From Ilex aquifolium (taxonomy: Eukaryota > Streptophyta > Magnoliopsida > Aquifoliales > Aquifoliaceae), in the NCBI GenBank assembly GCA_951799425.1, contig OX637405.1, positions 27,816,635 to 27,880,634 on the forward strand: a stretch of DNA of 64,000 nucleotides, written 5' to 3'. Positions 1 through 64,000 of the stretch are shown here, piece after piece (the stretch's first letter is position 1; each line of letters opens with the position of its first letter). The translations under genes and the position numbers were made by a program. Below the pieces are notes generated by a model. That model searched no databases. It was not told the DNA's origin and saw only the letters and a program-made list of their open reading frames with translations.

Positions 1-1115
1 AGTCTCGCTCGATTGAAATATGACAAACCCTCATCAATAAGACCAACATGATTACAAGCCAACAATACACCAAGAAGAGTAACACTATTAGGTTTAAGAC
101 ATGTGAATAACATTTTTCGGTAGAAATCTATGGCTTCCTTTCCTTTCCCATTTTGTGCATAACCACAAATCAAAGCGTTCCACGAGACAACATTTCGTTC
201 GGGAATTTTATCGAACACCGAGAGACTATCCTCCATACTTCCACATTTTGCATAAAAGCTGATTAGAGCATTGTCAAGAAACACACTAAGCTCACCCAAG
301 AACTTAACAGCACAAGCATGAAAACTCTTCCCCATTCCAAGCGCTGCAATATTGGCAGCTCCACTGATAGCACAAGGAAAAGTAGATTGAGTAGGCACAA
401 CACCTTCCCTCAACATGTCAATGAAAAGATTCAATGCCTCTTCGTTATGGCCCGTCTGGCTATACCCACAAATCAACGCATTCCACGAAACAGCGTTTCG
501 TTCAGGCATCGTTCTAAAAACCCCCAAAGCATCGTCAAACCTCTGTTTCTTGAGGTATCCACAAATCAAAGTTGTGTAAGAAACCACATTCGGTTGGTGG
601 GTATCTACCAAAGCTCTTTGTGCTTCCTCTGTAGTGCTCAACTTGGCATAAAGATCCAAAATTGCACTACCCACAAACACATTTGATTCGAGGCTTGTCT
701 TCATTGCACAAGCGTGAATTTGCTTGCCTAAATTGAGGTCTTTTAGAGACGTGGAAGAGTGAACTAACGTACCAAATGTGAACTCATTAGGTCTGATATT
801 CAAATGAAGCATTCTTGAGAAGAAATAGATTGCTTCTTTGTGATGTTGGTGTCTTGCAAAGTGACCTATCAATCTTGTGGCCGATACTACATCCCATTTG
901 GGCGATTCATCAAACGATTGACGAGCGTGTGAAAATGCATCTGATTCACAGTAGCAACTGACAAGGTTTGATTCAACAACTGAGATTCCAAGTTTAAGGG
1001 TACGTGCATTAGATTTCTGGGTTTCAATGAGATTGTCATAAGCTAAGGTATGAGCTTTACCGTTGGATTTGAAGTTGGGTAGAGCGAGAAAATGTCGACA
1101 TGTTTTGGTTTTCAT
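1..1115 (-). CDS. PPR protein, PLS class, At5g42450-like (C-terminus beyond window)
   Basis: The minus strand is open from an ATG at 1113-1115 to the window edge (371 codons, no stop, no intron). The protein is a run of pentatricopeptide repeats with the marks of the plant PLS subclass: repeated 'VSWNALICGY' and 'FAKCG/YAKCG'-like segments, 'MPERNAVSWN', and 'IHACAMKTSLESNVFVGSA'. The order of repeats and several of these segments match my memory of Arabidopsis At5g42450, annotated as mitochondrial. Family knowledge: such proteins bind organellar RNA and act in editing, splicing or stability. The missing part to the left should hold the remaining repeats and any E-type extension. The start is the first ATG in frame; a longer N-terminus is not supported. 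Confident on the family, less on the exact orthologue. Confidence 0.88.
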   Translation of the reverse strand, partial: MKTKTCRHFLALPNFKSNGKAHTLAYDNLIETQKSNARTLKLGISVVESNLVSCYCESDAFSHARQSFDESPKWDVVSATRLIGHFARHQHHKEAIYFFSRMLHLNIRPNEFTFGTLVHSSTSLKDLNLGKQIHACAMKTSLESNVFVGSAILDLYAKLSTTEEAQRALVDTHQPNVVSYTTLICGYLKKQRFDDALGVFRTMPERNAVSWNALICGYSQTGHNEEALNLFIDMLREGVVPTQSTFPCAISGAANIAALGMGKSFHACAVKFLGELSVFLDNALISFYAKCGSMEDSLSVFDKIPERNVVSWNALICGYAQNGKGKEAIDFYRKMLFTCLKPNSVTLLGVLLACNHVGLIDEGLSYFNRAR

Positions 1116-1156
1116 TTGCGTTGGTGTGCTATTGGGCCATTCGATACTCCTAATTT

Positions 1157-1535
1157 GAGCACCTCCAGAGGGAGTTGTTATTTTGGGGTGTCAAATTATT
1201 TATTTGTAATTTTAAACAGTATTTTAGTATATTTAAATTATAAATTTGTTCTAATGACAGGTATTAAAATGGGGTGTCATTTTAATATTTTAATATTTTT
1301 TAATAAAAAATATAATTAAACTTAATATTTAATATTCTTTGCAACCATTTTAATATTCTTTGCAACCTCTCATTTTCTCTCTCTAGAGTTTGGAAAATTA
1401 TTACCCCAAAAGCATTGTTGTCATTTTTCAACCATTGATGTCACCCCCTTTGGAGTGAAAAATTTTGAATTTGGGGTGGCATTTTGGCAGTTATGGGGTT
1501 GCCACCCCTGATGCCACTCCCCTTTGGAGTTGCTC
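1157..1535. mobile_element. Small inverted-repeat element (MITE candidate)
   Basis: About 380 bp lie between imperfect inverted ends: the left reads GAGCACCTCCAGAGGGAG and the right, reversed, GAGCAACTCCAAAGGGGAG. Both continue into copies of 'ttggggtgtca/ttggggtggca'. The flanks are TAATTT and TTAATAG, so a 3-bp TAA/TTA duplication as in PIF/Harbinger-type elements is possible but not clean. No coding capacity. It sits about 40 bp upstream of the PPR start codon, so it forms part of the promoter-proximal DNA of that gene. Confidence 0.5.
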
Positions 1536-1591
1536 TTAATAGTTAACGCAAGTTTTTCCCAAATCGATTCATCAGATGGACTTGACTTCTC

Positions 1592-2953
1592 TAGGGGTGC
1601 AAGTTAGGCGGGTTAACTCGAATTCAACCCGAGTTCAACACAAAAAAAAAAGTTTGAGTTAGAATTTTTAATACTTGGATTTAGGGGTGGCAATCGAGTC
1701 GTGTTGTGTCGGGTTCGTGTCGTGTCGAATATTAGTCGTGTCGAACATTAGTCAACCCTAACCCAACCCATTTAACTATCGTGTCGTGTTCGTGTTGATA
1801 TTCGTGTTGACCCACATAAACTTTGAATAAAAAATTTAACGCTAAGATTTTATTTTCACTTAATTGAATTTCTCCTCAAACTTTTTTTACAAACTAAAAA
1901 TTAACTTAATAATAATAATAATGAGTAATAATATCTTTTTTATACAATAATTATGTCAGTACTTGATAAAAAATTACAAATAATTAATATTTTATTTATA
2001 TAATACTAATTAAATATGCTAATCGTACATCGCACAACCAAATTAAACATCAGAAGTAATAAAAAAACAAGCCATCAGAACATGAAAACTCATACATGCA
2101 ACGAAAAGGCCAGGTCAATCTCCATCGAGTTAAAAACTTCGTGTTGATGGGTCATTTCGGGTTAAGCGGGTTGAACCCAAACACGACCCATTAACACTTC
2201 GTGTTGACGGGTCGTGTCATACACGAGTTTGTACCAAAAAATAGTCAACCCAAACCCATTTATTTCGTGTCGTGTTCGTATCGAGTTATCGTGTCGTGTC
2301 AAAAATTGCCACCCCTACTTGAATTGGGTCTGGGCAAAAAAACTCTAACCCGAATTGAATTTGGGCAAGTATCGGGTTGAGGCCTCGGGTTGTCCAGTTC
2401 AACCCGAATATTAAAATCGGGTTGAACCCGAATATACATAAATACATAAATATATTTATTTAGGGTTAATATTTATTTTCACTCTTTAGAGTCCAAACTT
2501 TCACTTCACTTCAAGTCTTTACCCTTGCGCCTCCATCACTCTCAGATCCCTCTCTCACTCGTCACTCCTCCCTCTCTCAATCGTCACTCATCTGAGTCGT
2601 CTCAGACTCTCAGCCTCCCTCTCTCACTCGTCATTCCTCTTTCTCTCACTCCCTCTCTTTTCATCTGCTCCTCGCTCTTCATCTCAGATCACTTAAAAAA
2701 AATCAAATCTACACTTGAAAAAATCAAATCTATACTTCAAAAAATCAACCCGAATTAAGTAACTCAAGCCCAACCCGATTTTTAAACCGAAATCAACCCG
2801 AATTAAGTACCCTGAATTCAACCCGAGTCTGCCCGAATTAAACTCGGGTAGTACTCGGGTTGAAGTAGGGTTAGAGTTAGAGTTAGGGTTGAAAATTATA
2901 TACCTAAAGTTGGGCTAGGGTTGACCTCTCAACCCGCCCAACCCGCACCCCTA
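1592..2953. mobile_element. Non-autonomous hAT-like element (outer)
   Basis: The ends are inverted: TAGGGGTGCAAGTTAGGCGGG on the left and, reversed, TAGGGGTGCGGGTTGGGCGGG on the right. The flanking 8-bp duplications are GACTTCTC (1584-1591) and AACTTCTC (2954-2961), one mismatch. A related copy of the same flank at 3900-4018 lacks the insert and reads straight through AACTTCTCC, an empty site. The body is rich in 'caacccgaattcaaccc'-type direct and inverted words and has no credible protein. The 1,362 bp include the smaller element at 1682-2317. Confidence 0.75.
1682..2317. mobile_element. Non-autonomous hAT-like element (inner, nested)
   Basis: The ends TAGGGGTGGCAAT and ATTGCCACCCCTA are perfect 13-bp inverted repeats. 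The 8-bp duplications are CTTGGATT (1674-1681) and CTTGAATT (2318-2325), 7 of 8 bases equal. The subterminal DNA is a cluster of 'gtcgtgtcgggttcgtgtcg' words, a form very common in plant genomes. Non-coding. It was inserted into the outer element. Confidence 0.78.
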
Positions 2954-3041
2954 AACTTCTCCGTTCTAAATTTGGAAAATACTACACAAATCAAATGAAA
3001 CTAAAAAATTCAAATTCAAATACATATCATTCCTGAGTTAT

Positions 3042-3902
3042 GTTTGGTAACTCAATTTTTTTTTTCTGTTTTTGTTTTTAATTTTTGTTAAAATTAAAAA
3101 CAATAATATGTTTGGTTATATTTTTATTTTTTTAGTCTAGTTGTTTTGAAAACAATGGTGAATATTGAAAATAGGGAAAATGATTTTTTTAAAACAAAGA
3201 AAAATATAAACACGTGGGGGTTGAGGTAGACCTTTAATGAGGTCCACCCTTCAACTTTCATTAGAAGCAAGATAAAGTAAAAAAAAAAACCTCTCTCTCG
3301 CGTCTGTGAGATTTGGCGAAGCTCTCTATGGGATATCTTTCAATCAGCGAAGTTTCGGCTTTGCTTCTCTCCGGCGAAGCTCTCCACTTTCTCTGGCGCT
3401 TACCCTTACATCTTCTTAATCGATGACGTTCACCCTTCCAATTTTTTTCAGATCTAGGGATTTTTTTCGATCTCTATTTTGTTTTGTTGTTGATTTCAAC
3501 ATCTGTGTTTGTGTATGCATATGTGTGTGTGTATCCATGGTGGTGGTTTTTGGGTGGGTTGGGCGATGGCTAAATAGGAGTGGTGGATGTGGGTTTTCGG
3601 TAGTGTTGGTGGTGGCTAAACAGATGGGTTGGTGGTTAGTTTTGGAATGGTGGAGACAATGGTGGCTGAGTGGGGTGGGCATTCGGTGATTTGGGTGGAG
3701 ATGTATTTGGGATTAAAAAATTCATTAAAATAACATAAACACTATTATAATACCAAACATATTTTTTATTTTTGTTTTCTTAATTTTTTAAATATAAATG
3801 ACTATCAAACATGTTTTATATTTTTAATTTTTATCATAGAAAAAACAAAAACTAGTTCTATTTTTTTATTAAAAAAATATAAAAATAAAAATGTTATCAA
3901 AC
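3042..3902. mobile_element. Inverted-repeat element with transcribed-looking core
   Basis: The left end reads TGTTTGGTAACTCAATTTTT; the right end reversed reads CGTTTGATAACATTTTTATT. Both lead into long T- or A-rich arms (about 3050-3140 and 3770-3895). The middle (3280-3700) has a different base make-up, with CT-rich leader-like DNA and GGT repeats, and looks like captured genic sequence, though I recognise no protein. Limits and class are uncertain. Confidence 0.35.
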
Positions 3903-4018
3903 GCAAGTTTTTCCCAAATTGATTCACCGAGATAGACTTAACTTCTCCATTCTAAATTTAGAAAATGCTACATAACCCAAACAAAATCCAAAAGATAAAA
4001 CTCAAATGCACATCATCC
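3900..4018 (+). repeat. Second copy of the sequence split by the outer hAT element
   Basis: This stretch repeats 1545-1591 joined to 2954-3033, with about 80% identity by eye ('acgcaagtttttcccaaat', 'aacttctcc', 'tctaaattt'). It is unbroken at the point where the other copy carries the 1,362-bp insert, so it shows the pre-insertion target. Confidence 0.65.
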
Positions 4019-4149
4019 ATTGGATGAGTATTGAATGAGTAGGTCCCATCGAAAAAGTTAATGAGATCCACTCATCCAAGGGATGATATGTATTTAGGTT
4101 GTAACTTTTTAGGTTTCATTTGAATTTTGTAGTATTGCTCTTTAAATTT
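3952..4149. mobile_element. Fold-back MITE about 200 bp
   Basis: Arms of about 85 bp pair with each other: the left arm runs from 'tctaaatttagaaaatgcta' to 'catcatccattggatgag', and the right arm reversed runs from 'aaatttaaagagcaatacta' to 'catatcatcccttggatgag'. There is no coding potential. Confidence 0.5.
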
Positions 4150-4661
4150 CCCCCAATTCTCTTCAATCATAAACTCGATGAAATATATTGTGAATTAGTG
4201 TGACCCCGTGCAAAAGTACATTTTTTTTATACATGAGTTGAATTATTATAGTTAAAAAATTAAAATTAATTATTATAGATAAAAGATTAAAATAAAGGTT
4301 GAGGTACAATAGTTAAAAAATTAAAATTTAAATAAGTTACCGTGCTTAAAAGATTAAAAATTAAATTTGATTAAAAAGTTAAAATATAATGTAAATCATC
4401 GGATTTAAACGATCTGAGCCGTTGTTGTACTTTTTTAAGTAAGTAACTCAAGCAGCTCAAGTAAGAGGCTTTGTTTTACCGTCAAATTTAAACGATCTAG
4501 ACTGTTGGTGTGTTTTTTTAAGTAAGGAGAGTTAAGCATTTCAAACAAGAGGTTATGTTTTATTATTATAGATATGTTAGATTAAATAATAAGACTAAAA
4601 TTAGAGACTAAATAATGTGGAACTAATATGACTGTTTTTTTAGTCCTATTTCTATTCAATT
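4150..4661. other. AT-rich non-coding DNA
   Basis: No gene is visible. A phrase 'aaacgatctgagccgttg' recurs as 'aaacgatctagactgttg' about 80 bp apart, both followed by 'gtacttttttaagtaag'-like DNA, so there is a short diverged tandem duplication at 4398-4555. Confidence 0.5.
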
Positions 4662-4670
4662 AAACTTCCA

Positions 4671-4980
4671 TCGTGCTACAATTGAAAGTGACAACTAGTC
4701 CCTCATCTTGCTGTGCACCAGAGAAGATGATCCCCATGGGAAATAGCTACCTTTATAGAAGACATCAAGACCGCTGCTACCGTCTTAAATCTTAATTTCA
4801 GATACAGGCCTCGAGTTACAAATGTGGTGGCTCACTTGGTGGCCAAGGCTAGACTTTTCCATCCCTTACCTCAGGACTGGGTGGTGAATCCACCACTTGA
4901 GCTTAGGGACTTGCTTATTTATGATTGTAATCAATCATTTGTTAGTTGAATGAAATTTTCCTTTTCTGATAAAAAAAAAA
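4671..4980 (+). mobile_element. 5'-truncated L1-type LINE with RNase H tail
   Basis: The plus strand at 4735-4950 encodes the C-terminus of a plant RNase H-like/reverse-transcriptase-associated domain: 'PWEIATFIEDIK', then 'PRVTNVVAHLVAKA', then 'DWVVNPPLELRDLL', ending at TGA 4948-4950. A short 3' UTR and a run of A follow. AAACTTCCA stands before the insert (4662-4670) and again just after the A tail (4979-4987), a 9-bp target duplication. The body is cut at its 5' end, as usual for LINEs, and the reading frame has a stop just upstream. A relic. Confidence 0.75.
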
Positions 4981-4987
4981 ACTTCCA

Positions 4988-5579
4988 AATTTAGTCACCA
5001 TGCCTGGGCCACCCTTTTTACCCAGAAAAATCCAATGACTGACTGAGCATACAATTAATTTGATTTGACTCTAAATTTTCAATGTAAAACCAAGTAAATT
5101 GCAAAATTAAATATGTATACACACACATATATATAATGGGTTTTTTTTTTTTTTTGAATTTGCAAGAGTTGATACTAGTAGTTGTTAACTCATGAAAGTT
5201 TCAAAATCATGGTTCTTGTTCAATATTTAAAGAACAAGGCATACTACCTACACTAGTTAACTTGTCTGAATTCATGCAAGAGTATTAGTGTGAAACTTGA
5301 ATAACACCAAACAAGAAGCTAAGTAGATGACATTTTTCAACTTACATAGTTAAATGGATAAGTTTAATTACATGTCCATTTCTGTAACTTAAATTTATGC
5401 AGGTTTGTGTGGAGTTACACCTTCAGAGGTTTGGTAAACCCTATTTGTTTATGTCCATTTTCTTCCAAAGATTAAACTTATCTATTTGCTAGCACAATTA
5501 CAAGCACAAATGCACGCGTGCACACGCACACAGACACACACACACGTAGTTGAAAGACAACCATACCATGTTCATCGTA
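4988..5579. other. Intergenic DNA, no gene seen
   Basis: AT-rich single-copy-looking sequence with a T run near 5142 and a CA-rich microsatellite at 5510-5545. No coding or structured feature can be supported. Confidence 0.5.
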
Positions 5580-5866
5580 ATTGCTACCAAGGGCGGAGCC
5601 AGGATTTTTGTTAATCCCGGGCTAAGCTAAGGTAAACATTTTTTTTTCTTTAAAGGAGGGAAATATATAAAAAGAAAGGAACACCATTACAAGAAGCAAA
5701 GAGGAAAAAACCACAAGTTGGCTTTAATCCTTTCAGATAAACGAATGATTTACCAAATGTACAAGTAAATCTGAATCAAAAGGAACAAAAACAACCTCCC
5801 AAAGCATAAAGGATCCATGAAAACCAAAAGACCAGCGGATAAGCTCCATAGACCATCACATTCTTA

Positions 5867-8338
5867 CTAAAGAAATTGGACTCTTCGATCCTTCTTAGAA
5901 CAAAAGGCATCTGTTATTGAATCTGTATCGATTGCTTCCGTTATTTCTCTTTCAATGTAGACAAGTAATGAATCAGTCAAATACTCATCTTCCATCTTGT
6001 TACGAAGAGTACTTTTGACATGTTTCATGGCTGAAAATGCTCTTTCTGAAGTTGCCGTAGAAACGGGAAGAGTTAAAATAAGACGAATCAACCTATCAAT
6101 CAAATTGTAGAACTCTGTCTTATTTGTTTCTACTAAACCACGACATAATTCTGAAATTGTAGACATACTTTGAAACCTCTCATGGCGAACCACATCAAAT
6201 CGATAATGATCCAGTTGACACTTCAAATGATGCAGATCTTGTCTGTCAAAATCAGCTGCATAAAACTTCTCAGCAAGTAAACAAATGCGATCAGGATTGA
6301 AAGATTTAAAGTTGTCCCGAGGATCTAAAGCAGAGCTGAGCATAAACAATTTCATTGTCTCTTCATTGAATCTACTATGTAACTCTTCTAACTGATGATT
6401 AATCGTAGCATTAAATATGTCCATGTGATAGTGATGATCAACTGTAATGTTATCATTCTGTTGACATGAACGTCTTGACCCTTTGTACTGAGTGCTCATA
6501 TCAAGTATATCGACATCAAATTTCATGCAAACTGATTTCACATGGTCAAGGAGATAATCAAAACCTTCTGCTCGCAAGGTTTGAAGCAATGATTTTGTCG
6601 ATGAGACTAAATTCATTGCATTCAAAATATCTAATGATTTATGCTGCAATACCCGACAAAGCATATCCGTAATGCCCATAATCTTGTGCATAAGATGCAA
6701 TATAAATATGAAATCAAAGGACTTCATTGCCATTAAAGAACCACAAGCTTCCCCACGAATTGTATTTGAAGATCTTTCGTTAACCATACATTCAAACACA
6801 CTAATGATAGCATCGTACATATCTATCAGACTGCAAATGGATTCAAAATGTGAGCTCCAACGAGTAGTACCAGCTCGATGCAAAGTACCCATCTGATTAG
6901 CCCCTTTGCCAGTCTTTCGTTCACCACTAGCTATCCCCCTTTCAATCTCAGTAGCTTGGGCAGATCGCAGCTCTGTATGACGCTTAGGAGAAACACTAAT
7001 AAGATTGACAATGCATGTCAATTTGGAAAAGAATTGCCATATTGAAATCTCATCTTCAGCAGTTGCAACTAATGCAAGTTGTAAACGATGAGCAAAACAA
7101 TGAACATAGTATGCATACTCACAATCATTACGGAACAAAGCTTGCAATCCATTAAATGCACCATGCATGTTGCTAGCACCATCATATCCCTGACCTCGTA
7201 AATCTCGAATGTGCAAATTGTGTCGAGTAAGAACTTTTGATATTTTCTTCTTAAGAGTTAAAGAAGTGGTATCTTTAACATGCACAATCTCAAAAAATCT
7301 CTCATGCAAAAAACCCTGAACATCAACAAATCTCAGAACAATTGCCATCTGTTCTTTATTCGATGCATCCTTTGCTTCATCAACCAAAATACAAAACTTG
7401 GCATTTCCAACTTCTTCACGGATTTTTTCTCTTACTTTAGTAGCTAGAATATGCAAAATATCTTTTTGGATCATAGGAGATGTATACTTTGCATTTCCTG
7501 GAGCTTTCTCCAAGACAACATCATTTATCTCAACATTCAACTTTGCCATCAAACTAATCATCTCAATTAGATTACCACGATTTTTTGACATTACAGATTC
7601 ATCATGACCTCTCAAGGCACATCCCTGTAAAGTAAGCCATTGAACACTATCAATGGTAGCCTTAAGACGCAATCGATTTCTCTTTATTTCTTCTGAACTT
7701 TGAACATTCATAACTTTATCAATGTGCACTGATATATTCTTCAACGCCTCAACATTTCTCTCAGCATTATTGTGTGTGGAAGCAAGACCTCCCATATGTG
7801 ACAAGAAAACACATTTGGCCCCATTATTCACTCTCTTCCAGCTACTAAAACCATCTACGGTAAATGCAGGATGTAGAGGTTCACGACCCTGAAAAACAAA
7901 ACACGGAAAGCAAAATGCCGCATCTTTTGAAATAGAATACTCTAGCCATGGAAACTTTTTGAACCAACTTTCCTGAAATCTTCGATTTTGAACTCCAGTT
8001 TTAGTCCTCGGATACTCAGCTAAGATAGGTTGATTTGGTCCCCACTCTATATAAGCACGTCTAACTTCATCTTGATTATAAGCAGGATGTTTCTATATCG
8101 GAATACGCAATGCGGGATCTCGTTCAAGCTCATTCTCATCAAAATGAATCCTTGAAACTTTTATTTGAGATTGAGGACCTTGAGGTTCAACAGCCGCAGG
8201 AATCATAGGAACATCAACACTTGTTGATGTTTCTACTAGACTCAAAGGGTCAAAAGTAGAATTTGGTGTTTCTTCTCCACTTTTCTTTTTGAAGAACGAA
8301 AAAATTGTTTTTGTTCTTTTTCGTTCTTGATTTTCCAT
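5867..8338 (-). pseudogene. hAT transposase, TTF zinc finger/DUF4371/dimerisation type, one in-frame stop
   Basis: Reading from ATG 8336-8338 ('MENQERKRTKTIFSFFKKK') to the stop at 5867 gives one frame of about 823 codons interrupted only by TAG at 8093-8095. Domains in order: an acidic/basic N-terminal tail; a TTF-type zinc finger region around codons 85-200 ('FCFPCFVFQG', 'FSSWKR'); the DUF4371 RNase H-like core with 'LVDEAKD' and 'GQGYDGASNM', then 'HCFAHRLQLAL' and 'TRWSSH'; and the C-terminal hAT dimerisation motif 'LPVSTATSERAFSAMK' near the end. These are the marks of plant MYM1-like hAT transposases, which cut and paste DNA in the nucleus. ATG 7831 after the stop would give a 654-residue protein lacking most of the zinc finger. 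Whether this copy can still move, by readthrough or in trans, is not known. Confidence 0.88.
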
Positions 8339-9069
8339 CCTAATAAAGTAGAGAAGGGCTGAAATTAGAAAAAAAGACATATAGAGATGTGTAGCTCAAG
8401 TCAGACTTAAAAGATTAGAACAAAAAAAAAAGACTTAAAAGATGCAGTACGAACTTGAGCATAAATTGATTAGGTGCGCAGCCAACCAACTAATTGGATT
8501 TATTTGCAGAGAGAGCTGGAAAGAGTCTAGGTCCTTCCCTCGCTCTGTTTCCCTCCGTCGTAACAAGAGAGAGAGATAGAAAAAGGAATGGTTGATGCTA
8601 CGCAGAGCGAAAGGGACGACAAATAATTCAATTACCAATTACAGAAAGCCCATTTAGAGTGGAGAAATTGAATAGTCATAGCAAAACAGAACACATTCGA
8701 ACAGGTAAGCTAGCTTACCGTCTATTTTACCCATCGCAGAAAGGAAGAAAAATTATAAGGCACAATGATCTTCCAAGCACTAGGCATTTTTTATGTACAA
8801 TTCAGCCACAATTGAGAGCAAAAATATACACAGCTGAATAGAGATGAAGATTTCAAAATTATATGCACAATTACAATTTACAAAAGGTCTTATTCAAGTT
8901 AAGAAAGAACAGTTCCCCATCACCCCCAATCCAGAAAATTAGATACAGGAAGTAGTTTTTTTCAAAAAAAAAAAAAAATACAGAGCAAAGCAATAGTAAC
9001 CAAACCAATATGAACAGAGAATTCAATTCAAGCTGTGAAGTTAACAAGCTGTTTTAAGCCAAACAGAAG

Positions 9070-9232
9070 GGAGAATATATATATATATATCTTGGTCTAT
9101 ATGTATATATATTATATATATATATGCAAGATCTACAACAATATTATATATGCAAGATCTACAATATTATATATATATATGTATGTATCTTGGTCTATAT
9201 TATATATTATATATATGTATCTTGGTCAATTT
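9070..9232. repeat. TA-rich microsatellite cluster with 'atcttggtctata' repeats
   Basis: Runs of (ta)n separated by 'tatcttggtctata' and 'atgcaagatctacaa' words, each present two or three times. It lies in the 5' part of hAT-1. Confidence 0.7.
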
Positions 9233-9572
9233 TTGTGGCTGCGCACCTGCCAACTTGGGACCACAGTTGCACTTCGTATAAATAATATAGAGAAAGAGAG
9301 AGAGAAATACATTGCAACTTGCAAGCTTACACAGTTGCACACTTGCACTTGGGACCACTGCCAGGGCGCCGCTTGCGGGAAGGTGGACCACCGAGAGGAA
9401 AGAAAGTGAAGAATATAAAAAAAGTGGGGTTAAAAACCCTAGTAAGATATATATATATTTTTTTTACTCTGGGCTTCAGCCCACCTCTAAAAATCCTAGT
9501 AAATTTTTTTTTTTTTTTACCCTGGGCTTCAGCCCACCTCAGCCCACCAACAGTTCCGCCCTTGATTGCTAC

Positions 9573-9889
9573 CAAAAAAAAAAGTTCCACCAAAAAGACC
9601 AGATTCTTTTCTTTCATGAATTAAATTGGCTCTGTCTGGTTGTGTGCACTGTTTTAGTTCTGTTGTTACCTGAGCAGTTCCATTTTGAGCCCCAGATTTT
9701 TGCTTATGTGCTTGTCTACTGCTTTGAAGTTATGTTTATTCCCATCTGTCACACTTCTTTCACTCTACACCAGGATATTAATGAAAGAAATGGTCATCTA
9801 ATTCAGAAAGCTCTCAATAACAACCACTTCTTTGCTTATTTCTCTTTTGGGTGATTTATTTTTTTGTGTTAGAATATATGGAGAGGTAT
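9573..9889. other. Flanking DNA, no gene seen
   Basis: Moderate base composition with the phrase 'cacttctttcactctacaccaggatatt'-like text in several pieces. It may be part of an old gene or intron, but I cannot assign a product. Confidence 0.3.
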
Positions 9890-10150
9890 ACCAGGTTCAA
9901 AGATAATGAGGCAGTTGTCAGAGCCAAGCAAATTAGGGTTGTAACCTATATGAAGTAGGAGAGCCGCACGTGCCTTCAGGATTTGCCCTAGGATTATAAC
10001 TTATATATATTAAGTTGTAAGTTGTAAGTTGTAACGCTGATTAGCGTGGAATAAAAACAAGGCAGCCGCTCTCTCGTGGAAGTAGGCAAATTATCGAACC
10101 ACGTAAAATTCTTGTGTTCATATTTTAATTTTTCTGTTTCTTGATTGTTC
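9890..10150 (+). mobile_element. LTR scrap, probably Copia-type
   Basis: The closing part 'ctcgtggaagtaggcaaat' followed by 'cgaaccacgtaaaattcttg' is the form I know from the U5 end of common plant LTRs. A TA-rich segment with a tandem 'taagttgtaagttg' precedes it. No partner LTR is in the window. Confidence 0.4.
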
Positions 10151-10912
10151 ATCGCTTCTTTCTCCATCTGAATTATATATAAGACATGATGTATTAAACT
10201 CTTTTATACTTATTATCATAAAATAGCAGTCTTTATAGTTTCATAACTTAATAAAGGTTTAGATTGAACATGTCAAGAGCTTCCTATGGGGACTCACAGT
10301 CACCTTTAGGTAGTAATAGTATATGCATCAACTTGATATAAACCTGATACAAAGTAAATGTAAAATATTCTCTCTTCTTTCTAATCTAGCTTCATCCTTA
10401 TTAGTATTTAAAGTGATTCAGGTTGCTACTTGCTAAACCATTTATGGTCATTGAAGTTCTCTCTGAGTTGCTTTTATTTAGCAGTTTGGTTTTGAAGCCT
10501 GATGAAGGAATCATGGAGGGTGGGATGTCCCGATTCGTGTCATCCGTGTTCTCTAGTTGTTGTCTTCTCGAAGGCTTGACCCGTGACAAACGTAGTGAGC
10601 TTGTAGTATATTGATATCAAAGCAAATGACTGTCTCTGGATATTGAGGTATTTTCATTGGTTTTTCTTTATTTTCATTCACACCTAAATTGTTCCCAAAT
10701 CATTTTTCAACATTGATGTTATGTGTTGCCTAAGTGTTTGTGTACAGCGATCTTTGGACAACTGGAATTCCAGTTCAACAAATTGAAGGAATTATACTGC
10801 ATATGCCCTGTGATTGATACAGGAATGCATGAAATAAATCATTAGGACTATAGGGCTTTTGAATCCAAGAAGACAGTTTGGCTGTGGCCCCTGATTTAAA
10901 AATGGTTGTGCT
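10151..10912. other. Non-coding or unrecognised DNA
   Basis: Two stretches look protein-like on the plus strand: 10423-10611 ('GIMEGGMSRFVSSVFSSCC') and about 10745-10818 ('DLWTTGIPVQQIEGI'). A GT follows the first and an AG precedes the second, so two exons of a gene relic are possible. I do not recognise the protein. Confidence 0.25.
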
Positions 10913-10913
10913 G

Positions 10914-11200
10914 CTAGGGGTGTCAAAATATGAGACGACCTTTTAACACGATACGAACACAACACAAAATTAGAAGGTTTGTGTCTTCCTTAAGCTACTG
11001 TTTAATAAACGGGTGGACCTGACACAACTAATAAATCAATCAGGTATAAGTGAAACAATTCAAAAGTAATACACGACATGACTCGTTTATATACTGGTAA
11101 TATACAAATTATACACGACACAAACTCGATATGACACGATTCGTTTAACGAATTGGACATGAATAGAATATTTTTTGATACAAACCCGATATAAACCCAT
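10914..11200. mobile_element. Decayed hAT-like element end
   Basis: It opens with 'taggggtgtcaaaatatga' and is packed with 'acacgacacaaactcgatat'-like words, the same style as the inner element at 1682. I found no matching right end. Confidence 0.35.
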
Positions 11201-11291
11201 CTCACTCAACTGATTTTCCTGTGTGCTCTCCACCAGTTTAATTGCCAAGTGGGGGTTTCAAAGTCATCCTTTGTTTGGTATGTGGGTTTGT

Positions 11292-11312
11292 GGGGGGGGG
11301 GGGGGGGGGGGG
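11292..11312 (+). repeat. Poly-G run of 21
   Basis: A homopolymer of 21 G inside a G-rich context ('tgtgggtttg', 'gggtttcatgaaaccca'). The exact length is unreliable in any assembly. Confidence 0.7.
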
Positions 11313-11927
11313 TGTGGGTGTTTGGAAGATGGGTTGGGGACTAAACCCCCTTAAACCCATGTTTGGTAACTATGCATATAGTTTAGGGTTTAAAATCTGG
11401 TCCGGTCATGAAACCCAAGTTCTTGGGTTTCATGAAACCCATGGGGGGGAGGGGTTTCATATGTGGGTTTGGGGGTTTCACATTCAAATGACATTTACAC
11501 CCCTAATATATCTATACCCATGTTTGGATTAAATTGGTTAAGGGGCACAATAGTCATTTATATACAAATATATTATTATAATAATCATATATCCCTGAGC
11601 ATACCAAACATGGGTATGAACAACATTAAATGTTGAATCTTATCTTTAGGTTTAAAAAAGTTTGGATAAACCAATCCAAACCCCTCTAAAAAAAACATAC
11701 CCACACTGTTGTTGTGGTACCCAAGTCAAGTAAGAAGGACTAATATAAAAATGCTTTCAATTTTTGGGATGCAGTAGCTCCAGTTGTCGCTCCTCTGTCT
11801 TTAATACAACCTTTTGGCCTTGTTTGGATGACAACAATGTTTGTTGGGAATGGGTTTCCTTTCTAGTAATAGGCGGGCATTCCCTAATGTGACATCATGG
11901 CCTAATATTATAATGTATAACCTCTAA

Positions 11928-12540
11928 TGATGCAAAAAAATAGATTTATATATAATTAACAGTCAAATATATGATGCTGAATAATTAATGAAACAATTAA
12001 TAAAAGAGACAAAGATTGGGCCAACACACAGATGTATAGTGGTTTGGTCAGGGTGACTTACTCCACTCCGAAGGCGACAACGGTGGCCAAAAAACTTTAT
12101 TAATAAAGTAGAAGGTGGGAGAGAGAGCAAGGGTAAACTCTAGGTAGCTAAGAGAGAGATAGTTGTATACAAGATGTGTAGGAATATGCCTCTCTTATGT
12201 GGATAGAACTTACAATTTAAAGGCACAGAGCCTTGGTTAAGGCGGTGACGTGGTGGGTAGGTTACTAACTTTTCGGGGAGGATACCTATAACTAGGATAT
12301 GTATAATTAGAGATAGTCTTGATCTTTGAGAGTGACTATCCTGATAATTATTTCCCACGTGTACTAATATTCCTGGATCTCTTAAATTCTGAATTGGACT
12401 AGATTTACGAGTTGGGCTTGACCTGTTTGGTAACTAATTTTGGCTTACTTCATGAATTGGGCCTAATTCAGTTGGATCTGGGCTCATCATTTTACTTAAT
12501 GAATTGAGCCTAACCCAGTTGGATCTGGGCTCACCAGTCT
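11928..12540 (-). mobile_element. Solo LTR-like relic related to the Tat-like elements at the right
   Basis: In the same order as the LTRs at 47852 and 52482 it has 'gtatagtggtttggtcaggg', 'gtgacttactccactccgaag', 'ttattaataaa', a GA-rich stretch, 'aacttacaatttaaag' (the TATA region in reverse), and it ends with 'ttggatctgggctca' repeats. The match is diverged and no clean target duplication was found, so both limits are approximate. Confidence 0.5.
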
Positions 12541-13129
12541 CTCCCTCTCTCTCTCCCCCCCCCCCCCCCCCCACCCACCAAAAAAAAAAAAATTAATATA
12601 GGACATCTACCTTAAAAAGCAGTCAATAACAATACTATCTTTCCTTTTTTAGTGGGTTCGAATAAATGTTGGGACCCACAATGAAATCAATGCTTGTAAT
12701 TATCAAGTCTAGTTTTTAAATCCATGTAACATTGCTCTTTTTTTTTAGCCGAAGTGATTCTTTGTTTTTTGCTCCATCCATCAATTAAATACAAGACACA
12801 AGTCGGTATCTTATTTCCAACTTGATCCCTGTTTTATAATCAAACTTGTGCTGAATAATGTCAAATACATGAAACAAAACAGAATTTTATTTCCAACTTG
12901 ATCCCAGTTTTATGATAAATCTTAGGACAAGGCTACGGTACATCCAAGAGAATTTTCGGTATGGTACCGAAAATCTTTGGCGGCTAAAAACTGAAAAAAA
13001 ACACTGCAGAATCATGCGGAAAGGGACACGTGTAAAGCAAAAGCAGGGCAACCGGATTGACCTGTTGCTCATTTATAATATACAACAATGATGGATGAAG
13101 GATGTACCACAACAATGAGTGAGTTACAA
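12541..13129. other. Non-coding DNA with small repeats
   Basis: A C run (12557-12572) and an A run follow CT repeats. 'ttatttccaacttgatccc' occurs twice, at about 12807 and 12886. At 12950-12976 'attttcggta' and 'taccgaaaat' form a 10-bp palindrome. No gene. Confidence 0.5.
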
Positions 13130-14155
13130 AGGTTATGAAATATTTCCATGATTACTTGCAAGATTTACAACAATAATGGGTACAATAACAAAGATAATTG
13201 TATTCTTACAAAGTCAGTGGAACCAAGTACAACGGTAATGGTGTATTTACGATATCAGTAAGAAATGTAAAAAAGTAATGAGATAGGTACAAAAGTAAAA
13301 GTATATTTACAACAAAAGTGAAAACATTTACGACTCATAGTCAATGTAGTGGATGATCGATCATTGTAATATATGATCGATCATAAAATAATGATCGATC
13401 GAATAAATGTATGATCGATCATTATGTGGAAAGGTGTTGCGAAAGAAAATGGAATTTTGGAAAAAAATAAATAAATATATAATTTGACCGATCAGTAAAA
13501 TGAATGATCGATCATAGTGCCCCAATAAGGTGTTTTTGCAAAATTATTGCGATGTTAACGATATTACTAGGTAAAAGTACAAAATTAATGGTATAATTAC
13601 AACAAGAGTGAGAAGATTTGAAATTCAGTGAAACCAACTACAAATTTAATGGAGTATTTACTACATCAGGAACAAATGTACAATAGTAATTGGGATATGT
13701 ACAAATGTAAAGATATATTTACAAGCATATAGTGGATTAATTTACGAGGATATTATAGTTGTAGTCACTAGTCAACGTAATGGATCGATCAATGTAATAT
13801 ATGATCGATCATTATATATTGATCGATCGAATAAACATATGATCGATTAATATGTGGTAAGGAGTGGTGTAAGAAAAAAGAATTTTTTGAAAAAAATAAA
13901 AAAATATATAATTTGACCGATCACGAATATGAATGATCGATCATATTTGGCTCAATAAGGTGTTTTTACAAAATCATTGCGAGGTTAACGATATTAGTAG
14001 TCAAATTACAAAATGAATGGTATAATTAAAACAAGAGTGAGAAATTTTGAAAATCAGTGGAATAAAATACAAATGCAATGGAGTATTTACTATATCAGTA
14101 AGAAATGTACAAAAGTAATTGAGATAGGTACAAAATTAAAGATATTTAGTTTTTC
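13130..14155. repeat. Tandem repeat, about 428-bp unit, about 2.4 copies, rich in ATGATCGATCAT
   Basis: Landmarks recur with a spacing of 427-429 bp: 'gatcgatcattgtaatat' at 13356 and 'gatcgatcaatgtaatat' at 13783; 'gaatgatcgatcata' at 13502 and 13931; 'caataaggtgttttt' at about 13525 and 13951. Each unit has about five copies of GATCGATC, most inside the 12-bp palindrome ATGATCGATCAT or a one-base variant. No protein frame survives. Confidence 0.8.
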
Positions 14156-14319
14156 AATATGTGAATCAAGAATTTAAAGTGTCATTTGTCCACCCGGTAA
14201 TATCGTATCATGTGATATCACAAAAAACAAAGTTAAAAAAAAAAAAGTGATATCATAAAAATGAACTTTTATAGGGTGTAAACTGTCATTTGTCTATGCA
14301 AATAATGTCAAATATATAG

Positions 14320-14652
14320 TGTAAATATCATAATTAATCTTTAAATTTTGTCTCCTATTTTAAAATAGTTCCTAAATTTTTAATTGTCTCAATTTAATCC
14401 CTCTATTACCAATTTGGTGTTAATAAAATCCTTCTATCCATTTTACCAATTAGAACAAACAGAGGCAAGCTCATATATTTGTTGTATGGTCGTCTACATC
14501 ATGTGCCTCCATTTGTTATGAGGGGTAAAATAAACGAAATGACATTTTTTTACACCAAAGTGATAATTGAGAGATTAAATTGAAACAATTCAAAGTTCAG
14601 AGACCATTTTAAAATAATAAGAAAAGTTTAAGGACTAGTTGTGATATTTACC
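14320..14652. mobile_element. Fold-back MITE with about 100-bp arms
   Basis: The left arm starts 'gtgtaaatatcataattaat' and reaches 'accaatttggtgt'. The right arm reversed starts 'gggtaaatatcacaactagt' and reaches 'tcactttggtgt'. Between these limits the arms match over about 100 bp with 75-80% identity by eye. A common type of plant non-autonomous DNA element. Confidence 0.7.
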
Positions 14653-15179
14653 CTATCATAAAACACAAGCCAAAAAAAAGTGAGATTTCACCAGAAAACA
14701 AAAGCAAAAAATTCATGGGGTGTTTGGTAATCTTTTATTTTTAGTTTTCAAAAAAAAAAAAATATAGGTGTCTTGGGTTTAATTTTTAGAGATAATTTTG
14801 TATTAAACTGATAATTACGGTGAGCAGAAGGTGTGGATCTAATGTATCCCAATATCAAAGAGTTTTTTTTTTATTCAAAAAAGAGAGTACTATTAATGTT
14901 ATTATGTAATGAACGAATTTTAAGATATGGTTGATTCACATAATATGAAGAGGGGGGGAGGGGTGAATCAATTGGATGAAACATTTATTTTTTTTGTTAA
15001 TTCAATCAAAATTTGGCAATTTAGTATTTGGCGAGGAAAACATCTTAGTACATAGACATATAGACATGGGACAATCTTTCACATGTTTCCATTCTTCAAG
15101 AAGTAAAAAATAGAAACACAAAAAGGAAAAAAGATACTCTTCAAAGTGGATGCCCATCTATATTTCACTTAACTCCATC
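14653..15179. other. AT-rich DNA, no gene seen
   Basis: Homopolymer runs and a G-rich patch at 14951-14964. No supported feature. Confidence 0.5.
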
Positions 15180-16979
15180 CAACCTATAAAGGAGGTGGCA
15201 TTAACCCCTTGTCCCCTAACCTTGTGTTTATAATTTGCCTATAAAAGTCACTCATTCTCAAGTTGGAATGACACACAAAAAAGTGAACTAAAAGAAGAAT
15301 AAAAGATAGAGTGTGATCCTGAAGATCTACATTTTGATATAATAAATTCCCGAAGGACTTAATTTTCATATATTTTGTGCATTGCTTTTTTTAAATTTTA
15401 TTAATATTTCATTAATTTCACAACACATTGTCAGCATGCGTCTCTAATCATCCAAGCAAAGACTTTGTTTCGAAGTTAAAGATCGGTAAGAATTTGATAT
15501 TACATATTATTCTTGAAAGCTCTCTTTACAATTTAATATTTGTTATTTGATATGTAAATTTATTGGGAAAAAGTCCTGAGTATTTCAGATCATTTTTTAT
15601 AATTTAAAGAAATCCTGAAGATTTCAAAAGTTCTGATTGTTTACAATTCGTGAAAGTCTTGAAGACTTTGCCATGATCTAAACCTTTATGAACTTCAATT
15701 TTATGCATTGAAATATTATTATTATTATTATTATTAAGCTACTATATAAATTAAAATAATTTATATTACAAGTCATATATTTATATTTTAAATTTATGTT
15801 TTAGTAGTTATTGACAAAATATTATCATAATAAACTCATGAATTTAATTGATGCTCATAATTCATGAATATTTGAGCATGATTCGTTAGTAGTTTTTTAT
15901 GGTTTATTATTATTATTATTATTATTCATATGCTTATTAATTTATTATTTATTGAATTTTAAATGTGTTATAACATTTTGTTATTTATAGTAATGTTGAA
16001 ACTCGTGAAACTCTAATTTGTTGCCCATAGCCTTTCTGATAATAATTATTTGTCATGAGTTCTTGATTTTAAAATGCACCTAACTGCTATGAAACTGGAA
16101 AATACAATCAAGGTAAATAATACCACATCCACATAGGATTGTGCAAAAGTATTGATTTTTTTCGTCATCATATAAATGAAAGTTTTAAAAAATCAGTATC
16201 TCACGGTAAAGAATCCATTGAATCTTTGGAACAATTTGAACGAAAGGTATGGATCTTACCAATCATCAATAAAAAGAGAAGGGCAAGAGGATAGAAATAA
16301 TTTTCACTAATCATCAAAATGAACCAGCAGATATAACTCATTTTGATTTTTTAGATTTTTTTGTCAGTCCTAGTAATCATTTTATTGATGATAAAAAAAT
16401 CTATCATGAATGCATATTTATATATTTTTGTTAGCCGAATTTGTGCAGACATACGAGTTTAACCGAATAGTTAACCTCTCCTCGAGAAAGTGGAAGTTAC
16501 CGGTTCGAATATCTTATTTAGTTGTTACACTAATAATAATTTTTTTTTAACATGAGGATGTAAGTAAATTAGCATAATAAATTTCAATTGCAAATTACAA
16601 GCCGATCTTTGATAAATATTTCATTAAATAATTTTGTAAGAATCATAATCGTAGTGCTGCATTAATACATAAAGAAACAAGAAAGTTATTGTTAAATAGA
16701 AAATATGAATACAAAAGATATAACAAATAATGAGGTCAAGGGTTCAAGCCCTCCTTCCTCTTTTCTCCTCCCCCCTCTCCCTCCCAAAAAAAATAATAAA
16801 TAAAATAAGAGTTTGAGAGATATTTGTTTCAGGAGCCATACAAAAATATAGAAGAAATAAATTTATTTTCTTTGGTATGTATCCTATAAAATATATATAA
16901 ACCTAATCAAAGTGATAATTTTTTTTATGTAATCTAATATTCACAAAAATTAAATAAAGGTATTGACAATTTGGTTCAC
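15180..16979 (+). mobile_element. Decayed Copia leader and gag region (candidate)
   Basis: Two TATA-like words, 'cctataaag' (15183) and 'cctataaaag' (15238), are followed by 'tcacaacacattgtcagcatg' at 15419-15438 (split here into words). This is a leader form seen just after the 5' LTR in one group of plant Copia elements. The DNA to 16979 has only scattered gag-like words on the plus strand ('SISHGKESIESLEQFERKV') and ATT trinucleotide runs at 15717-15735 and 15909-15926. The 5' limit of the LTR is not resolved. Confidence 0.35.
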
Positions 16980-18045
16980 GCATGGTTAGCTGCTATTAAT
17001 GAGTGGTGAAAATGCATGTCTAGTAGAGAGTGGTACGACACATACAATTCTTCGAGATAAAATATTTTTCTCAAATTTAATGTTAGTTGAAGTTAATTGT
17101 AAATACAATATCAGATTTTGCAAAATTGATTGAAGGTTCCGAAAGAGTTATAATTATGTTACCAAATGGAACAAAAATTCATATTAACGACACTTTATAT
17201 TCAGTCAGATCTAGAAAAAATCTACTAAATTTCAAAAATATATGTCCTAATAGATTTCATAATAAGACTATGAATGAATGATTTAATAATTTCTACTTGG
17301 GGACATACCATTTTACACACGACCGCCTTAGTTCGTATTCGACAAAGCACCTACCATTAATATTCATCTTTACAACTTGTGTTTGGTCAATTCCTAAATA
17401 TTTCTCATCTATGAACTTTTGGTTGTGTTAAATATGATCTAATTGCACCTCCACAATGTACTAAAATGGGTCATCAACATCGGTTAAGAATATAAATTGG
17501 GTATGATTCACCTTCAATTATTATCTTAAACTTTTAACATGTGATGTTTTTATCGCAAGATTTGCAAATTTTTATTTTAATGAGACACACTTCCTGTCAT
17601 TAGGGGAAGGAAATTCGTTGCATGAAGATGGATATTAATTTTCTTGGAATACACAATATATGCCTAATTTTGATCCACGTACATCTCAATGTGAAATTGG
17701 ACTACAAAGAATCATACAACTTCAGAAAATTGCTAATCAATTATCTGTTGCATTTACTAATGCAGCAAAAGTAACCAAATCATATATACTTGTTGGTAAC
17801 ACTCCGACAAAAATTGATATCCAATTAGAAAATCTATGACAACAAATGAAACGTTAATTGCATGCTTGAAGCATGGACGAACCATAAGTTCGAAAGATTT
17901 AACTCCCCGAAAGAGGAGAAAAAAATGCTAATTGAGTTAGAAAACAAAGATGCACCCACATTATCTCAAATAAAATCCCCTGAAGAGACAATAACTCTTG
18001 AAGAGATGCAGATAACTGCAAATAAATAAATTTCTATTAATTATG
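16980..18045 (+). pseudogene. Copia polyprotein relic, protease/pre-integrase to integrase region
   Basis: The plus strand has pieces of a Ty1/copia polyprotein. At 17087-17281 'VNTISDFAKLIEGSERVIIM' followed by 'LPNGTKIHIND' matches the segment between protease and integrase. At about 17655-17830 'MPNFDPRTSQCEIGLQRII' and 'AKVTKSYILVGNTPTKIDIQ' match the linker after integrase. Stops and frameshifts separate them and the integrase core itself is missing. It is long dead. The style differs from the reverse transcriptase that follows, so the two halves may come from different Copia families. Confidence 0.6.
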
Positions 18046-18049
18046 GGAT

Positions 18050-19020
18050 AACGCAAAATTGGTTATCAAAAACAAAAGAAATATATTGATTATTTTGATA
18101 CGTACTCTCCAATTACTAGAATAGCATCTGTTAGAATTTTAATTGCTATAGCTTCTATACATAAGTTAGTAATTCATCAAATGAATATTAAAATGTCATT
18201 CTTGAATGGAGACTTAGAGGAGAGAATTTATATAGAGCAACCAGAAGGGAGTACTATACCAAGTAAAGAATATATGTATGTAGATTAATTAAATCATTAT
18301 ATAGTTTAACGTAAGTATCAAAACAATGATATGATAAATTTGATAATTATGCTGATATTAGTGTCAAATGACTTTAAAATTAATGATGCTGATAAATGTA
18401 TATATTGCAAATTCTCTAACAAATTGGGAGTTATTATTTGTCTATATGTTGATGATATGTTTAATAATGGGTACAAATCTAAAAGTTATCTAATGGTTTA
18501 AGTTAAAGAAACTAAAAAATTCTTGATGCCTAAGTTTGATATGAAAGACATGAGTGAGGAAGATATAATTTTAGGAATTAAAATATTGAGAACTTCTAAT
18601 GGTTTTATGTTATCTCAAGAATACTACGTGGATAAGATATTTAGAAAATTCAATCATTTTATTCACAAATCTATTTCTACACCTTATGATGCAAGTGTTA
18701 AATTTAAGAAAAATAAAGGTGATTTTATGTGTCAAAATGATTATGCTCAAATAATTAGAAGTTTAATGTATCTCATGAATTGTACATGTCCTAATATTGT
18801 ATATGTCATTGGCAGGTTAAGTAGATCCACACATAACTCCAAAAAGGAATATTAGACCGCTATATCTAGATTGTTAAGATATTTAAAAGAGACTGCTAAT
18901 TATGATATATCATATAGTGGATTTTCTGTTGTACTAAAAGGGTATATCAATCCTAATTGGATCTCTAATTCAGATGAGACAAAATTCACAAGTGGTTACG
19001 TGTTCATCCTTGGTGGGGGT
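18050..19020 (+). pseudogene. Copia reverse transcriptase and 5' half of RNase H, decayed
   Basis: Successive frames give 'YFDTYSPITRIASVRILIA' and 'SFLNGDLEERIYIEQPEG' (RT start), 'IICLYVDDM' around 18435 (the YVDD catalytic box), then the 110-codon frame 18523-18855 with 'FDMKDMSEEDIILGIKI', 'YVDKIFRKF' and 'SLMYLMNCTCPNIVY'. From 18871 comes the start of RNase H, up to 'FTSGYVFILGGG' where hAT-2 is inserted. The protein resumes at 47324. Several stops and frameshifts show it is old. Confidence 0.8.
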
Positions 19021-19317
19021 CAGGGGTGGAGCCAGGAATTTATATGTGGGAGGACACTGACTATAAGTTTAAAATTTTGCCTTTTTAAGGGTTAAAGTTA
19101 AAGACACATAAATTTTTTAAATCATATATAATACCTAAAATTTCATTGACAAAATAGCCAAAAGTCGATATACGTGGTGGGGTATAGAAACAAAAAAAAA
19201 TCTGCAAAACAAGGTTATAATTAGACCATTTTACAAAAAATGACACTAACTATAGTCTTTTACAATTGACCTCGATGTGATTTCATATTTTGAAAGTGTT
19301 GCATGATAACATCATTA

Positions 19318-21124
19318 TCAATGAAATCGAAAATGTTTTTTCTCTATATATACAATCAAATTATATGTCATCCATTGATCGCTCATTCGATTACGCAATC
19401 GATTCTTCACAATCTTCATAGCTAAAGAGATTTTTTCTACTGTGGCAGTCGCAACTGGCAAGATCAATGTCAATGTCACAAGTAAGTAGATCAATGGATA
19501 TCCCACGTATTTTTTTGTCTCAATCATTTTTTGAACAAGATTTCCAATCCCTAGTAGATTTGAAAACTCAATATTAGATCGCATATCAATAATATAACTA
19601 TCCAACTGATCAGAAAGTATCATGAGCTCTAATGAAGAAAATTCTTTTGGATAAAATTGTGCAAGATGAACCAATTTCTCCTTGTCAAAAGCTAAGAAGG
19701 AATCAGAAGGACTCAAATATGTCACACAAAGAAGCAAATTAGTGTTTGACTCAGTAAAGTGACTATTTAGCTCTTGAAGTTGCATATCTATGACGGTATA
19801 AAATAACTCAACTTGATAGTGATGCAATATTATCTTTTCTTGAGTATGTCTTGACCTCCCTCGAGCTTTAAAGATATCATCCATCTCTGGAACAAATATC
19901 TCATGTTTTTTTCCAAAAAGATGTGACATCATCAAGAAAACAACTCCAACCAATTTTCGTCATCATTTGAAGTCGTTGCTTGGATACTTGAACTAATGTC
20001 ACTGCATTCACGATATCTTGATATTTCCTTTGTAATGCATGCAACAACTCATTTGTGATTCTCAATATGGTTATCATCAAATGAAGATTGAATACAAACT
20101 CAAAAGATTGTAGAAAGTCCAAAAGAGCATTTGTTTCTCCTCTTTGTTCTGCATTTATACCATCTTCTGAAACCATATCAAGCACATCAATCACTGATGA
20201 CAACATATCAATCACTGATGACAACATATCAATCAAGCTGATTAGAGAATAATAATGTGAACCCCAACGTGTATCACAAGCACGTGTAAGATTAGTTTCC
20301 TGATTTAAGCCTCATTCACTTGAAAGCTTCTCATTATCGAGTAATTCAATAACTCTAGTCACTTGTTTCTCCCTAAGAATATCTCGCCGTTCACATGAGG
20401 CTCCCACAACATTCAAAATATTAGCAACCAAGTTGAACAGAGTTGCGATTTGAATATGATTTTTTGCAACGACCACAAGAGCTAATTGCAATTGATGAGA
20501 AAAACAATGAACATAACATGCATATGCATTTTTCTTCATTATAAGTTTCTTGAGACTATTGAACTCACATTGCATATTACTAGCTCCATCGTAACCTTGC
20601 CCGCACAATCTTGAAAAGCTCAACTCATGTTTAGCAAATGAATCTTCTACAGCTGCCTTAAGTGAGAGAGCACTAGTATTAGTAACATGTTCACAACTTA
20701 AAAAGTGTTCAACTACATGTCCCTTCTTGTCTACAAATCGCAACACAACAACCATTTGCTCCTTTGTTGATACGTCACGTGATTCATCAATAAGAACAAA
20801 AAAAATGCATCACCAAGATGGGTCACAATAACATTACATGTTTCAACAGAAGTTGCATTTACAATGTCTTTTTGAATTTCAGGCTTGAGCATAACGTAGC
20901 GAAAGATTATGGTCGCAGGGTTGACAAGGACCCTTTTGTAGATAAGCTCTACGAATTTGGTCTCGATTATTAGGATTATAATCAATAATCCGAGGCCGTA
21001 GTCCGGGATCTTATGGAAGATCCGCCAAATCAATATCTACATGACTTTTCTTTGAAAAATCACCACCTCTATTTGAAGGAGGTGATAACTCTGACTCAGA
21101 ATTTCTCTTGAAATACTTCTCCAT
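19318..21124 (-). pseudogene. hAT-2 transposase, internally deleted and frameshifted
   Basis: It begins at ATG 21122-21124 ('MEKYFKRNSESELSPPSN'), has a stop after 'DLADLP', then 'NNRDQIRRAYLQKGPCQP'. Compared with the hAT-1 transposase, roughly 200 codons are then missing, covering the TTF zinc finger. Coding resumes with 'MLKPEIQKDIVNAT', 'VVVLRFVDKKG' and 'GQGYDGASNM' (20312-20755), 'HCFSHQLQLAL', a middle frame 19901-20236 with a tandem duplication of 'MLSSVID', and the dimerisation end 'LPVATATVEKISLAMK' (19318-19953). It cannot make an active enzyme. It is homologous to but clearly different from hAT-1. Confidence 0.85.
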
Positions 21125-21272
21125 GACTGTTTTAAAAATTATTCAAGAAATTTGGTTTATACATCCACTTTTGCAATTAATTAAACAAACTATTTTGTCA
21201 ATTTTATCGCTAGCATTCTAAAGGAGATATCGTATTAGGAAGCAAATTCAAGTACAAATGCATAAAAATATC

Positions 21273-22658
21273 TGATTACGCCCAAAGAATAACACGGTAA
21301 TTGTAGCACAGCTTTGGGGTGTCGATTCCACAGAGAGACAAATTAAAAGAATAATAGACAGCAACAAAGAAACTAAAGAAAAATATTAAATGATTACTGG
21401 AGAATAAAGATTAATTTTAAATTCAAATTAAAGTGAAACAAAGTAACTAACGTAAAAAGTACTCAAATTTGACAAACAGTAAAGCGACGGGAATCCCTTG
21501 CACAAATCTGGTATTTTAATTATTCTTAATTTATTGAATAACTCAATTAGGAATTCAATTCCCAAAATTCCCAACCGGAAGGTATAGATTTATAAACCAA
21601 GATCAAACCACATGTAACCCTTTTGAAAAATCATTCCCCACTTTGAAAACATGTAAATTATTATCACTATTGAGAAAATCCAACGACGACAATATACTCA
21701 AGAAGCAATATTGCAGCAAAGAATTAAATCAATATAGATAAATAATTGATCCAAACATAATCAAGAACTAATCCATTCAATAGAAAAAGCATGACTGAAT
21801 CCATAAATAGAATAAATTCTATGACTATTCGGAGAAGAAAATACCAACAATAAATTGAGAATGGTAAAACAAAAGAGTCTTTCTAATTAGAAATCAAATA
21901 CATAAATTAAAAATAAATAAAATACCATCTACTGTGCAAGATCATCCATCGCCTTACTTGAGAATTTAGTTACCCATAAATATAATGGACAACAAAAATC
22001 TCCCAAAGAAATAAAACAAACCGGTGGTCATCGGCCTGATTCTCGCGTACTGCTTCGTCGTCCGCCCTCTGCCTAGAACAGCGCCTCCTCCCACCTTTTT
22101 GTTTTTTTCTCCAGCCGCCAGCCACAATGAATATAAGAATGAAAAAGCCAACCCTTTATATAGGAAAAGGTCAAAGCCAAAGTCCAGCCGCCACATGCAA
22201 GGAAAAGGAAAAGGGTTTTTTATTAAAAGTCTAACTCCTTGGTTTGAAAATAACATCTTCCACCCTTCTCTTTTTCAGCTTTTCTATTTCAATCCCTTTT
22301 GATTTCAGCTTTTCTTCTTCAGCCCCTAAAGTCCAAACCCACTTGTATTTGGAAAAGCTAAAGCCCAAATCTGTTGAGTGATGGGTCCAATTGACAACTG
22401 CATCAATTTCAGCTCTTTTTACTCCATGGGCTGCGATCAAAATAAAAACAAATATAAAAGCCCAATTGTAAATTATCTCTCACCAACCAATAATGCAATA
22501 TTTAAGATGTAAAATATTATAAAATCATGCTCAAATATATTTCAATGTGAATAGATATTAAATTCAATAATATAAATTATATCTAATTATTTCTATTCAC
22601 ATTTTAGCATTTTAATCCAATAATAGGGTATTTAGAATGCACTTTCGCGCACTCATCA
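21273..22658 (-). repeat. 3' LTR of Athila-1
   Basis: 1,386 bp, TG...CA. Differs from the 5' LTR at 22141, 22262 and 22333 only, by eye. TATA-like word at 22154-22164 on the minus strand. Confidence 0.93.
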
Positions 22659-22668
22659 CACCCCCCAA
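22659..22668 (-). other. Polypurine tract of Athila-1
   Basis: The minus strand reads TTGGGGGGTG directly before the 3' LTR; this primes plus-strand DNA synthesis. Confidence 0.8.
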
Positions 22669-24223
22669 CTTACTCATTGCTAGTCCCTAGCAATTTTCAT
22701 GCCAAAACAATGAAAGAAACCAAAGAAAATCACACACAAAGGCAATCAAGTCACACTTTCCAGATTCACATATCAAAACAATCTTAGGAATTCAACAACC
22801 CCATCACAAGCAATCCACCTGAAGCAATCCACAGAGTGTGTGTGTGTTCCAAACTATATCCATCTTACCAGAAGCCCTGACACATGCAACGTCAAGAACA
22901 TCTCAAGCGAAAGGTTCAACTCCATAACTCACGGGTATAAAAGTGTTTCGTGGGGAGATTCTCTCTATGGAGTTGACAATGGGTGTGCACACACTCTCAT
23001 AGGGAATTAGGCAATTTTGTACAAGCAACAAGCAAACATTGATCTTATGATAGGAATACTAACAAATGAGACTTCCACCACTCTTTCCAAAATCTTACTT
23101 AGGATCAGAACGGTCAACACAAAAGGTTGTAACGTGGCTTAGGTTTGAGGCTATATAAAAAAAAAATGAAAAGGATTCAAAAACTTCCAAGTACATACAA
23201 ATGAAATCTCATTAAATCTCTCAATAAATCACATTTCTCACTTGATGTACTCTTCAACCTTTCAAGTCATAGAATAATGCCTCTTTTCCTTTTTTTTTTT
23301 CTTTTTTTTTTCTTTTTTTTTTTTTTGAATCAAATTTGGTACACAATAATGTCACCATGGTATTTTCTATTTCTATCCAGCCTCGGTATTTTTTCTTTGA
23401 AGCTCACTCACTTGAACACCTTGTAACTCGTGTTCTTCCTTTTTCTTTCTCTTTCTCTTTTTTTTTTTTTTTTTTTTTAATCAAAGAGAATTCCACATCT
23501 AGTACACACTTGGAAGTAACAAGGGTAGGAAAAATTAGTGTATAAGCTATACTCCAATGTGGAGAGGTACGGATAATGTAGGCATATGAAAAGAAAAGGC
23601 TACATATGTTTATTGGCTCAAACTTGGCTACTAGGGGTCCATGGTGGAAAGGGTTAGCTTGAAAGGCTCAAACGTTGATCTTAAGTTGACCTTCGTCATA
23701 TCCCAAGTATATCCACCATCTTACCACAAACCATGTAATGATATTCTCAAAAGAAGTACCCAATTCAACAGATCAATGAACGCTTATCACAATTTACTGC
23801 ATTTGTAGGCTCTCAATCCTCTCCAAAACTCACATGAATACTTAAGCAAAAGAGTTCTCTAGCTACATGTGTCAAACCACCATCTTACCACAAAGCTTGG
23901 ATGAGTGCAATAGGGGTTCTGTGAATGCTTCAGCAAAAAAAAAAAAAAAAATGATTATGGTGGGTTTGAAGAATTCACGAAGATGGCTATGAATGAGAAT
24001 AAGTACACATGTGAAAAGGATGCACGTGTGATGTAAAATTAAAAACATTTGACACATGAAAATATGCCACAGAGTTCCAACAAGCATTTTAAATATTGAC
24101 TTTGCACCACCACCCCCCAACTTAAATGAAACATTGTCCTCAATGTTTAAGACTCAAATTTGAATGGGAAGTAACTAAAAAGGGTAGAATACACCTGATG
24201 AGTGACGTGGGTTGTTCGCTAAG
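22669..24223 (-). other. 3' non-coding region of Athila-1 (main part)
   Basis: About 1.55 kb without a credible gene. There are T- and CT-rich runs at 23281-23326 and 23436-23479 (plus strand). A second polypurine-like motif lies at 24105-24148. 'ccaccatcttaccacaaa' is repeated at about 23713 and 23879. The other part of this region is 38157-38307, across the Athila-2 insert. Confidence 0.7.
24105..24148 (-). other. Internal polypurine-like motif of Athila-1
   Basis: On the minus strand, 'CATTGAGGACAATGTTTC' is followed by 'AAGTTGGGGGGTGG'. Nearly the same block occurs in Athila-2 at 30506-30543, each within a few hundred bases after pol. Confidence 0.6.
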
Positions 24224-25728
24224 TGACTTGATCCGAAATGTGTACACCCAAGTGCAGGCGGTCAAGCTGTAGTAATAATCCGGTTTGAGTCCAGAGTCGA
24301 ATCCTCAGGGAACTATGGTTGGTGTTCTTTGAAGTAAATAGTGAGAAAAACTTGTAACTGGAAATATTATGATTTTGAAGTTGTGGGAAGTTTTGGATAG
24401 AATGTAAGATTCTTTCCAATGGGTATTTTTCTAGACAAAATATAAGATGATTAAATGTAACAAACACTCTTTGGTTCGGGAATCAGAATATGTAGTTGAT
24501 TATCCGGTGCATTATGTTTATGTTTTATAACTCAATTAACTCCCGTGTCAACGGCAAATTAATCGGAAGATAGGAATGAAGTGCAATAATGGTGGACATT
24601 GAAAGTTTGTCATGAAGAGTTAGTTAGGGTACTTGCCTTGAATCAATGGATCTTTCCATGTAGGAGTCATCCATTTATCATAGAAATATCCGTTGATTAT
24701 ACAAAGTACCTTTACTTTGCTAGGTGCATTCAATCACTCAAAAATCAAGTGGAGTATAGAACATTTAAGCATAAAGGTGATACACAAACATAATGTCCGG
24801 ATTAATCTTTTACATATCTATCATCCCTTCCCAAAGAGTGAATGAGGACTACTCACCCTTCATAGCTATGGTAAAGCTAGAATGATGAATGGTACTCATC
24901 CCCAAAAGGTGTTACAAAGTAAAATGCTCAAGCAATGGAAGTAAAAGAAAACAATACTTAAATTAAAAGAAAGCAATAATTACTTGGTGTTTAATTCACA
25001 ACCAAGAGATAATAAAAACATAAAAGAAAACAACAACTTCTTGGTGTTTAATCCACAACCAAGATATAATAAAAACATAAAAGAAAACAATAACAATCTT
25101 GGTGTTTAATCCACAACCAAGATCTAAAACATAAAAGAAAACACTTAGTAGAGGAGGCTCAGCCTTCCATTATATTTATATAAGCAAGTAAATATAAAAG
25201 CTATAAAGAAATGACAATTATAAAAAAAGAACTCTTACCATAAGAACATAAGCATAAAATCTTCAATACATGAATTGAAATGGAAGCTACAAAAGATGAA
25301 AGAAATTTTGCTCTCTAAAAACTCTCCTCTAAAATCTCTCCCCTTACAATAACTCTCTTGGTTTTTCTCTCCGTTCCAGGCCCAGATCCCCCTTTGAAAT
25401 GCAGAAGGAGCAGCTTATTTATAGGCGTAGGAAGGCTGGGCAAGTGGGCAAGTGGAGAATGAACGGTGGTGTTGCTGAATGCTGATTTTTCAAATGCTTT
25501 TATTACACTTTGTCATGCTTTTATTACACTTTGTCCTTCATTCTTTGCATTCTCCTGACATTGCTCCCTTGGTCTTGCGTTAATTCGGCATTTGTCCCTC
25601 AGATGTACTTCTTGGATGCCTTTGGACTTTCCTTCACTTTAGAACCTAAAATATCATCATTTAAACTCCATCAAAGTATAATTAGTCCAAAAAGAGTGTA
25701 ACAATATGCTACTTTTGAGTGCTAATCA
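24224..25728 (-). repeat. 3' LTR of Athila-2
   Basis: 1,505 bp. I see no difference from the 5' LTR in the stretches compared. TATA-like word 'CCTATAAATAA' on the minus strand at 25415-25425. Confidence 0.95.
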
Positions 25729-25738
25729 CACCCCCCAA
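25729..25738 (-). other. Polypurine tract of Athila-2
   Basis: The minus strand reads GTTGGGGGGTG next to the 3' LTR, like that of Athila-1. Confidence 0.8.
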
Positions 25739-27200
25739 CCTAAACATTGCTAGTCCCTAGTAATAAATAACAACATCACTTTCGTAGATAACACGATTGC
25801 ATTTAGCATATGCAATAAGCCGTTAAACCCCTAGGTGATTCCTAGTGGACGAGTTTTGTCTCGTGAAGGTTTTCAGTGAAGCTACCTACAAACTCCATTT
25901 GAAAAAATGTGTATATGCATTAGCACCATAATAGTTGAGACGCCAAAATTTTTTTTTTTTTTTTTATAAGAAAAATAAAACACTTCTCTGTCATTGGTAC
26001 GTAATATATGCAAAAATAAACACTTGTTATATTGGTATTTGAAATTCCCTATGTAGTAAGAATGATCATTCTAGCAACAAGAATTGTTATATAACAAACA
26101 CTCCATTTTACTACCTTCCATGGATAGCTTCGATTTCACAAACCTCTCGTAGAATGCTCTCAGCAAAAGTTCACTCTGATTATAGTGACTTGTCTCTCAA
26201 GGGGCATGTGATCAGAAGGTGGCCAATCGAAAAATCACATGCACAATTTAGGAAGGGAGTGAAGTTTAAGGAAACAAACTAATCATGTTTGGCATAATCT
26301 CATGAAAGAATATTGATGCAATCTAAAGAAATACTATTTACCATACCCCAATTTTGATTAACAACACACACATGTAACAGACTTGAGATCAATTAGGGCT
26401 TTTCATAGGTTGTAGCGTGGCCAGAGATCAGTGGCTAATGAAATGACGTCAGAGGTTTTCAAAAGCTATCTTTTCATTCTGTAATGTAGCACACTTCTTT
26501 CTAGCTTTTCGACATTTTGCCCAGAAATGATTTCTTTTTTTTTTTTTTTTTTTTTCTCCTTATCATCGAAAAGTAATCTCCAGAGTTTTCCCATTTCTTT
26601 GCATTTCTGTGTCATATTGATTAATAAGAGTGTGCAAGAAAATTAGATAGCAATGGTGTGTCCAGTATGTTTTCTTGTGGCTTGGTAAAAATTTGGGTTT
26701 ATCAAAGAAGAAATCATACATTGAGGGCTCAAACATGGCTGACTAGGGAAATAATTTTGCAGAAAAAATGGCTAAGGCTCAATATCAAATCAAAGATGGC
26801 CTAAAATCCTTTCTCAAGTATGTGAACATGTATGTGTCGTATGAACAGATTTCTTGGGGATATGTCAACAGATTACCTTAGTTGCGTCAATCAAAGCAAA
26901 TTTAATTAGATTATTCAAAAATAGAGAATGAAAGACCTTACTTGAATAAATGTTAATTATCTCTCAAAAGTATGGTAAGGCTCAAAACTTACCATGGTAT
27001 TCTTTATCATCTCTACTGGTAATGTCAGGTTTTTCATGGAATGTCGGTTATATACCGATTCTATTTTTGAGTCTGGTCATTCTGTACCTTAAGAATAACA
27101 AATAGCAATATACATTTGACATTTAAGCATAGAGAAAATACCATTTTTCAAAGAAGTGAGTTTTTTTTTTTTTTTTAAAAAAGAAGAAATAAAATTCAAA
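25739..27200 (-). other. 3' non-coding region of Athila-2
   Basis: No gene. T runs occur at 25948-25966 and 26528-26554 (plus strand). 'gctagtccctag' just inside the PPT is shared with Athila-1, showing common descent of this end. Confidence 0.6.
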
Positions 27201-27204
27201 ATTA

Positions 27205-27474
27205 TAAACATACTCATTTATCTATGAAAATTGAAAGAAGACTAGATGCACCAATTAAACTTGAAAAACTATGACGTCTCAGGATAAGTCCCTACCCACA
27301 CTACAGGTTGGCATTTTAGGACATTCCTTACTCAGCCCACATACTCATTTATCTATGAAAATTGAAAGAAGATAAAATGCACAAATTGAACTTGGAAATT
27401 TATGGCGTCTCAGGATCAAATCCCTACCTACACTGTTAGTTGGTAGTTCGGGACGTTCCTTACTCGGCCCATAT
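27205..27474 (-). repeat. Two tandem copies of about 135 bp resembling the 3' part of the adjacent gene
   Basis: The unit starts 'catactcatttatctatgaa' and ends 'ccttactcagccca', and occurs at about 27209-27338 and 27339-27472 with about 80% identity. Its end words 'ggcgtctcagga' and 'ccttactcagcccat' match, in the same order, the DNA encoding 'GLSKDYPDTP' in the two genes at 27585 and 29902, but with about 50 extra bases between them. They may be decayed part-copies. Confidence 0.5.
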
Positions 27475-27584
27475 TTTTATTTCAACAACCAGACTTTGTA
27501 CAAAAATATTTTACAAAAGAGTTCAGACCCTTAACCTTCATTCCAAAACACATTTTTCCACAGCTTTGTCTTTATAGTCAAAAT

Positions 27585-28010
27585 CTAATCCGAGTCATCG
27601 CTTGGATCTATGTCATTATCAGTGACCCTTCCAACTTCTTGTCGCACATAACTTGTAAGTCCCGGACTGGCATAAGATGGCGTGTCAGGATAATCCTTAC
27701 TTAGCCCATACACTATCCAGTTTAATCGATCGGTTGCACGACCCGAAATTGGTTCAGAACACTGATTATGTTTTTTCATATGAAATATCCTGCCACAATG
27801 GTAACAAGCACCCAGTCGTTTGGAACGACGATGTTTAGCAAAATTGCTTCTGCCACACAATGGTTGTTGTTGTTTCTCTCGGATCTCAATTTTTCTCACA
27901 TCCCTTGCTTTTCTCATTATCACAGCATGCACATCAGATGAGAAAATGCGTAGAACTCCTAGACTAAACCAAAAAAATTTAGGATCCATGCTTGCTAAGA
28001 CTAAAGACAT
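27585..28010 (-). CDS. Cys-rich basic protein, viral NABP-like, copy B
   Basis: 141 residues. N-terminal 'FFWFSLGVLR' (from residue 12), a charged linker, the basic block 'CGRSNFAKHRRSKRLGAC' (52-69), then a cysteine/histidine cluster C69, C72, H77, C84 (CX2CX4HX6C), the invariant block 'SEPISGRATDRLNWI' (85-99), 'GLSKDYPDTP' and an acidic C-terminus 'DPSDDSD'. It aligns without gaps to copy A for 113 residues, 79 identical. ATG at residue 8 (27987-27989), in good context and conserved in both copies, is an alternative start. The layout of basic stretch, zinc-binding cluster and acidic tail recalls the small nucleic-acid-binding proteins of carlaviruses and vitiviruses. Role here unknown; nucleic-acid binding is the reasonable guess. 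Confidence 0.75.
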   Translation of the reverse strand: MSLVLASMDPKFFWFSLGVLRIFSSDVHAVIMRKARDVRKIEIREKQQQPLCGRSNFAKHRRSKRLGACYHCGRIFHMKKHNQCSEPISGRATDRLNWIVYGLSKDYPDTPSYASPGLTSYVRQEVGRVTDNDIDPSDDSD

Positions 28011-28576
28011 TCTATCTGGTTCTTTAACGTCTGCCAGTCACAAAGACAGTTGAAGCTGCATCCGATGTGATCATGAAATACAAGTACAAATACTAAAAAA
28101 AACGCGATCCAGAAAAATAATTTTTTTTTTTTTTTTCAGATCTAAAACTAAAATTACAAATACGAAACTAGAGAAAGTATACCAAAATACAAGCGGAAGG
28201 AAGAAGATTTAGGATGAAACAAACAAATTAACGAAGAAGGAATAAACCCAGAATACATAGGATTGAGGAGGATTATTTGGCAAATTATCAGATCTTACTG
28301 TAACAGCAATTACAACATAGTCATTGGAGGGCATAGCAAATTCACAAGGAATTTTATAAAGACAAATAGCCATCAGAATCACAAGCTGTAGATATCAAAT
28401 TTCAAATATATATATAAATGAAATTACAAACAAGCAATACTTACAACACTAGCACTAGTGGGCTAGTGGAGATAAGGTTGCAGTAGTGAAAGTGTATGAC
28501 GCTTGGAAATGAGGTTGTAAGGTACAGATCTGTTCATCTGCCGAAACCTACAAACAAAATACAACAATTACTCAAC

Positions 28577-28708
28577 TCAAGGAATATCTGGGTTTCTCTG
28601 GAAACTCCTCATCCTAAGTGTGAGAACACAAAGAGCACCCAGGTACACATACAAACATATAAGACAAATTATTAAACAAAAGACTGGATCGTCGGCGTAT
28701 ATGGTCAT
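28577..28708 (-). CDS. One-helix membrane micro-peptide, copy B
   Basis: 43 codons from ATG 28706-28708 to TGA 28577-28579. It opens 'MTIYADDPVF', runs through about 20 hydrophobic residues ('CLIICLICLYVYLGALCVL'), then basic residues and 'NPDIP'. The same plan, M-x4-DDP, hydrophobic helix with 'CLY', then 'NPDxP', is found in the peptide at 30632-30778. Both sit in the same place, 0.3-0.6 kb ahead of the cysteine-rich gene. The conservation of frame and motifs between copies is the main support; length alone would not convince. Function unknown; likely a membrane-anchored peptide if made. Confidence 0.5.
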   Translation of the reverse strand: MTIYADDPVFCLIICLICLYVYLGALCVLTLRMRSFQRNPDIP

Positions 28709-28739
28709 GGATTTACAGGGGGTGAGTTGTTTTTACAGA

Positions 28740-28905
28740 GAACAGAAAGAACGACGACGAAGAAGAAGAGAAGAAAAAGAAAGAGAAGAAGAGAAGGGAA
28801 AGAGAAAAGGGGAAACCAACACCGGTGATGGTGGAAGAAAAAGAAAAAGGTGGAAGGCCTAATAAAGGCATTCCTCAGATTTTTTTTTTTTTTTTTTTTT
28901 TTTTA
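28740..28905 (-). other. Polypyrimidine tract ahead of cassette B
   Basis: The minus strand is a long CT-rich run preceded by an A/T homopolymer (28880-28903). It lies in the same place relative to the small genes as the tract at 30800-30912, and its upstream side repeats the tip of pol ('CGCTTGCCGACAC', 'TGCCTTTAT'). Confidence 0.6.
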
Positions 28906-29884
28906 ACTTTACTTTCGGCAGTGTCGGCAAGCGCAAATCATGGCAGCAGGCGCAATAATGGTGCATAGTAATAAAAATGAGTAGGGTAAGAGAACACCTC
29001 GCACTTGAGTTTTGACCCATGCACCGATATCTGAAACTAGGAACAACAAAATTATACAACAAAAGAAAGTGACATGCATTAAAAATAACATTAATAAATA
29101 AAAGTAACTGTACTTCACTCACGGTTCCAACAAAGAACCAGCCAAACACTAAATTTTATACCATTAATTGCACACACCCACATTTTCTAAAATGTAATGA
29201 ATGGACGGCTGCCTACTTTTGACTTTTGTTTTTTTTTTTTTTTTTTTTTTTGTGCCAGTCTTCACGTGGCTGAAGACTCAATTATCATAAAAGTTAAAAT
29301 AGTTATACTTTGCTCCCCTATATTCCACTTATTATATATATTAACCACAAAACTTAACTATTCCTTATACTTTCCCATCAAAACTCATAATATATATACT
29401 TAAACTATTGTCAAAAATTTCAAAAATTTGGGATCTCACAATCTACCCTCCTCAAAAGAATTTCGTCTCCGAAATTCCTTAATTCACCAAAAATCCCAAA
29501 ATTTGTAGGGGTACAAAGTGTAACACTAGAAAGAAAAAAAATATAAAGTGTTTATTATTCAAAAGAAAGGGGTGTTATTGAATTTTTTTCAATAAAGTTG
29601 TAATTATTCTCAATTCACTAAACCGAATGAATATAAAATTTCAGATTTTACACTACTAACCCCTTTATTTTACTTATTATATATTTCAACCTCTCTATTT
29701 TACTTATTATATATTCCAACCCTTTTTTTTTTTTTTTTCTACACTATATTATGCATACTAAAAGGAATCAAAATAAACATTCTTAAGCCAAAAGAGTTTG
29801 TACAGAACATAAAAAAAAAAAAATAAAATAAAATAAAATAAAATTTACAGACTCGGACCTTCAGCTTTCATTCCCAACCTCAGT
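28906..29884 (-). other. AT-rich DNA between the two cassettes, with an LTR-like boundary
   Basis: At 29428-29480 the minus strand reads 'GGAGACGAAATTCTTTTGAG' then 'GAGGGTAGATTGTGAGATCCC', the form seen where chromovirus-type Ty3 pol ends at its polypurine tract and 3' LTR. A TATA-like 'GGTATAAAATTT' follows at about 29155-29166. A short tandem 'tttacttattatatattyc' lies at 29670-29720. It may be a partial insertion of a third retrotransposon; I could not find its other end. Confidence 0.35.
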
Positions 29885-29901
29885 ACACTTTTCCACAGAG
29901 G

Positions 29902-30333
29902 TCAATCCGATTCCCCCTCCGTATCTGTGTAAAATGGACAACCAGTAACTCTCCCAACTTCCTCTCTCACAAATCGGTTAAGCACAGTACCGGAATAGCA
30001 TGGCGTATCAGGGTAATCCTTACTCAGCCCATGTTTTATCCAGTTTAATCGATCGGTTGCGCGACCGGAAATTGGTTCAGAACATTTGTTGTATCTTTTC
30101 TCATGAAAGTATCTGCCACACTGTTTACAGGCACCAAGTCGTGTAGCACGACGACGTTTAGAATAACTGCTTCGGCCACAGAGGGGTTTCGCTTGTTTTT
30201 CTTTGATTTCAGCCTTCCTTACTAATCTTGTTTTTCTCATGATCATGGTATGTACATCAGATGGAAAAGTACGTAGGACTCCTAGACTAAACCAAAAAAG
30301 ATTTACATCCATGATTGCTACTCTATGACCCAT
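29902..30333 (-). CDS. Cys-rich basic protein, viral NABP-like, copy A
   Basis: 143 residues. 'LFWFSLGVLR' near the N-terminus, a lysine/arginine-rich linker, 'CGRSSYSKRRRATRLGAC' (52-69), cysteine/histidine cluster C69, C72, H77, C84, 'SEPISGRATDRLNWI' (85-99), 'GLSKDYPDTP', and an acidic tail 'DTEGESD'. It has the same strand as gag-pol and lies about 590 nt after its stop. In the block for 'PISGRATDRLNW' the two copies differ at two bases, both silent third positions, which suggests selection on the protein. The residue-8 ATG (30310-30312) is an alternative start. Family link to carlavirus/vitivirus nucleic-acid-binding proteins is my recognition of the pattern; a domesticated retroelement zinc finger is the alternative. 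Confidence 0.78.
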   Translation of the reverse strand: MGHRVAIMDVNLFWFSLGVLRTFPSDVHTMIMRKTRLVRKAEIKEKQAKPLCGRSSYSKRRRATRLGACKQCGRYFHEKRYNKCSEPISGRATDRLNWIKHGLSKDYPDTPCYSGTVLNRFVREEVGRVTGCPFYTDTEGESD

Positions 30334-30505
30334 TATCTGGTTCTTTTACGTCTTCCAGTCACAAAGACGATCAAAACTGACCCACAGATATTATCATTAA
30401 TACAAGGTACATAATCTGAACAGATACAACAATAAAAACAAAAAAATTTACAGAAAATTTTACGGGTTCAACCTGCGCAGATCAACTACTGTAAACTGTA
30501 GATCT

Positions 30506-30543
30506 CACCCCCCAACCTAGACTGAACATTGTCCCCAATGTTT
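30506..30543 (-). other. Internal polypurine-like motif of Athila-2
   Basis: Minus strand 'CATTGGGGACAATGTTCAG' then 'GGTTGGGGGGTG', matching the Athila-1 motif at 24105-24148. It lies between the micro-peptide and the cysteine-rich gene of cassette A. It could act as a second plus-strand primer or be a left-over of the ancestral 3' end. Confidence 0.6.
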
Positions 30544-30631
30544 CGAGTTTTTCGGTTTGTAGAGCTTGAATACGCAGTTAACTGTGGAGATCTGTTCAAT
30601 CGCCGATGACTTATACCAAAAAAAACAGAGA

Positions 30632-30778
30632 TTAAGCATTTTTGGGGTGGTCTGGGTTTTCATTGGGACAAAAACCCTTGATCATCAGTGCGGCCCGAAG
30701 AAGAACAGCCATAAGTAAATAATACAAACAAATGTAGATCATGAGAAGGAGGATAGGGTCATCGAAAAATGCAGACAT
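30632..30778 (-). CDS. One-helix membrane micro-peptide, copy A
   Basis: 48 codons starting at ATG 30776-30778: 'MSAFFDDPILLLMIYICLYY', then 'LLMAVLLRAALMI' and a polar tail with 'NPDHP'. One hydrophobic helix of about 22 residues. The same frame is open upstream to 30982 through poly-Phe coding in the CT tract, which I regard as chance. Paired with the peptide at 28577-28708 by the DDP, CLY and NPDxP motifs. Function unknown. Small one-helix proteins are also encoded near the nucleic-acid-binding gene in carlaviruses, but no sequence link is claimed. Confidence 0.5.
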   Translation of the reverse strand: MSAFFDDPILLLMIYICLYYLLMAVLLRAALMIKGFCPNENPDHPKNA

Positions 30779-30799
30779 GGTACTGTTATGGGTTGGATC

Positions 30800-30912
30800 G
30801 TGGTACAGAAGACCAGATGCAGTGGAGAAGAAGAAGAAAAGAGAAGAAAAAGAAGAAGAAAAAGAAAAGAAAAGAGTAAAGGCGGTGGGGAAAAGAAAAA
30901 AGAAAAAAAACG
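30800..30912 (-). other. Polypyrimidine tract ahead of cassette A
   Basis: About 110 nt almost purely C/T on the minus strand, starting within 15 nt of the pol stop, where 'CCTTTATAAAGCC' also makes a TATA-like palindrome overlapping the TAA. A candidate splice acceptor region, leader or internal promoter for the small genes. Confidence 0.5.
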
Positions 30913-30921
30913 ATGGGGGCT

Positions 30922-33900
30922 TTATAAAGGCAGTCCATCGTGTCGGGTGTCTGATTGACCCGACCCTTTTTTGTGTCGGCAAGCGTAATCTCCGGAGTGA
31001 TTTCCGGAGATACTTTCTGGATCCATAAAAAAAATGGTCTCCACATTTTGGACAAAATTCTCCACAAAGGGTTTTAATCGCTGACCATTGACGGTAAAAA
31101 TGTTACCGTTTGATGGGTTCTCCACTTCCACTGCCCCATGTTCAAATACCTTTTTAACAATGTATGGTCCAGTCCATCTTGATTTCAACTTACCAGGAAA
31201 TAGGCGAAGTCTCGAATTGAAAAGTAGAACCTTTTGATCAGGTTCAAAAGATTTTCGCACTATGTTCTTGTCATGAAAAATTTTCATCCTGATTTTTGCA
31301 ATCTTAGCATTTTCATATGCTTCATTTCTCAATTCCTCCAATTCATTAATCTGAAGCTTCCGTGACAGTCCAGCCTTGTCTAAGTCAAAATTCATTGCTT
31401 TAATAGCCCAGTATGCCCTATGTTCCAATTCCACAGGCAAGTGACATGGCTTTCCATAGACTAATCGATAGGGAGACATGCCCAAAATTGTTTTAAAAGC
31501 AGTTCGGTATGCCCAGAGCGCATCAGTTAGTCTTAATGACCAATCTTTGCGATCTGGGTTCACCGTTTTTTCCAAAATTAATTTGATCTCCCGATTAGCT
31601 AACTCAGCTTGTCCACTGGTCTGTGGATGATAAGGGGTTGCAATTTTGTGAAAAATCAAGTATTTTTTCATTAAATTCCAGAAGGGACGATTGCAAAAAT
31701 GAGAACCCCCATCACTTATAATGGATTTTGGAATTCCAAACCGAGATAAAATATTTTCTTTTAAAAACTTGATCACTGTTTGATGATCATTATTTCGGCA
31801 TGGAATTGCTTCAACCCATTTGGATACATAGTCTACGGCTACTAAAATGTATAGATAGCCAAAGGAGGGGGGAAATGGTCCCATAAAATCGATACCCCAA
31901 CAGTCAAAAATTTCGATTACCAAAATTGGGTTTAAGGGCATCATGTTTCTTTTTGAAATGTTTCCCAACCTTTGACATCTATCGCAAGTTACGCAAAAAG
32001 CATGGACATCTTTGAAAAGTGTGGGCCAGTAAAATCCACACTGCAAGATTTTTGCAGCGGTTTTTCGAGATGAAAAATGACCACCACATGCTTCTGAATG
32101 ACAAAATGTTATTACCTGTCTACTTTCCTGAGCGGGGATGCAACGTCTTATGATCTGATCCTTACAGTACTTGAATACGTAGGGATCTTCCCAAAAGAAA
32201 TTACGGACCTCCCTCAGAAACTTCTTTTTGTCCATGGGAGTGAAAAATGGAGGAAGTGTTCCGGTAGCAAGGAAATTAGCAATATCAGCATACCATGGGG
32301 TCTCATCAATCCTGAATAGTTGTTCATCGGGGAATTTTTCATTGATTGGCAGTCCATCCTCATGAAATTCATAAGTTAATCTCGACAGATGATCTGCCAC
32401 CACATTTTCCACACCCTTTTTGTCCTTAATGACTAAATCAAATTCTTGGAGCAAGAGGATCCATCTCAAGAGCCTTGGTTTGGCATCTTTTTTTGTAAGC
32501 AAAAATTTCAGTGCTGCATGGTCAGTAAATACAGTAACAGAAGAACCAACAAGATAAGATCGAAATTTTTCCAATGCAAATACTACAGCAAGTAATTCCT
32601 TTTCAGTTGTTGAGTAATTCATTTGGGCATCATTTAAAGTTTTACTTGCATAGTAAATCACATGTGGCTTCTTATCTTTTCTTTGTCCCAAAACAGCACC
32701 TACAGCATAGTCACTAGCATCACACATCAATTCAAAGGGTAGAGTCCAGTCAGGAGGTTGCATTATTGGGGCAGAAATTAACATGCCTTTGAGTTTGTCA
32801 AAGGATTTTTGGCACGCTTCATTCCAGTCGAAAATGACATCCTGACTCAAAAGATGACACATAGGTTTTGCTATGGTGCTGAAGTCTTTTATGAACCTTC
32901 TGTAGAATCCTGCATGACCTAAGAATGATCGAACATCCTTTACAACCCTAGGAGCAGGAAGATTTCTTATCAAATCAATTTTTGCTTTATCAACTTTCAT
33001 GCCTTCAGACGACACAATGTGACCCAAGACAATGCCTTGATTCACCATGAAATGACATTTCTCCCAGTTAAGCACCAGATTTGCCTCTTTGCATCTCATC
33101 AAAACTTTTTCTAGGTTAGCTAGACACAAATCAAATGAGTCACCATATACCGAGAAATCATCCATGAAGATTTCCAAAAATTTTTCGACCATGTCACTGA
33201 ACAAGCTCAGCATACATCTTTGAAATGTTGCAGGAGCATTACAAAGTCCGAATGGCATCCTTTTGAATGCAAAGGTGCCAAATGGACATGTGAATGTGGT
33301 CTTTTCTTGGTCATTCAGAGCTATCTCAATTTGATTGTATCCGGAATACCCATCCAGGAAACAGTAAAATTCATGGCCTGCTATTCTCTCGAGGACTTGG
33401 TCAAGGAAGGGAAGAGGAAAATGGTCTTTTCTAGTCACCAGATTGAGTTTTCGATAGTCAATGCACATTCGCCATCCTGTGACGACTCGTGTTGGCACGA
33501 GTTCATTTGCATCATTTTTGACTACTGTGACTCCAGATTTCTTTGGTACAACTTGGGTTGGACTAACCCATTTGCTATCGGAGATAGGAAAAATTATCCC
33601 TGCATCCAGGAGTTTGAGCACTTCCAGTCTCACAACCTCTTTCATGTGAGGATTCAATCGTCGCTGCATTTGACGAGAGGGTTTTGAGTCCTCTTCAAGG
33701 TATATAGCATGATTACAAATTAACGGGCTTATACCTTTCAAATCAGCGATGGTCCACCCAATGGTGCTTTTGTGACTTTTAAGAACTTCAATTAATTGAG
33801 CTTCTTGCAAGTCTGTGATTTTTGAAGAAATTACTACTGGGTAAGATTTATCCTCACCTAAAAATGCATACTTGAGATCAGATGGGAGCGGTTTCAGTTC

Positions 33901-36522
33901 AGGCTTTGGTGGCCTGTCACTTGAAGATAGTGGTTTTGTACCACTTGATGAAATTTCTTCAAATTTAGGAGCCCATGTCCCCACATTGAAGGTAGGGCAC
34001 TCAATGGAGTTTTGTTCCAGAGAGTCAGATGAGTCAGATTTTGACAAAGTTGATTCACTAAGATCCTCACAGAATGAGTCATTCAGATGTGCTTGTATCA
34101 ATGACTCAATGGAATTTATTTCTCCTACCTCCTCGTACTCTCTTGGGTGTTTTGCAATGTCAAAGACGTTCATTTCGAGAGTCATATCCCCAAAAGTCAA
34201 TTTCATAATACCATTCCTGCAATTGATTAGTGCATTGGAGGTTGCTAGAAAAGGTCGACCAAGAATGACAGGAATTGGAGTTTCTGAATGAACTTCTGGA
34301 TGAGTATCTAGAACAATGAAGTCTACAGGGAAGACAAAATTATCCACTTGAACAAGTACATCTTCAACAATACCCCTAAGAATTTTTACAGATCTATCTG
34401 CCAATTGGAGTGTGGTGCAAGTGGGTTTCAGTTCACCTAAACCCAACTGCTGGTAGACAGAGAAAGGAAGCAAGTTGACACTAGCTCCAAGGTCTAACAA
34501 TGCTTGCTCAATTTTGAAATTTCCAATGACACATGACACAGTGGGACACCCTGGATCTTCGCACTTTGGAGGAATTTTGTGTTGAAGTAGGGCACTGGCT
34601 TGCTCTGTGAGGAAGGCTCTTTTTTGAACATTTTGGCTTCTTTTGACTGTGCACAAGTCTTTTAGAAACTTGGCATAAGCTGGAACCTGTTGGATTGCAT
34701 CCAGAAGTGGGATGTTGATTTTTACTTGCTTGAAAAGCTCGTAAATTTCAGACTGATTGTTTGCTTTCTGTATGCTCTTGAGTCTATGAGGGAAAGGAGC
34801 AGGAATAGAACACGAGGGTTCTTCCTCCCTTGATGGCTCTAGTTCTTGTTCAATAATGGGATCACAGTTATTTTTTGTTGCAAGTTCTGGCTCACTTAAT
34901 GGGTTGGCTGGAATTGAGTCTGGTTTTGGGTCTGGAATCAGCATGTTTCTGATGGACTTGTCAATCTTTTTTCCACTTCTCAATGTGGTGACAGTTTTGG
35001 CTTGGTCTTGTGGAGTTTCCATAGTTGATGGATTTCCCACCTGAAATTGGCCTTGTGGAAGCTTTGGTTGGGCAGGAAATTTTCCCTTCTCATGTGTGCT
35101 CATGGACTGGGTCAGCTTTTGAATGTGACCTTTGAGATCCTCAAAAGATTGTGTGGTCTGGGCCTTGAAATCAATAAAAGCCTGAGTAAAACTATTGTTA
35201 TAGCTCATTTGGGTTTGCATGAATTGATTCAATGTATCTTCAAGGTTCCTTTTGTGTGGTGGTTGATATGGAGGATATTGTGGAGGTCCTTGAGGTGGTT
35301 GTGGTGGCCCTTGTGGATGAGGATATTGTGGAGGTCCTTGAGGTGGTTGTGGTGGCCCTTGTGGCTGATTCATGGGGGTTGGTTGTGTGTTTCTCCAACT
35401 GAAATTTGGGTGGTTCCGCCACCCTGGATTGTATGTTTCAGAGTATGGGTTGGAGTAAGACTTGTTGAAATTGGAAATGGCATTTGTTTGTTCCAACAAA
35501 ACTTCTTTGAATGCCGGAATGGTCGGGCATTCCCCAGTAGGATGCCCTGTTAGTGCACAAATCCCACACACTTGTTCTGTGGGAGGGACAACATCAACTT
35601 GATGGACCTTTTTCATCTCTAAAGCTTCAAGCTTTCGAGACAAAGTGGACATTTTTGCTCTAAGATCATCATCTTCTCTCAAGACATACTTACCCCCTTG
35701 GAAAGTAGGTGGTTTGGCTGGTACAGTGGTAGGAGAGGCTGAGTCCCACATTTGAGAACTGTCAGATATGGTATCAAAAAAATTGAATGCCTCCTCCGGA
35801 CTTTTTCCCATGAACTCTCCTTGAGCCATCATTTCGACAAACTGTCGTAATCTAGAGGGTAAGGAGTCATAGAAAAATCCTACCAATGTCCAATTTTCAA
35901 AAGCATGATGTGGGCAAGATTGGAGTAGATCTTTGAATCTCTCCCAACTTTGATAAAAAGTTTCTCCTTCTTTGACTTCAAAATTCATGATTTGCCTTTT
36001 GAGTGTACTAGTGCGGTGCAAAGGAAAGAATTTTCTGAAAAATTCATTCTGTAGAGCCTGCCAATTAGGGATTGAAAGAGATTTTAAAGAATGTAACCAT
36101 TGTTTGGCTTTATCCCTCAAAGAGAAAGAAAACAATTTCATTTTTGTCAATTCAGAATTGTCTTGAAATGTTCCACACACTTCTTCGAAGTCTTTGATAT
36201 GCAGATACGGATTTTCTGCATCCGATCCATGAAACACGGGCAATAACTGCACTGTCCCCGGCTTTACAGTAAAGAGGGGAGCATTTTCAGGAAAAATAAA
36301 ACAAGAGGGGACACTATTCCTTGTGGGATGTAAGTAATCTCGCAATGTTCGAATGTTGGGTACTTCCCCCTCTCTCACATGATCTTCACCCTGCCTGTCA
36401 ATATTTGCCATATTGAAGTTACAAGAATCGGCTTCTGATTTGGGTGAAAGTGGTTCAAGTTGATTTACAGACCCAGAAGATTCAGCAGGCAAATTTTGAA
36501 AGAGGCGATTGGTGTCAGTCAT
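30922..36522 (-). CDS. Athila-2 gag-pol polyprotein, intact (1,866 aa)
   Basis: One uninterrupted frame. Gag occupies about residues 50-300, followed by a CX2CX4HX4C zinc knuckle ('[14 protein letters not shown]', about 317-331) and a proline/glutamine repeat region (about 365-425, '[14 protein letters not shown]'). The aspartic protease has '[12 protein letters not shown]' (about 675). Reverse transcriptase has '[11 protein letters not shown]' and the catalytic 'FMDDFSVYG' (about 1117). RNase H has '[13 protein letters not shown]' (about 1267) and '[11 protein letters not shown]'. Integrase has an HHCC finger (about 1475-1512), then D, D and E in 'WGIDFMG', 'ISDGGSHF' and 'ELANREI' (about 1547, 1605, 1642). 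The motifs fit the Athila branch. Every catalytic residue I checked is present, so the element may be functional. Confidence 0.95.
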
Positions 36523-36623
36523 AAAACAAAATTATTCACAATAAGGCAAAAATATAAACAAAAAGAGAGGTTTTTTTTTTTTTTTTTTTTCACTTTTTTC
36601 TAAAAAAAACACCTTTTATGATT

Positions 36624-36640
36624 CCCCGGCAACGGCGCCA
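36624..36640 (-). other. Primer-binding site of Athila-2 (tRNA-Asp)
   Basis: The plus strand reads CCCCGGCAACGGCGCCA, equal to the 3' end of plant tRNA-Asp(GTC) with CCA; the element's own strand is therefore complementary. It is six bases from the 5' LTR. Confidence 0.85.
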
Positions 36641-36646
36641 AAAACT

Positions 36647-38151
36647 TGACTTGATCCGAAATGTGTACACCCAAGTGCAGGCGGTCAAGCTGTAGTAATA
36701 ATCCGGTTTGAGTCCAGAGTCGAATCCTCAGGGAACTATGGTTGGTGTTCTTTGAAGTAAATAGTGAGAAAAACTTGTAACTGGAAATATTATGATTTTG
36801 AAGTTGTGGGAAGTTTTGGATAGAATGTAAGATTCTTTCCAATGGGTATTTTTCTAGACAAAATATAAGATGATTAAATGTAACAAACACTCTTTGGTTC
36901 GGGAATCAGAATATGTAGTTGATTATCCGGTGCATTATGTTTATGTTTTATAACTCAATTAACTCCCGTGTCAACGGCAAATTAATCGGAAGATAGGAAT
37001 GAAGTGCAATAATGGTGGACATTGAAAGTTTGTCATGAAGAGTTAGTTAGGGTACTTGCCTTGAATCAATGGATCTTTCCATGTAGGAGTCATCCATTTA
37101 TCATAGAAATATCCGTTGATTATACAAAGTACCTTTACTTTGCTAGGTGCATTCAATCACTCAAAAATCAAGTGGAGTATAGAACATTTAAGCATAAAGG
37201 TGATACACAAACATAATGTCCGGATTAATCTTTTACATATCTATCATCCCTTCCCAAAGAGTGAATGAGGACTACTCACCCTTCATAGCTATGGTAAAGC
37301 TAGAATGATGAATGGTACTCATCCCCAAAAGGTGTTACAAAGTAAAATGCTCAAGCAATGGAAGTAAAAGAAAACAATACTTAAATTAAAAGAAAGCAAT
37401 AATTACTTGGTGTTTAATTCACAACCAAGAGATAATAAAAACATAAAAGAAAACAACAACTTCTTGGTGTTTAATCCACAACCAAGATATAATAAAAACA
37501 TAAAAGAAAACAATAACAATCTTGGTGTTTAATCCACAACCAAGATCTAAAACATAAAAGAAAACACTTAGTAGAGGAGGCTCAGCCTTCCATTATATTT
37601 ATATAAGCAAGTAAATATAAAAGCTATAAAGAAATGACAATTATAAAAAAAGAACTCTTACCATAAGAACATAAGCATAAAATCTTCAATACATGAATTG
37701 AAATGGAAGCTACAAAAGATGAAAGAAATTTTGCTCTCTAAAAACTCTCCTCTAAAATCTCTCCCCTTACAATAACTCTCTTGGTTTTTCTCTCCGTTCC
37801 AGGCCCAGATCCCCCTTTGAAATGCAGAAGGAGCAGCTTATTTATAGGCGTAGGAAGGCTGGGCAAGTGGGCAAGTGGAGAATGAACGGTGGTGTTGCTG
37901 AATGCTGATTTTTCAAATGCTTTTATTACACTTTGTCATGCTTTTATTACACTTTGTCCTTCATTCTTTGCATTCTCCTGACATTGCTCCCTTGGTCTTG
38001 CGTTAATTCGGCATTTGTCCCTCAGATGTACTTCTTGGATGCCTTTGGACTTTCCTTCACTTTAGAACCTAAAATATCATCATTTAAACTCCATCAAAGT
38101 ATAATTAGTCCAAAAAGAGTGTAACAATATGCTACTTTTGAGTGCTAATCA
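36647..38151 (-). repeat. 5' LTR of Athila-2
   Basis: 1,505 bp, apparently identical to the 3' LTR. Promoter and transcription start should lie here. Confidence 0.95.
37838..37848 (-). promoter_or_regulatory. TATA-like element of the Athila-2 5' LTR
   Basis: The minus strand reads CCTATAAATAA inside the 5' LTR; the best TATA candidate there, start site not known. Confidence 0.55.
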
Positions 38152-38156
38152 CTAAG

Positions 38157-38307
38157 CTCAAAAGATGGTAATCTGAAATGACAAAATGAAACTAACCTGC
38201 AAACAAAAAACAAAGAAAACAACAGCAGACTAAAAGGAAAAAAAATAAAAATAAAATAAAAGAAATAAAACAAAACAAATAAAGAAAAACATACCTGCAT
38301 GGTGTGA
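38157..38307 (-). other. 3' non-coding region of Athila-1 (part next to pol)
   Basis: About 150 bp of A-rich DNA between the Athila-1 pol stop and the Athila-2 insertion point. No gene. Confidence 0.7.
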
Positions 38308-41300
38308 TCAAGGTTGATAGACCGGATCCTCAAGTGGAATGTCTTCCACGATTGGAACTTGTCTATCAATTAATACTTTAAGGCGCTGACCATTTACTTT
38401 AAAGATCCGACCATCCTTAAGATCCTGTATTTCCACCGCCCCATGTGCAAAAATATTTTTCACTACAAAAGGCCCAGTCCACCTAGACCTAAGTTTTCCA
38501 GGGTGCTTATGGAGTCTAGAATCATACAAGAACACTCGATCATTAGGCTTAAACGTTTTTCTCAAAATATTTTTATCATGAAATGCTTTCATTTTAGCCT
38601 TATAGATTTTAGAGTTCTCATAAGCATCATTTCTCAACTCCTCTAACTCGGTCAACTGAAATTTTCTAAGCTTACCTGCTTCTCCCATGTCAAAGTTGAA
38701 TTGTTTGATGGCCCAATAGGCTCGATGCTCAAGCTCTACAGGTAAGTGACAAGGCTTTCCAAAAACAAGCCTATAAGGTGACATGCCTAAAGGAGTTTTG
38801 AAAGCTGTACGGTAGGCCCAAAGCGCATCAACTAGTCTCAAAGACCAATCCTTGCGATCTGCGTTAACCGTTTTTTCTAAAATTTGCTTAATTTCCCTGT
38901 TTGCAAGTTCTACCTGTCCACTTGTCTGAGGGTGGTAGGCAGTAGAGATCTTATGTACCACCCCATATTTTTTCATCAAAGCTTCAAAAGAACGGTTGCA
39001 AAAATGCGTACCCCGGTCACTAATGATAGCTCGTGGTATACCAAATCGAGATAATACATTTTCTTTGAGAAATTTAATTACCGTCTTATTATCATTACAC
39101 CTGCAAGCTGCTGCCTCTACCCATTTTGACACATAATCTACTGCCACAATAATATATTGATATCCAAAAGAAGGAGGAAATGGTCCCATAAAATCAATAC
39201 CCCAACAATCAAAAATTTCAATCACTAAAATTGGGTTTAAGGGCATCATGTGACGACGGGACATGGCTCCTAACTTTTGACACTTTTCACATGAGCGACA
39301 ATAGATATTTGCATCCTTAAACAAGGTGGGCCAATAAAATCCACACTGCAGAATTTTTGCAGCGGTTTTCTTCATAGAAAAATGGCCTCCACAAGCTTGA
39401 GAATGACAAAATTCCAAGACGCTGGCAATCTCCTCATCAGGGATGCAACGCCTTAAAATTTGGTCAGGACAGTATTTGAAAAGAAAAGGGTCATCCCAAT
39501 AGAAATTACGTACCTCAGTCATGAACTTCCTCTTGTCCTGAGCGCTCCAATCCACTGGTAACTCACCTGCAACCAAATAATTCACAATATGAGCAAACCA
39601 TGGTAGAGAAGTAATAGAAAGTAAATGCTCATCGGGAAAATCATCCCTGATTGGCAGGTGGTCAGAGGTATCCTCAAATGTGAGCCTCGAGAGATGGTCA
39701 GCCACTACGTTCTCCACTCCTTTCTTGTCTTTGATGGTAATATCAAATTCCTGCAAAAGTAAAATCCACCGTATTAATCGTGCCTTAGCATCCTTCTTTG
39801 TAAGAAGGTACTTAAGGGCTGCATGATCTGTGAAAACAATAATAGGAGAACCAATCAAATAAGCACGAAACTTATCCAAAGCAAACACTACAGCTAGTAA
39901 CTCTTTTTCCGTGGTGGAGTAATTCATCTGAGCACTATTTAGAGTTCTACTAGCATAATAAATGACAAAAGGCTTCCCCTCTCTTCGCTGTCCAAGAACA
40001 GCACCTACAGCAAAATCACTAGCATCACACATGATCTCAAAAGGTAAAGTCCAGTCAGGTGGCTGCATTATGGGTGCTGAGGTAAGCTTGCCAATTAGCA
40101 TTTTAAATGCCTCTTGACAAGCTTGTGTCCACTCAAATGGGGCATCTTTAGCTAGGAGGTCACATAATGGTCTAGAGATGGTGGAAAAATTTTGTATAAA
40201 CCTCCTATAAAAACCCGCATGACCAAGAAAGGATCTCACATCCTTTACTGTCCTAGGTGTAGGCAACTTAGAGATTAATTCAATCTTAGATTGATCAACC
40301 TCTATCCCCCTAGAAGAAATAATATGCCCTAAGACAATACCTGAAGGTACCATAAAGTGGCATTTCTCCCAATTCAGAACCAATTTCTTTTCCTCACAAC
40401 GAGTCAACACTCTCTCTAAATTCAATAAGCATGCATCAAAAGAAGATCCAAAAACAGTTAAGTCATCCATAAAAACTTCCATGCAATTTTCAACTATGTC
40501 ACTAAAAATACTCATCATGCAACGTTGAAAAGTAGCAGGTGCATTACACAATCCAAATGGCATTCTACGAAAAGCATAAGTACCAAAAGGACAAGTAAAA
40601 GTGGTTTTTTCCTGATCTTCTAATGCAATTTCAATTTGATAATAACCAGAATAACCATCCAAGAAACAATAAAAAGGATGACCAGCCACACGCTCAAGAA
40701 TTTGATCAATAAAAGGGAGAGGAAAATGGTCTTTCCGGGTGGCAGCATTCAATTTTCTGTAATCAATGCACATCCGCCACCCAGTCACAAGTTTTGTAGG
40801 GACTAACTCTCCTAGGTCATTTTTTACCACAGTAACACCTGACTTTTTAGGAACAACCTGTGTAGGACTTACCCATTTACTATCAGCAATAGGATATATG
40901 ATTCCTGCATCTAATAGTTTCAAAACTTCATTTTTTACCACTTCTTTCATAGTGGGATTAAGTCTACGCTGGGGGTCTCTACGAGGGCTAGTTCCTTCCT
41001 CCAAATTAATTTTATGAGAACAGACCAGGGGACTAACACCTTTTATATCAGCAATGTTCCAACCTAAGGCTGACTTATGCTCACTCAGGGTCTGAATTAA
41101 TTTCTCATCTTGAGACTCAGACAATTCAGATGAGATAATAACAGGAAAAGTATCACCTGGACCAAGGAAAACATGCTTTAAGCCCTTAGGCAAAGGCTTC
41201 AATTCAACTTTGGGTGCTTCCACACTTGAAGGAATTTGTTTTTCACCTTTCTCAGGTAACTCCTCAAATTTCGGTTGCCATGCCCGAGTGCCATAGTCCT

Positions 41301-43680
41301 GAGTCCTATCAAAAATAGCACAAATATCAACTACATCAGATGGATCACTGATAGAATCAAACTCAGAATGAACAAGAAAATATTCAAGGGGATCAAAATC
41401 ATGAGCTATAGAAACTCCCTTATCCATGAGTGAGTCAATCATGTATGTCTGGTGGCTCTCGTCATCATCTTCTGGCTGTTTTGCAATATGAAAGATATTC
41501 ACCTCGAGAGTCATGTTTCCAAAAGACAGCTTCATGAGCCCGTTCCTGCAATTAATAAGAGCATTAGCAGTGGCAAGGAAAGGCCTACCTAAAATCAAAG
41601 GAATTTTAGAAGTAGTATCAACAACAGAACTAGTGTCAAGGATTAGAAAATCAACAGGATAATAAAATTTATCAATTTGAATTAGAACATCATCTACCAC
41701 ACCCCGAGGTACTTTGACTGAACGGTCAGCCAATTGCAATACCACAGTGGTTGGTTTGATTTCACCCAATCCCAACTGCAAATAAATAGAATATGGCATT
41801 AGATTGACACTAGCTCCTAAATCTAGCAAAGCTTGCCCAAACTCATTATTTCCAATGCTGCATGCAATGGTTGGGCAACCAGGATCCTTGTACTTGGGAG
41901 GAATCCGCTGCTCAATTAGAGCACTAACTTGCTCTGTCAGGAATGCTGTCTTCTTCACATGGTGCTTCCTCTTGACTGTACACAAATCCTTGAGAACCTT
42001 TGCATAAGTAGGTACTTGTTTAATCACATGCAAAAGAGGAAGATTGATTTTTACCTGCCTTAGATTCTCTAGGATTTCATTGTTAGCATCCAGAGTTCTC
42101 TTGCTTGATTTTAAAGCTTGAGGGAATGGTACCTTAGCAAGACTCTTTGTCACCTCAGGTTCCTTGGGCAGCTCGGCATCAATATTATCTTGATCATCTG
42201 ATTTGTCCGTTGTTGGAGTGTGTAATGACTCACCACTTCGTGTCACAATGGCATTCACATCCTTCAAATTCTCTTGTGCCATGTGTTGACCATGGGGTGC
42301 AGACTGAGCTTGAGAAGGGAACTTACCTCGCTCATTCACACTCAAGGAGCTCATCAATTTGGACATTTGGCTTTTTATCTCCTTGTTTTCTTCAACAACC
42401 TGCACAATTAAAGATTCAAACTTTTGGTTAGTCTTACCCTGTGTTTCAATAAAAGCATGCAAAGTGTCTTCTAAAGGACTCCTAGACGATGTAGGTGCAT
42501 GATAAGGTGCAGTGTATGATCTAGGGGGTTGTGCAGGTGGCTGATTTTCAGACTTCCAGCTAAAATTGGGGTGATTGCGCCACCCTGGATTATAGGTATC
42601 AGAGTAAGGTGTAAAAGGCTTCTTGTACATACCTAAGGCATTACATTGTTCCTCATACATCCCTCTCATCTCAGCAAGTGTGAGACATTCTTGGGCGAGG
42701 TGATCTACCCCACCACACACAAAACATGGTCCAAAAGACTCTGCATGATTAGCCACATGTGTTGGTTTTAAGTCCTTAGTCTTTAACACATCTAACTCCC
42801 TAGTGAGCATCTCAACCTTAGCCTTTAGGCTATCATCTTCCCTGAGATGGTAAATTCCACCACCAGTTGGGTTCCCTGCAGGTCGTGACCTATTTGTGCT
42901 TTCAGTAGCACTAGGTCCAGTCCAAGTGTGAGCTTTTTCAGCAAGCTCATTGAGGTATTCTATGGCCTCATCAGGATCTTTTTGTAAGAACTCACCATTA
43001 CACATCATCTCCACAAATTGGCGTTCTCTAGGTGTAAGTCCCTCATAAAAATAGCTCACTAAACGCCAATTCTCATACCCATGGTGAGGACACACACTCA
43101 ACAACTCCTTAAATCTCTCCCAAGACTGATACAAAGTCTCACTGTCCTTTTGTGCAAAGGTGGAGATTTGCCTTTTCAAAGCATTGGTCTTATGTTGGGG
43201 GAAATATTTATTAAAGAAGACCTGAGTCATCTCACTCCACGTCCCAATAGATCGTGGTCTCAGCGAGTATAACCAACTCTTAGCTCTATCCTTTAAAGAG
43301 AAAGGAAAGAACTTAAGTCTCACAACATCATCAAGTGCAATTTGATTATGAAAAGTCGCAACTACTTCCTCAAACTCTCTAATGTGCACATATGGATTTT
43401 CATTTTCCAAGCCATGAAAATTAGGGAGTAACTGTATCATCCCTGTTTTAAAATCTAGTTGGCGAGTATTAGCTGGAAACATGATGCATGATGGTGTGGC
43501 TGTGCGTGTAGGGTGCAAGTAATCATGAAGAGTTCTAATGGGTTGATCTTCGTGTTCACCCATTTCTTCGGGACTCAATGGATTGTCAAATAAAGGATTT
43601 AAAAAATCTGAGTCTAACTCTACCACAGGCCTACTAGCAAATCTACCCAAGGTGTCTCTATATCTGTGCATGCAAGACAA
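38308..43680 (-). CDS. Athila-1 gag-pol polyprotein, intact (1,790 aa)
   Basis: Uninterrupted frame with the same order as Athila-2: gag (about 60-300), zinc knuckle '[14 protein letters not shown]' (about 317-331), protease '[12 protein letters not shown]' (about 620), reverse transcriptase '[11 protein letters not shown]' and 'FMDDLTVFG' (about 1066), RNase H '[13 protein letters not shown]' (about 1220), integrase HHCC (about 1428-1467) and D, D, E in 'WGIDFMG', 'ISDRGTHF', 'ELANREI'. The pol half is very similar to Athila-2 and the gag half much less, so they are different families of one branch. It lacks the proline/glutamine repeat of Athila-2. Confidence 0.95.
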
Positions 43681-43829
43681 TGAAATACTAAAAGAATAAA
43701 AATACTATAAAAAAGAAAGAAGATAAATAATAATAATAATAACAATGCAGCAAGCTAAAAGAAGGAACGAAGTTACCGCTTTTGCAGACTGTTGAAAAGA
43801 AAATCTATCTAACAATTCTTCTACCGTCT

Positions 43830-43846
43830 CCCCGGCAACGGCGCCA
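43830..43846 (-). other. Primer-binding site of Athila-1 (tRNA-Asp)
   Basis: Same 17 bases as in Athila-2, CCCCGGCAACGGCGCCA on the plus strand, five bases from the LTR. Confidence 0.85.
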
Positions 43847-43851
43847 AAATT

Positions 43852-45237
43852 TGATTACGCCCAAAGAATAACACGGTAATTGTAGCACAGCTTTGGGGTG
43901 TCGATTCCACAGAGAGACAAATTAAAAGAATAATAGACAGCAACAAAGAAACTAAAGAAAAATATTAAATGATTACTGGAGAATAAAGATTAATTTTAAA
44001 TTCAAATTAAAGTGAAACAAAGTAACTAACGTAAAAAGTACTCAAATTTGACAAACAGTAAAGCGACGGGAATCCCTTGCACAAATCTGGTATTTTAATT
44101 ATTCTTAATTTATTGAATAACTCAATTAGGAATTCAATTCCCAAAATTCCCAACCGGAAGGTATAGATTTATAAACCAAGATCAAACCACATGTAACCCT
44201 TTTGAAAAATCATTCCCCACTTTGAAAACATGTAAATTATTATCACTATTGAGAAAATCCAACGACGACAATATACTCAAGAAGCAATATTGCAGCAAAG
44301 AATTAAATCAATATAGATAAATAATTGATCCAAACATAATCAAGAACTAATCCATTCAATAGAAAAAGCATGACTGAATCCATAAATAGAATAAATTCTA
44401 TGACTATTCGGAGAAGAAAATACCAACAATAAATTGAGAATGGTAAAACAAAAGAGTCTTTCTAATTAGAAATCAAATACATAAATTAAAAATAAATAAA
44501 ATACCATCTACTGTGCAAGATCATCCATCGCCTTACTTGAGAATTTAGTTACCCATAAATATAATGGACAACAAAAATCTCCCAAAGAAATAAAACAAAC
44601 CGGTGGTCATCGGCCTGATTCTCGCGTACTGCTTCGTCGTCCGCCCTCTGCCTAGAACAGCGCCTCCTCCCACCTTTTTGTTTTTTTCTCCAGCCGCCAG
44701 CCACAATGAATATAAGAATCAAAAAGCCAACCCTTTATATAGGAAAAGGTCAAAGCCAAAGTCCAGCCGCCACATGCAAGGAAAAGGAAAAGGGTTTTTT
44801 ATTAAAAGTCTAACTCCTTGGTTTGAAAATAACATCTTCCTCCCTTCTCTTTTTCAGCTTTTCTATTTCAATCCCTTTTGATTTCAGCTTTTCTTCTTCA
44901 GCCCCTAAAGTTCAAACCCACTTGTATTTGGAAAAGCTAAAGCCCAAATCTGTTGAGTGATGGGTCCAATTGACAACTGCATCAATTTCAGCTCTTTTTA
45001 CTCCATGGGCTGCGATCAAAATAAAAACAAATATAAAAGCCCAATTGTAAATTATCTCTCACCAACCAATAATGCAATATTTAAGATGTAAAATATTATA
45101 AAATCATGCTCAAATATATTTCAATGTGAATAGATATTAAATTCAATAATATAAATTATATCTAATTATTTCTATTCACATTTTAGCATTTTAATCCAAT
45201 AATAGGGTATTTAGAATGCACTTTCGCGCACTCATCA
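43852..45237 (-). repeat. 5' LTR of Athila-1
   Basis: 1,386 bp. Three substitutions against the 3' LTR by eye. Confidence 0.93.
44733..44743 (-). promoter_or_regulatory. TATA-like element of the Athila-1 5' LTR
   Basis: The minus strand reads CCTATATAAAG; the best TATA candidate of this LTR. Confidence 0.55.
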
Positions 45238-45746
45238 ATATCAAATTCATAATTTTAATAAATCCAAGCAATATCATTCAAAGTATTAAAAATAGGTTCA
45301 GATTGAGAGTTACCGAAAAATATTTTTTATTGTCAACTCAATAACTACAACTCAAGGCCTTCAAGGCATCTCCAATTACTAATCCAAACTATAAAAAATC
45401 AAAAAAATAATTAGAGCAAAATTCACAAAAAATCAAATTAGGAAAAAATGCATAAAAATTCAAATAAGGGAAAAATGCACAAAAATATAAATTAGGGTTA
45501 AAAATTAAAATGCACAAAAAATCAAAAAATTACCAAGCCTAATTAATTCAGAATTTTAAAAATAAAATACTAATTTATTTTGTGTATGTGTTGTGTGCAG
45601 TGTGCATGTGTCGATCAAGAGAGAGAGAGAGAGAGAGAATTTACTTGTGGCAGTGGGCCTATTGTTGGTGGTGGCCCTAGTGGGTGCAAGCAACGACAAA
45701 AAGACTCAAGGAAGATGGTTGTTTTACTCTTATGTCTTTTGGCTGG

Positions 45747-45789
<43 letters not shown>

Positions 45790-45858
45790 TGAAAGATATG
45801 ATAGGTTTGGGTGGTGTGTTGTGCCTCTTGTAGCTAGTGGTGGGCCAAAGGTTTTATT
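45238..45858. other. Right arm of hAT-2, inner part
   Basis: A/T-rich 'aaaaatcaaattagggaaaa' repeats (45400-45535) are followed by two GA microsatellites (45619-45638 and 45750-45786). This is 5' flanking DNA of the transposase relic. No gene. Confidence 0.55.
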
Positions 45859-45860
45859 TT

Positions 45861-47034
45861 TTAGGGTCATTTGGAAGCCGGTACACTAAATTAGACATAT
45901 CTGTAAAAAAGTACACAAAAAAAATGTGTTGTAAAGAAGTACACTGCTGAGATACAATGACTTAATTGCCCATTTTCTAAAATTTACTTTCCTAAAAACG
46001 GTTTTAGGAATATATCTTAACATTAATTAGGTACACAATGATAAGGCTTAACCGCTGGATTTTAGAAACATTACTTTCCTAAAAACGGTTTTAGGAATAT
46101 ATCTTAAAATTAATTAGGTATACAGTGATAAGGTTTAACAACTAAATTTTAGGAACATTAATTCGCTAAAAGCTTCATTTTTGGAAAATGGTTACCGCTT
46201 CTTCTTCCTATCCAAAAACTACTTCATCTTCTTCGACGAGAAGCCCTAATTCGTTCCTTGAACATCTACATGGTTTCATCTTTGAAAGGAAAATTCTACT
46301 AATTTGCCATTGTAGATGTAAGTTCGTCTGTGTTTCTCGCATAGTGTAACAAAGACAGTGTAACAATACAATGTAACACTGTAACACAGACAGTGTTCAG
46401 TGGTAACAAATTCAAAACAGAGCTAAATTGTTACAATGAAGTTATATGAAAAAATATATGTTTGACAAAATGTAATAGTACAGTGTTTTGTTTAAGTAAA
46501 TTTTTACACCGTTATTGTTTCACTATAAACACATATACATGATGAACTTCGGTTATGGTATTCGCATATAAAAAAACAGTATAATCACCTTTAAAATGAC
46601 AGATATAAATCTAAAGGAGTCATGAATGTAAACCTTGTAATTGCCTAGATTGAATGATAAGGATGAAATAATGTTTCGGACTTGCACTAATAAATTGCTT
46701 CCATGCCGGAGAAGAAGAAGACAACAAATGATACTGTTGCAAATTTTAAAATTCAAACCAACTAATTTATCCTCAAAATAAACGAAAGAATCAAACCTTC
46801 CATTAAATTAGGAGATTTTCAATACATAAATATAATTTGAAAAAAAATTAGTTTCCAAAAATAATCGCATGATTTATGGGAGGACACAAATGTCTAAGGA
46901 AAATTCAAAAATTTCAAATTGTGTACTTGTGCACAATTGAGATATATAATTAATGACTTTCTTACTTTACATTTTTTTCTGTATATTTTTTTACAATTAA
47001 ACTCAATTTAGTGTACCCCTTCCAATTTACACTA
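45861..47034. mobile_element. Inverted-repeat element inside hAT-2, about 1.17 kb
   Basis: The left end reads 'TTGGAAGCCGGTACACTAAA' and the right end reversed 'TTGGAAGGGGTACACTAAAT'. The match continues inward for about 75 bp ('TGTAAAAAAGTACACAAAAA'). Long arms suggest a Mutator-like type, but I could not fix a 9-bp duplication. Inside, an 85-bp tandem pair ('ctaaaaacggttttaggaat') lies at 45985-46157 and a 53-codon plus-strand frame starts at 46188 ('MVTASSSYPKTTSSSSTRSP'). It is unrecognised and probably a gene scrap. Confidence 0.5.
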
Positions 47035-47040
47035 TTTTTT

Positions 47041-47240
47041 TAATAAGTTTGAGTAGATAGTGATGGGTCAAAGATTTGATTTTTTAATAGGTTTGGGTAG
47101 ATAGTGGTGGGCTCAAATTTTTTTTTTGTTTTAAATGGGCTTAGTTTTTTTAATTCTTTTGGGTAGATAATATGGGCCTAACATTTTATCTTTGATTTTT
47201 GGTGGGCACAAATAATATATTATATAAATATATGATATAT
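47041..47240. repeat. Short diverged repeats 'gggtagatagtggtgggc'
   Basis: Three or four loose copies of a unit of about 55 bp with 'tttgggtagata' and 'tgggc' in the subterminal part of hAT-2. Confidence 0.5.
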
Positions 47241-47323
47241 ATACCTAAGTAATAAAAACAAAAATTTTTGAGAGGGGGCACTTGTGCACCCTAGACCATG
47301 CCTCCCTCCGCCCTAGTGGGGGT

Positions 47324-47770
47324 GTAGTGTCTTGGAAAACTTCCAAGTAAATGCATACAAGTTCAGTCTACGATGGAGTTTGAGTTTGTTGCCTTAGAAA
47401 AGGCTGGCATGCAGGCTGAGTGGTTAAGAAACCTCTTAGCAGATATCCCTTTATGGATGAGACCAGTTTCACCTGTGTCTATGCATTATGATTGCCTTGC
47501 AATAGCTAAGGCAAAGAACAAGATCTATAACGGCAAGAATATACATATACGCCTAAAACATAATAGTATGAGATAGCTGTTTAATGATGAGATAATATCC
47601 TTAGACTTTGGGAGGTTATAAATGAATTTTGCCGATCCTTTAACAAAACCACTAGGAAGAAAATTAGTGAATGATACATCGAGGGGGATGAAACTTATGC
47701 CTATACAAGAATCACAAGTGATTGGAACCCGACTTACAGGATTAGAGATCCTAGAAAGTAAGTTCATATG
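47324..47770 (+). pseudogene. Copia RNase H, 3' half, resumed after hAT-2
   Basis: Starts at 'VSWKT' and goes on with 'VEFVALEKAGMQAEWLRNLL' and 'KNKIYNGKNIHIRLKHNSMR', a stop, then 'ADPLTKPLGRKLVND' in another frame. This is the C-terminus of a Copia polyprotein, continuous with the piece ending at 19020. Damaged by stops and a frameshift. Confidence 0.8.
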
Positions 47771-47851
47771 GATAATAACAAGTCATTGAGTGATTTGTAG
47801 TACTATCAAATTTAGTTAATATTAGAAGTCCATTCTTATGGTGTAGATAGT

Positions 47852-48547
47852 TGATGATGCACAAATTGGCTTTGCACACCACCTGTCAAGTATGAATAAT
47901 AAATGTAGTAATTAAAGTAGAGGGAGAGAGAAGACAAGGTTTATAGTGGTTCGGTCAACGTGACCTACGTCCACTTTGAATGGCAAGGGTCGCCGATATT
48001 TTATTAACTCCGGTGTGTAGGGAGAGCAGAGAGTACAAGCTTAGAGATGGAGAAGAGATATGTGATCCGTTGAGTGTGATCTGATCTGCCCCCAAGTGTT
48101 GGTGGGGCTTACAATTTATAGTCGTCTCCTAATAGATTGGGGTGACTTAATAGTAACTAAATAGCTATTGTGGTGGAGCTGGCGACTTCTTCTCAACGGG
48201 CGAGGCAGTTACGGTGCTCTCCATGAGACTCGGTCAAAGGATGAGGTGAGGGGTTGACTCTTTCCAATGCGGCTTAGATGAGGCTCTTGGGATGACCCTT
48301 ACTCCAGGGTGGCGAGGAGGAGACTCTTGGATAACCCTTACTCCAAGGTGGCGAGGAGAAGACTCTTGGATGACCCTTAATCCAAGGTGGCTAGGAGGAG
48401 GCTCTTGGATGACCCTTGCATGCTCCCCTGCTGATGTAGCTCCTCCTAATTAGCTTGACCGGACGTGGACCACTTTGGGCGCTGGATCTCTTGGAGTTGG
48501 GCCCTTGGACTTGTAACATGAGTTGGGCCCTTGGGCTTGGCCCATCA
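47852..48547 (-). repeat. 3' LTR of TRG-1
   Basis: 696 bp, longer than its partner by an extra 'gactcttggatgaccctta'-type repeat. The polypurine tract TTGGGGGGCAAA (minus strand) lies directly inside at 48548-48559. Confidence 0.85.
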
Positions 48548-48589
48548 TTTGCCCCCCAATTCCCTGTGTCCAATGTAACTTTGGAGAGG

Positions 48590-49040
48590 AGGACATTCGG
48601 TTGAGTTTGAATTTCGGCTGAACGCACAACTGGAAAAACTTCGGGAGGCCAAAACATCTGTTTCTAAGCCTTTTTTGGACTTTTAATAACATCAGTCACA
48701 GCCAAAGACTGTGAATCTTGTAGGGCTCGCCGAGAGATTGATTTGATATATTATAAGCCTCATTTCAAGTAAGGGAGCAAAAGTTACGATCAAAATTTCG
48801 AGCAGAGAATTGGGCAAGAGGTTTGGGCGAGCAGGACATTGTTCTGGGCGAGCAAATTTTTTTTTTATAATTAAACTTCGAGAGGCCAAAACAGTTGTTT
48901 CGAGACCTTTTTTGGACTTTTAACAGCACCAGTCATTGCCATATGCAATATGTTTTGTAGGGCTCGTCGAGAGCTTCGATTTGATATATTATAGGTCCCA
49001 TTTGGAGTAACGGAGCAAAAGTTATAGTCAAAATAACGAG
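48590..49040 (-). repeat. Two copies of about 240 bp inside TRG-1
   Basis: Landmarks 'ccttttttggacttttaa', 'gtagggctcg', 'gatttgatatattatag/a' and 'ggagcaaaagttay' occur in the same order at 48640-48800 and 48880-49045. The same pair is present in TRG-2 at 56860-57290. Confidence 0.75.
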
Positions 49041-49420
49041 CAAACAGCTGATTTGGGCGGCCAGGCAGCTGGGTGTGCTGATATGGGCTGTTTTGGCGAG
49101 CAGGCTAGTGCCTTGGGTGAGCCTGGGGCTACCTTGGGTGCTTTGGGCGAGCCTGGGGCTGCCTTGGGCGAGCCTGGAGCTGCCTTAGCGAGCCTAGGCT
49201 ACCTTGGGCGCTTTGGGTGAGCCTGGGGCTGCTTTGGACGAGCCTGGGCTGCCTTGGGCGAGCCTGGGGCTACCTTGGGCGAGCCTGGGGCTGCTTTGGG
49301 CGACCAGGGCGGCCAAACAGCTTGGTACGTTGATCTGAGCGGCCAAGCAGCTAGTTTGGGTGGCCAGGCAGCTAGGTACACTAATCTGAGCGGCCAGGCA
49401 GCTGGGTACACTGATCTAAT
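49040..49420 (-). repeat. Minisatellite 'gggcgagcctggggctgcctt'
   Basis: Roughly ten copies of a 20-30 bp unit with 'gggcgagcctgg', then several of 'gcggccaggcagctgggtac'. It has a counterpart in TRG-2 at 56300-56830. Confidence 0.75.
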
Positions 49421-49549
49421 GTAATCCCTCGGGTTACAGACGACCTAAGTTTCAAGATCCTGCCTAGAAATGGCAAAAATAATGTTATTCTAAACATTAA
49501 AATATTTAACATGATTACCTGGAGAGAGAGGTAGGCTGCTTGCGTGAGA

Positions 49550-49990
49550 GCAAATACAGAGTCTGAGGATTGCTCGTGAGAGAGCTACACCTTTTGAGAC
49601 CGAGCTTTTGGGGACCCCTGAGAGAGCCCCTAAGTTGAAGGTTTAGGCTGCCTGCTTGAGAGCAGAGCAGAGGCCAAACTTTTGACGACCCGCGAGAGAG
49701 CCGCTAAGCTGGAGATATGAGATGCCTGCTTGAGAGCAGTGCAAAGGTAGGCTGCCTGCTTAAGAGCAGAGTAGAGATATGCCAAGCTTTTTGGCGACCC
49801 GCGAGAGAGCCGCTAAGCTGGAGATAGGCTGTCTGCTTAAGAGCAGTGCAGAGATAGGCTGTCTGCTTAAGAACAGAGCAGAGATATGCCAAGCTTTTTT
49901 GGCGACCCGCAAGAGAACCACTAAGCTAGAGATAGGCTGCCTACTTAAGAGCAGTGCAGAGACAGGTCAAGCTCTTGGTGATCTGCGAGA
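49550..49990 (-). repeat. Tandem repeat of about 75-85 bp inside TRG-1
   Basis: The unit contains 'gcctgcttaagagcag', 'gccaagctttt', 'ggcgacccgcgagaga' and 'gctaagctggagatagg', about five copies. Confidence 0.8.
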
Positions 49991-50134
49991 TGATTCACCT
50001 TGCCTGGACCTGTTGATTTCCTCAGCATTCATATATTTTTGAGCTTTTGCCAATAATTCTAGCATGCTCTTCGGTGGGCACTTTATCATTGAGAAAAGGA
50101 AGCTTGATGACCTGAGGCCTCCCAATAAGGCGGT
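49967..50134 (-). pseudogene. TRG-1 gag, C-terminal part after the solo LTR
   Basis: Encodes 'LLGGLRSSSFLFSMIKCPPK' and 'LLAKAQKYMNAEEINRS'. The same segment is continuous with the rest of gag in TRG-2, so the solo LTR divides it here. Confidence 0.75.
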
Positions 50135-51465
50135 TGCTACAACTGTAGAATTGATCACTCAAGTGCAGGTTGTGCGAAGTAATATAATACTCGGAAGTCC
50201 GAGGTCGAACCATATGGAATTGTGAAAAACTTAGAACACAAAGAAAAATAAAAGAAAATTTGTTTTGAAATAATTGTTGTAGAGATTTAGAAAACAATAA
50301 ATTTGGTTTTAAAACAATAATAGAAAATACTAAACCATCGGGTACTCCCTCTCAATTCCATACAATAATGATTGAAGACTCAAAACTTAACTTGAAACAC
50401 AAATCAGATGTCGGTTGATTCAAGTAACAAATCAAGTAAGAAAATCAAATGTTACAATCAAAAGATTATTCAGGAACCTGAATAATCATCCAATTATATT
50501 ATTTTATGAAATAATGATAATTACCTCAAGCGTGGAATAACCAGTTATTTACTCGCAGGGAAATTCAAGCAATCGATGTACATGACACAACGACTCAAGG
50601 ATTTTTACAAAATAAAAACTTTGCTAAAAAAATCAGAAGTTAAATTAACAAAACATCATAAATCATTAAGCACAAAGTCAATAACATTACCGTACTTCAT
50701 TGAGAGGTTCTCCCCTAGCCCTAGCTTAGCCTTTAAGCCAGACATGACGAACTAAAAATAAAAAGATAGAAAAAAGAATAAATAATCTAAATCCTAGTTC
50801 TAATTCTAATTTTTCTCTCAATAGATGAGAGCCCCTATTTATAGTAAAATAAATCCTAGGTACATGTAGAAGATATAAGGTTGGCTTGGGAGAAATTCCT
50901 TTCCAAACAGAAGTCTTTTAAAGTTAAATCCCGTGCATAAATCTTGGGGCCCGCGGGTACAAAATCTGTGCAGACTTCGAGCTTGAATTTTGCATATTTA
51001 GAGGCTGAATCACAAAATTTACGTGATATACTCTTTTGTAGCCCTTGAAGTCTTCTTTCCAGCCCCAAAAAAATAAGGTAAATCGGATATCAGAATCAAA
51101 AGTTATGACCAAAATACTGAAGACATGTCAAATCCTTATCTTCTAGGAAACTTTCCTAATCCAACTTTAAATGAGTTTTCTTCTCACTTAGACTCTTGTA
51201 AGGATTAAATTGCTGATTTATCTTCAAGTCTTCCTATCTCAATCTTGAATCTTCAATCCTTATCAGTTATGATTCTTTCTCTAGTGATTACTTCACTTGC
51301 ATTATCCATTATTACTTTAAATCAACCAATTTACCTGCAAAATAAACAAACAGCTAGAAAAAGTATCAAACTAGAAAAACAAGGAATTTAACACATTTAA
51401 TCACAAATAATATGCAATTAGCCAATCATTAAATATAATAAAATAACACTTTTGATGGTTAAACA
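50135..51465 (-). mobile_element. Solo LTR, Athila-like, inside TRG-1 gag
   Basis: 1,331 bp starting TGCTAC and ending AACA with a perfect 5-bp duplication GCGGT (50130-50134, 51466-51470). 'cactcaagtgcaggttgtgc' followed by 'actcggaagtccgaggtcga' resembles the start of the Athila-2 LTR. There is one copy and no internal region, so the element was lost by recombination between its LTRs. Confidence 0.75.
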
Positions 51466-52418
51466 GCGGTCATGTTGACCTTTTCATCGGGTTCCTCGAC
51501 CTGAAAGACCTCCTCGTTAAAACGAGTGAGGTAGCTCCTTAAGCTCTCATATGGGTCCTGCTTTATGCTAAGTAGGTGGGTGGCAGGTTTCTGGTGGCTA
51601 CATCCTCCAATAAAGTGAGACACAAAGGACATGCTCAGCTCAACAAATGAGCCAATGAAGGCTGGGGAGAGCTTGGTGAACCACTGTCGAGCGGATCCCT
51701 TCAAGGTGGTTGAGAACGCTATGCACATGATTTCGTCGAGAATGTTGTGCAACTGCATTAAGGTCTTGTAGGTTTCGAGATGATCAAGTGGGTCCTTTGT
51801 ACCGTCGAAAGTTTCTACAGATGACATTTTGAACTTTTAGGGAAGTGGATAGTTCGTCACATCTGATATGAAGGGTGTGTCAGTTCGCCTTACCAGGTAA
51901 TCGACGGTTTCGGGCCCTTGTGCCTTCATGGCCTTGAAGACGTCGCCTAACTGATTTTGCACCTCTTTTATTTTTTCATCCCAGTGATTGGGGACTCCTT
52001 TGGAATTATCATAGAAATGACTCCCATGCTCCATGCTTTGGTTTTCACCCTCATCCTCTTGGAAATGAGGGTCTCTACCATAGGGAGCAGGAGCTGGAGG
52101 AAGAGGTGGAGGTCCCTCATGGTGAGCCCCGTTGTGTGTGGCTTCCAAGGAGACTCCCAAGGGTGGGGCGCCCAGATGGGGAGCTCCTTGACGCCCAGGG
52201 CGTGGAGCTCCTATGACTTGAGGTGCTCCTCCTTGTTCGGCGAGCATGAGTTGCAGAATCTGCTGGTTTTGGGCCACAAGCTGCTGCATGGTCTCCAACA
52301 TCTGCTGCTTATTTGGGACAGGAGCATTTAAGACAGGATTGGTTGGTGGAGGAGCAAACTCCTCCTCTCGTGGTGGATTATTCTCAGGTTGATTCATGAA
52401 TCTAGTGGTGATCGCCAT
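51466..52418 (-). pseudogene. TRG-1 gag, N-terminal part
   Basis: From ATG 52416-52418 ('MAITTRFMNQPENNPPREEE') through a proline-rich, glutamine-rich stretch and 'IKEVQNQLGDVFKAM', one in-frame stop (51837-51839; TRG-2 has a glutamine codon there), then the retrotransposon gag core 'ETFDGTKDPLDHLETYKTLM', 'GSARQWFTKLSP' and 'LRSYLTRFNEEV'. Gag forms the particle that packages the RNA. Lacking pol, this family must borrow enzymes from a relative. Confidence 0.82.
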
Positions 52419-52460
52419 AGATTTAACAGAGAAAGTGTTTTAGAAGTGAGAATTTTGTCT

Positions 52461-52481
52461 TTCCCACAGACGACGCCAAAC
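52461..52481 (-). other. Primer-binding site of TRG-1
   Basis: The minus strand reads TTTGGCGTCGTCTGTGGGAA beside the 5' LTR. TRG-2 has GCC for GTC. Common in Tat-like elements; I do not assign the tRNA. Confidence 0.65.
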
Positions 52482-53138
52482 TGATGATGCACAAATTGAT
52501 TTTGCACACCACCTGTCAAGTATAAATAATAAATGCAGTAATTAAAGTAGAGGGAGAGAGAAGACAAGGTTTATAGTGGTTCGGTCAACGTGGCCTACAT
52601 CCACTTTGAATGGCAAGGGTCGCCGGTATTTTATTAACTCCGATGTGTAGGGAGAGCAGAGAGTACAAGCTTAGAGAGGGAGAGGAGATATGTGCTCCAT
52701 TGAGTGTGATCTGATCTGCCCCCCAAGTGTTGGTGGGGCTTACAATTTATAGTCGTCTCCTAACAGATTGTGGCGACTTAATAGTAACTAAATAACTATT
52801 GTGGTGGAGCTGGCGACTTCTTCTCAACGGGCGAGGCAGTTGCGGTGCTCTCCATGAGACTCGATCAAAGGATGAGGTGGGGGGTTGACTCTTTCCAAGG
52901 CGGCTTGGAGGAGGCTCTTGGATGACCCTTACTCCAAGGTGGGGAGGAGGAGACTCTTGAATGACCCTTACTCCAAGGTGGCTAGGAGGAGGCTCTTGAA
53001 TGACCCTTGCATGCTCCCCTGCTGATGTAGCTCCTCCGGATTAGCTTGACCGGGCGTGGACCACTTTGGGCAATGGATCTCTTGGAGTTGGGCCCTTGGG
53101 CTTGTAACATGAGTTGGGCCCTTGGGCTTGGCCCATCA
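52482..53138 (-). repeat. 5' LTR of TRG-1
   Basis: 657 bp. TATA-like 'ACTATAAATTG' on the minus strand at 52742-52752. Confidence 0.85.
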
Positions 53139-53597
53139 ACAGTGAAAACTGCAATGTATAAGGTTGAGTTTAGCTCTTAATGGATCTGTAGCCTAATTTA
53201 GTTTGTGTATTTAATGGCAATATACACTTGATGGATTCACCTATATAAATGTAAAAGTAGGGCTGCTTCCTATGAGAACTTGGGTAGGTTTTGTAGAGCA
53301 TCAATGAATATTTAGGTAGGGTACATGACCTATTTGTACTAACCCGTGATGAACGAACTCAGATTCAGTGTTTAATGTGAGTGATAAGCTTAGTCAGTTT
53401 ATACCAAAAAAAATCTGGTTCATAGAAATTTTATATTTCACCGATTTTTTTGTAAGCTCTAACTTGTTACTCTAAGAGTCAGTTCATAGTCCAAATGGCA
53501 CCGCCACAATGTATTAGATTCTTGTGTTCCCAAACTAATTTTGCTTTATTTTCATAAATGTACATAGTTAAGTTTTATTTTGAAATATGTGGGGGAT
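53139..53597 (+). other. Copia 3' untranslated stretch
   Basis: The Copia relic goes on after TRG-1 to 'atatgtgggggatt' at 53586-53598, the usual polypurine tract of plant Copia elements. Confidence 0.55.
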
Positions 53598-53948
53598 TGT
53601 TATAACTAAGTTATAATTATTTTAAAATACAAAATCCTTTTAAATCAAGTGGTCTAATTTTATTTTTTGATAGAAATTTTGTATCCTATTGATGTCAACC
53701 TATCAAAGCCAACAACCAGTTTAAAGTTTCTTATTCTATAGCACATGGAGCATTAATGCTCTCCATTCCATGCCTTGAAGCATTGGCAGCACTATAATAT
53801 TAATGCATTGTAAATGTTGATCGTTGAACATTGCAGTGCCATAATGTTGCAAAGTGCAATTAGCCGTTGCATTTATAGCCTTACATTTCTAGCCGTTGGA
53901 TTCCTATTGTTTTCTTTTTTCGGTTATTACATAAGGCCACAAGGTTTT
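53598..53948 (+). repeat. Copia 3' LTR, first part
   Basis: Starts 'tgttataactaagttata' directly after the polypurine tract and is cut at 53948 by TRG-2. It resumes at 57933. The 5' partner was not found. Confidence 0.55.
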
Positions 53949-54502
53949 TGATGGGCCAGGCCCAAACAATCCAATACAGGTATAAAGCCCAAAGGAGCCC
54001 AAGATCGTAGAAGACCAAACAGGCCCTAAGTGGTCCAGACCGGTCAAGCTCATTAGGGAGCTACTCCACTAAGGGAGCATCCGAGCAGCTTGGGGGAAGT
54101 CAGCATTCACTCATCATTTGGCTAAGACCTTTGGAGAGCACTCTCTTGCCGGTTGAGAAGAGGAGAGGTCGTCAAACTGTTTAATGCTATTAAGTTGCTA
54201 CAATCCGTTATGACCGTCAAACTACCCATTCAATTACTACGCAGACGACTATAAATTGTAAGCTTCCCCATCACTTGGGGGGCATCTCACAAAGATCAAG
54301 CTCATCTCTCTTCCCTCTTGTAATTCTCTACTCCCCCAACACACCGGAGTTAATAAAATTATCGGCGAACTTAGCCATTGAAAGTGGACGTAGGTCATGT
54401 TGGCCGAACCACTATAAACCTTGTCTTCTCTTTCTCTACTTATTTTACTGCATTTTATACTATTACTTGACTGTGGTGTGCAAACCAATTTGTGCATCAT
54501 CA
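53949..54502 (+). repeat. 5' LTR of TRG-2
   Basis: 554 bp, TG...CA, with the TATA-like 'ACTATAAATTG' at 54248-54258. Confidence 0.88.
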
Positions 54503-54522
54503 GTTTGGCGCCGTCTGTGGGA
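54503..54522 (+). other. Primer-binding site of TRG-2
   Basis: GTTTGGCGCCGTCTGTGGGA directly after the LTR. Confidence 0.7.
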
Positions 54523-54565
54523 ACAACAAAATTCTCACTTCTAAAAAATCTTCTCTGTCAAATCC

Positions 54566-55658
54566 ATGAATCTCCCTGAAGACAATCCTGTGTGAGAAGA
54601 GGAGGTTGCTCCTCCTCCACCCGCTAATCCGGTCCCAAATGCGCAGCAGATGCTGGACACCATGCAACAACTTATAGCCTAGAACCAACAAATTCTACAG
54701 TTGATGCTTGGGCAACAAGGAGGAGCGCAGCCTGGACCTTAAGCTAGGGGAGCTCCACTCCCTGGTCATCAAGAAGCTCCCCCTCCGGGCGCCCCTTTAG
54801 GCGCCCCACCCTTGGGCGCCCAGCCAAGGGGGCCCACCATGAGGGACCTCCTCTTCCAGCCCCTGCTCCTGCTCCCCATGGTGGAGACCCTCCTCTCCAA
54901 GAGGATGAGTGTGAAAACCAAAGCATGGAGAATGAGAGTCATTTCCGTGGTAATTCCAGAGGACCTCCTCCCAATCAGTGGAATGAAAAAATTAAGGAAG
55001 TGCAGAATCAGCTGAGTGATGTCTTCAACGCCATGAAGGCACAGGGACCCGAAACAGTGGACTATCTGGTAAGTCGAACGGATACACCTTTCAAACCTGA
55101 CGTGGCAAACTATCCACTTCCTCAGAAATTCAAGATGTCATCCGTCGAGACCTTTGACGGTAAGAAGGATCCGCTGGACCACCTTGAAACCTTTAAGACT
55201 TTGATGCAGCTGCACAACATCCCGGACGAATCATGTGTAGAGCGTTTCCAACCACCTTGAAGGGATCTGCTCGACAATGGTTCTCCAAGCTCTCCCCAGC
55301 CTCCATTGGCTCATTTGTTGAGCTAAGCAGGTCCTTCGTATCACACTTTATTGGAGGACGCCGCCACCAGAAGCCTGCCACCCACCTGCTCAGCATAAAG
55401 CAGGACCGAGATGAGAGCTTAAGGAGTTACCTCACTCATTTTAACGAGGAGGTCCTTCAGGTCGAGGAGCCCGATGAAAAGGTCAGCATGACCGCCTTCC
55501 TGGGAGGCCTCCGGTCATCAAGCTTCCTTTTCTCAGTGATGAAGCGTCCACCAAAGAGCATGCCAGAACTATTGGCAAAAGCTCAAAAATATATGAACGC
55601 TGAGGAAATCAACGGGTCCAGGCGAGATGAATCATCTCGCGGATCGCCAAAAACTTGA
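54566..55658 (+). pseudogene. TRG-2 gag, decayed
   Basis: ATG at 54566 ('MNLPEDNPV', stop), further stops in the glutamine-rich part ('MLDTMQQLIA', stop), then a shift to the frame giving 'WNEKIKEVQNQLSDVFNAMK', 'ETFDGKKDPLDHLETFKTLM', another shift near 55230, and 'GSARQWFSKLSPASIGSFVE', 'LRSYLTHFNEEVLQVEEPDE', 'AFLGGLRSSSFLFSVMK', ending at 55656-55658. It is colinear with TRG-1 gag. It cannot be translated as one protein. Confidence 0.82.
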
Positions 55659-55660
55659 CC

Positions 55661-56110
55661 TGTCTCTGCACTGTTCTCAAATAGGCAGCCCATCTCTAGC
55701 TTAACGGCTCTCTCGCGGGTCTCCAAAAAAGCTTGGTCTATCCCTGCACTGCTCTGAAGCAGGCAGCCTATCTCCAGCTTAGCGGCTCTCTTGCGGGTCG
55801 CCAAAAAAGCTTGGTCTATCTCTGCACTGTTCTCAAACAGATAGCCTATCTCCAGCTGAGCAGGCTCTCTCGCGGGACGCCAAAAGCTTAGCCTCTGCAC
55901 TGCTCTCAAGCAGGCAGCCTATATCTCCAGCTGAGCAGGCTCTCTCGCGGGACGCCAAAAGCTTAGCCCCTGCACTGCTCTGAAGCAGGCAGCCGATCTC
56001 CAGCTTAGCGGCTCTCACACGGGTCGCCAAAAAAGTTTGGCCTATCTCTGCTCTGCTCTCAAGCAAGGAGCCTAAACCTCCAACTTAGGGGCTCTCTCAT
56101 GGGTCGCCCA
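55661..56110 (+). repeat. Tandem repeat of about 75-80 bp inside TRG-2
   Basis: About six units, each with 'tctgcactgctct', 'agcaggcagccta', 'ctccagctta/gagc' and 'cgggtcgccaaaa'. Reverse counterpart of 49550-49990. Confidence 0.82.
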
Positions 56111-56299
56111 AAAGCTCGGTCTCAAAAGGTGTAGCTCTCCCACGAGCAATCCTCAGATTTTGTCTTTGCTCTCACGCAAGCAGTCTACCTCTCTCTCCAG
56201 GTAATCATGTTAAATATTTTAATGTTTGAAATAGCATTATTTTTGCCATATCTAGGCAGGATTTTGAAACTCAGGTCGTCTGTAACCCGAGGGACTACA

Positions 56300-56830
56300 T
56301 TAGATCAGCTGCCTGGCCGCTCAGATCAACGTACCAAGCTGCCTGGCCACCCAAATAAGCCGTCTGGCCGCCCAGAACAGTCTCTGCACGCCCGTCTCTA
56401 CGAGCCTGCACGCCAAAACTGCTCGAATCAACGCCTAAGGCTAGGCACCCAACTGTCGCCTCCCTCACGCGGACGACGAGCTCGCCTAGACTGTCCAGTT
56501 CAGCGCCTAAATTGGCACCCAGATAGTTCCCTGTACGCCCAGCGTGCAGGCCAACACGCGTGAAGACTCGAACAACCCCCTCACCCATTGCGCGGACTGT
56601 AGCAGCGCAGCAGGCTGCTCACCCAGGCTGCCCAGCACAGCAGGCAACTCGCCCAAGCTGCCCAGCGCAGCAGGATGCTCGCCCAAGGTGTCCAAGGGGC
56701 TGGCCTACTCACCCAAGGTGCTGGTCTGCTTGCCCAAGGCGCCCCAGGGAGTTGGTCTGCTCGCCCAAGGCGTCCAGGGGGCTGGCCTGCTCACCAAGGC
56801 GCCCAAGGGGCCGGCCTGCTCGCCCAAAAC
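56300..56830 (+). repeat. Minisatellite of TRG-2
   Basis: First 'gctgcctggccgctcagatc' words, then about ten 'ctgctcgcccaaggcg' words, matching in reverse the block at 49040-49420. Confidence 0.7.
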
Positions 56831-56859
56831 AGTGTTGCTCACCTAAAACACGCGCTGCT

Positions 56860-57290
56860 CGTTATTTTGATCGTAACTTTTGCTTCGTAACTCCAAATAG
56901 GGCCGATAATATATCAAATCGAAGCTCTCGACGAGCCCTACAATACTCACAGCCTATGTTTATGACTAATGCTGTAAAATGTCCAAAAAATGCTCAGAAA
57001 CAGCTGTTTTAGCCTCCCGAAGTTTTAAAAAAAAATAAAAAATTCTGCTCGCCCAGAACAGTACTGCTTGCCCAAACAGTGCTGCCGCTCGCCCAACTCT
57101 CTGCTCGAAGTTTTGACCATAATTTTTACTCCGTTACTCGAAATGAGGCTTATAATATATCAAATCGAAACTCTCGGCGAGCCCTACAAGACTCACAGCC
57201 TATGGCTGTGACTGAAATCGTTAAAAGCTCAAAAAAGGCTTGGAAGCACATGTTTTGGCCTCCTGAAGTTTTTCCAGTTTTGCCGGTACC
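56860..57290 (+). repeat. Two copies of about 240 bp inside TRG-2
   Basis: 'ataatatatcaaatcgaa', 'ctctcgacgagccctacaa' and 'actcacagcctatg' recur in order at 56910-56960 and 57150-57205. Same block as 48590-49040. Confidence 0.75.
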
Positions 57291-57359
57291 GAAAAATCAA
57301 ACTCAAACTGAATGCCCTCCTTTCCAAGTTCCGTTAGACGCAGGGCATTGTGGGGCAAA

Positions 57360-57932
57360 TGATGGGCCAGGCCCAAACAATCCAATCCAGGTATAAAGCC
57401 CAAAGGAGCCTAAGCTCGTAGAAGACCAAGCAGGCCCTAAGTGGTCCAGACCGGTCAAGCTCATTAGGGAGCTACTCCACTAAGGGAGCATCCGGGCCGC
57501 TTGGGGGAAGTCAACATTCACTCATCATTTGGCCAAGACCTTTGGAGAACACTCCCTTGCCGGTTGAGAAGATGAGAGGTCACCAAGGAGAGGAGAGGTC
57601 GTCAAACTGTTTAATGCTATTAAGTTGCTACAATCCGTTATGACCGTCAAACTACCCATTCAATTACTATGCATACGACTATAAATTGTAAGCTTCCCCA
57701 TCACTTGGGGGGCATCTCACAAAGATCAAGCTCATCTCTCTTCCCTCTTGTAATTCTCTACTCCCCCAACACACCGGAGTTAATAAAATTCCTGGCGAAC
57801 TTAGCCATTGAAAGTGGACGTAGGTCATGTTGACCGAACCACTATAAACCTTGTCTTCTCTTTCTCTACTTATTTTACTGCATTTTATACTATTACTTGA
57901 CTATGGTGTGCAAACCAATTTGTGCATCATCA
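57360..57932 (+). repeat. 3' LTR of TRG-2
   Basis: 573 bp, close to the 5' LTR apart from a short duplication and a few substitutions. Confidence 0.88.
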
Positions 57933-58440
57933 GTTTTGTTTTCAAGCAGAACGAATATATGGAAAGGAAAACTAAGTTTATACAAGGAGCTTTGCAAAGA
58001 ATTTCTAGAATGCGACATACTGAGTTTCTTTGTTTTTTTTTTTTTTTTTGTTTTTATATTTTTTGATTTATTTTATTCTATTTGGGAACAATCAAGAGTA
58101 TTCAAATACCTACACAGAATGCACTATTTATTTTTTATTTTGATTGCGAATTTTTTAATTACATTAGTATATTTTATATATTTTTTTATTATACGACTGG
58201 TCCAACCAATTGACCCAACGGTTGAACCAGTGAACCATTGACCCGGTCCCACTGCCGGTTCGATGTCCGGTCCGGTTCTGATAACATTGGATGGAAGTTG
58301 TAGAAGGGAAAATGTGATTTTCCATTGTTTGGTTGAGAGGGAAAAAGGAGACAAAATAAATATGGATCAAAAAGTGTTCCATCCTGCCCTTTAATTTTGT
58401 TCGTCTCGAAACTGGGCAAAAAACACGGAGGAAAAGAGAG
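57933..58440 (+). other. Copia LTR remainder and intergenic DNA
   Basis: The Copia LTR seems to go on to about 58115 ('tacctacaca'). From 58196 'ggtccaaccaattgaccc' and 'ggttgaaccagtgaacc' are words typical of the element end also seen at 59915-60925. No gene. Confidence 0.4.
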
Positions 58441-58447
58441 TGAATGA

Positions 58448-58603
58448 TTTAAACACAAACACACACACCCAAGAGTCTCGATGTGGGACAAGTCCCGGGA
58501 CAACATCATTTTTGTGTAGTTGTTTGGTTGTTTCATCAAAAATGATGCTGTCCCGGGACTTGTCCCACATCGGGACTCTTGGGTGTGTGTGTTTGTGTTT
58601 AAA
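58448..58603. repeat. 67-bp hairpin with snRNA-type promoter motifs in both arms
   Basis: Arms 58448-58514 and 58537-58603 are inverted copies with two mismatches by eye, around a 22-base loop. Each arm contains GTCCCACATCG (plus strand 58562-58572; minus strand 58479-58489), which fits the plant snRNA upstream sequence element. Each also has a TATA-like TTTAAAT about 25 bases further out. The loop phrase 'tgtagttgtttggttgtttc' is repeated at 58625-58646. Confidence 0.75.
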
Positions 58604-58689
58604 TACCTTCAGCTGCCTTCTCCTTTTAAGGAGTTGTGTAGTTGTTTGGTTGTTTCATAAAAAAAAAAAAGAGTGAATGATTAAATTAC

Positions 58690-59590
58690 TTCTATACCCT
58701 CTACTATAAGTGCCCCCACCATTAAGCCTTTACAGTATACTTTCTTTCTTTGAGCAACTTCATATTTAGGGAACCCATAAAGGTGGGGTCCACTTCCTTC
58801 ATTTTTTTGGGAAAGGTGTCCGCTTTCTTCATTCATTTATTTTTATACAATAATTATAATTTTTAACAAGTGAAAAATAACATTTTTTCATCTGAGGATA
58901 GAAAATCTATAACTTATAATTTTTCATCCCTCCTAACAAACAATCCACTAGTCATCCAAAGGGGCCCACCCCATCAACACAGCTAATTGTGGTTTTGAAT
59001 CACTCTTACTCATTTGGCTTTATCATCTACAGGGTAAAATAGCAAAAATAATCTTCATGTTGCAGATGACTCATTCATTCTCACCATTTTTCGCCCAAAA
59101 TTGGACGAAAACATTTTGGTGGGCGGGGCTGAAAAGGTTTCCATTCTATTTTTTTTTCTCCTATTTTCTTTTCAAACCAAACTATGGAAAATCATTCCTT
59201 TCATCATGTTTCCCTTCCTATATTTTCCATCCATCCTACTTTTCATATCAAATAACCATTTTTTTATGGATTTGGGTAAAGATTGGAGATGTTCATTTAA
59301 TATTACATGGTAGGTAAAACTTGAAATAAGCTGGGTCAAGCCCAAACCATGTTAACTTGACTCCTAAACATCGAATTTGGGTTTTTGTATGAGAATGATT
59401 TGAGTTGAACCTTAGGTTTCATTTGATTACGCTTTTTTAAAGTACTTTTTTTTTTAAGCAAAAAAGTAAGAAGTAATGTTTGTTTTTGTATTAAAAAAAA
59501 AAAGAGCTTTAAAAAACAAAATAAGAAAAATAGCATTTTTTTCAAAAAGCAAAAAAAAAAAAAAAAAAGTGTTTTTTTGAAGCAAATAAT
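58690..59590. other. AT-rich DNA, no gene seen
   Basis: Contains poly-A/T blocks that can pair (59444-59475 with 59498-59580). No protein or RNA feature is supported. Confidence 0.5.
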
Positions 59591-59788
59591 AAATTTTGAG
59601 CAATGCTATAAGAATCTTATTTGGGGACCTAATATGAGGACCTAATGATGTGGCTTCAATGCAACCATTGGATTAGTTGTGAGTTCCAATGTTAGATGGA
59701 GCTCACAACCAATCCAATGGTTGTACATCATTAGGTCCCTAGATTATGTCCCCAAATTAGATTCAAATAGCATTTCCCATAAATTTTA
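59591..59788. mobile_element. Fold-back MITE about 200 bp
   Basis: Left 'gagcaatgctataagaatct' then 'tatttggggacctaa', right reversed 'gggaaatgctatttgaatct' then 'aatttggggacataa'. Both reach 'ccattggattagttgtgag', so nearly the entire element folds on itself. Confidence 0.7.
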
Positions 59789-59914
59789 AACCAAACACAT
59801 ACATACACACGCTAATACGCCAAAACACATTCATACACTCACACTAATACACCGAAATATACCCACACTAATACACCAAAATACACCCCTACACCCACAC
59901 ACCAAAACCATAGT

Positions 59915-60925
59915 TTTAAAACCCGGTCCGGACATCAACTCAGCAAAGGGATTGGAGCAATGGGTCACTGGTTCAACCGTTGGGCCACTGGTCGGATCGG
60001 TAAGATAATAAAAAAATAATAAATAATAATAAATTGGCTAAAAAATCACAATATTTATGAAAATAACATCAAACATGTAAAATTAAGTAGAGAAAAATCC
60101 AAATCCAAAACTCACAATTAATTAAACACCACAACACACCAACTTTAAAGTAATAGTAAGATACATAAGGCAATAAACCCAATGACATCTCATTTCATAG
60201 CATCAAAGACCACCATATATCTAGATTCAAGAATATCAATTTCTAGCATCAACAACATCCCAACAATCAGCTTAATTAATTTCTAGCATCAACAACATCC
60301 TAACAATTTTCTCAAGCAATATGCTATCAATTAATTGCATATTTTTTGTAAAATATAGCATTATCAAAGCTTCAATATGTAAAGTATAGCATTTATCAAA
60401 GATTTGATTGCATAAAAATAAAAAATAAAATATAGTAGAGAGTTAGAGAGTTAGAGAGGATAGAGTAAAGAAACCGAGATCGAGAGAGAGAGATAGAGAT
60501 AGAGAGAAGGAGAGTATGTACTTGTTGCTGTCAATGTAGTTGTCGATGCCTCAATGGAGCTCTGAAGTAGCCTTCTTCTTCGATTTTTTATAGTTCCTTC
60601 CACAGCTCCACTTCGATTGAGTTTGTCACACCGTTGGCATCGCATCAAGGCAAAGGGAGGCACAGAGGGTGCCTGGGTACGAAGGACCGAAGGAGACAAT
60701 GAATAATTTAGGGCAAAATGCCCAAAAAGGCCAAAATTCATTATTTTATAGTAATTTAATTGATCTGATCGATTTAGTTAAACCCGTCCAGTTTGAACGG
60801 TTCAACGGATTTATTCCTGTTCAACGGTTTTATTCTAGTTTTGGTGCACAAACAATCCAATTGGTGAACCAGTCTTGTTCAGGCTCTCTGGTTCACTAGT
60901 TTACCGAGTCAACCCGTCAGGCTGA
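59915..60925. mobile_element. Non-autonomous element with 'ggttcaaccgg' style ends
   Basis: The left part 'tagttttaaaacccggtccg' and 'gggtcactggttcaaccgt' and the right part 'ggttcactagtttaccgagt' then 'caacccgtcagg' are loosely inverted. It interrupts the CA array, so it is an insertion. The interior has AT-rich DNA and a GA repeat (60440-60515), with no recognised protein. End points are approximate. Confidence 0.45.
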
Positions 60926-61045
60926 GAACACACCCCTACACCCACACACACCAAAACACACAAACACAAATTGATACACTAAAAACACATACACACATAT
61001 ACACCAAAACACACACACACTAATACACCAACGCGCACACATCCA

Positions 61046-61386
61046 TTAGTAATGAGGATTCGGACTATCACACATTGATCAATTGAAGAAAGATTCAACA
61101 ACTAAAAGAAAGATCGATTCTTTGGGATCCTTCCTTTCTTCAAACGGAACGAACAGAGATAGAATTAGACCGATTCTCGAAATGCCTTTCTAGATATTCC
61201 TCAATGTCCCGGCTATTCACGAAATGTGAGAAGCAGATGATTAATCATTTGTTTCAGGAAGAAATCGAAGAATTTCTTGGGAATCCTACAAGATCTGTTC
61301 GTTCTTTTTTCTCTAACAGATGGTCAGAAGTTCATCTGGGTTCGAATCTTACTGAGAGGTTCACTAGAGATCAGAAATTATTGAAA
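61046..61386 (+). pseudogene. ycf2: Nuclear plastid DNA fragment of ycf2
   Basis: About 340 bp match plastid ycf2 as I know it: 'EDSDYHTLIN', '[20 protein letters not shown]', 'SSMSRLF', '[20 protein letters not shown]' and '[16 protein letters not shown]'. There is a stop after 'HTLIN' and several substitutions. ycf2 encodes a plastid import-associated AAA-type protein; this small slice is non-functional. It is bounded by minisatellite units on both sides. Confidence 0.9.
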
Positions 61387-62230
61387 TACACTAAAACGCG
61401 CACACACACACACACACACTATCACTAATACACCAAAACACATGCACACACTAATACACCAAAATATACACACTCAATTAGACACAAAAAAAATGCACAC
61501 GCCACTAGTCCACCAAAAACACACACTAATCTAGCAAAACATATACTGATACACAAAAAAATACATACACACACTAATACATCAAAAAATACATACTCTC
61601 ACTCACACACGCATTCACTAATACACCAACAAACACACACACACACACACACACACATTTATACACTAAAATACACACACATACACTAATAAACTAAAGC
61701 ACACATACACACATTATTAAACCAAGACCAAGAAACACACACACACACACACACACACAATACATTAAAAACACACACACACATAGAGTAATACACCAAA
61801 AAATACACATTTATATTCCATAATATACCAAAATACACACATACACTAATCATTAATTAATCACACTTTGTGTGTGTATGATGGAGTATCAACACGATAG
61901 AAGAGTATTTAATTTTGTGTATCATGGAGTATCAACATGTGTATATTTGTATTTTGGTGTATTAGTGTATGTGGATGCATATTTTTTTGGTGTATTAATA
62001 TGTGAGGGGTGTGTAAATATGTGTGTTTTGGTATATTAGTGTGTGTGTATGTATGTTTATTTATTTATTGGCGTATGTGTGTTTTGGTGTATTAGTGTGT
62101 GTATGTATGTGTGTGTGTGTATGTTTTGATGTATTAGTATGTGTGTGTGTTTAGTGTATGTGTATTTTGGTGTATTAGTGTGTATGTGTGTGTGTTTTAG
62201 TATATTAATAAGTATGTGTGGGGTGTATAT

Positions 62231-62849
62231 GCATTTTTCATTTTCGGCTTACATGGAGAAAAAGTAGGGAGTTATTTGCTTACATGACAAATTGTTTATT
62301 AATTTTTGTGGGGTCCATTTGCTTATTTGTTTTAATATTATTGATAGATAATACCATATCACATTGTCATGTGATATCACCGTTATAATAAATATTTTCT
62401 CCGCAACCAAAGAGTAAGACCACAATTTGTCCGAGAGTTGGCCGAATTAGCTCATAACCTGATTGGCTAATGTAGCAAGACGCAGTATTTGGCAACCATT
62501 AGAAAAGCACATGATCAATTCTCTCTGCTTTCTAATTTGGGTGCATTTGGTAATATTGTTAGTTTTATATTTTTCTGTGGTAAAAAGTTAAAACAGAAAA
62601 TATATTTTGGTGTCATTTTTTGTTTAAGAAATTATGAAAACTAAACAGAAAACTCGTTATGTAACCATATAAATTTATGTTATATTTAGTAGTTTTATAT
62701 TAATTCCTTGCTAAAAAATAAATCAAAATTCATTATCCCAATACATCCATCAACTCATCAAATAAGACACAAATCAAAATATTGGAATCGCATAAGTCAT
62801 TAAACATACCAATATATCCCATTATTCAACGTACTACCAAATATACTTG
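62231..62849. other. Intergenic DNA, no gene seen
   Basis: AT-rich. 'gatagataataccatatcac' and 'atgtgatatcacc' hint at small palindromes near 62340-62380. Nothing more is supported. Confidence 0.45.
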
Positions 62850-62861
62850 TCATATTTAGTC

Positions 62862-63351
62862 TTTTTTTTTGGGTAATAAACCAAGAAGTTGTATTGAAGA
62901 ATATGCATTTGTACAAAGCAACTTTCAATCCCAAAAGGGATACAGAAACAAAAACAAAGAAACGGGGATTAAGACTGCGGCAACCTCTAGTCAGTCCATC
63001 AAAAGCAGGGTGGAGGAAGTCTTGGGGGGGGGGGGGGGGGGTTGCATATTGCACTCCCCACAAATTACATAACATGTAGACTACAAACAGGATTTACATC
63101 ATGAAGAAGCCATCTGTCTATGAAGAAGGGTGTCCTTGATTTTGGTTGAGAGAAGCCTACTTCTCACCATATTCAAAACCATCATCTGGGTAGTAACTGG
63201 ATCATTACGCTCATTAATTCTATGATTTCTTTCTCTCCATATAAAATAAATTGTGACAGCAAGACATAGTTTCCTAATGGAATTTTGTAGTTGCTTGCCT
63301 TTACATTGGGTGGACATAGCCTCAATGAGCTATAGCCTCAATTTTGTAACC
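62862..63351 (-). mobile_element. 5'-truncated L1-type LINE
   Basis: A 12-bp target duplication TCATATTTAGTC stands at 62850-62861 and again at 63352-63363. The T run just inside the left copy is the poly-A tail of the minus-strand element, preceded by 'GGTTTATTACCC', a usual plant LINE ending. Only the last part of the coding region (63099-63317) and the 3' UTR remain. An 18-base G run lies at 63024-63041. Confidence 0.82.
63099..63317 (-). pseudogene. C-terminus of a LINE reverse-transcriptase protein
   Basis: 'IRKLCLAVTIYFIWRERNHR' is the conserved segment that follows the zinc-binding region at the end of plant L1-type ORF2 proteins. The frame ends at the stop 63099-63101. The 5' part is missing because of truncation at insertion. 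Confidence 0.75.
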
Positions 63352-63363
63352 TCATATTTAGTC

Positions 63364-64000
63364 ATTATCACTTAACTAATATCTCAACAACTAATACAAA
63401 TACCAAAAAAGAGTAGTGCACAATACAAGAACAAATTGAATCATAACAAGTGAGTATCAAAATAGTGACGACGAGTGGTGGGTGGTGACAATGGTGGTGG
63501 CAACAGTGGCGTAAAGTAGGAGGTTTTAATTTGATGGCAATGAAGACTAGTGGAAGGTGGTAAACACTAGTGGACCCAAAAATTAGCTTTAAGGGTGAGC
63601 ACCTCAACTAGGATTGGCTCTATAAGCTGAAATAATTAATGACTTTAGACTATCACAAAGATGACTCTAATTTTATGTATGTTGATAAAATGGTGTAGTT
63701 TGCAAATTTAAACTCTATTAAAATCTAAATCGTCCATAAAAAAGATTTCATAAAAGTGAAGCGTTAAAAAAAAAAAATTAATGCAAATGAAAAAGGTCAT
63801 TACTAAATAATATTATTTTTTACCAAATGTTCATATTGAAATCAACCGCTAATTACACTCGTTTCATACACATAGAGAGATAAAATAGGTAAATTATATT
63901 TTCAATTGAGAATCAATTTAAACAATATATTCATCTCAAGTTGTTTCTCATCGATCTTATAAAATTGACCTTGACGTGTTTTAATATTTTATATCGAAAT
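63364..64000. other. Intergenic DNA, no gene seen
   Basis: A GGT-rich patch (63465-63510) and AT-rich DNA. No feature is supported to the window end. Confidence 0.5.

What the first reader, a model, noticed from the sequence alone, without database searches (positions are those of the whole stretch)
27585..30333. Two viral-NABP-like cysteine-rich genes carried by an Athila-like retrotransposon
Seen: two minus-strand genes after pol, 141 and 143 codons, gap-free over the first 113 residues with 79 identities by my count. Both have the order basic block 'CGRS..(A/S)K.RR...LGAC', C69-C72-H77-C84, 'SEPISGRATDRLNWI', 'GLSKDYPDTP', acidic tail. Known: carlaviruses and vitiviruses encode small nucleic-acid-binding proteins with a Gly-Arg-Ser/arginine-rich stretch before a zinc-binding cluster, and several act as RNA-silencing suppressors. 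Inference: the retrotransposon has captured, or shares ancestry with, such a gene, and may use it against host silencing. I know of no description of this in Athila elements.
Basis: partly seen in the sequence, partly recalled or inferred. Interest (0 to 1): 0.93.

Follow-up and report, generated by a model that had tools for sequence, protein, structure and literature searches.

The report
Plant retrotransposon carrying virus-type zinc-finger genes
A young, multi-copy plant retrotransposon carries two intact copies of a small zinc-binding gene otherwise known from plant RNA viruses, where such proteins often block RNA silencing, which suggests that a jumping gene may use a virus-type tool against its host's defences.

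Summary
Two minus-strand genes (N1 30333-29902, N2 28010-27585; 79 of 113 residues identical) match Pfam Viral_NABP (E 1.8e-10, 4.6e-11) and Carla_C4 above curated cut-offs. The nearest named relatives found are NABPs of apricot vein clearing associated virus and peach mosaic virus.

Both lie between gag-pol and the 3' LTR of a young insertion (identical LTRs, 5-bp target duplication) nested in another element without them.

In the host's 800-Mb genome the 150 best N1 matches (of 4100 candidates) are all 98-100% identical, full length and stop-free. All 20 sampled copies carry T1-N1-T2-N2. N1 versus N2 gives dN/dS 0.24; within-family counts are too few to decide.

So this is a kept accessory module of a plant LTR-retrotransposon family, homologous to viral NABPs. 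Silencing suppression is inferred; direction of transfer is unresolved. No description was seen in the paper searches. Gaps: no deep viral tree, no old copies, no expression data.

The parts
36647..38151 (-). 5' LTR of the inner element (TGATTAGC...AAGTCA), preceded by target duplication CTTAG (38156-38152)
   Evidence: identical to the 3' LTR
36624..36640 (-). primer-binding site TGGCGCCGTTGCCGGGG
   Evidence: read; complementarity to tRNA-Asp and Athila usage are recalled
30922..36522 (-). gag-pol of the inner element, one 1866-aa ORF: gag, RT, RNase H and integrase above Pfam cut-offs, aspartic protease match just below its cut-off
30632..30778 (-). T1, 48-aa ORF with one hydrophobic stretch (residues 9-27, KD19 2.75)
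   Evidence: intact in 21 of 21 copies including the window
30506..30517 (-). PPT-like motif GGTTGGGGGGTG between T1 and N1; the same motif stands just upstream of the 3' LTR
   Evidence: read
29902..30333 (-). N1, 143-aa NABP-like protein: basic block plus CX2CX4HX6C
29114..29843 (-). spacer piece of about 700-730 bp holding a PPT plus LTR-start-like sequence of another gypsy type (chromovirus-like by recall); present in 11 and absent in 9 of 20 sampled copies, with slightly different ends in the copies that lack it
28577..28708 (-). T2, 43-aa membrane-protein ORF, paralogue of T1 (16 of 47 identical)
   Evidence: intact in 20 of 21 copies
27585..28010 (-). N2, 141-aa NABP-like protein, paralogue of N1
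   Evidence: intact in 21 of 21 copies
27208..27471 (-). two tandem copies of about 132 bp without an open frame of note, each holding GGGCYRAGTAAGGA..YCC, a motif also inside the N1 and N2 coding regions
24224..25728 (-). 3' LTR of the inner element, followed by target duplication CTTAG (24223-24219)
38308..43680 (-). gag-pol of the outer element (1790 aa); tblastn finds no N gene in the outer element

Best explanation
A plant Ty3/gypsy (Athila-like) retrotransposon family carries, between pol and the 3' LTR, two paralogous cassettes. Each has a small one-helix membrane protein (T) followed by a nucleic-acid-binding protein (N) homologous to the NABP/CRP of Betaflexiviridae and related viruses. 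Shown: the sequence homology, the position in the element, intactness and co-occurrence in the independent insertions sampled, and protein-level constraint between the two N genes. Inferred: N binds RNA or DNA through its basic block and zinc cluster and works as an accessory, counter-defence protein, most likely weakening small-RNA silencing of the element (as viral relatives do) and possibly acting on transcription in the nucleus. Expression from a promoter of its own or by splicing is also inferred. Whether the element took the gene from a virus or the reverse is not settled.
For: Pfam matches above cut-off for N1 and N2; 13 of 13 members of the first alignment match both families. The profile reaches AVCaV (1.6e-10) and peach mosaic virus (4.4e-6) NABPs. 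In the genome, 150 of 150 scored N1 matches are intact; 20 of 20 sampled copies carry T1-N1-T2-N2 in order. N1-N2 dN/dS is 0.24, with 35 of 72 differences at third positions. Coding segments differ less between copies (0.003-0.010) than four spacers (0.011-0.018, with 11-29 gap columns). In 4 of 4 other insertions tested, LTR pairs show 0-2 mismatches (and 0-21 gap columns) over 1318-1768 aligned columns. Viral relatives are silencing suppressors or nuclear activators (passages of PMC4472227; PMC12172455; PMC7588395).
Against: No activity was tested and no expression data were available. The zinc cluster is CX2CX4HX6C, a pattern absent from the two viral relatives. Those two viral proteins themselves fall below the Viral_NABP cut-off (21.9 and 13.9 bits against 23) and reach only Carla_C4. 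Within-family pN/pS rests on 0-5 synonymous variants per gene and does not exclude neutrality; N2 differs between copies (0.0098) almost as much as the least variable spacer (0.0111). The 150 and the 20 copies came from a list ranked by N1 protein similarity, so intact young copies are over-represented. The structure model was poor (pLDDT 54.6).
Confidence: 0.6

Rival explanations
1. N is an accessory factor for the element's own replication (RNA chaperone, packaging, RNA export or transcription activator) with no effect on silencing; T is a small membrane anchor or a vestigial env-like protein.
For: Basic proteins (pI 9.4-9.8) with a CCHC cluster resembling a retroviral zinc knuckle (X6 instead of X4, knuckle spacing recalled); env-like position after pol (PMC7264820); one viral relative, CVB p12, is also a nuclear transcription activator.
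Against: gag-pol already encodes the usual machinery, and the outer element of the same kind has no N gene, so N is not needed for this lifestyle as such. The profile relationship is to viral NABPs, not to nucleocapsids.
Confidence: 0.3
2. N is a host zinc-ribbon gene (for instance ribosomal eL37/eL43-like) picked up by the element; the likeness to viral NABPs is convergent or both derive from the host gene.
For: Weak matches of the profile to eL37/eL43 chains (best E 0.069); one source names P0004 a ribosomal L37AE/L43A protein; one of 13 family members matches zf-C2HC_2 at E 0.002.
Against: Viral_NABP matches reach E 1e-10 to 1e-11 over 107-108 residues, beyond the zinc cluster. The alignment search (7996 candidates scored) returned, besides this group, only two viral NABPs. 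The host genome was not searched for a single-copy gene of this kind.
Confidence: 0.05
3. Passenger or transduced sequence without function, amplified in a recent burst.
For: Copies are young (LTR pairs near identical); within-family pN/pS counts are few and not clearly below 1.
Against: N1-N2 dN/dS is 0.24 at dS 0.74, so both stayed constrained long after duplication. Homologues 65-82% identical, N1-type and N2-like, occur in other database sources. Frames are kept while spacers gather indels.
Confidence: 0.05

Closest known systems
Betaflexiviridae nucleic-acid-binding proteins (Pfam Viral_NABP PF05515, Carla_C4 PF01623), nearest found here: AVCaV and peach mosaic virus
   Same: Size (137-139 aa), alignable N-terminal region, CG-x-S basic block followed by a Cys cluster; N1 and N2 pass both Pfam cut-offs, the two viral proteins pass Carla_C4
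   Different: Encoded by an LTR retrotransposon, in two copies, each after a small membrane ORF; Cys/His cluster CX2CX4HX6C; acidic tail
Additional ORFs (env-like, Grande gene23 etc.) of plant LTR retrotransposons (PMC7264820, parts 1 and 2 of 3 read)
   Same: Extra ORF between pol and 3' LTR, sense strand, kept in the copies sampled; T has a membrane helix
   Different: That review reports no similarity of antisense aORFs to viral proteins; here the relation to a plant RNA-virus protein is clear
Insect retrotransposons with viral SF1 helicase domains proposed as silencing suppressors (PMC6338049, passages read; Lazareva 2015 seen only as a reference)
   Same: Retrotransposon with a domain related to RNA-virus proteins and a proposed anti-silencing role
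   Different: Helicase domains within insect polyproteins; not a separate zinc protein, not in plants
Phalaenopsis gypsy elements with an AlkB RNA demethylase (PMC9289625, abstract and section 12 read)
   Same: Accessory RNA-acting protein in a plant gypsy family, in a fold class that some Betaflexiviridae also use (recalled)
   Different: Enzyme similar to plant demethylases; the domains named in section 12 of that 121-genome screen do not include Viral_NABP (its supplementary list was not seen)

Membership tests
Viral NABP family (PF05515 / PF01623) | Profile score above curated cut-off | tested here: met
   N1 41.6 and N2 43.5 bits against 23; Carla_C4 26.3 and 24.5 against 20.9
Viral NABP family (PF05515 / PF01623) | CGRS / arginine-rich block before the zinc cluster | tested here: met
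   CGRSSYSKRRR and CGRSNFAKHRR
Viral NABP family (PF05515 / PF01623) | Cys cluster with the spacing seen in the viral relatives | tested here: not met
   CX2CX4HX6C in N1, N2 and 12 of the 15 non-viral homologues; absent from P0014 and P0015. Only these two viral proteins were compared; carlavirus and vitivirus spacing was not fetched
Viral NABP family (PF05515 / PF01623) | Gene 3' of the coat protein in a (+)RNA virus genome | tested here: not met
   Lies between gag-pol and 3' LTR; placement in viruses from PMC4472227 passages
Viral NABP family (PF05515 / PF01623) | RNA-silencing suppression | not testable with these tools
   Needs an assay
Ty3/gypsy LTR retrotransposon | LTR pair, 5-bp target duplication, PBS, PPT, RT-RNase H-integrase order after gag | tested here: met
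   other copies (protease match just below cut-off in the inner element)
Athila lineage | Placement by RT/integrase phylogeny | not tested
   Label rests on PBS and PPT motifs whose lineage is recalled
Endogenous non-retroviral RNA virus element | Further viral genes (replicase, movement, coat protein) beside it | tested here: inconclusive
   No further ORF of 100 aa or more between pol and 3' LTR besides N1, N2 and a low-complexity 116-aa ORF at 30632-30982 overlapping T1; decayed viral pieces were not searched for
Plant retrotransposon env-like gene | ORF after pol encoding a protein with membrane helix | tested here: inconclusive
   T1 and T2 have one hydrophobic stretch each but are only 43-48 aa; T1 matches no Pfam family, T2 only DUF3481 below cut-off (16.3 bits against 28.5)

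The most novel reading that the evidence does not exclude
A plant LTR-retrotransposon lineage has long carried its own duplicated membrane-protein plus silencing-suppressor module, and such elements, rather than RNA viruses, may be the older reservoir from which Betaflexiviridae acquired their patchily distributed NABP gene.
Probability: 0.2. Interest if true: 0.92.

Novelty: new variant of a known kind. Interest (0 to 1): 0.8.

Why it matters
It joins two fields kept apart: extra ORFs of plant LTR retrotransposons, whose origins and roles are mostly unknown, and RNA-virus silencing suppressors. If N suppresses silencing, it gives a concrete, testable answer to how a multi-copy family escapes small-RNA control in a large plant genome. 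It also opens the question of which way the gene moved between RNA viruses and retrotransposons.

Tried and rejected
Considered and rejected: (1) chance or spurious ORFs (150 of 150 scored matches intact); (2) host zinc-finger origin as the first choice; (3) N as a feature of the outer element too (tblastn finds N only at the two stated places in the window, other hits being E 1.4 or worse); (4) passenger sequence (dN/dS 0.24).

Led nowhere: IMG/VR scans with the N alignment, with gag-pol and with the AVCaV protein gave no relatives. The prokaryote genome scan and the phage tblastn gave none. The structure model had mean pLDDT 54.6, so no fold search was run. Paper searches for NABP or carlavirus-type proteins or captured suppressors in retrotransposons showed no such description; most were judged by title and start of abstract only (lists capped at 20 of 55 and 17 of 18), and the library holds only CC-licensed papers. 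The viral side of the tree holds only two long-branched sequences, so direction of transfer could not be read. Planned whole-genome searches for N2 and for a divergent N gene were sent but not answered; searches for older copies picked by neutral DNA and for single-copy host relatives were not sent.
Full report
WHAT IS THERE. The window holds two nested LTR retrotransposons on the minus strand. The outer one has LTRs at about 21273-22658 and 43852-45237 (99.6% identical), target duplication GATAT and a gag-pol ORF 43680-38308. Into it, just downstream of its pol, sits the inner one: LTRs 36647-38151 and 24224-25728, identical, target duplication CTTAG, an uninterrupted 1866-codon gag-pol ORF 36522-30922 with gag, RT, RNase H and integrase above Pfam cut-offs and a protease match just below its cut-off, and a 5.2-kb stretch between pol and the 3' LTR. 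That stretch carries the finding.

THE TWO GENES. Gap-free identity is 79 of 113. Both match Viral_NABP (E 1.8e-10 and 4.6e-11; 41.6 and 43.5 bits, cut-off 23) and Carla_C4 (26.3 and 24.5 bits, cut-off 20.9). All 13 rows of the first alignment match both families; one row also matches zf-C2HC_2 at E 0.002. The cluster is CX2CX4HX6C.

Each N gene is preceded by a short ORF: T1 (30778-30632, 48 aa) and T2 (28708-28577, 43 aa). Both encode one strongly hydrophobic stretch (19-residue mean hydropathy 2.75 and 2.82), and they are related to each other (16 of 47 identical). DNA similarity between the cassettes covers 30936-30564 with 28874-28501 (62%) and 30449-29943 with 28123-27620 (75%). So a T-N cassette was duplicated. 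A CT-rich leader with a TATAAA-like box stands before T1, which would suit an internal promoter; this is a reading of the sequence, not a test.

RELATIVES. A single-sequence search gave 11 proteins at E 0.01 or better among 21 candidates. The alignment search gave 15 among the 7996 candidates scored, a capped number: the 11 again, two more of the same kind (P0012, P0013), and two viral NABPs (AVCaV at 1.6e-10, peach mosaic virus at 4.4e-6). A third search, from P0012, gave 6 of 6 candidates, of which 2 were new (P0016, P0017). In all there are 15 non-viral proteins and 2 viral ones. P0012 and P0016 pass both Pfam cut-offs; the two viral proteins pass Carla_C4 (56.0 and 25.7 bits) but fall below the Viral_NABP cut-off (21.9 and 13.9 against 23). 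CX2CX4HX6C is kept in 12 of the 15; P0011, P0013 and P0017 lack it, as do both viral proteins. The tree, built from 18 sequences without the internally deleted P0013, groups N1 with six others (97/92) and P0012, P0016 and P0017 together (92/100, short of the tool's mark for firm support); 10 of 15 inner branches are unresolved, among them those around N2. With the shared N2-like residues of P0006-P0010 this suggests that the N1/N2 split is older than the divergence among these sources. Their organisms are not named and contigs are 0.5-3 kb, so whether each lies in a retrotransposon was not tested. P0004 (N1 type) and P0013 (N2-like, internally deleted) both give a longest contig of 2941 bp, which suggests, but does not prove, that they share one contig.

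GENOME-WIDE. The host assembly is 800 Mb in 103 contigs. Of 4100 first-look candidates for N1, the best 150 were scored; all 150 cover residues 1-143 at 98-100% identity without stops. The 4100 is not a copy number. In 29 of 30 fetched copies, one being the window's own, the element's sequence upstream of N1 continues through T1 into the end of pol; in L020 the match stops at 30386. Twenty copies taken across the ranking (10 shared with those 30) were fetched into the 3' LTR: 20 of 20 have T1, N1, T2 and N2 in order, without stops in the matched parts. Counting the window as well, N1 is intact in 21 of 21 (20; L036, which ends differently at its stop codon, is 143 aa), N2 in 21 of 21, T1 in 21 of 21 and T2 in 20 of 21 (L033 is frame-shifted near its start). 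Of four further copies whose 5' LTRs were fetched (4 of the 20), LTR pairs differ by 0-2 mismatches and 0-21 gap columns over 1318-1768 aligned columns, and two show 5-bp target duplications (GTTAA, GTCAT). For L035 the 3' LTR ran past the fetched stretch; for L037 the match ends early in the LTR and was not resolved.

SELECTION. N1 against N2 over 106 codons: dN 0.18, dS 0.74, ratio 0.24. Among the sampled copies, pairwise differences are 0.0062 (N1), 0.0098 (N2), 0.0032 (T1) and 0.0064 (T2), against 0.0111-0.0184 in four spacers with 11-29 gap columns (L036 was left out of the N1 figure and L033 out of the T2 figure, and one spacer was found in 20 of 21). Against this: N2 is only slightly below the least variable spacer. 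Variant counts are small (N1 4 synonymous and 6 non-synonymous, N2 5 and 12, T1 0 and 2, T2 2 and 3; pN/pS 0.43, 0.66, not defined, 0.42) and do not exclude neutrality. Spacers contain homopolymer runs that favour indels. The copies were ranked by N1 protein similarity, which biases N1 (less so N2, T1 and T2). In the first 30 copies N1 shows 7 synonymous and 2 non-synonymous codon variants, but that sample is the most biased. The conclusion of constraint rests mainly on N1 versus N2 and on homologues from other sources.

HOW IT PROBABLY WORKS. By analogy with the homologues, N binds nucleic acid by its basic block and zinc cluster. Viral relatives act as silencing suppressors: in grapevine virus A (passages of PMC4472227); the mandarivirus CYVCV, while in the related CiYMaV the zinc finger is needed for cell-death induction (passages of PMC12172455); and chrysanthemum virus B p12, a nuclear transcription activator and cytoplasmic suppressor that lowers small RNAs and shifts the prevalent class from 24 to 21 nt (passages of PMC7588395). 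A retrotransposon controlled by 24-nt siRNAs would profit from such an activity. This is inference. A role in the element's own RNA metabolism or transcription is the main rival. T might anchor N to membranes or be independent; no evidence separates these.

WHAT IS KNOWN. [quoted passage not shown] A screen of 121 angiosperm genomes (PMC9289625, abstract and section 12 read) found 15 atypical domains; those named in that section do not include Viral_NABP, and its supplementary list was not seen. Insect retrotransposons with viral helicases are a precedent for the idea (PMC6338049, passages). Searches showed no description of NABP-type genes in retrotransposons, judged mostly by title and start of abstract. 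The nearest class is therefore 'plant LTR retrotransposon with an accessory ORF', in a variant not seen described: a duplicated module related to RNA-virus NABPs.

VERDICT. Interest 0.8.

Noticed in passing
27319-27338, 27451-27470, 27688-27707, 30011-30030 (minus strand): GGGCYRAGTAAGGAHYRYCC, a pattern written from these places, occurs four times (0 in 100 shuffles): once in each N gene (encoding GLSKDYP) and twice in tandem repeats downstream. It may be a decayed N fragment or a nucleic-acid motif under its own constraint.
   Followed up: partly
30348-30368 and 28027-28047 (minus strand): GTCTTTGTGACTGG(A/C)AGACGT is kept just upstream of both N start codons within poorly conserved spacer; possible splice acceptor or leader element.
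   Followed up: partly
29843-29114: Piece with GGAGACGAAATTC...GAGGAGGGTAGATTGTGAGATCCC, looking like the PPT and LTR start of a different gypsy type (by recall), present in 11 of 20 copies and absent in 9 of 20; suggests recombination between element RNAs.
   Followed up: partly
30517-30506, and 24121-24111 in the outer element (minus strand): A second PPT-like GTTGGGGGGTG preceded by ATTGnGGACAATGTT stands after pol in both elements, far from the 3' LTR.
   Followed up: no
5867-7831 and about 19318-21033 (minus strand): ORFs that look like hAT-type transposases (by reading, no family search); the second is broken into several frames.
   Followed up: no
47852-57936: Large cluster of direct and inverted repeats, copies or arms 78-98% alike, with GC of 0.36-0.51 per 2 kb; nature not examined.
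   Followed up: no
L037 and L042 (with L053, L054): A second LTR subfamily (TGATTAACCCTA instead of TGATTAGCACTC) carries the same four-ORF module.
   Followed up: partly
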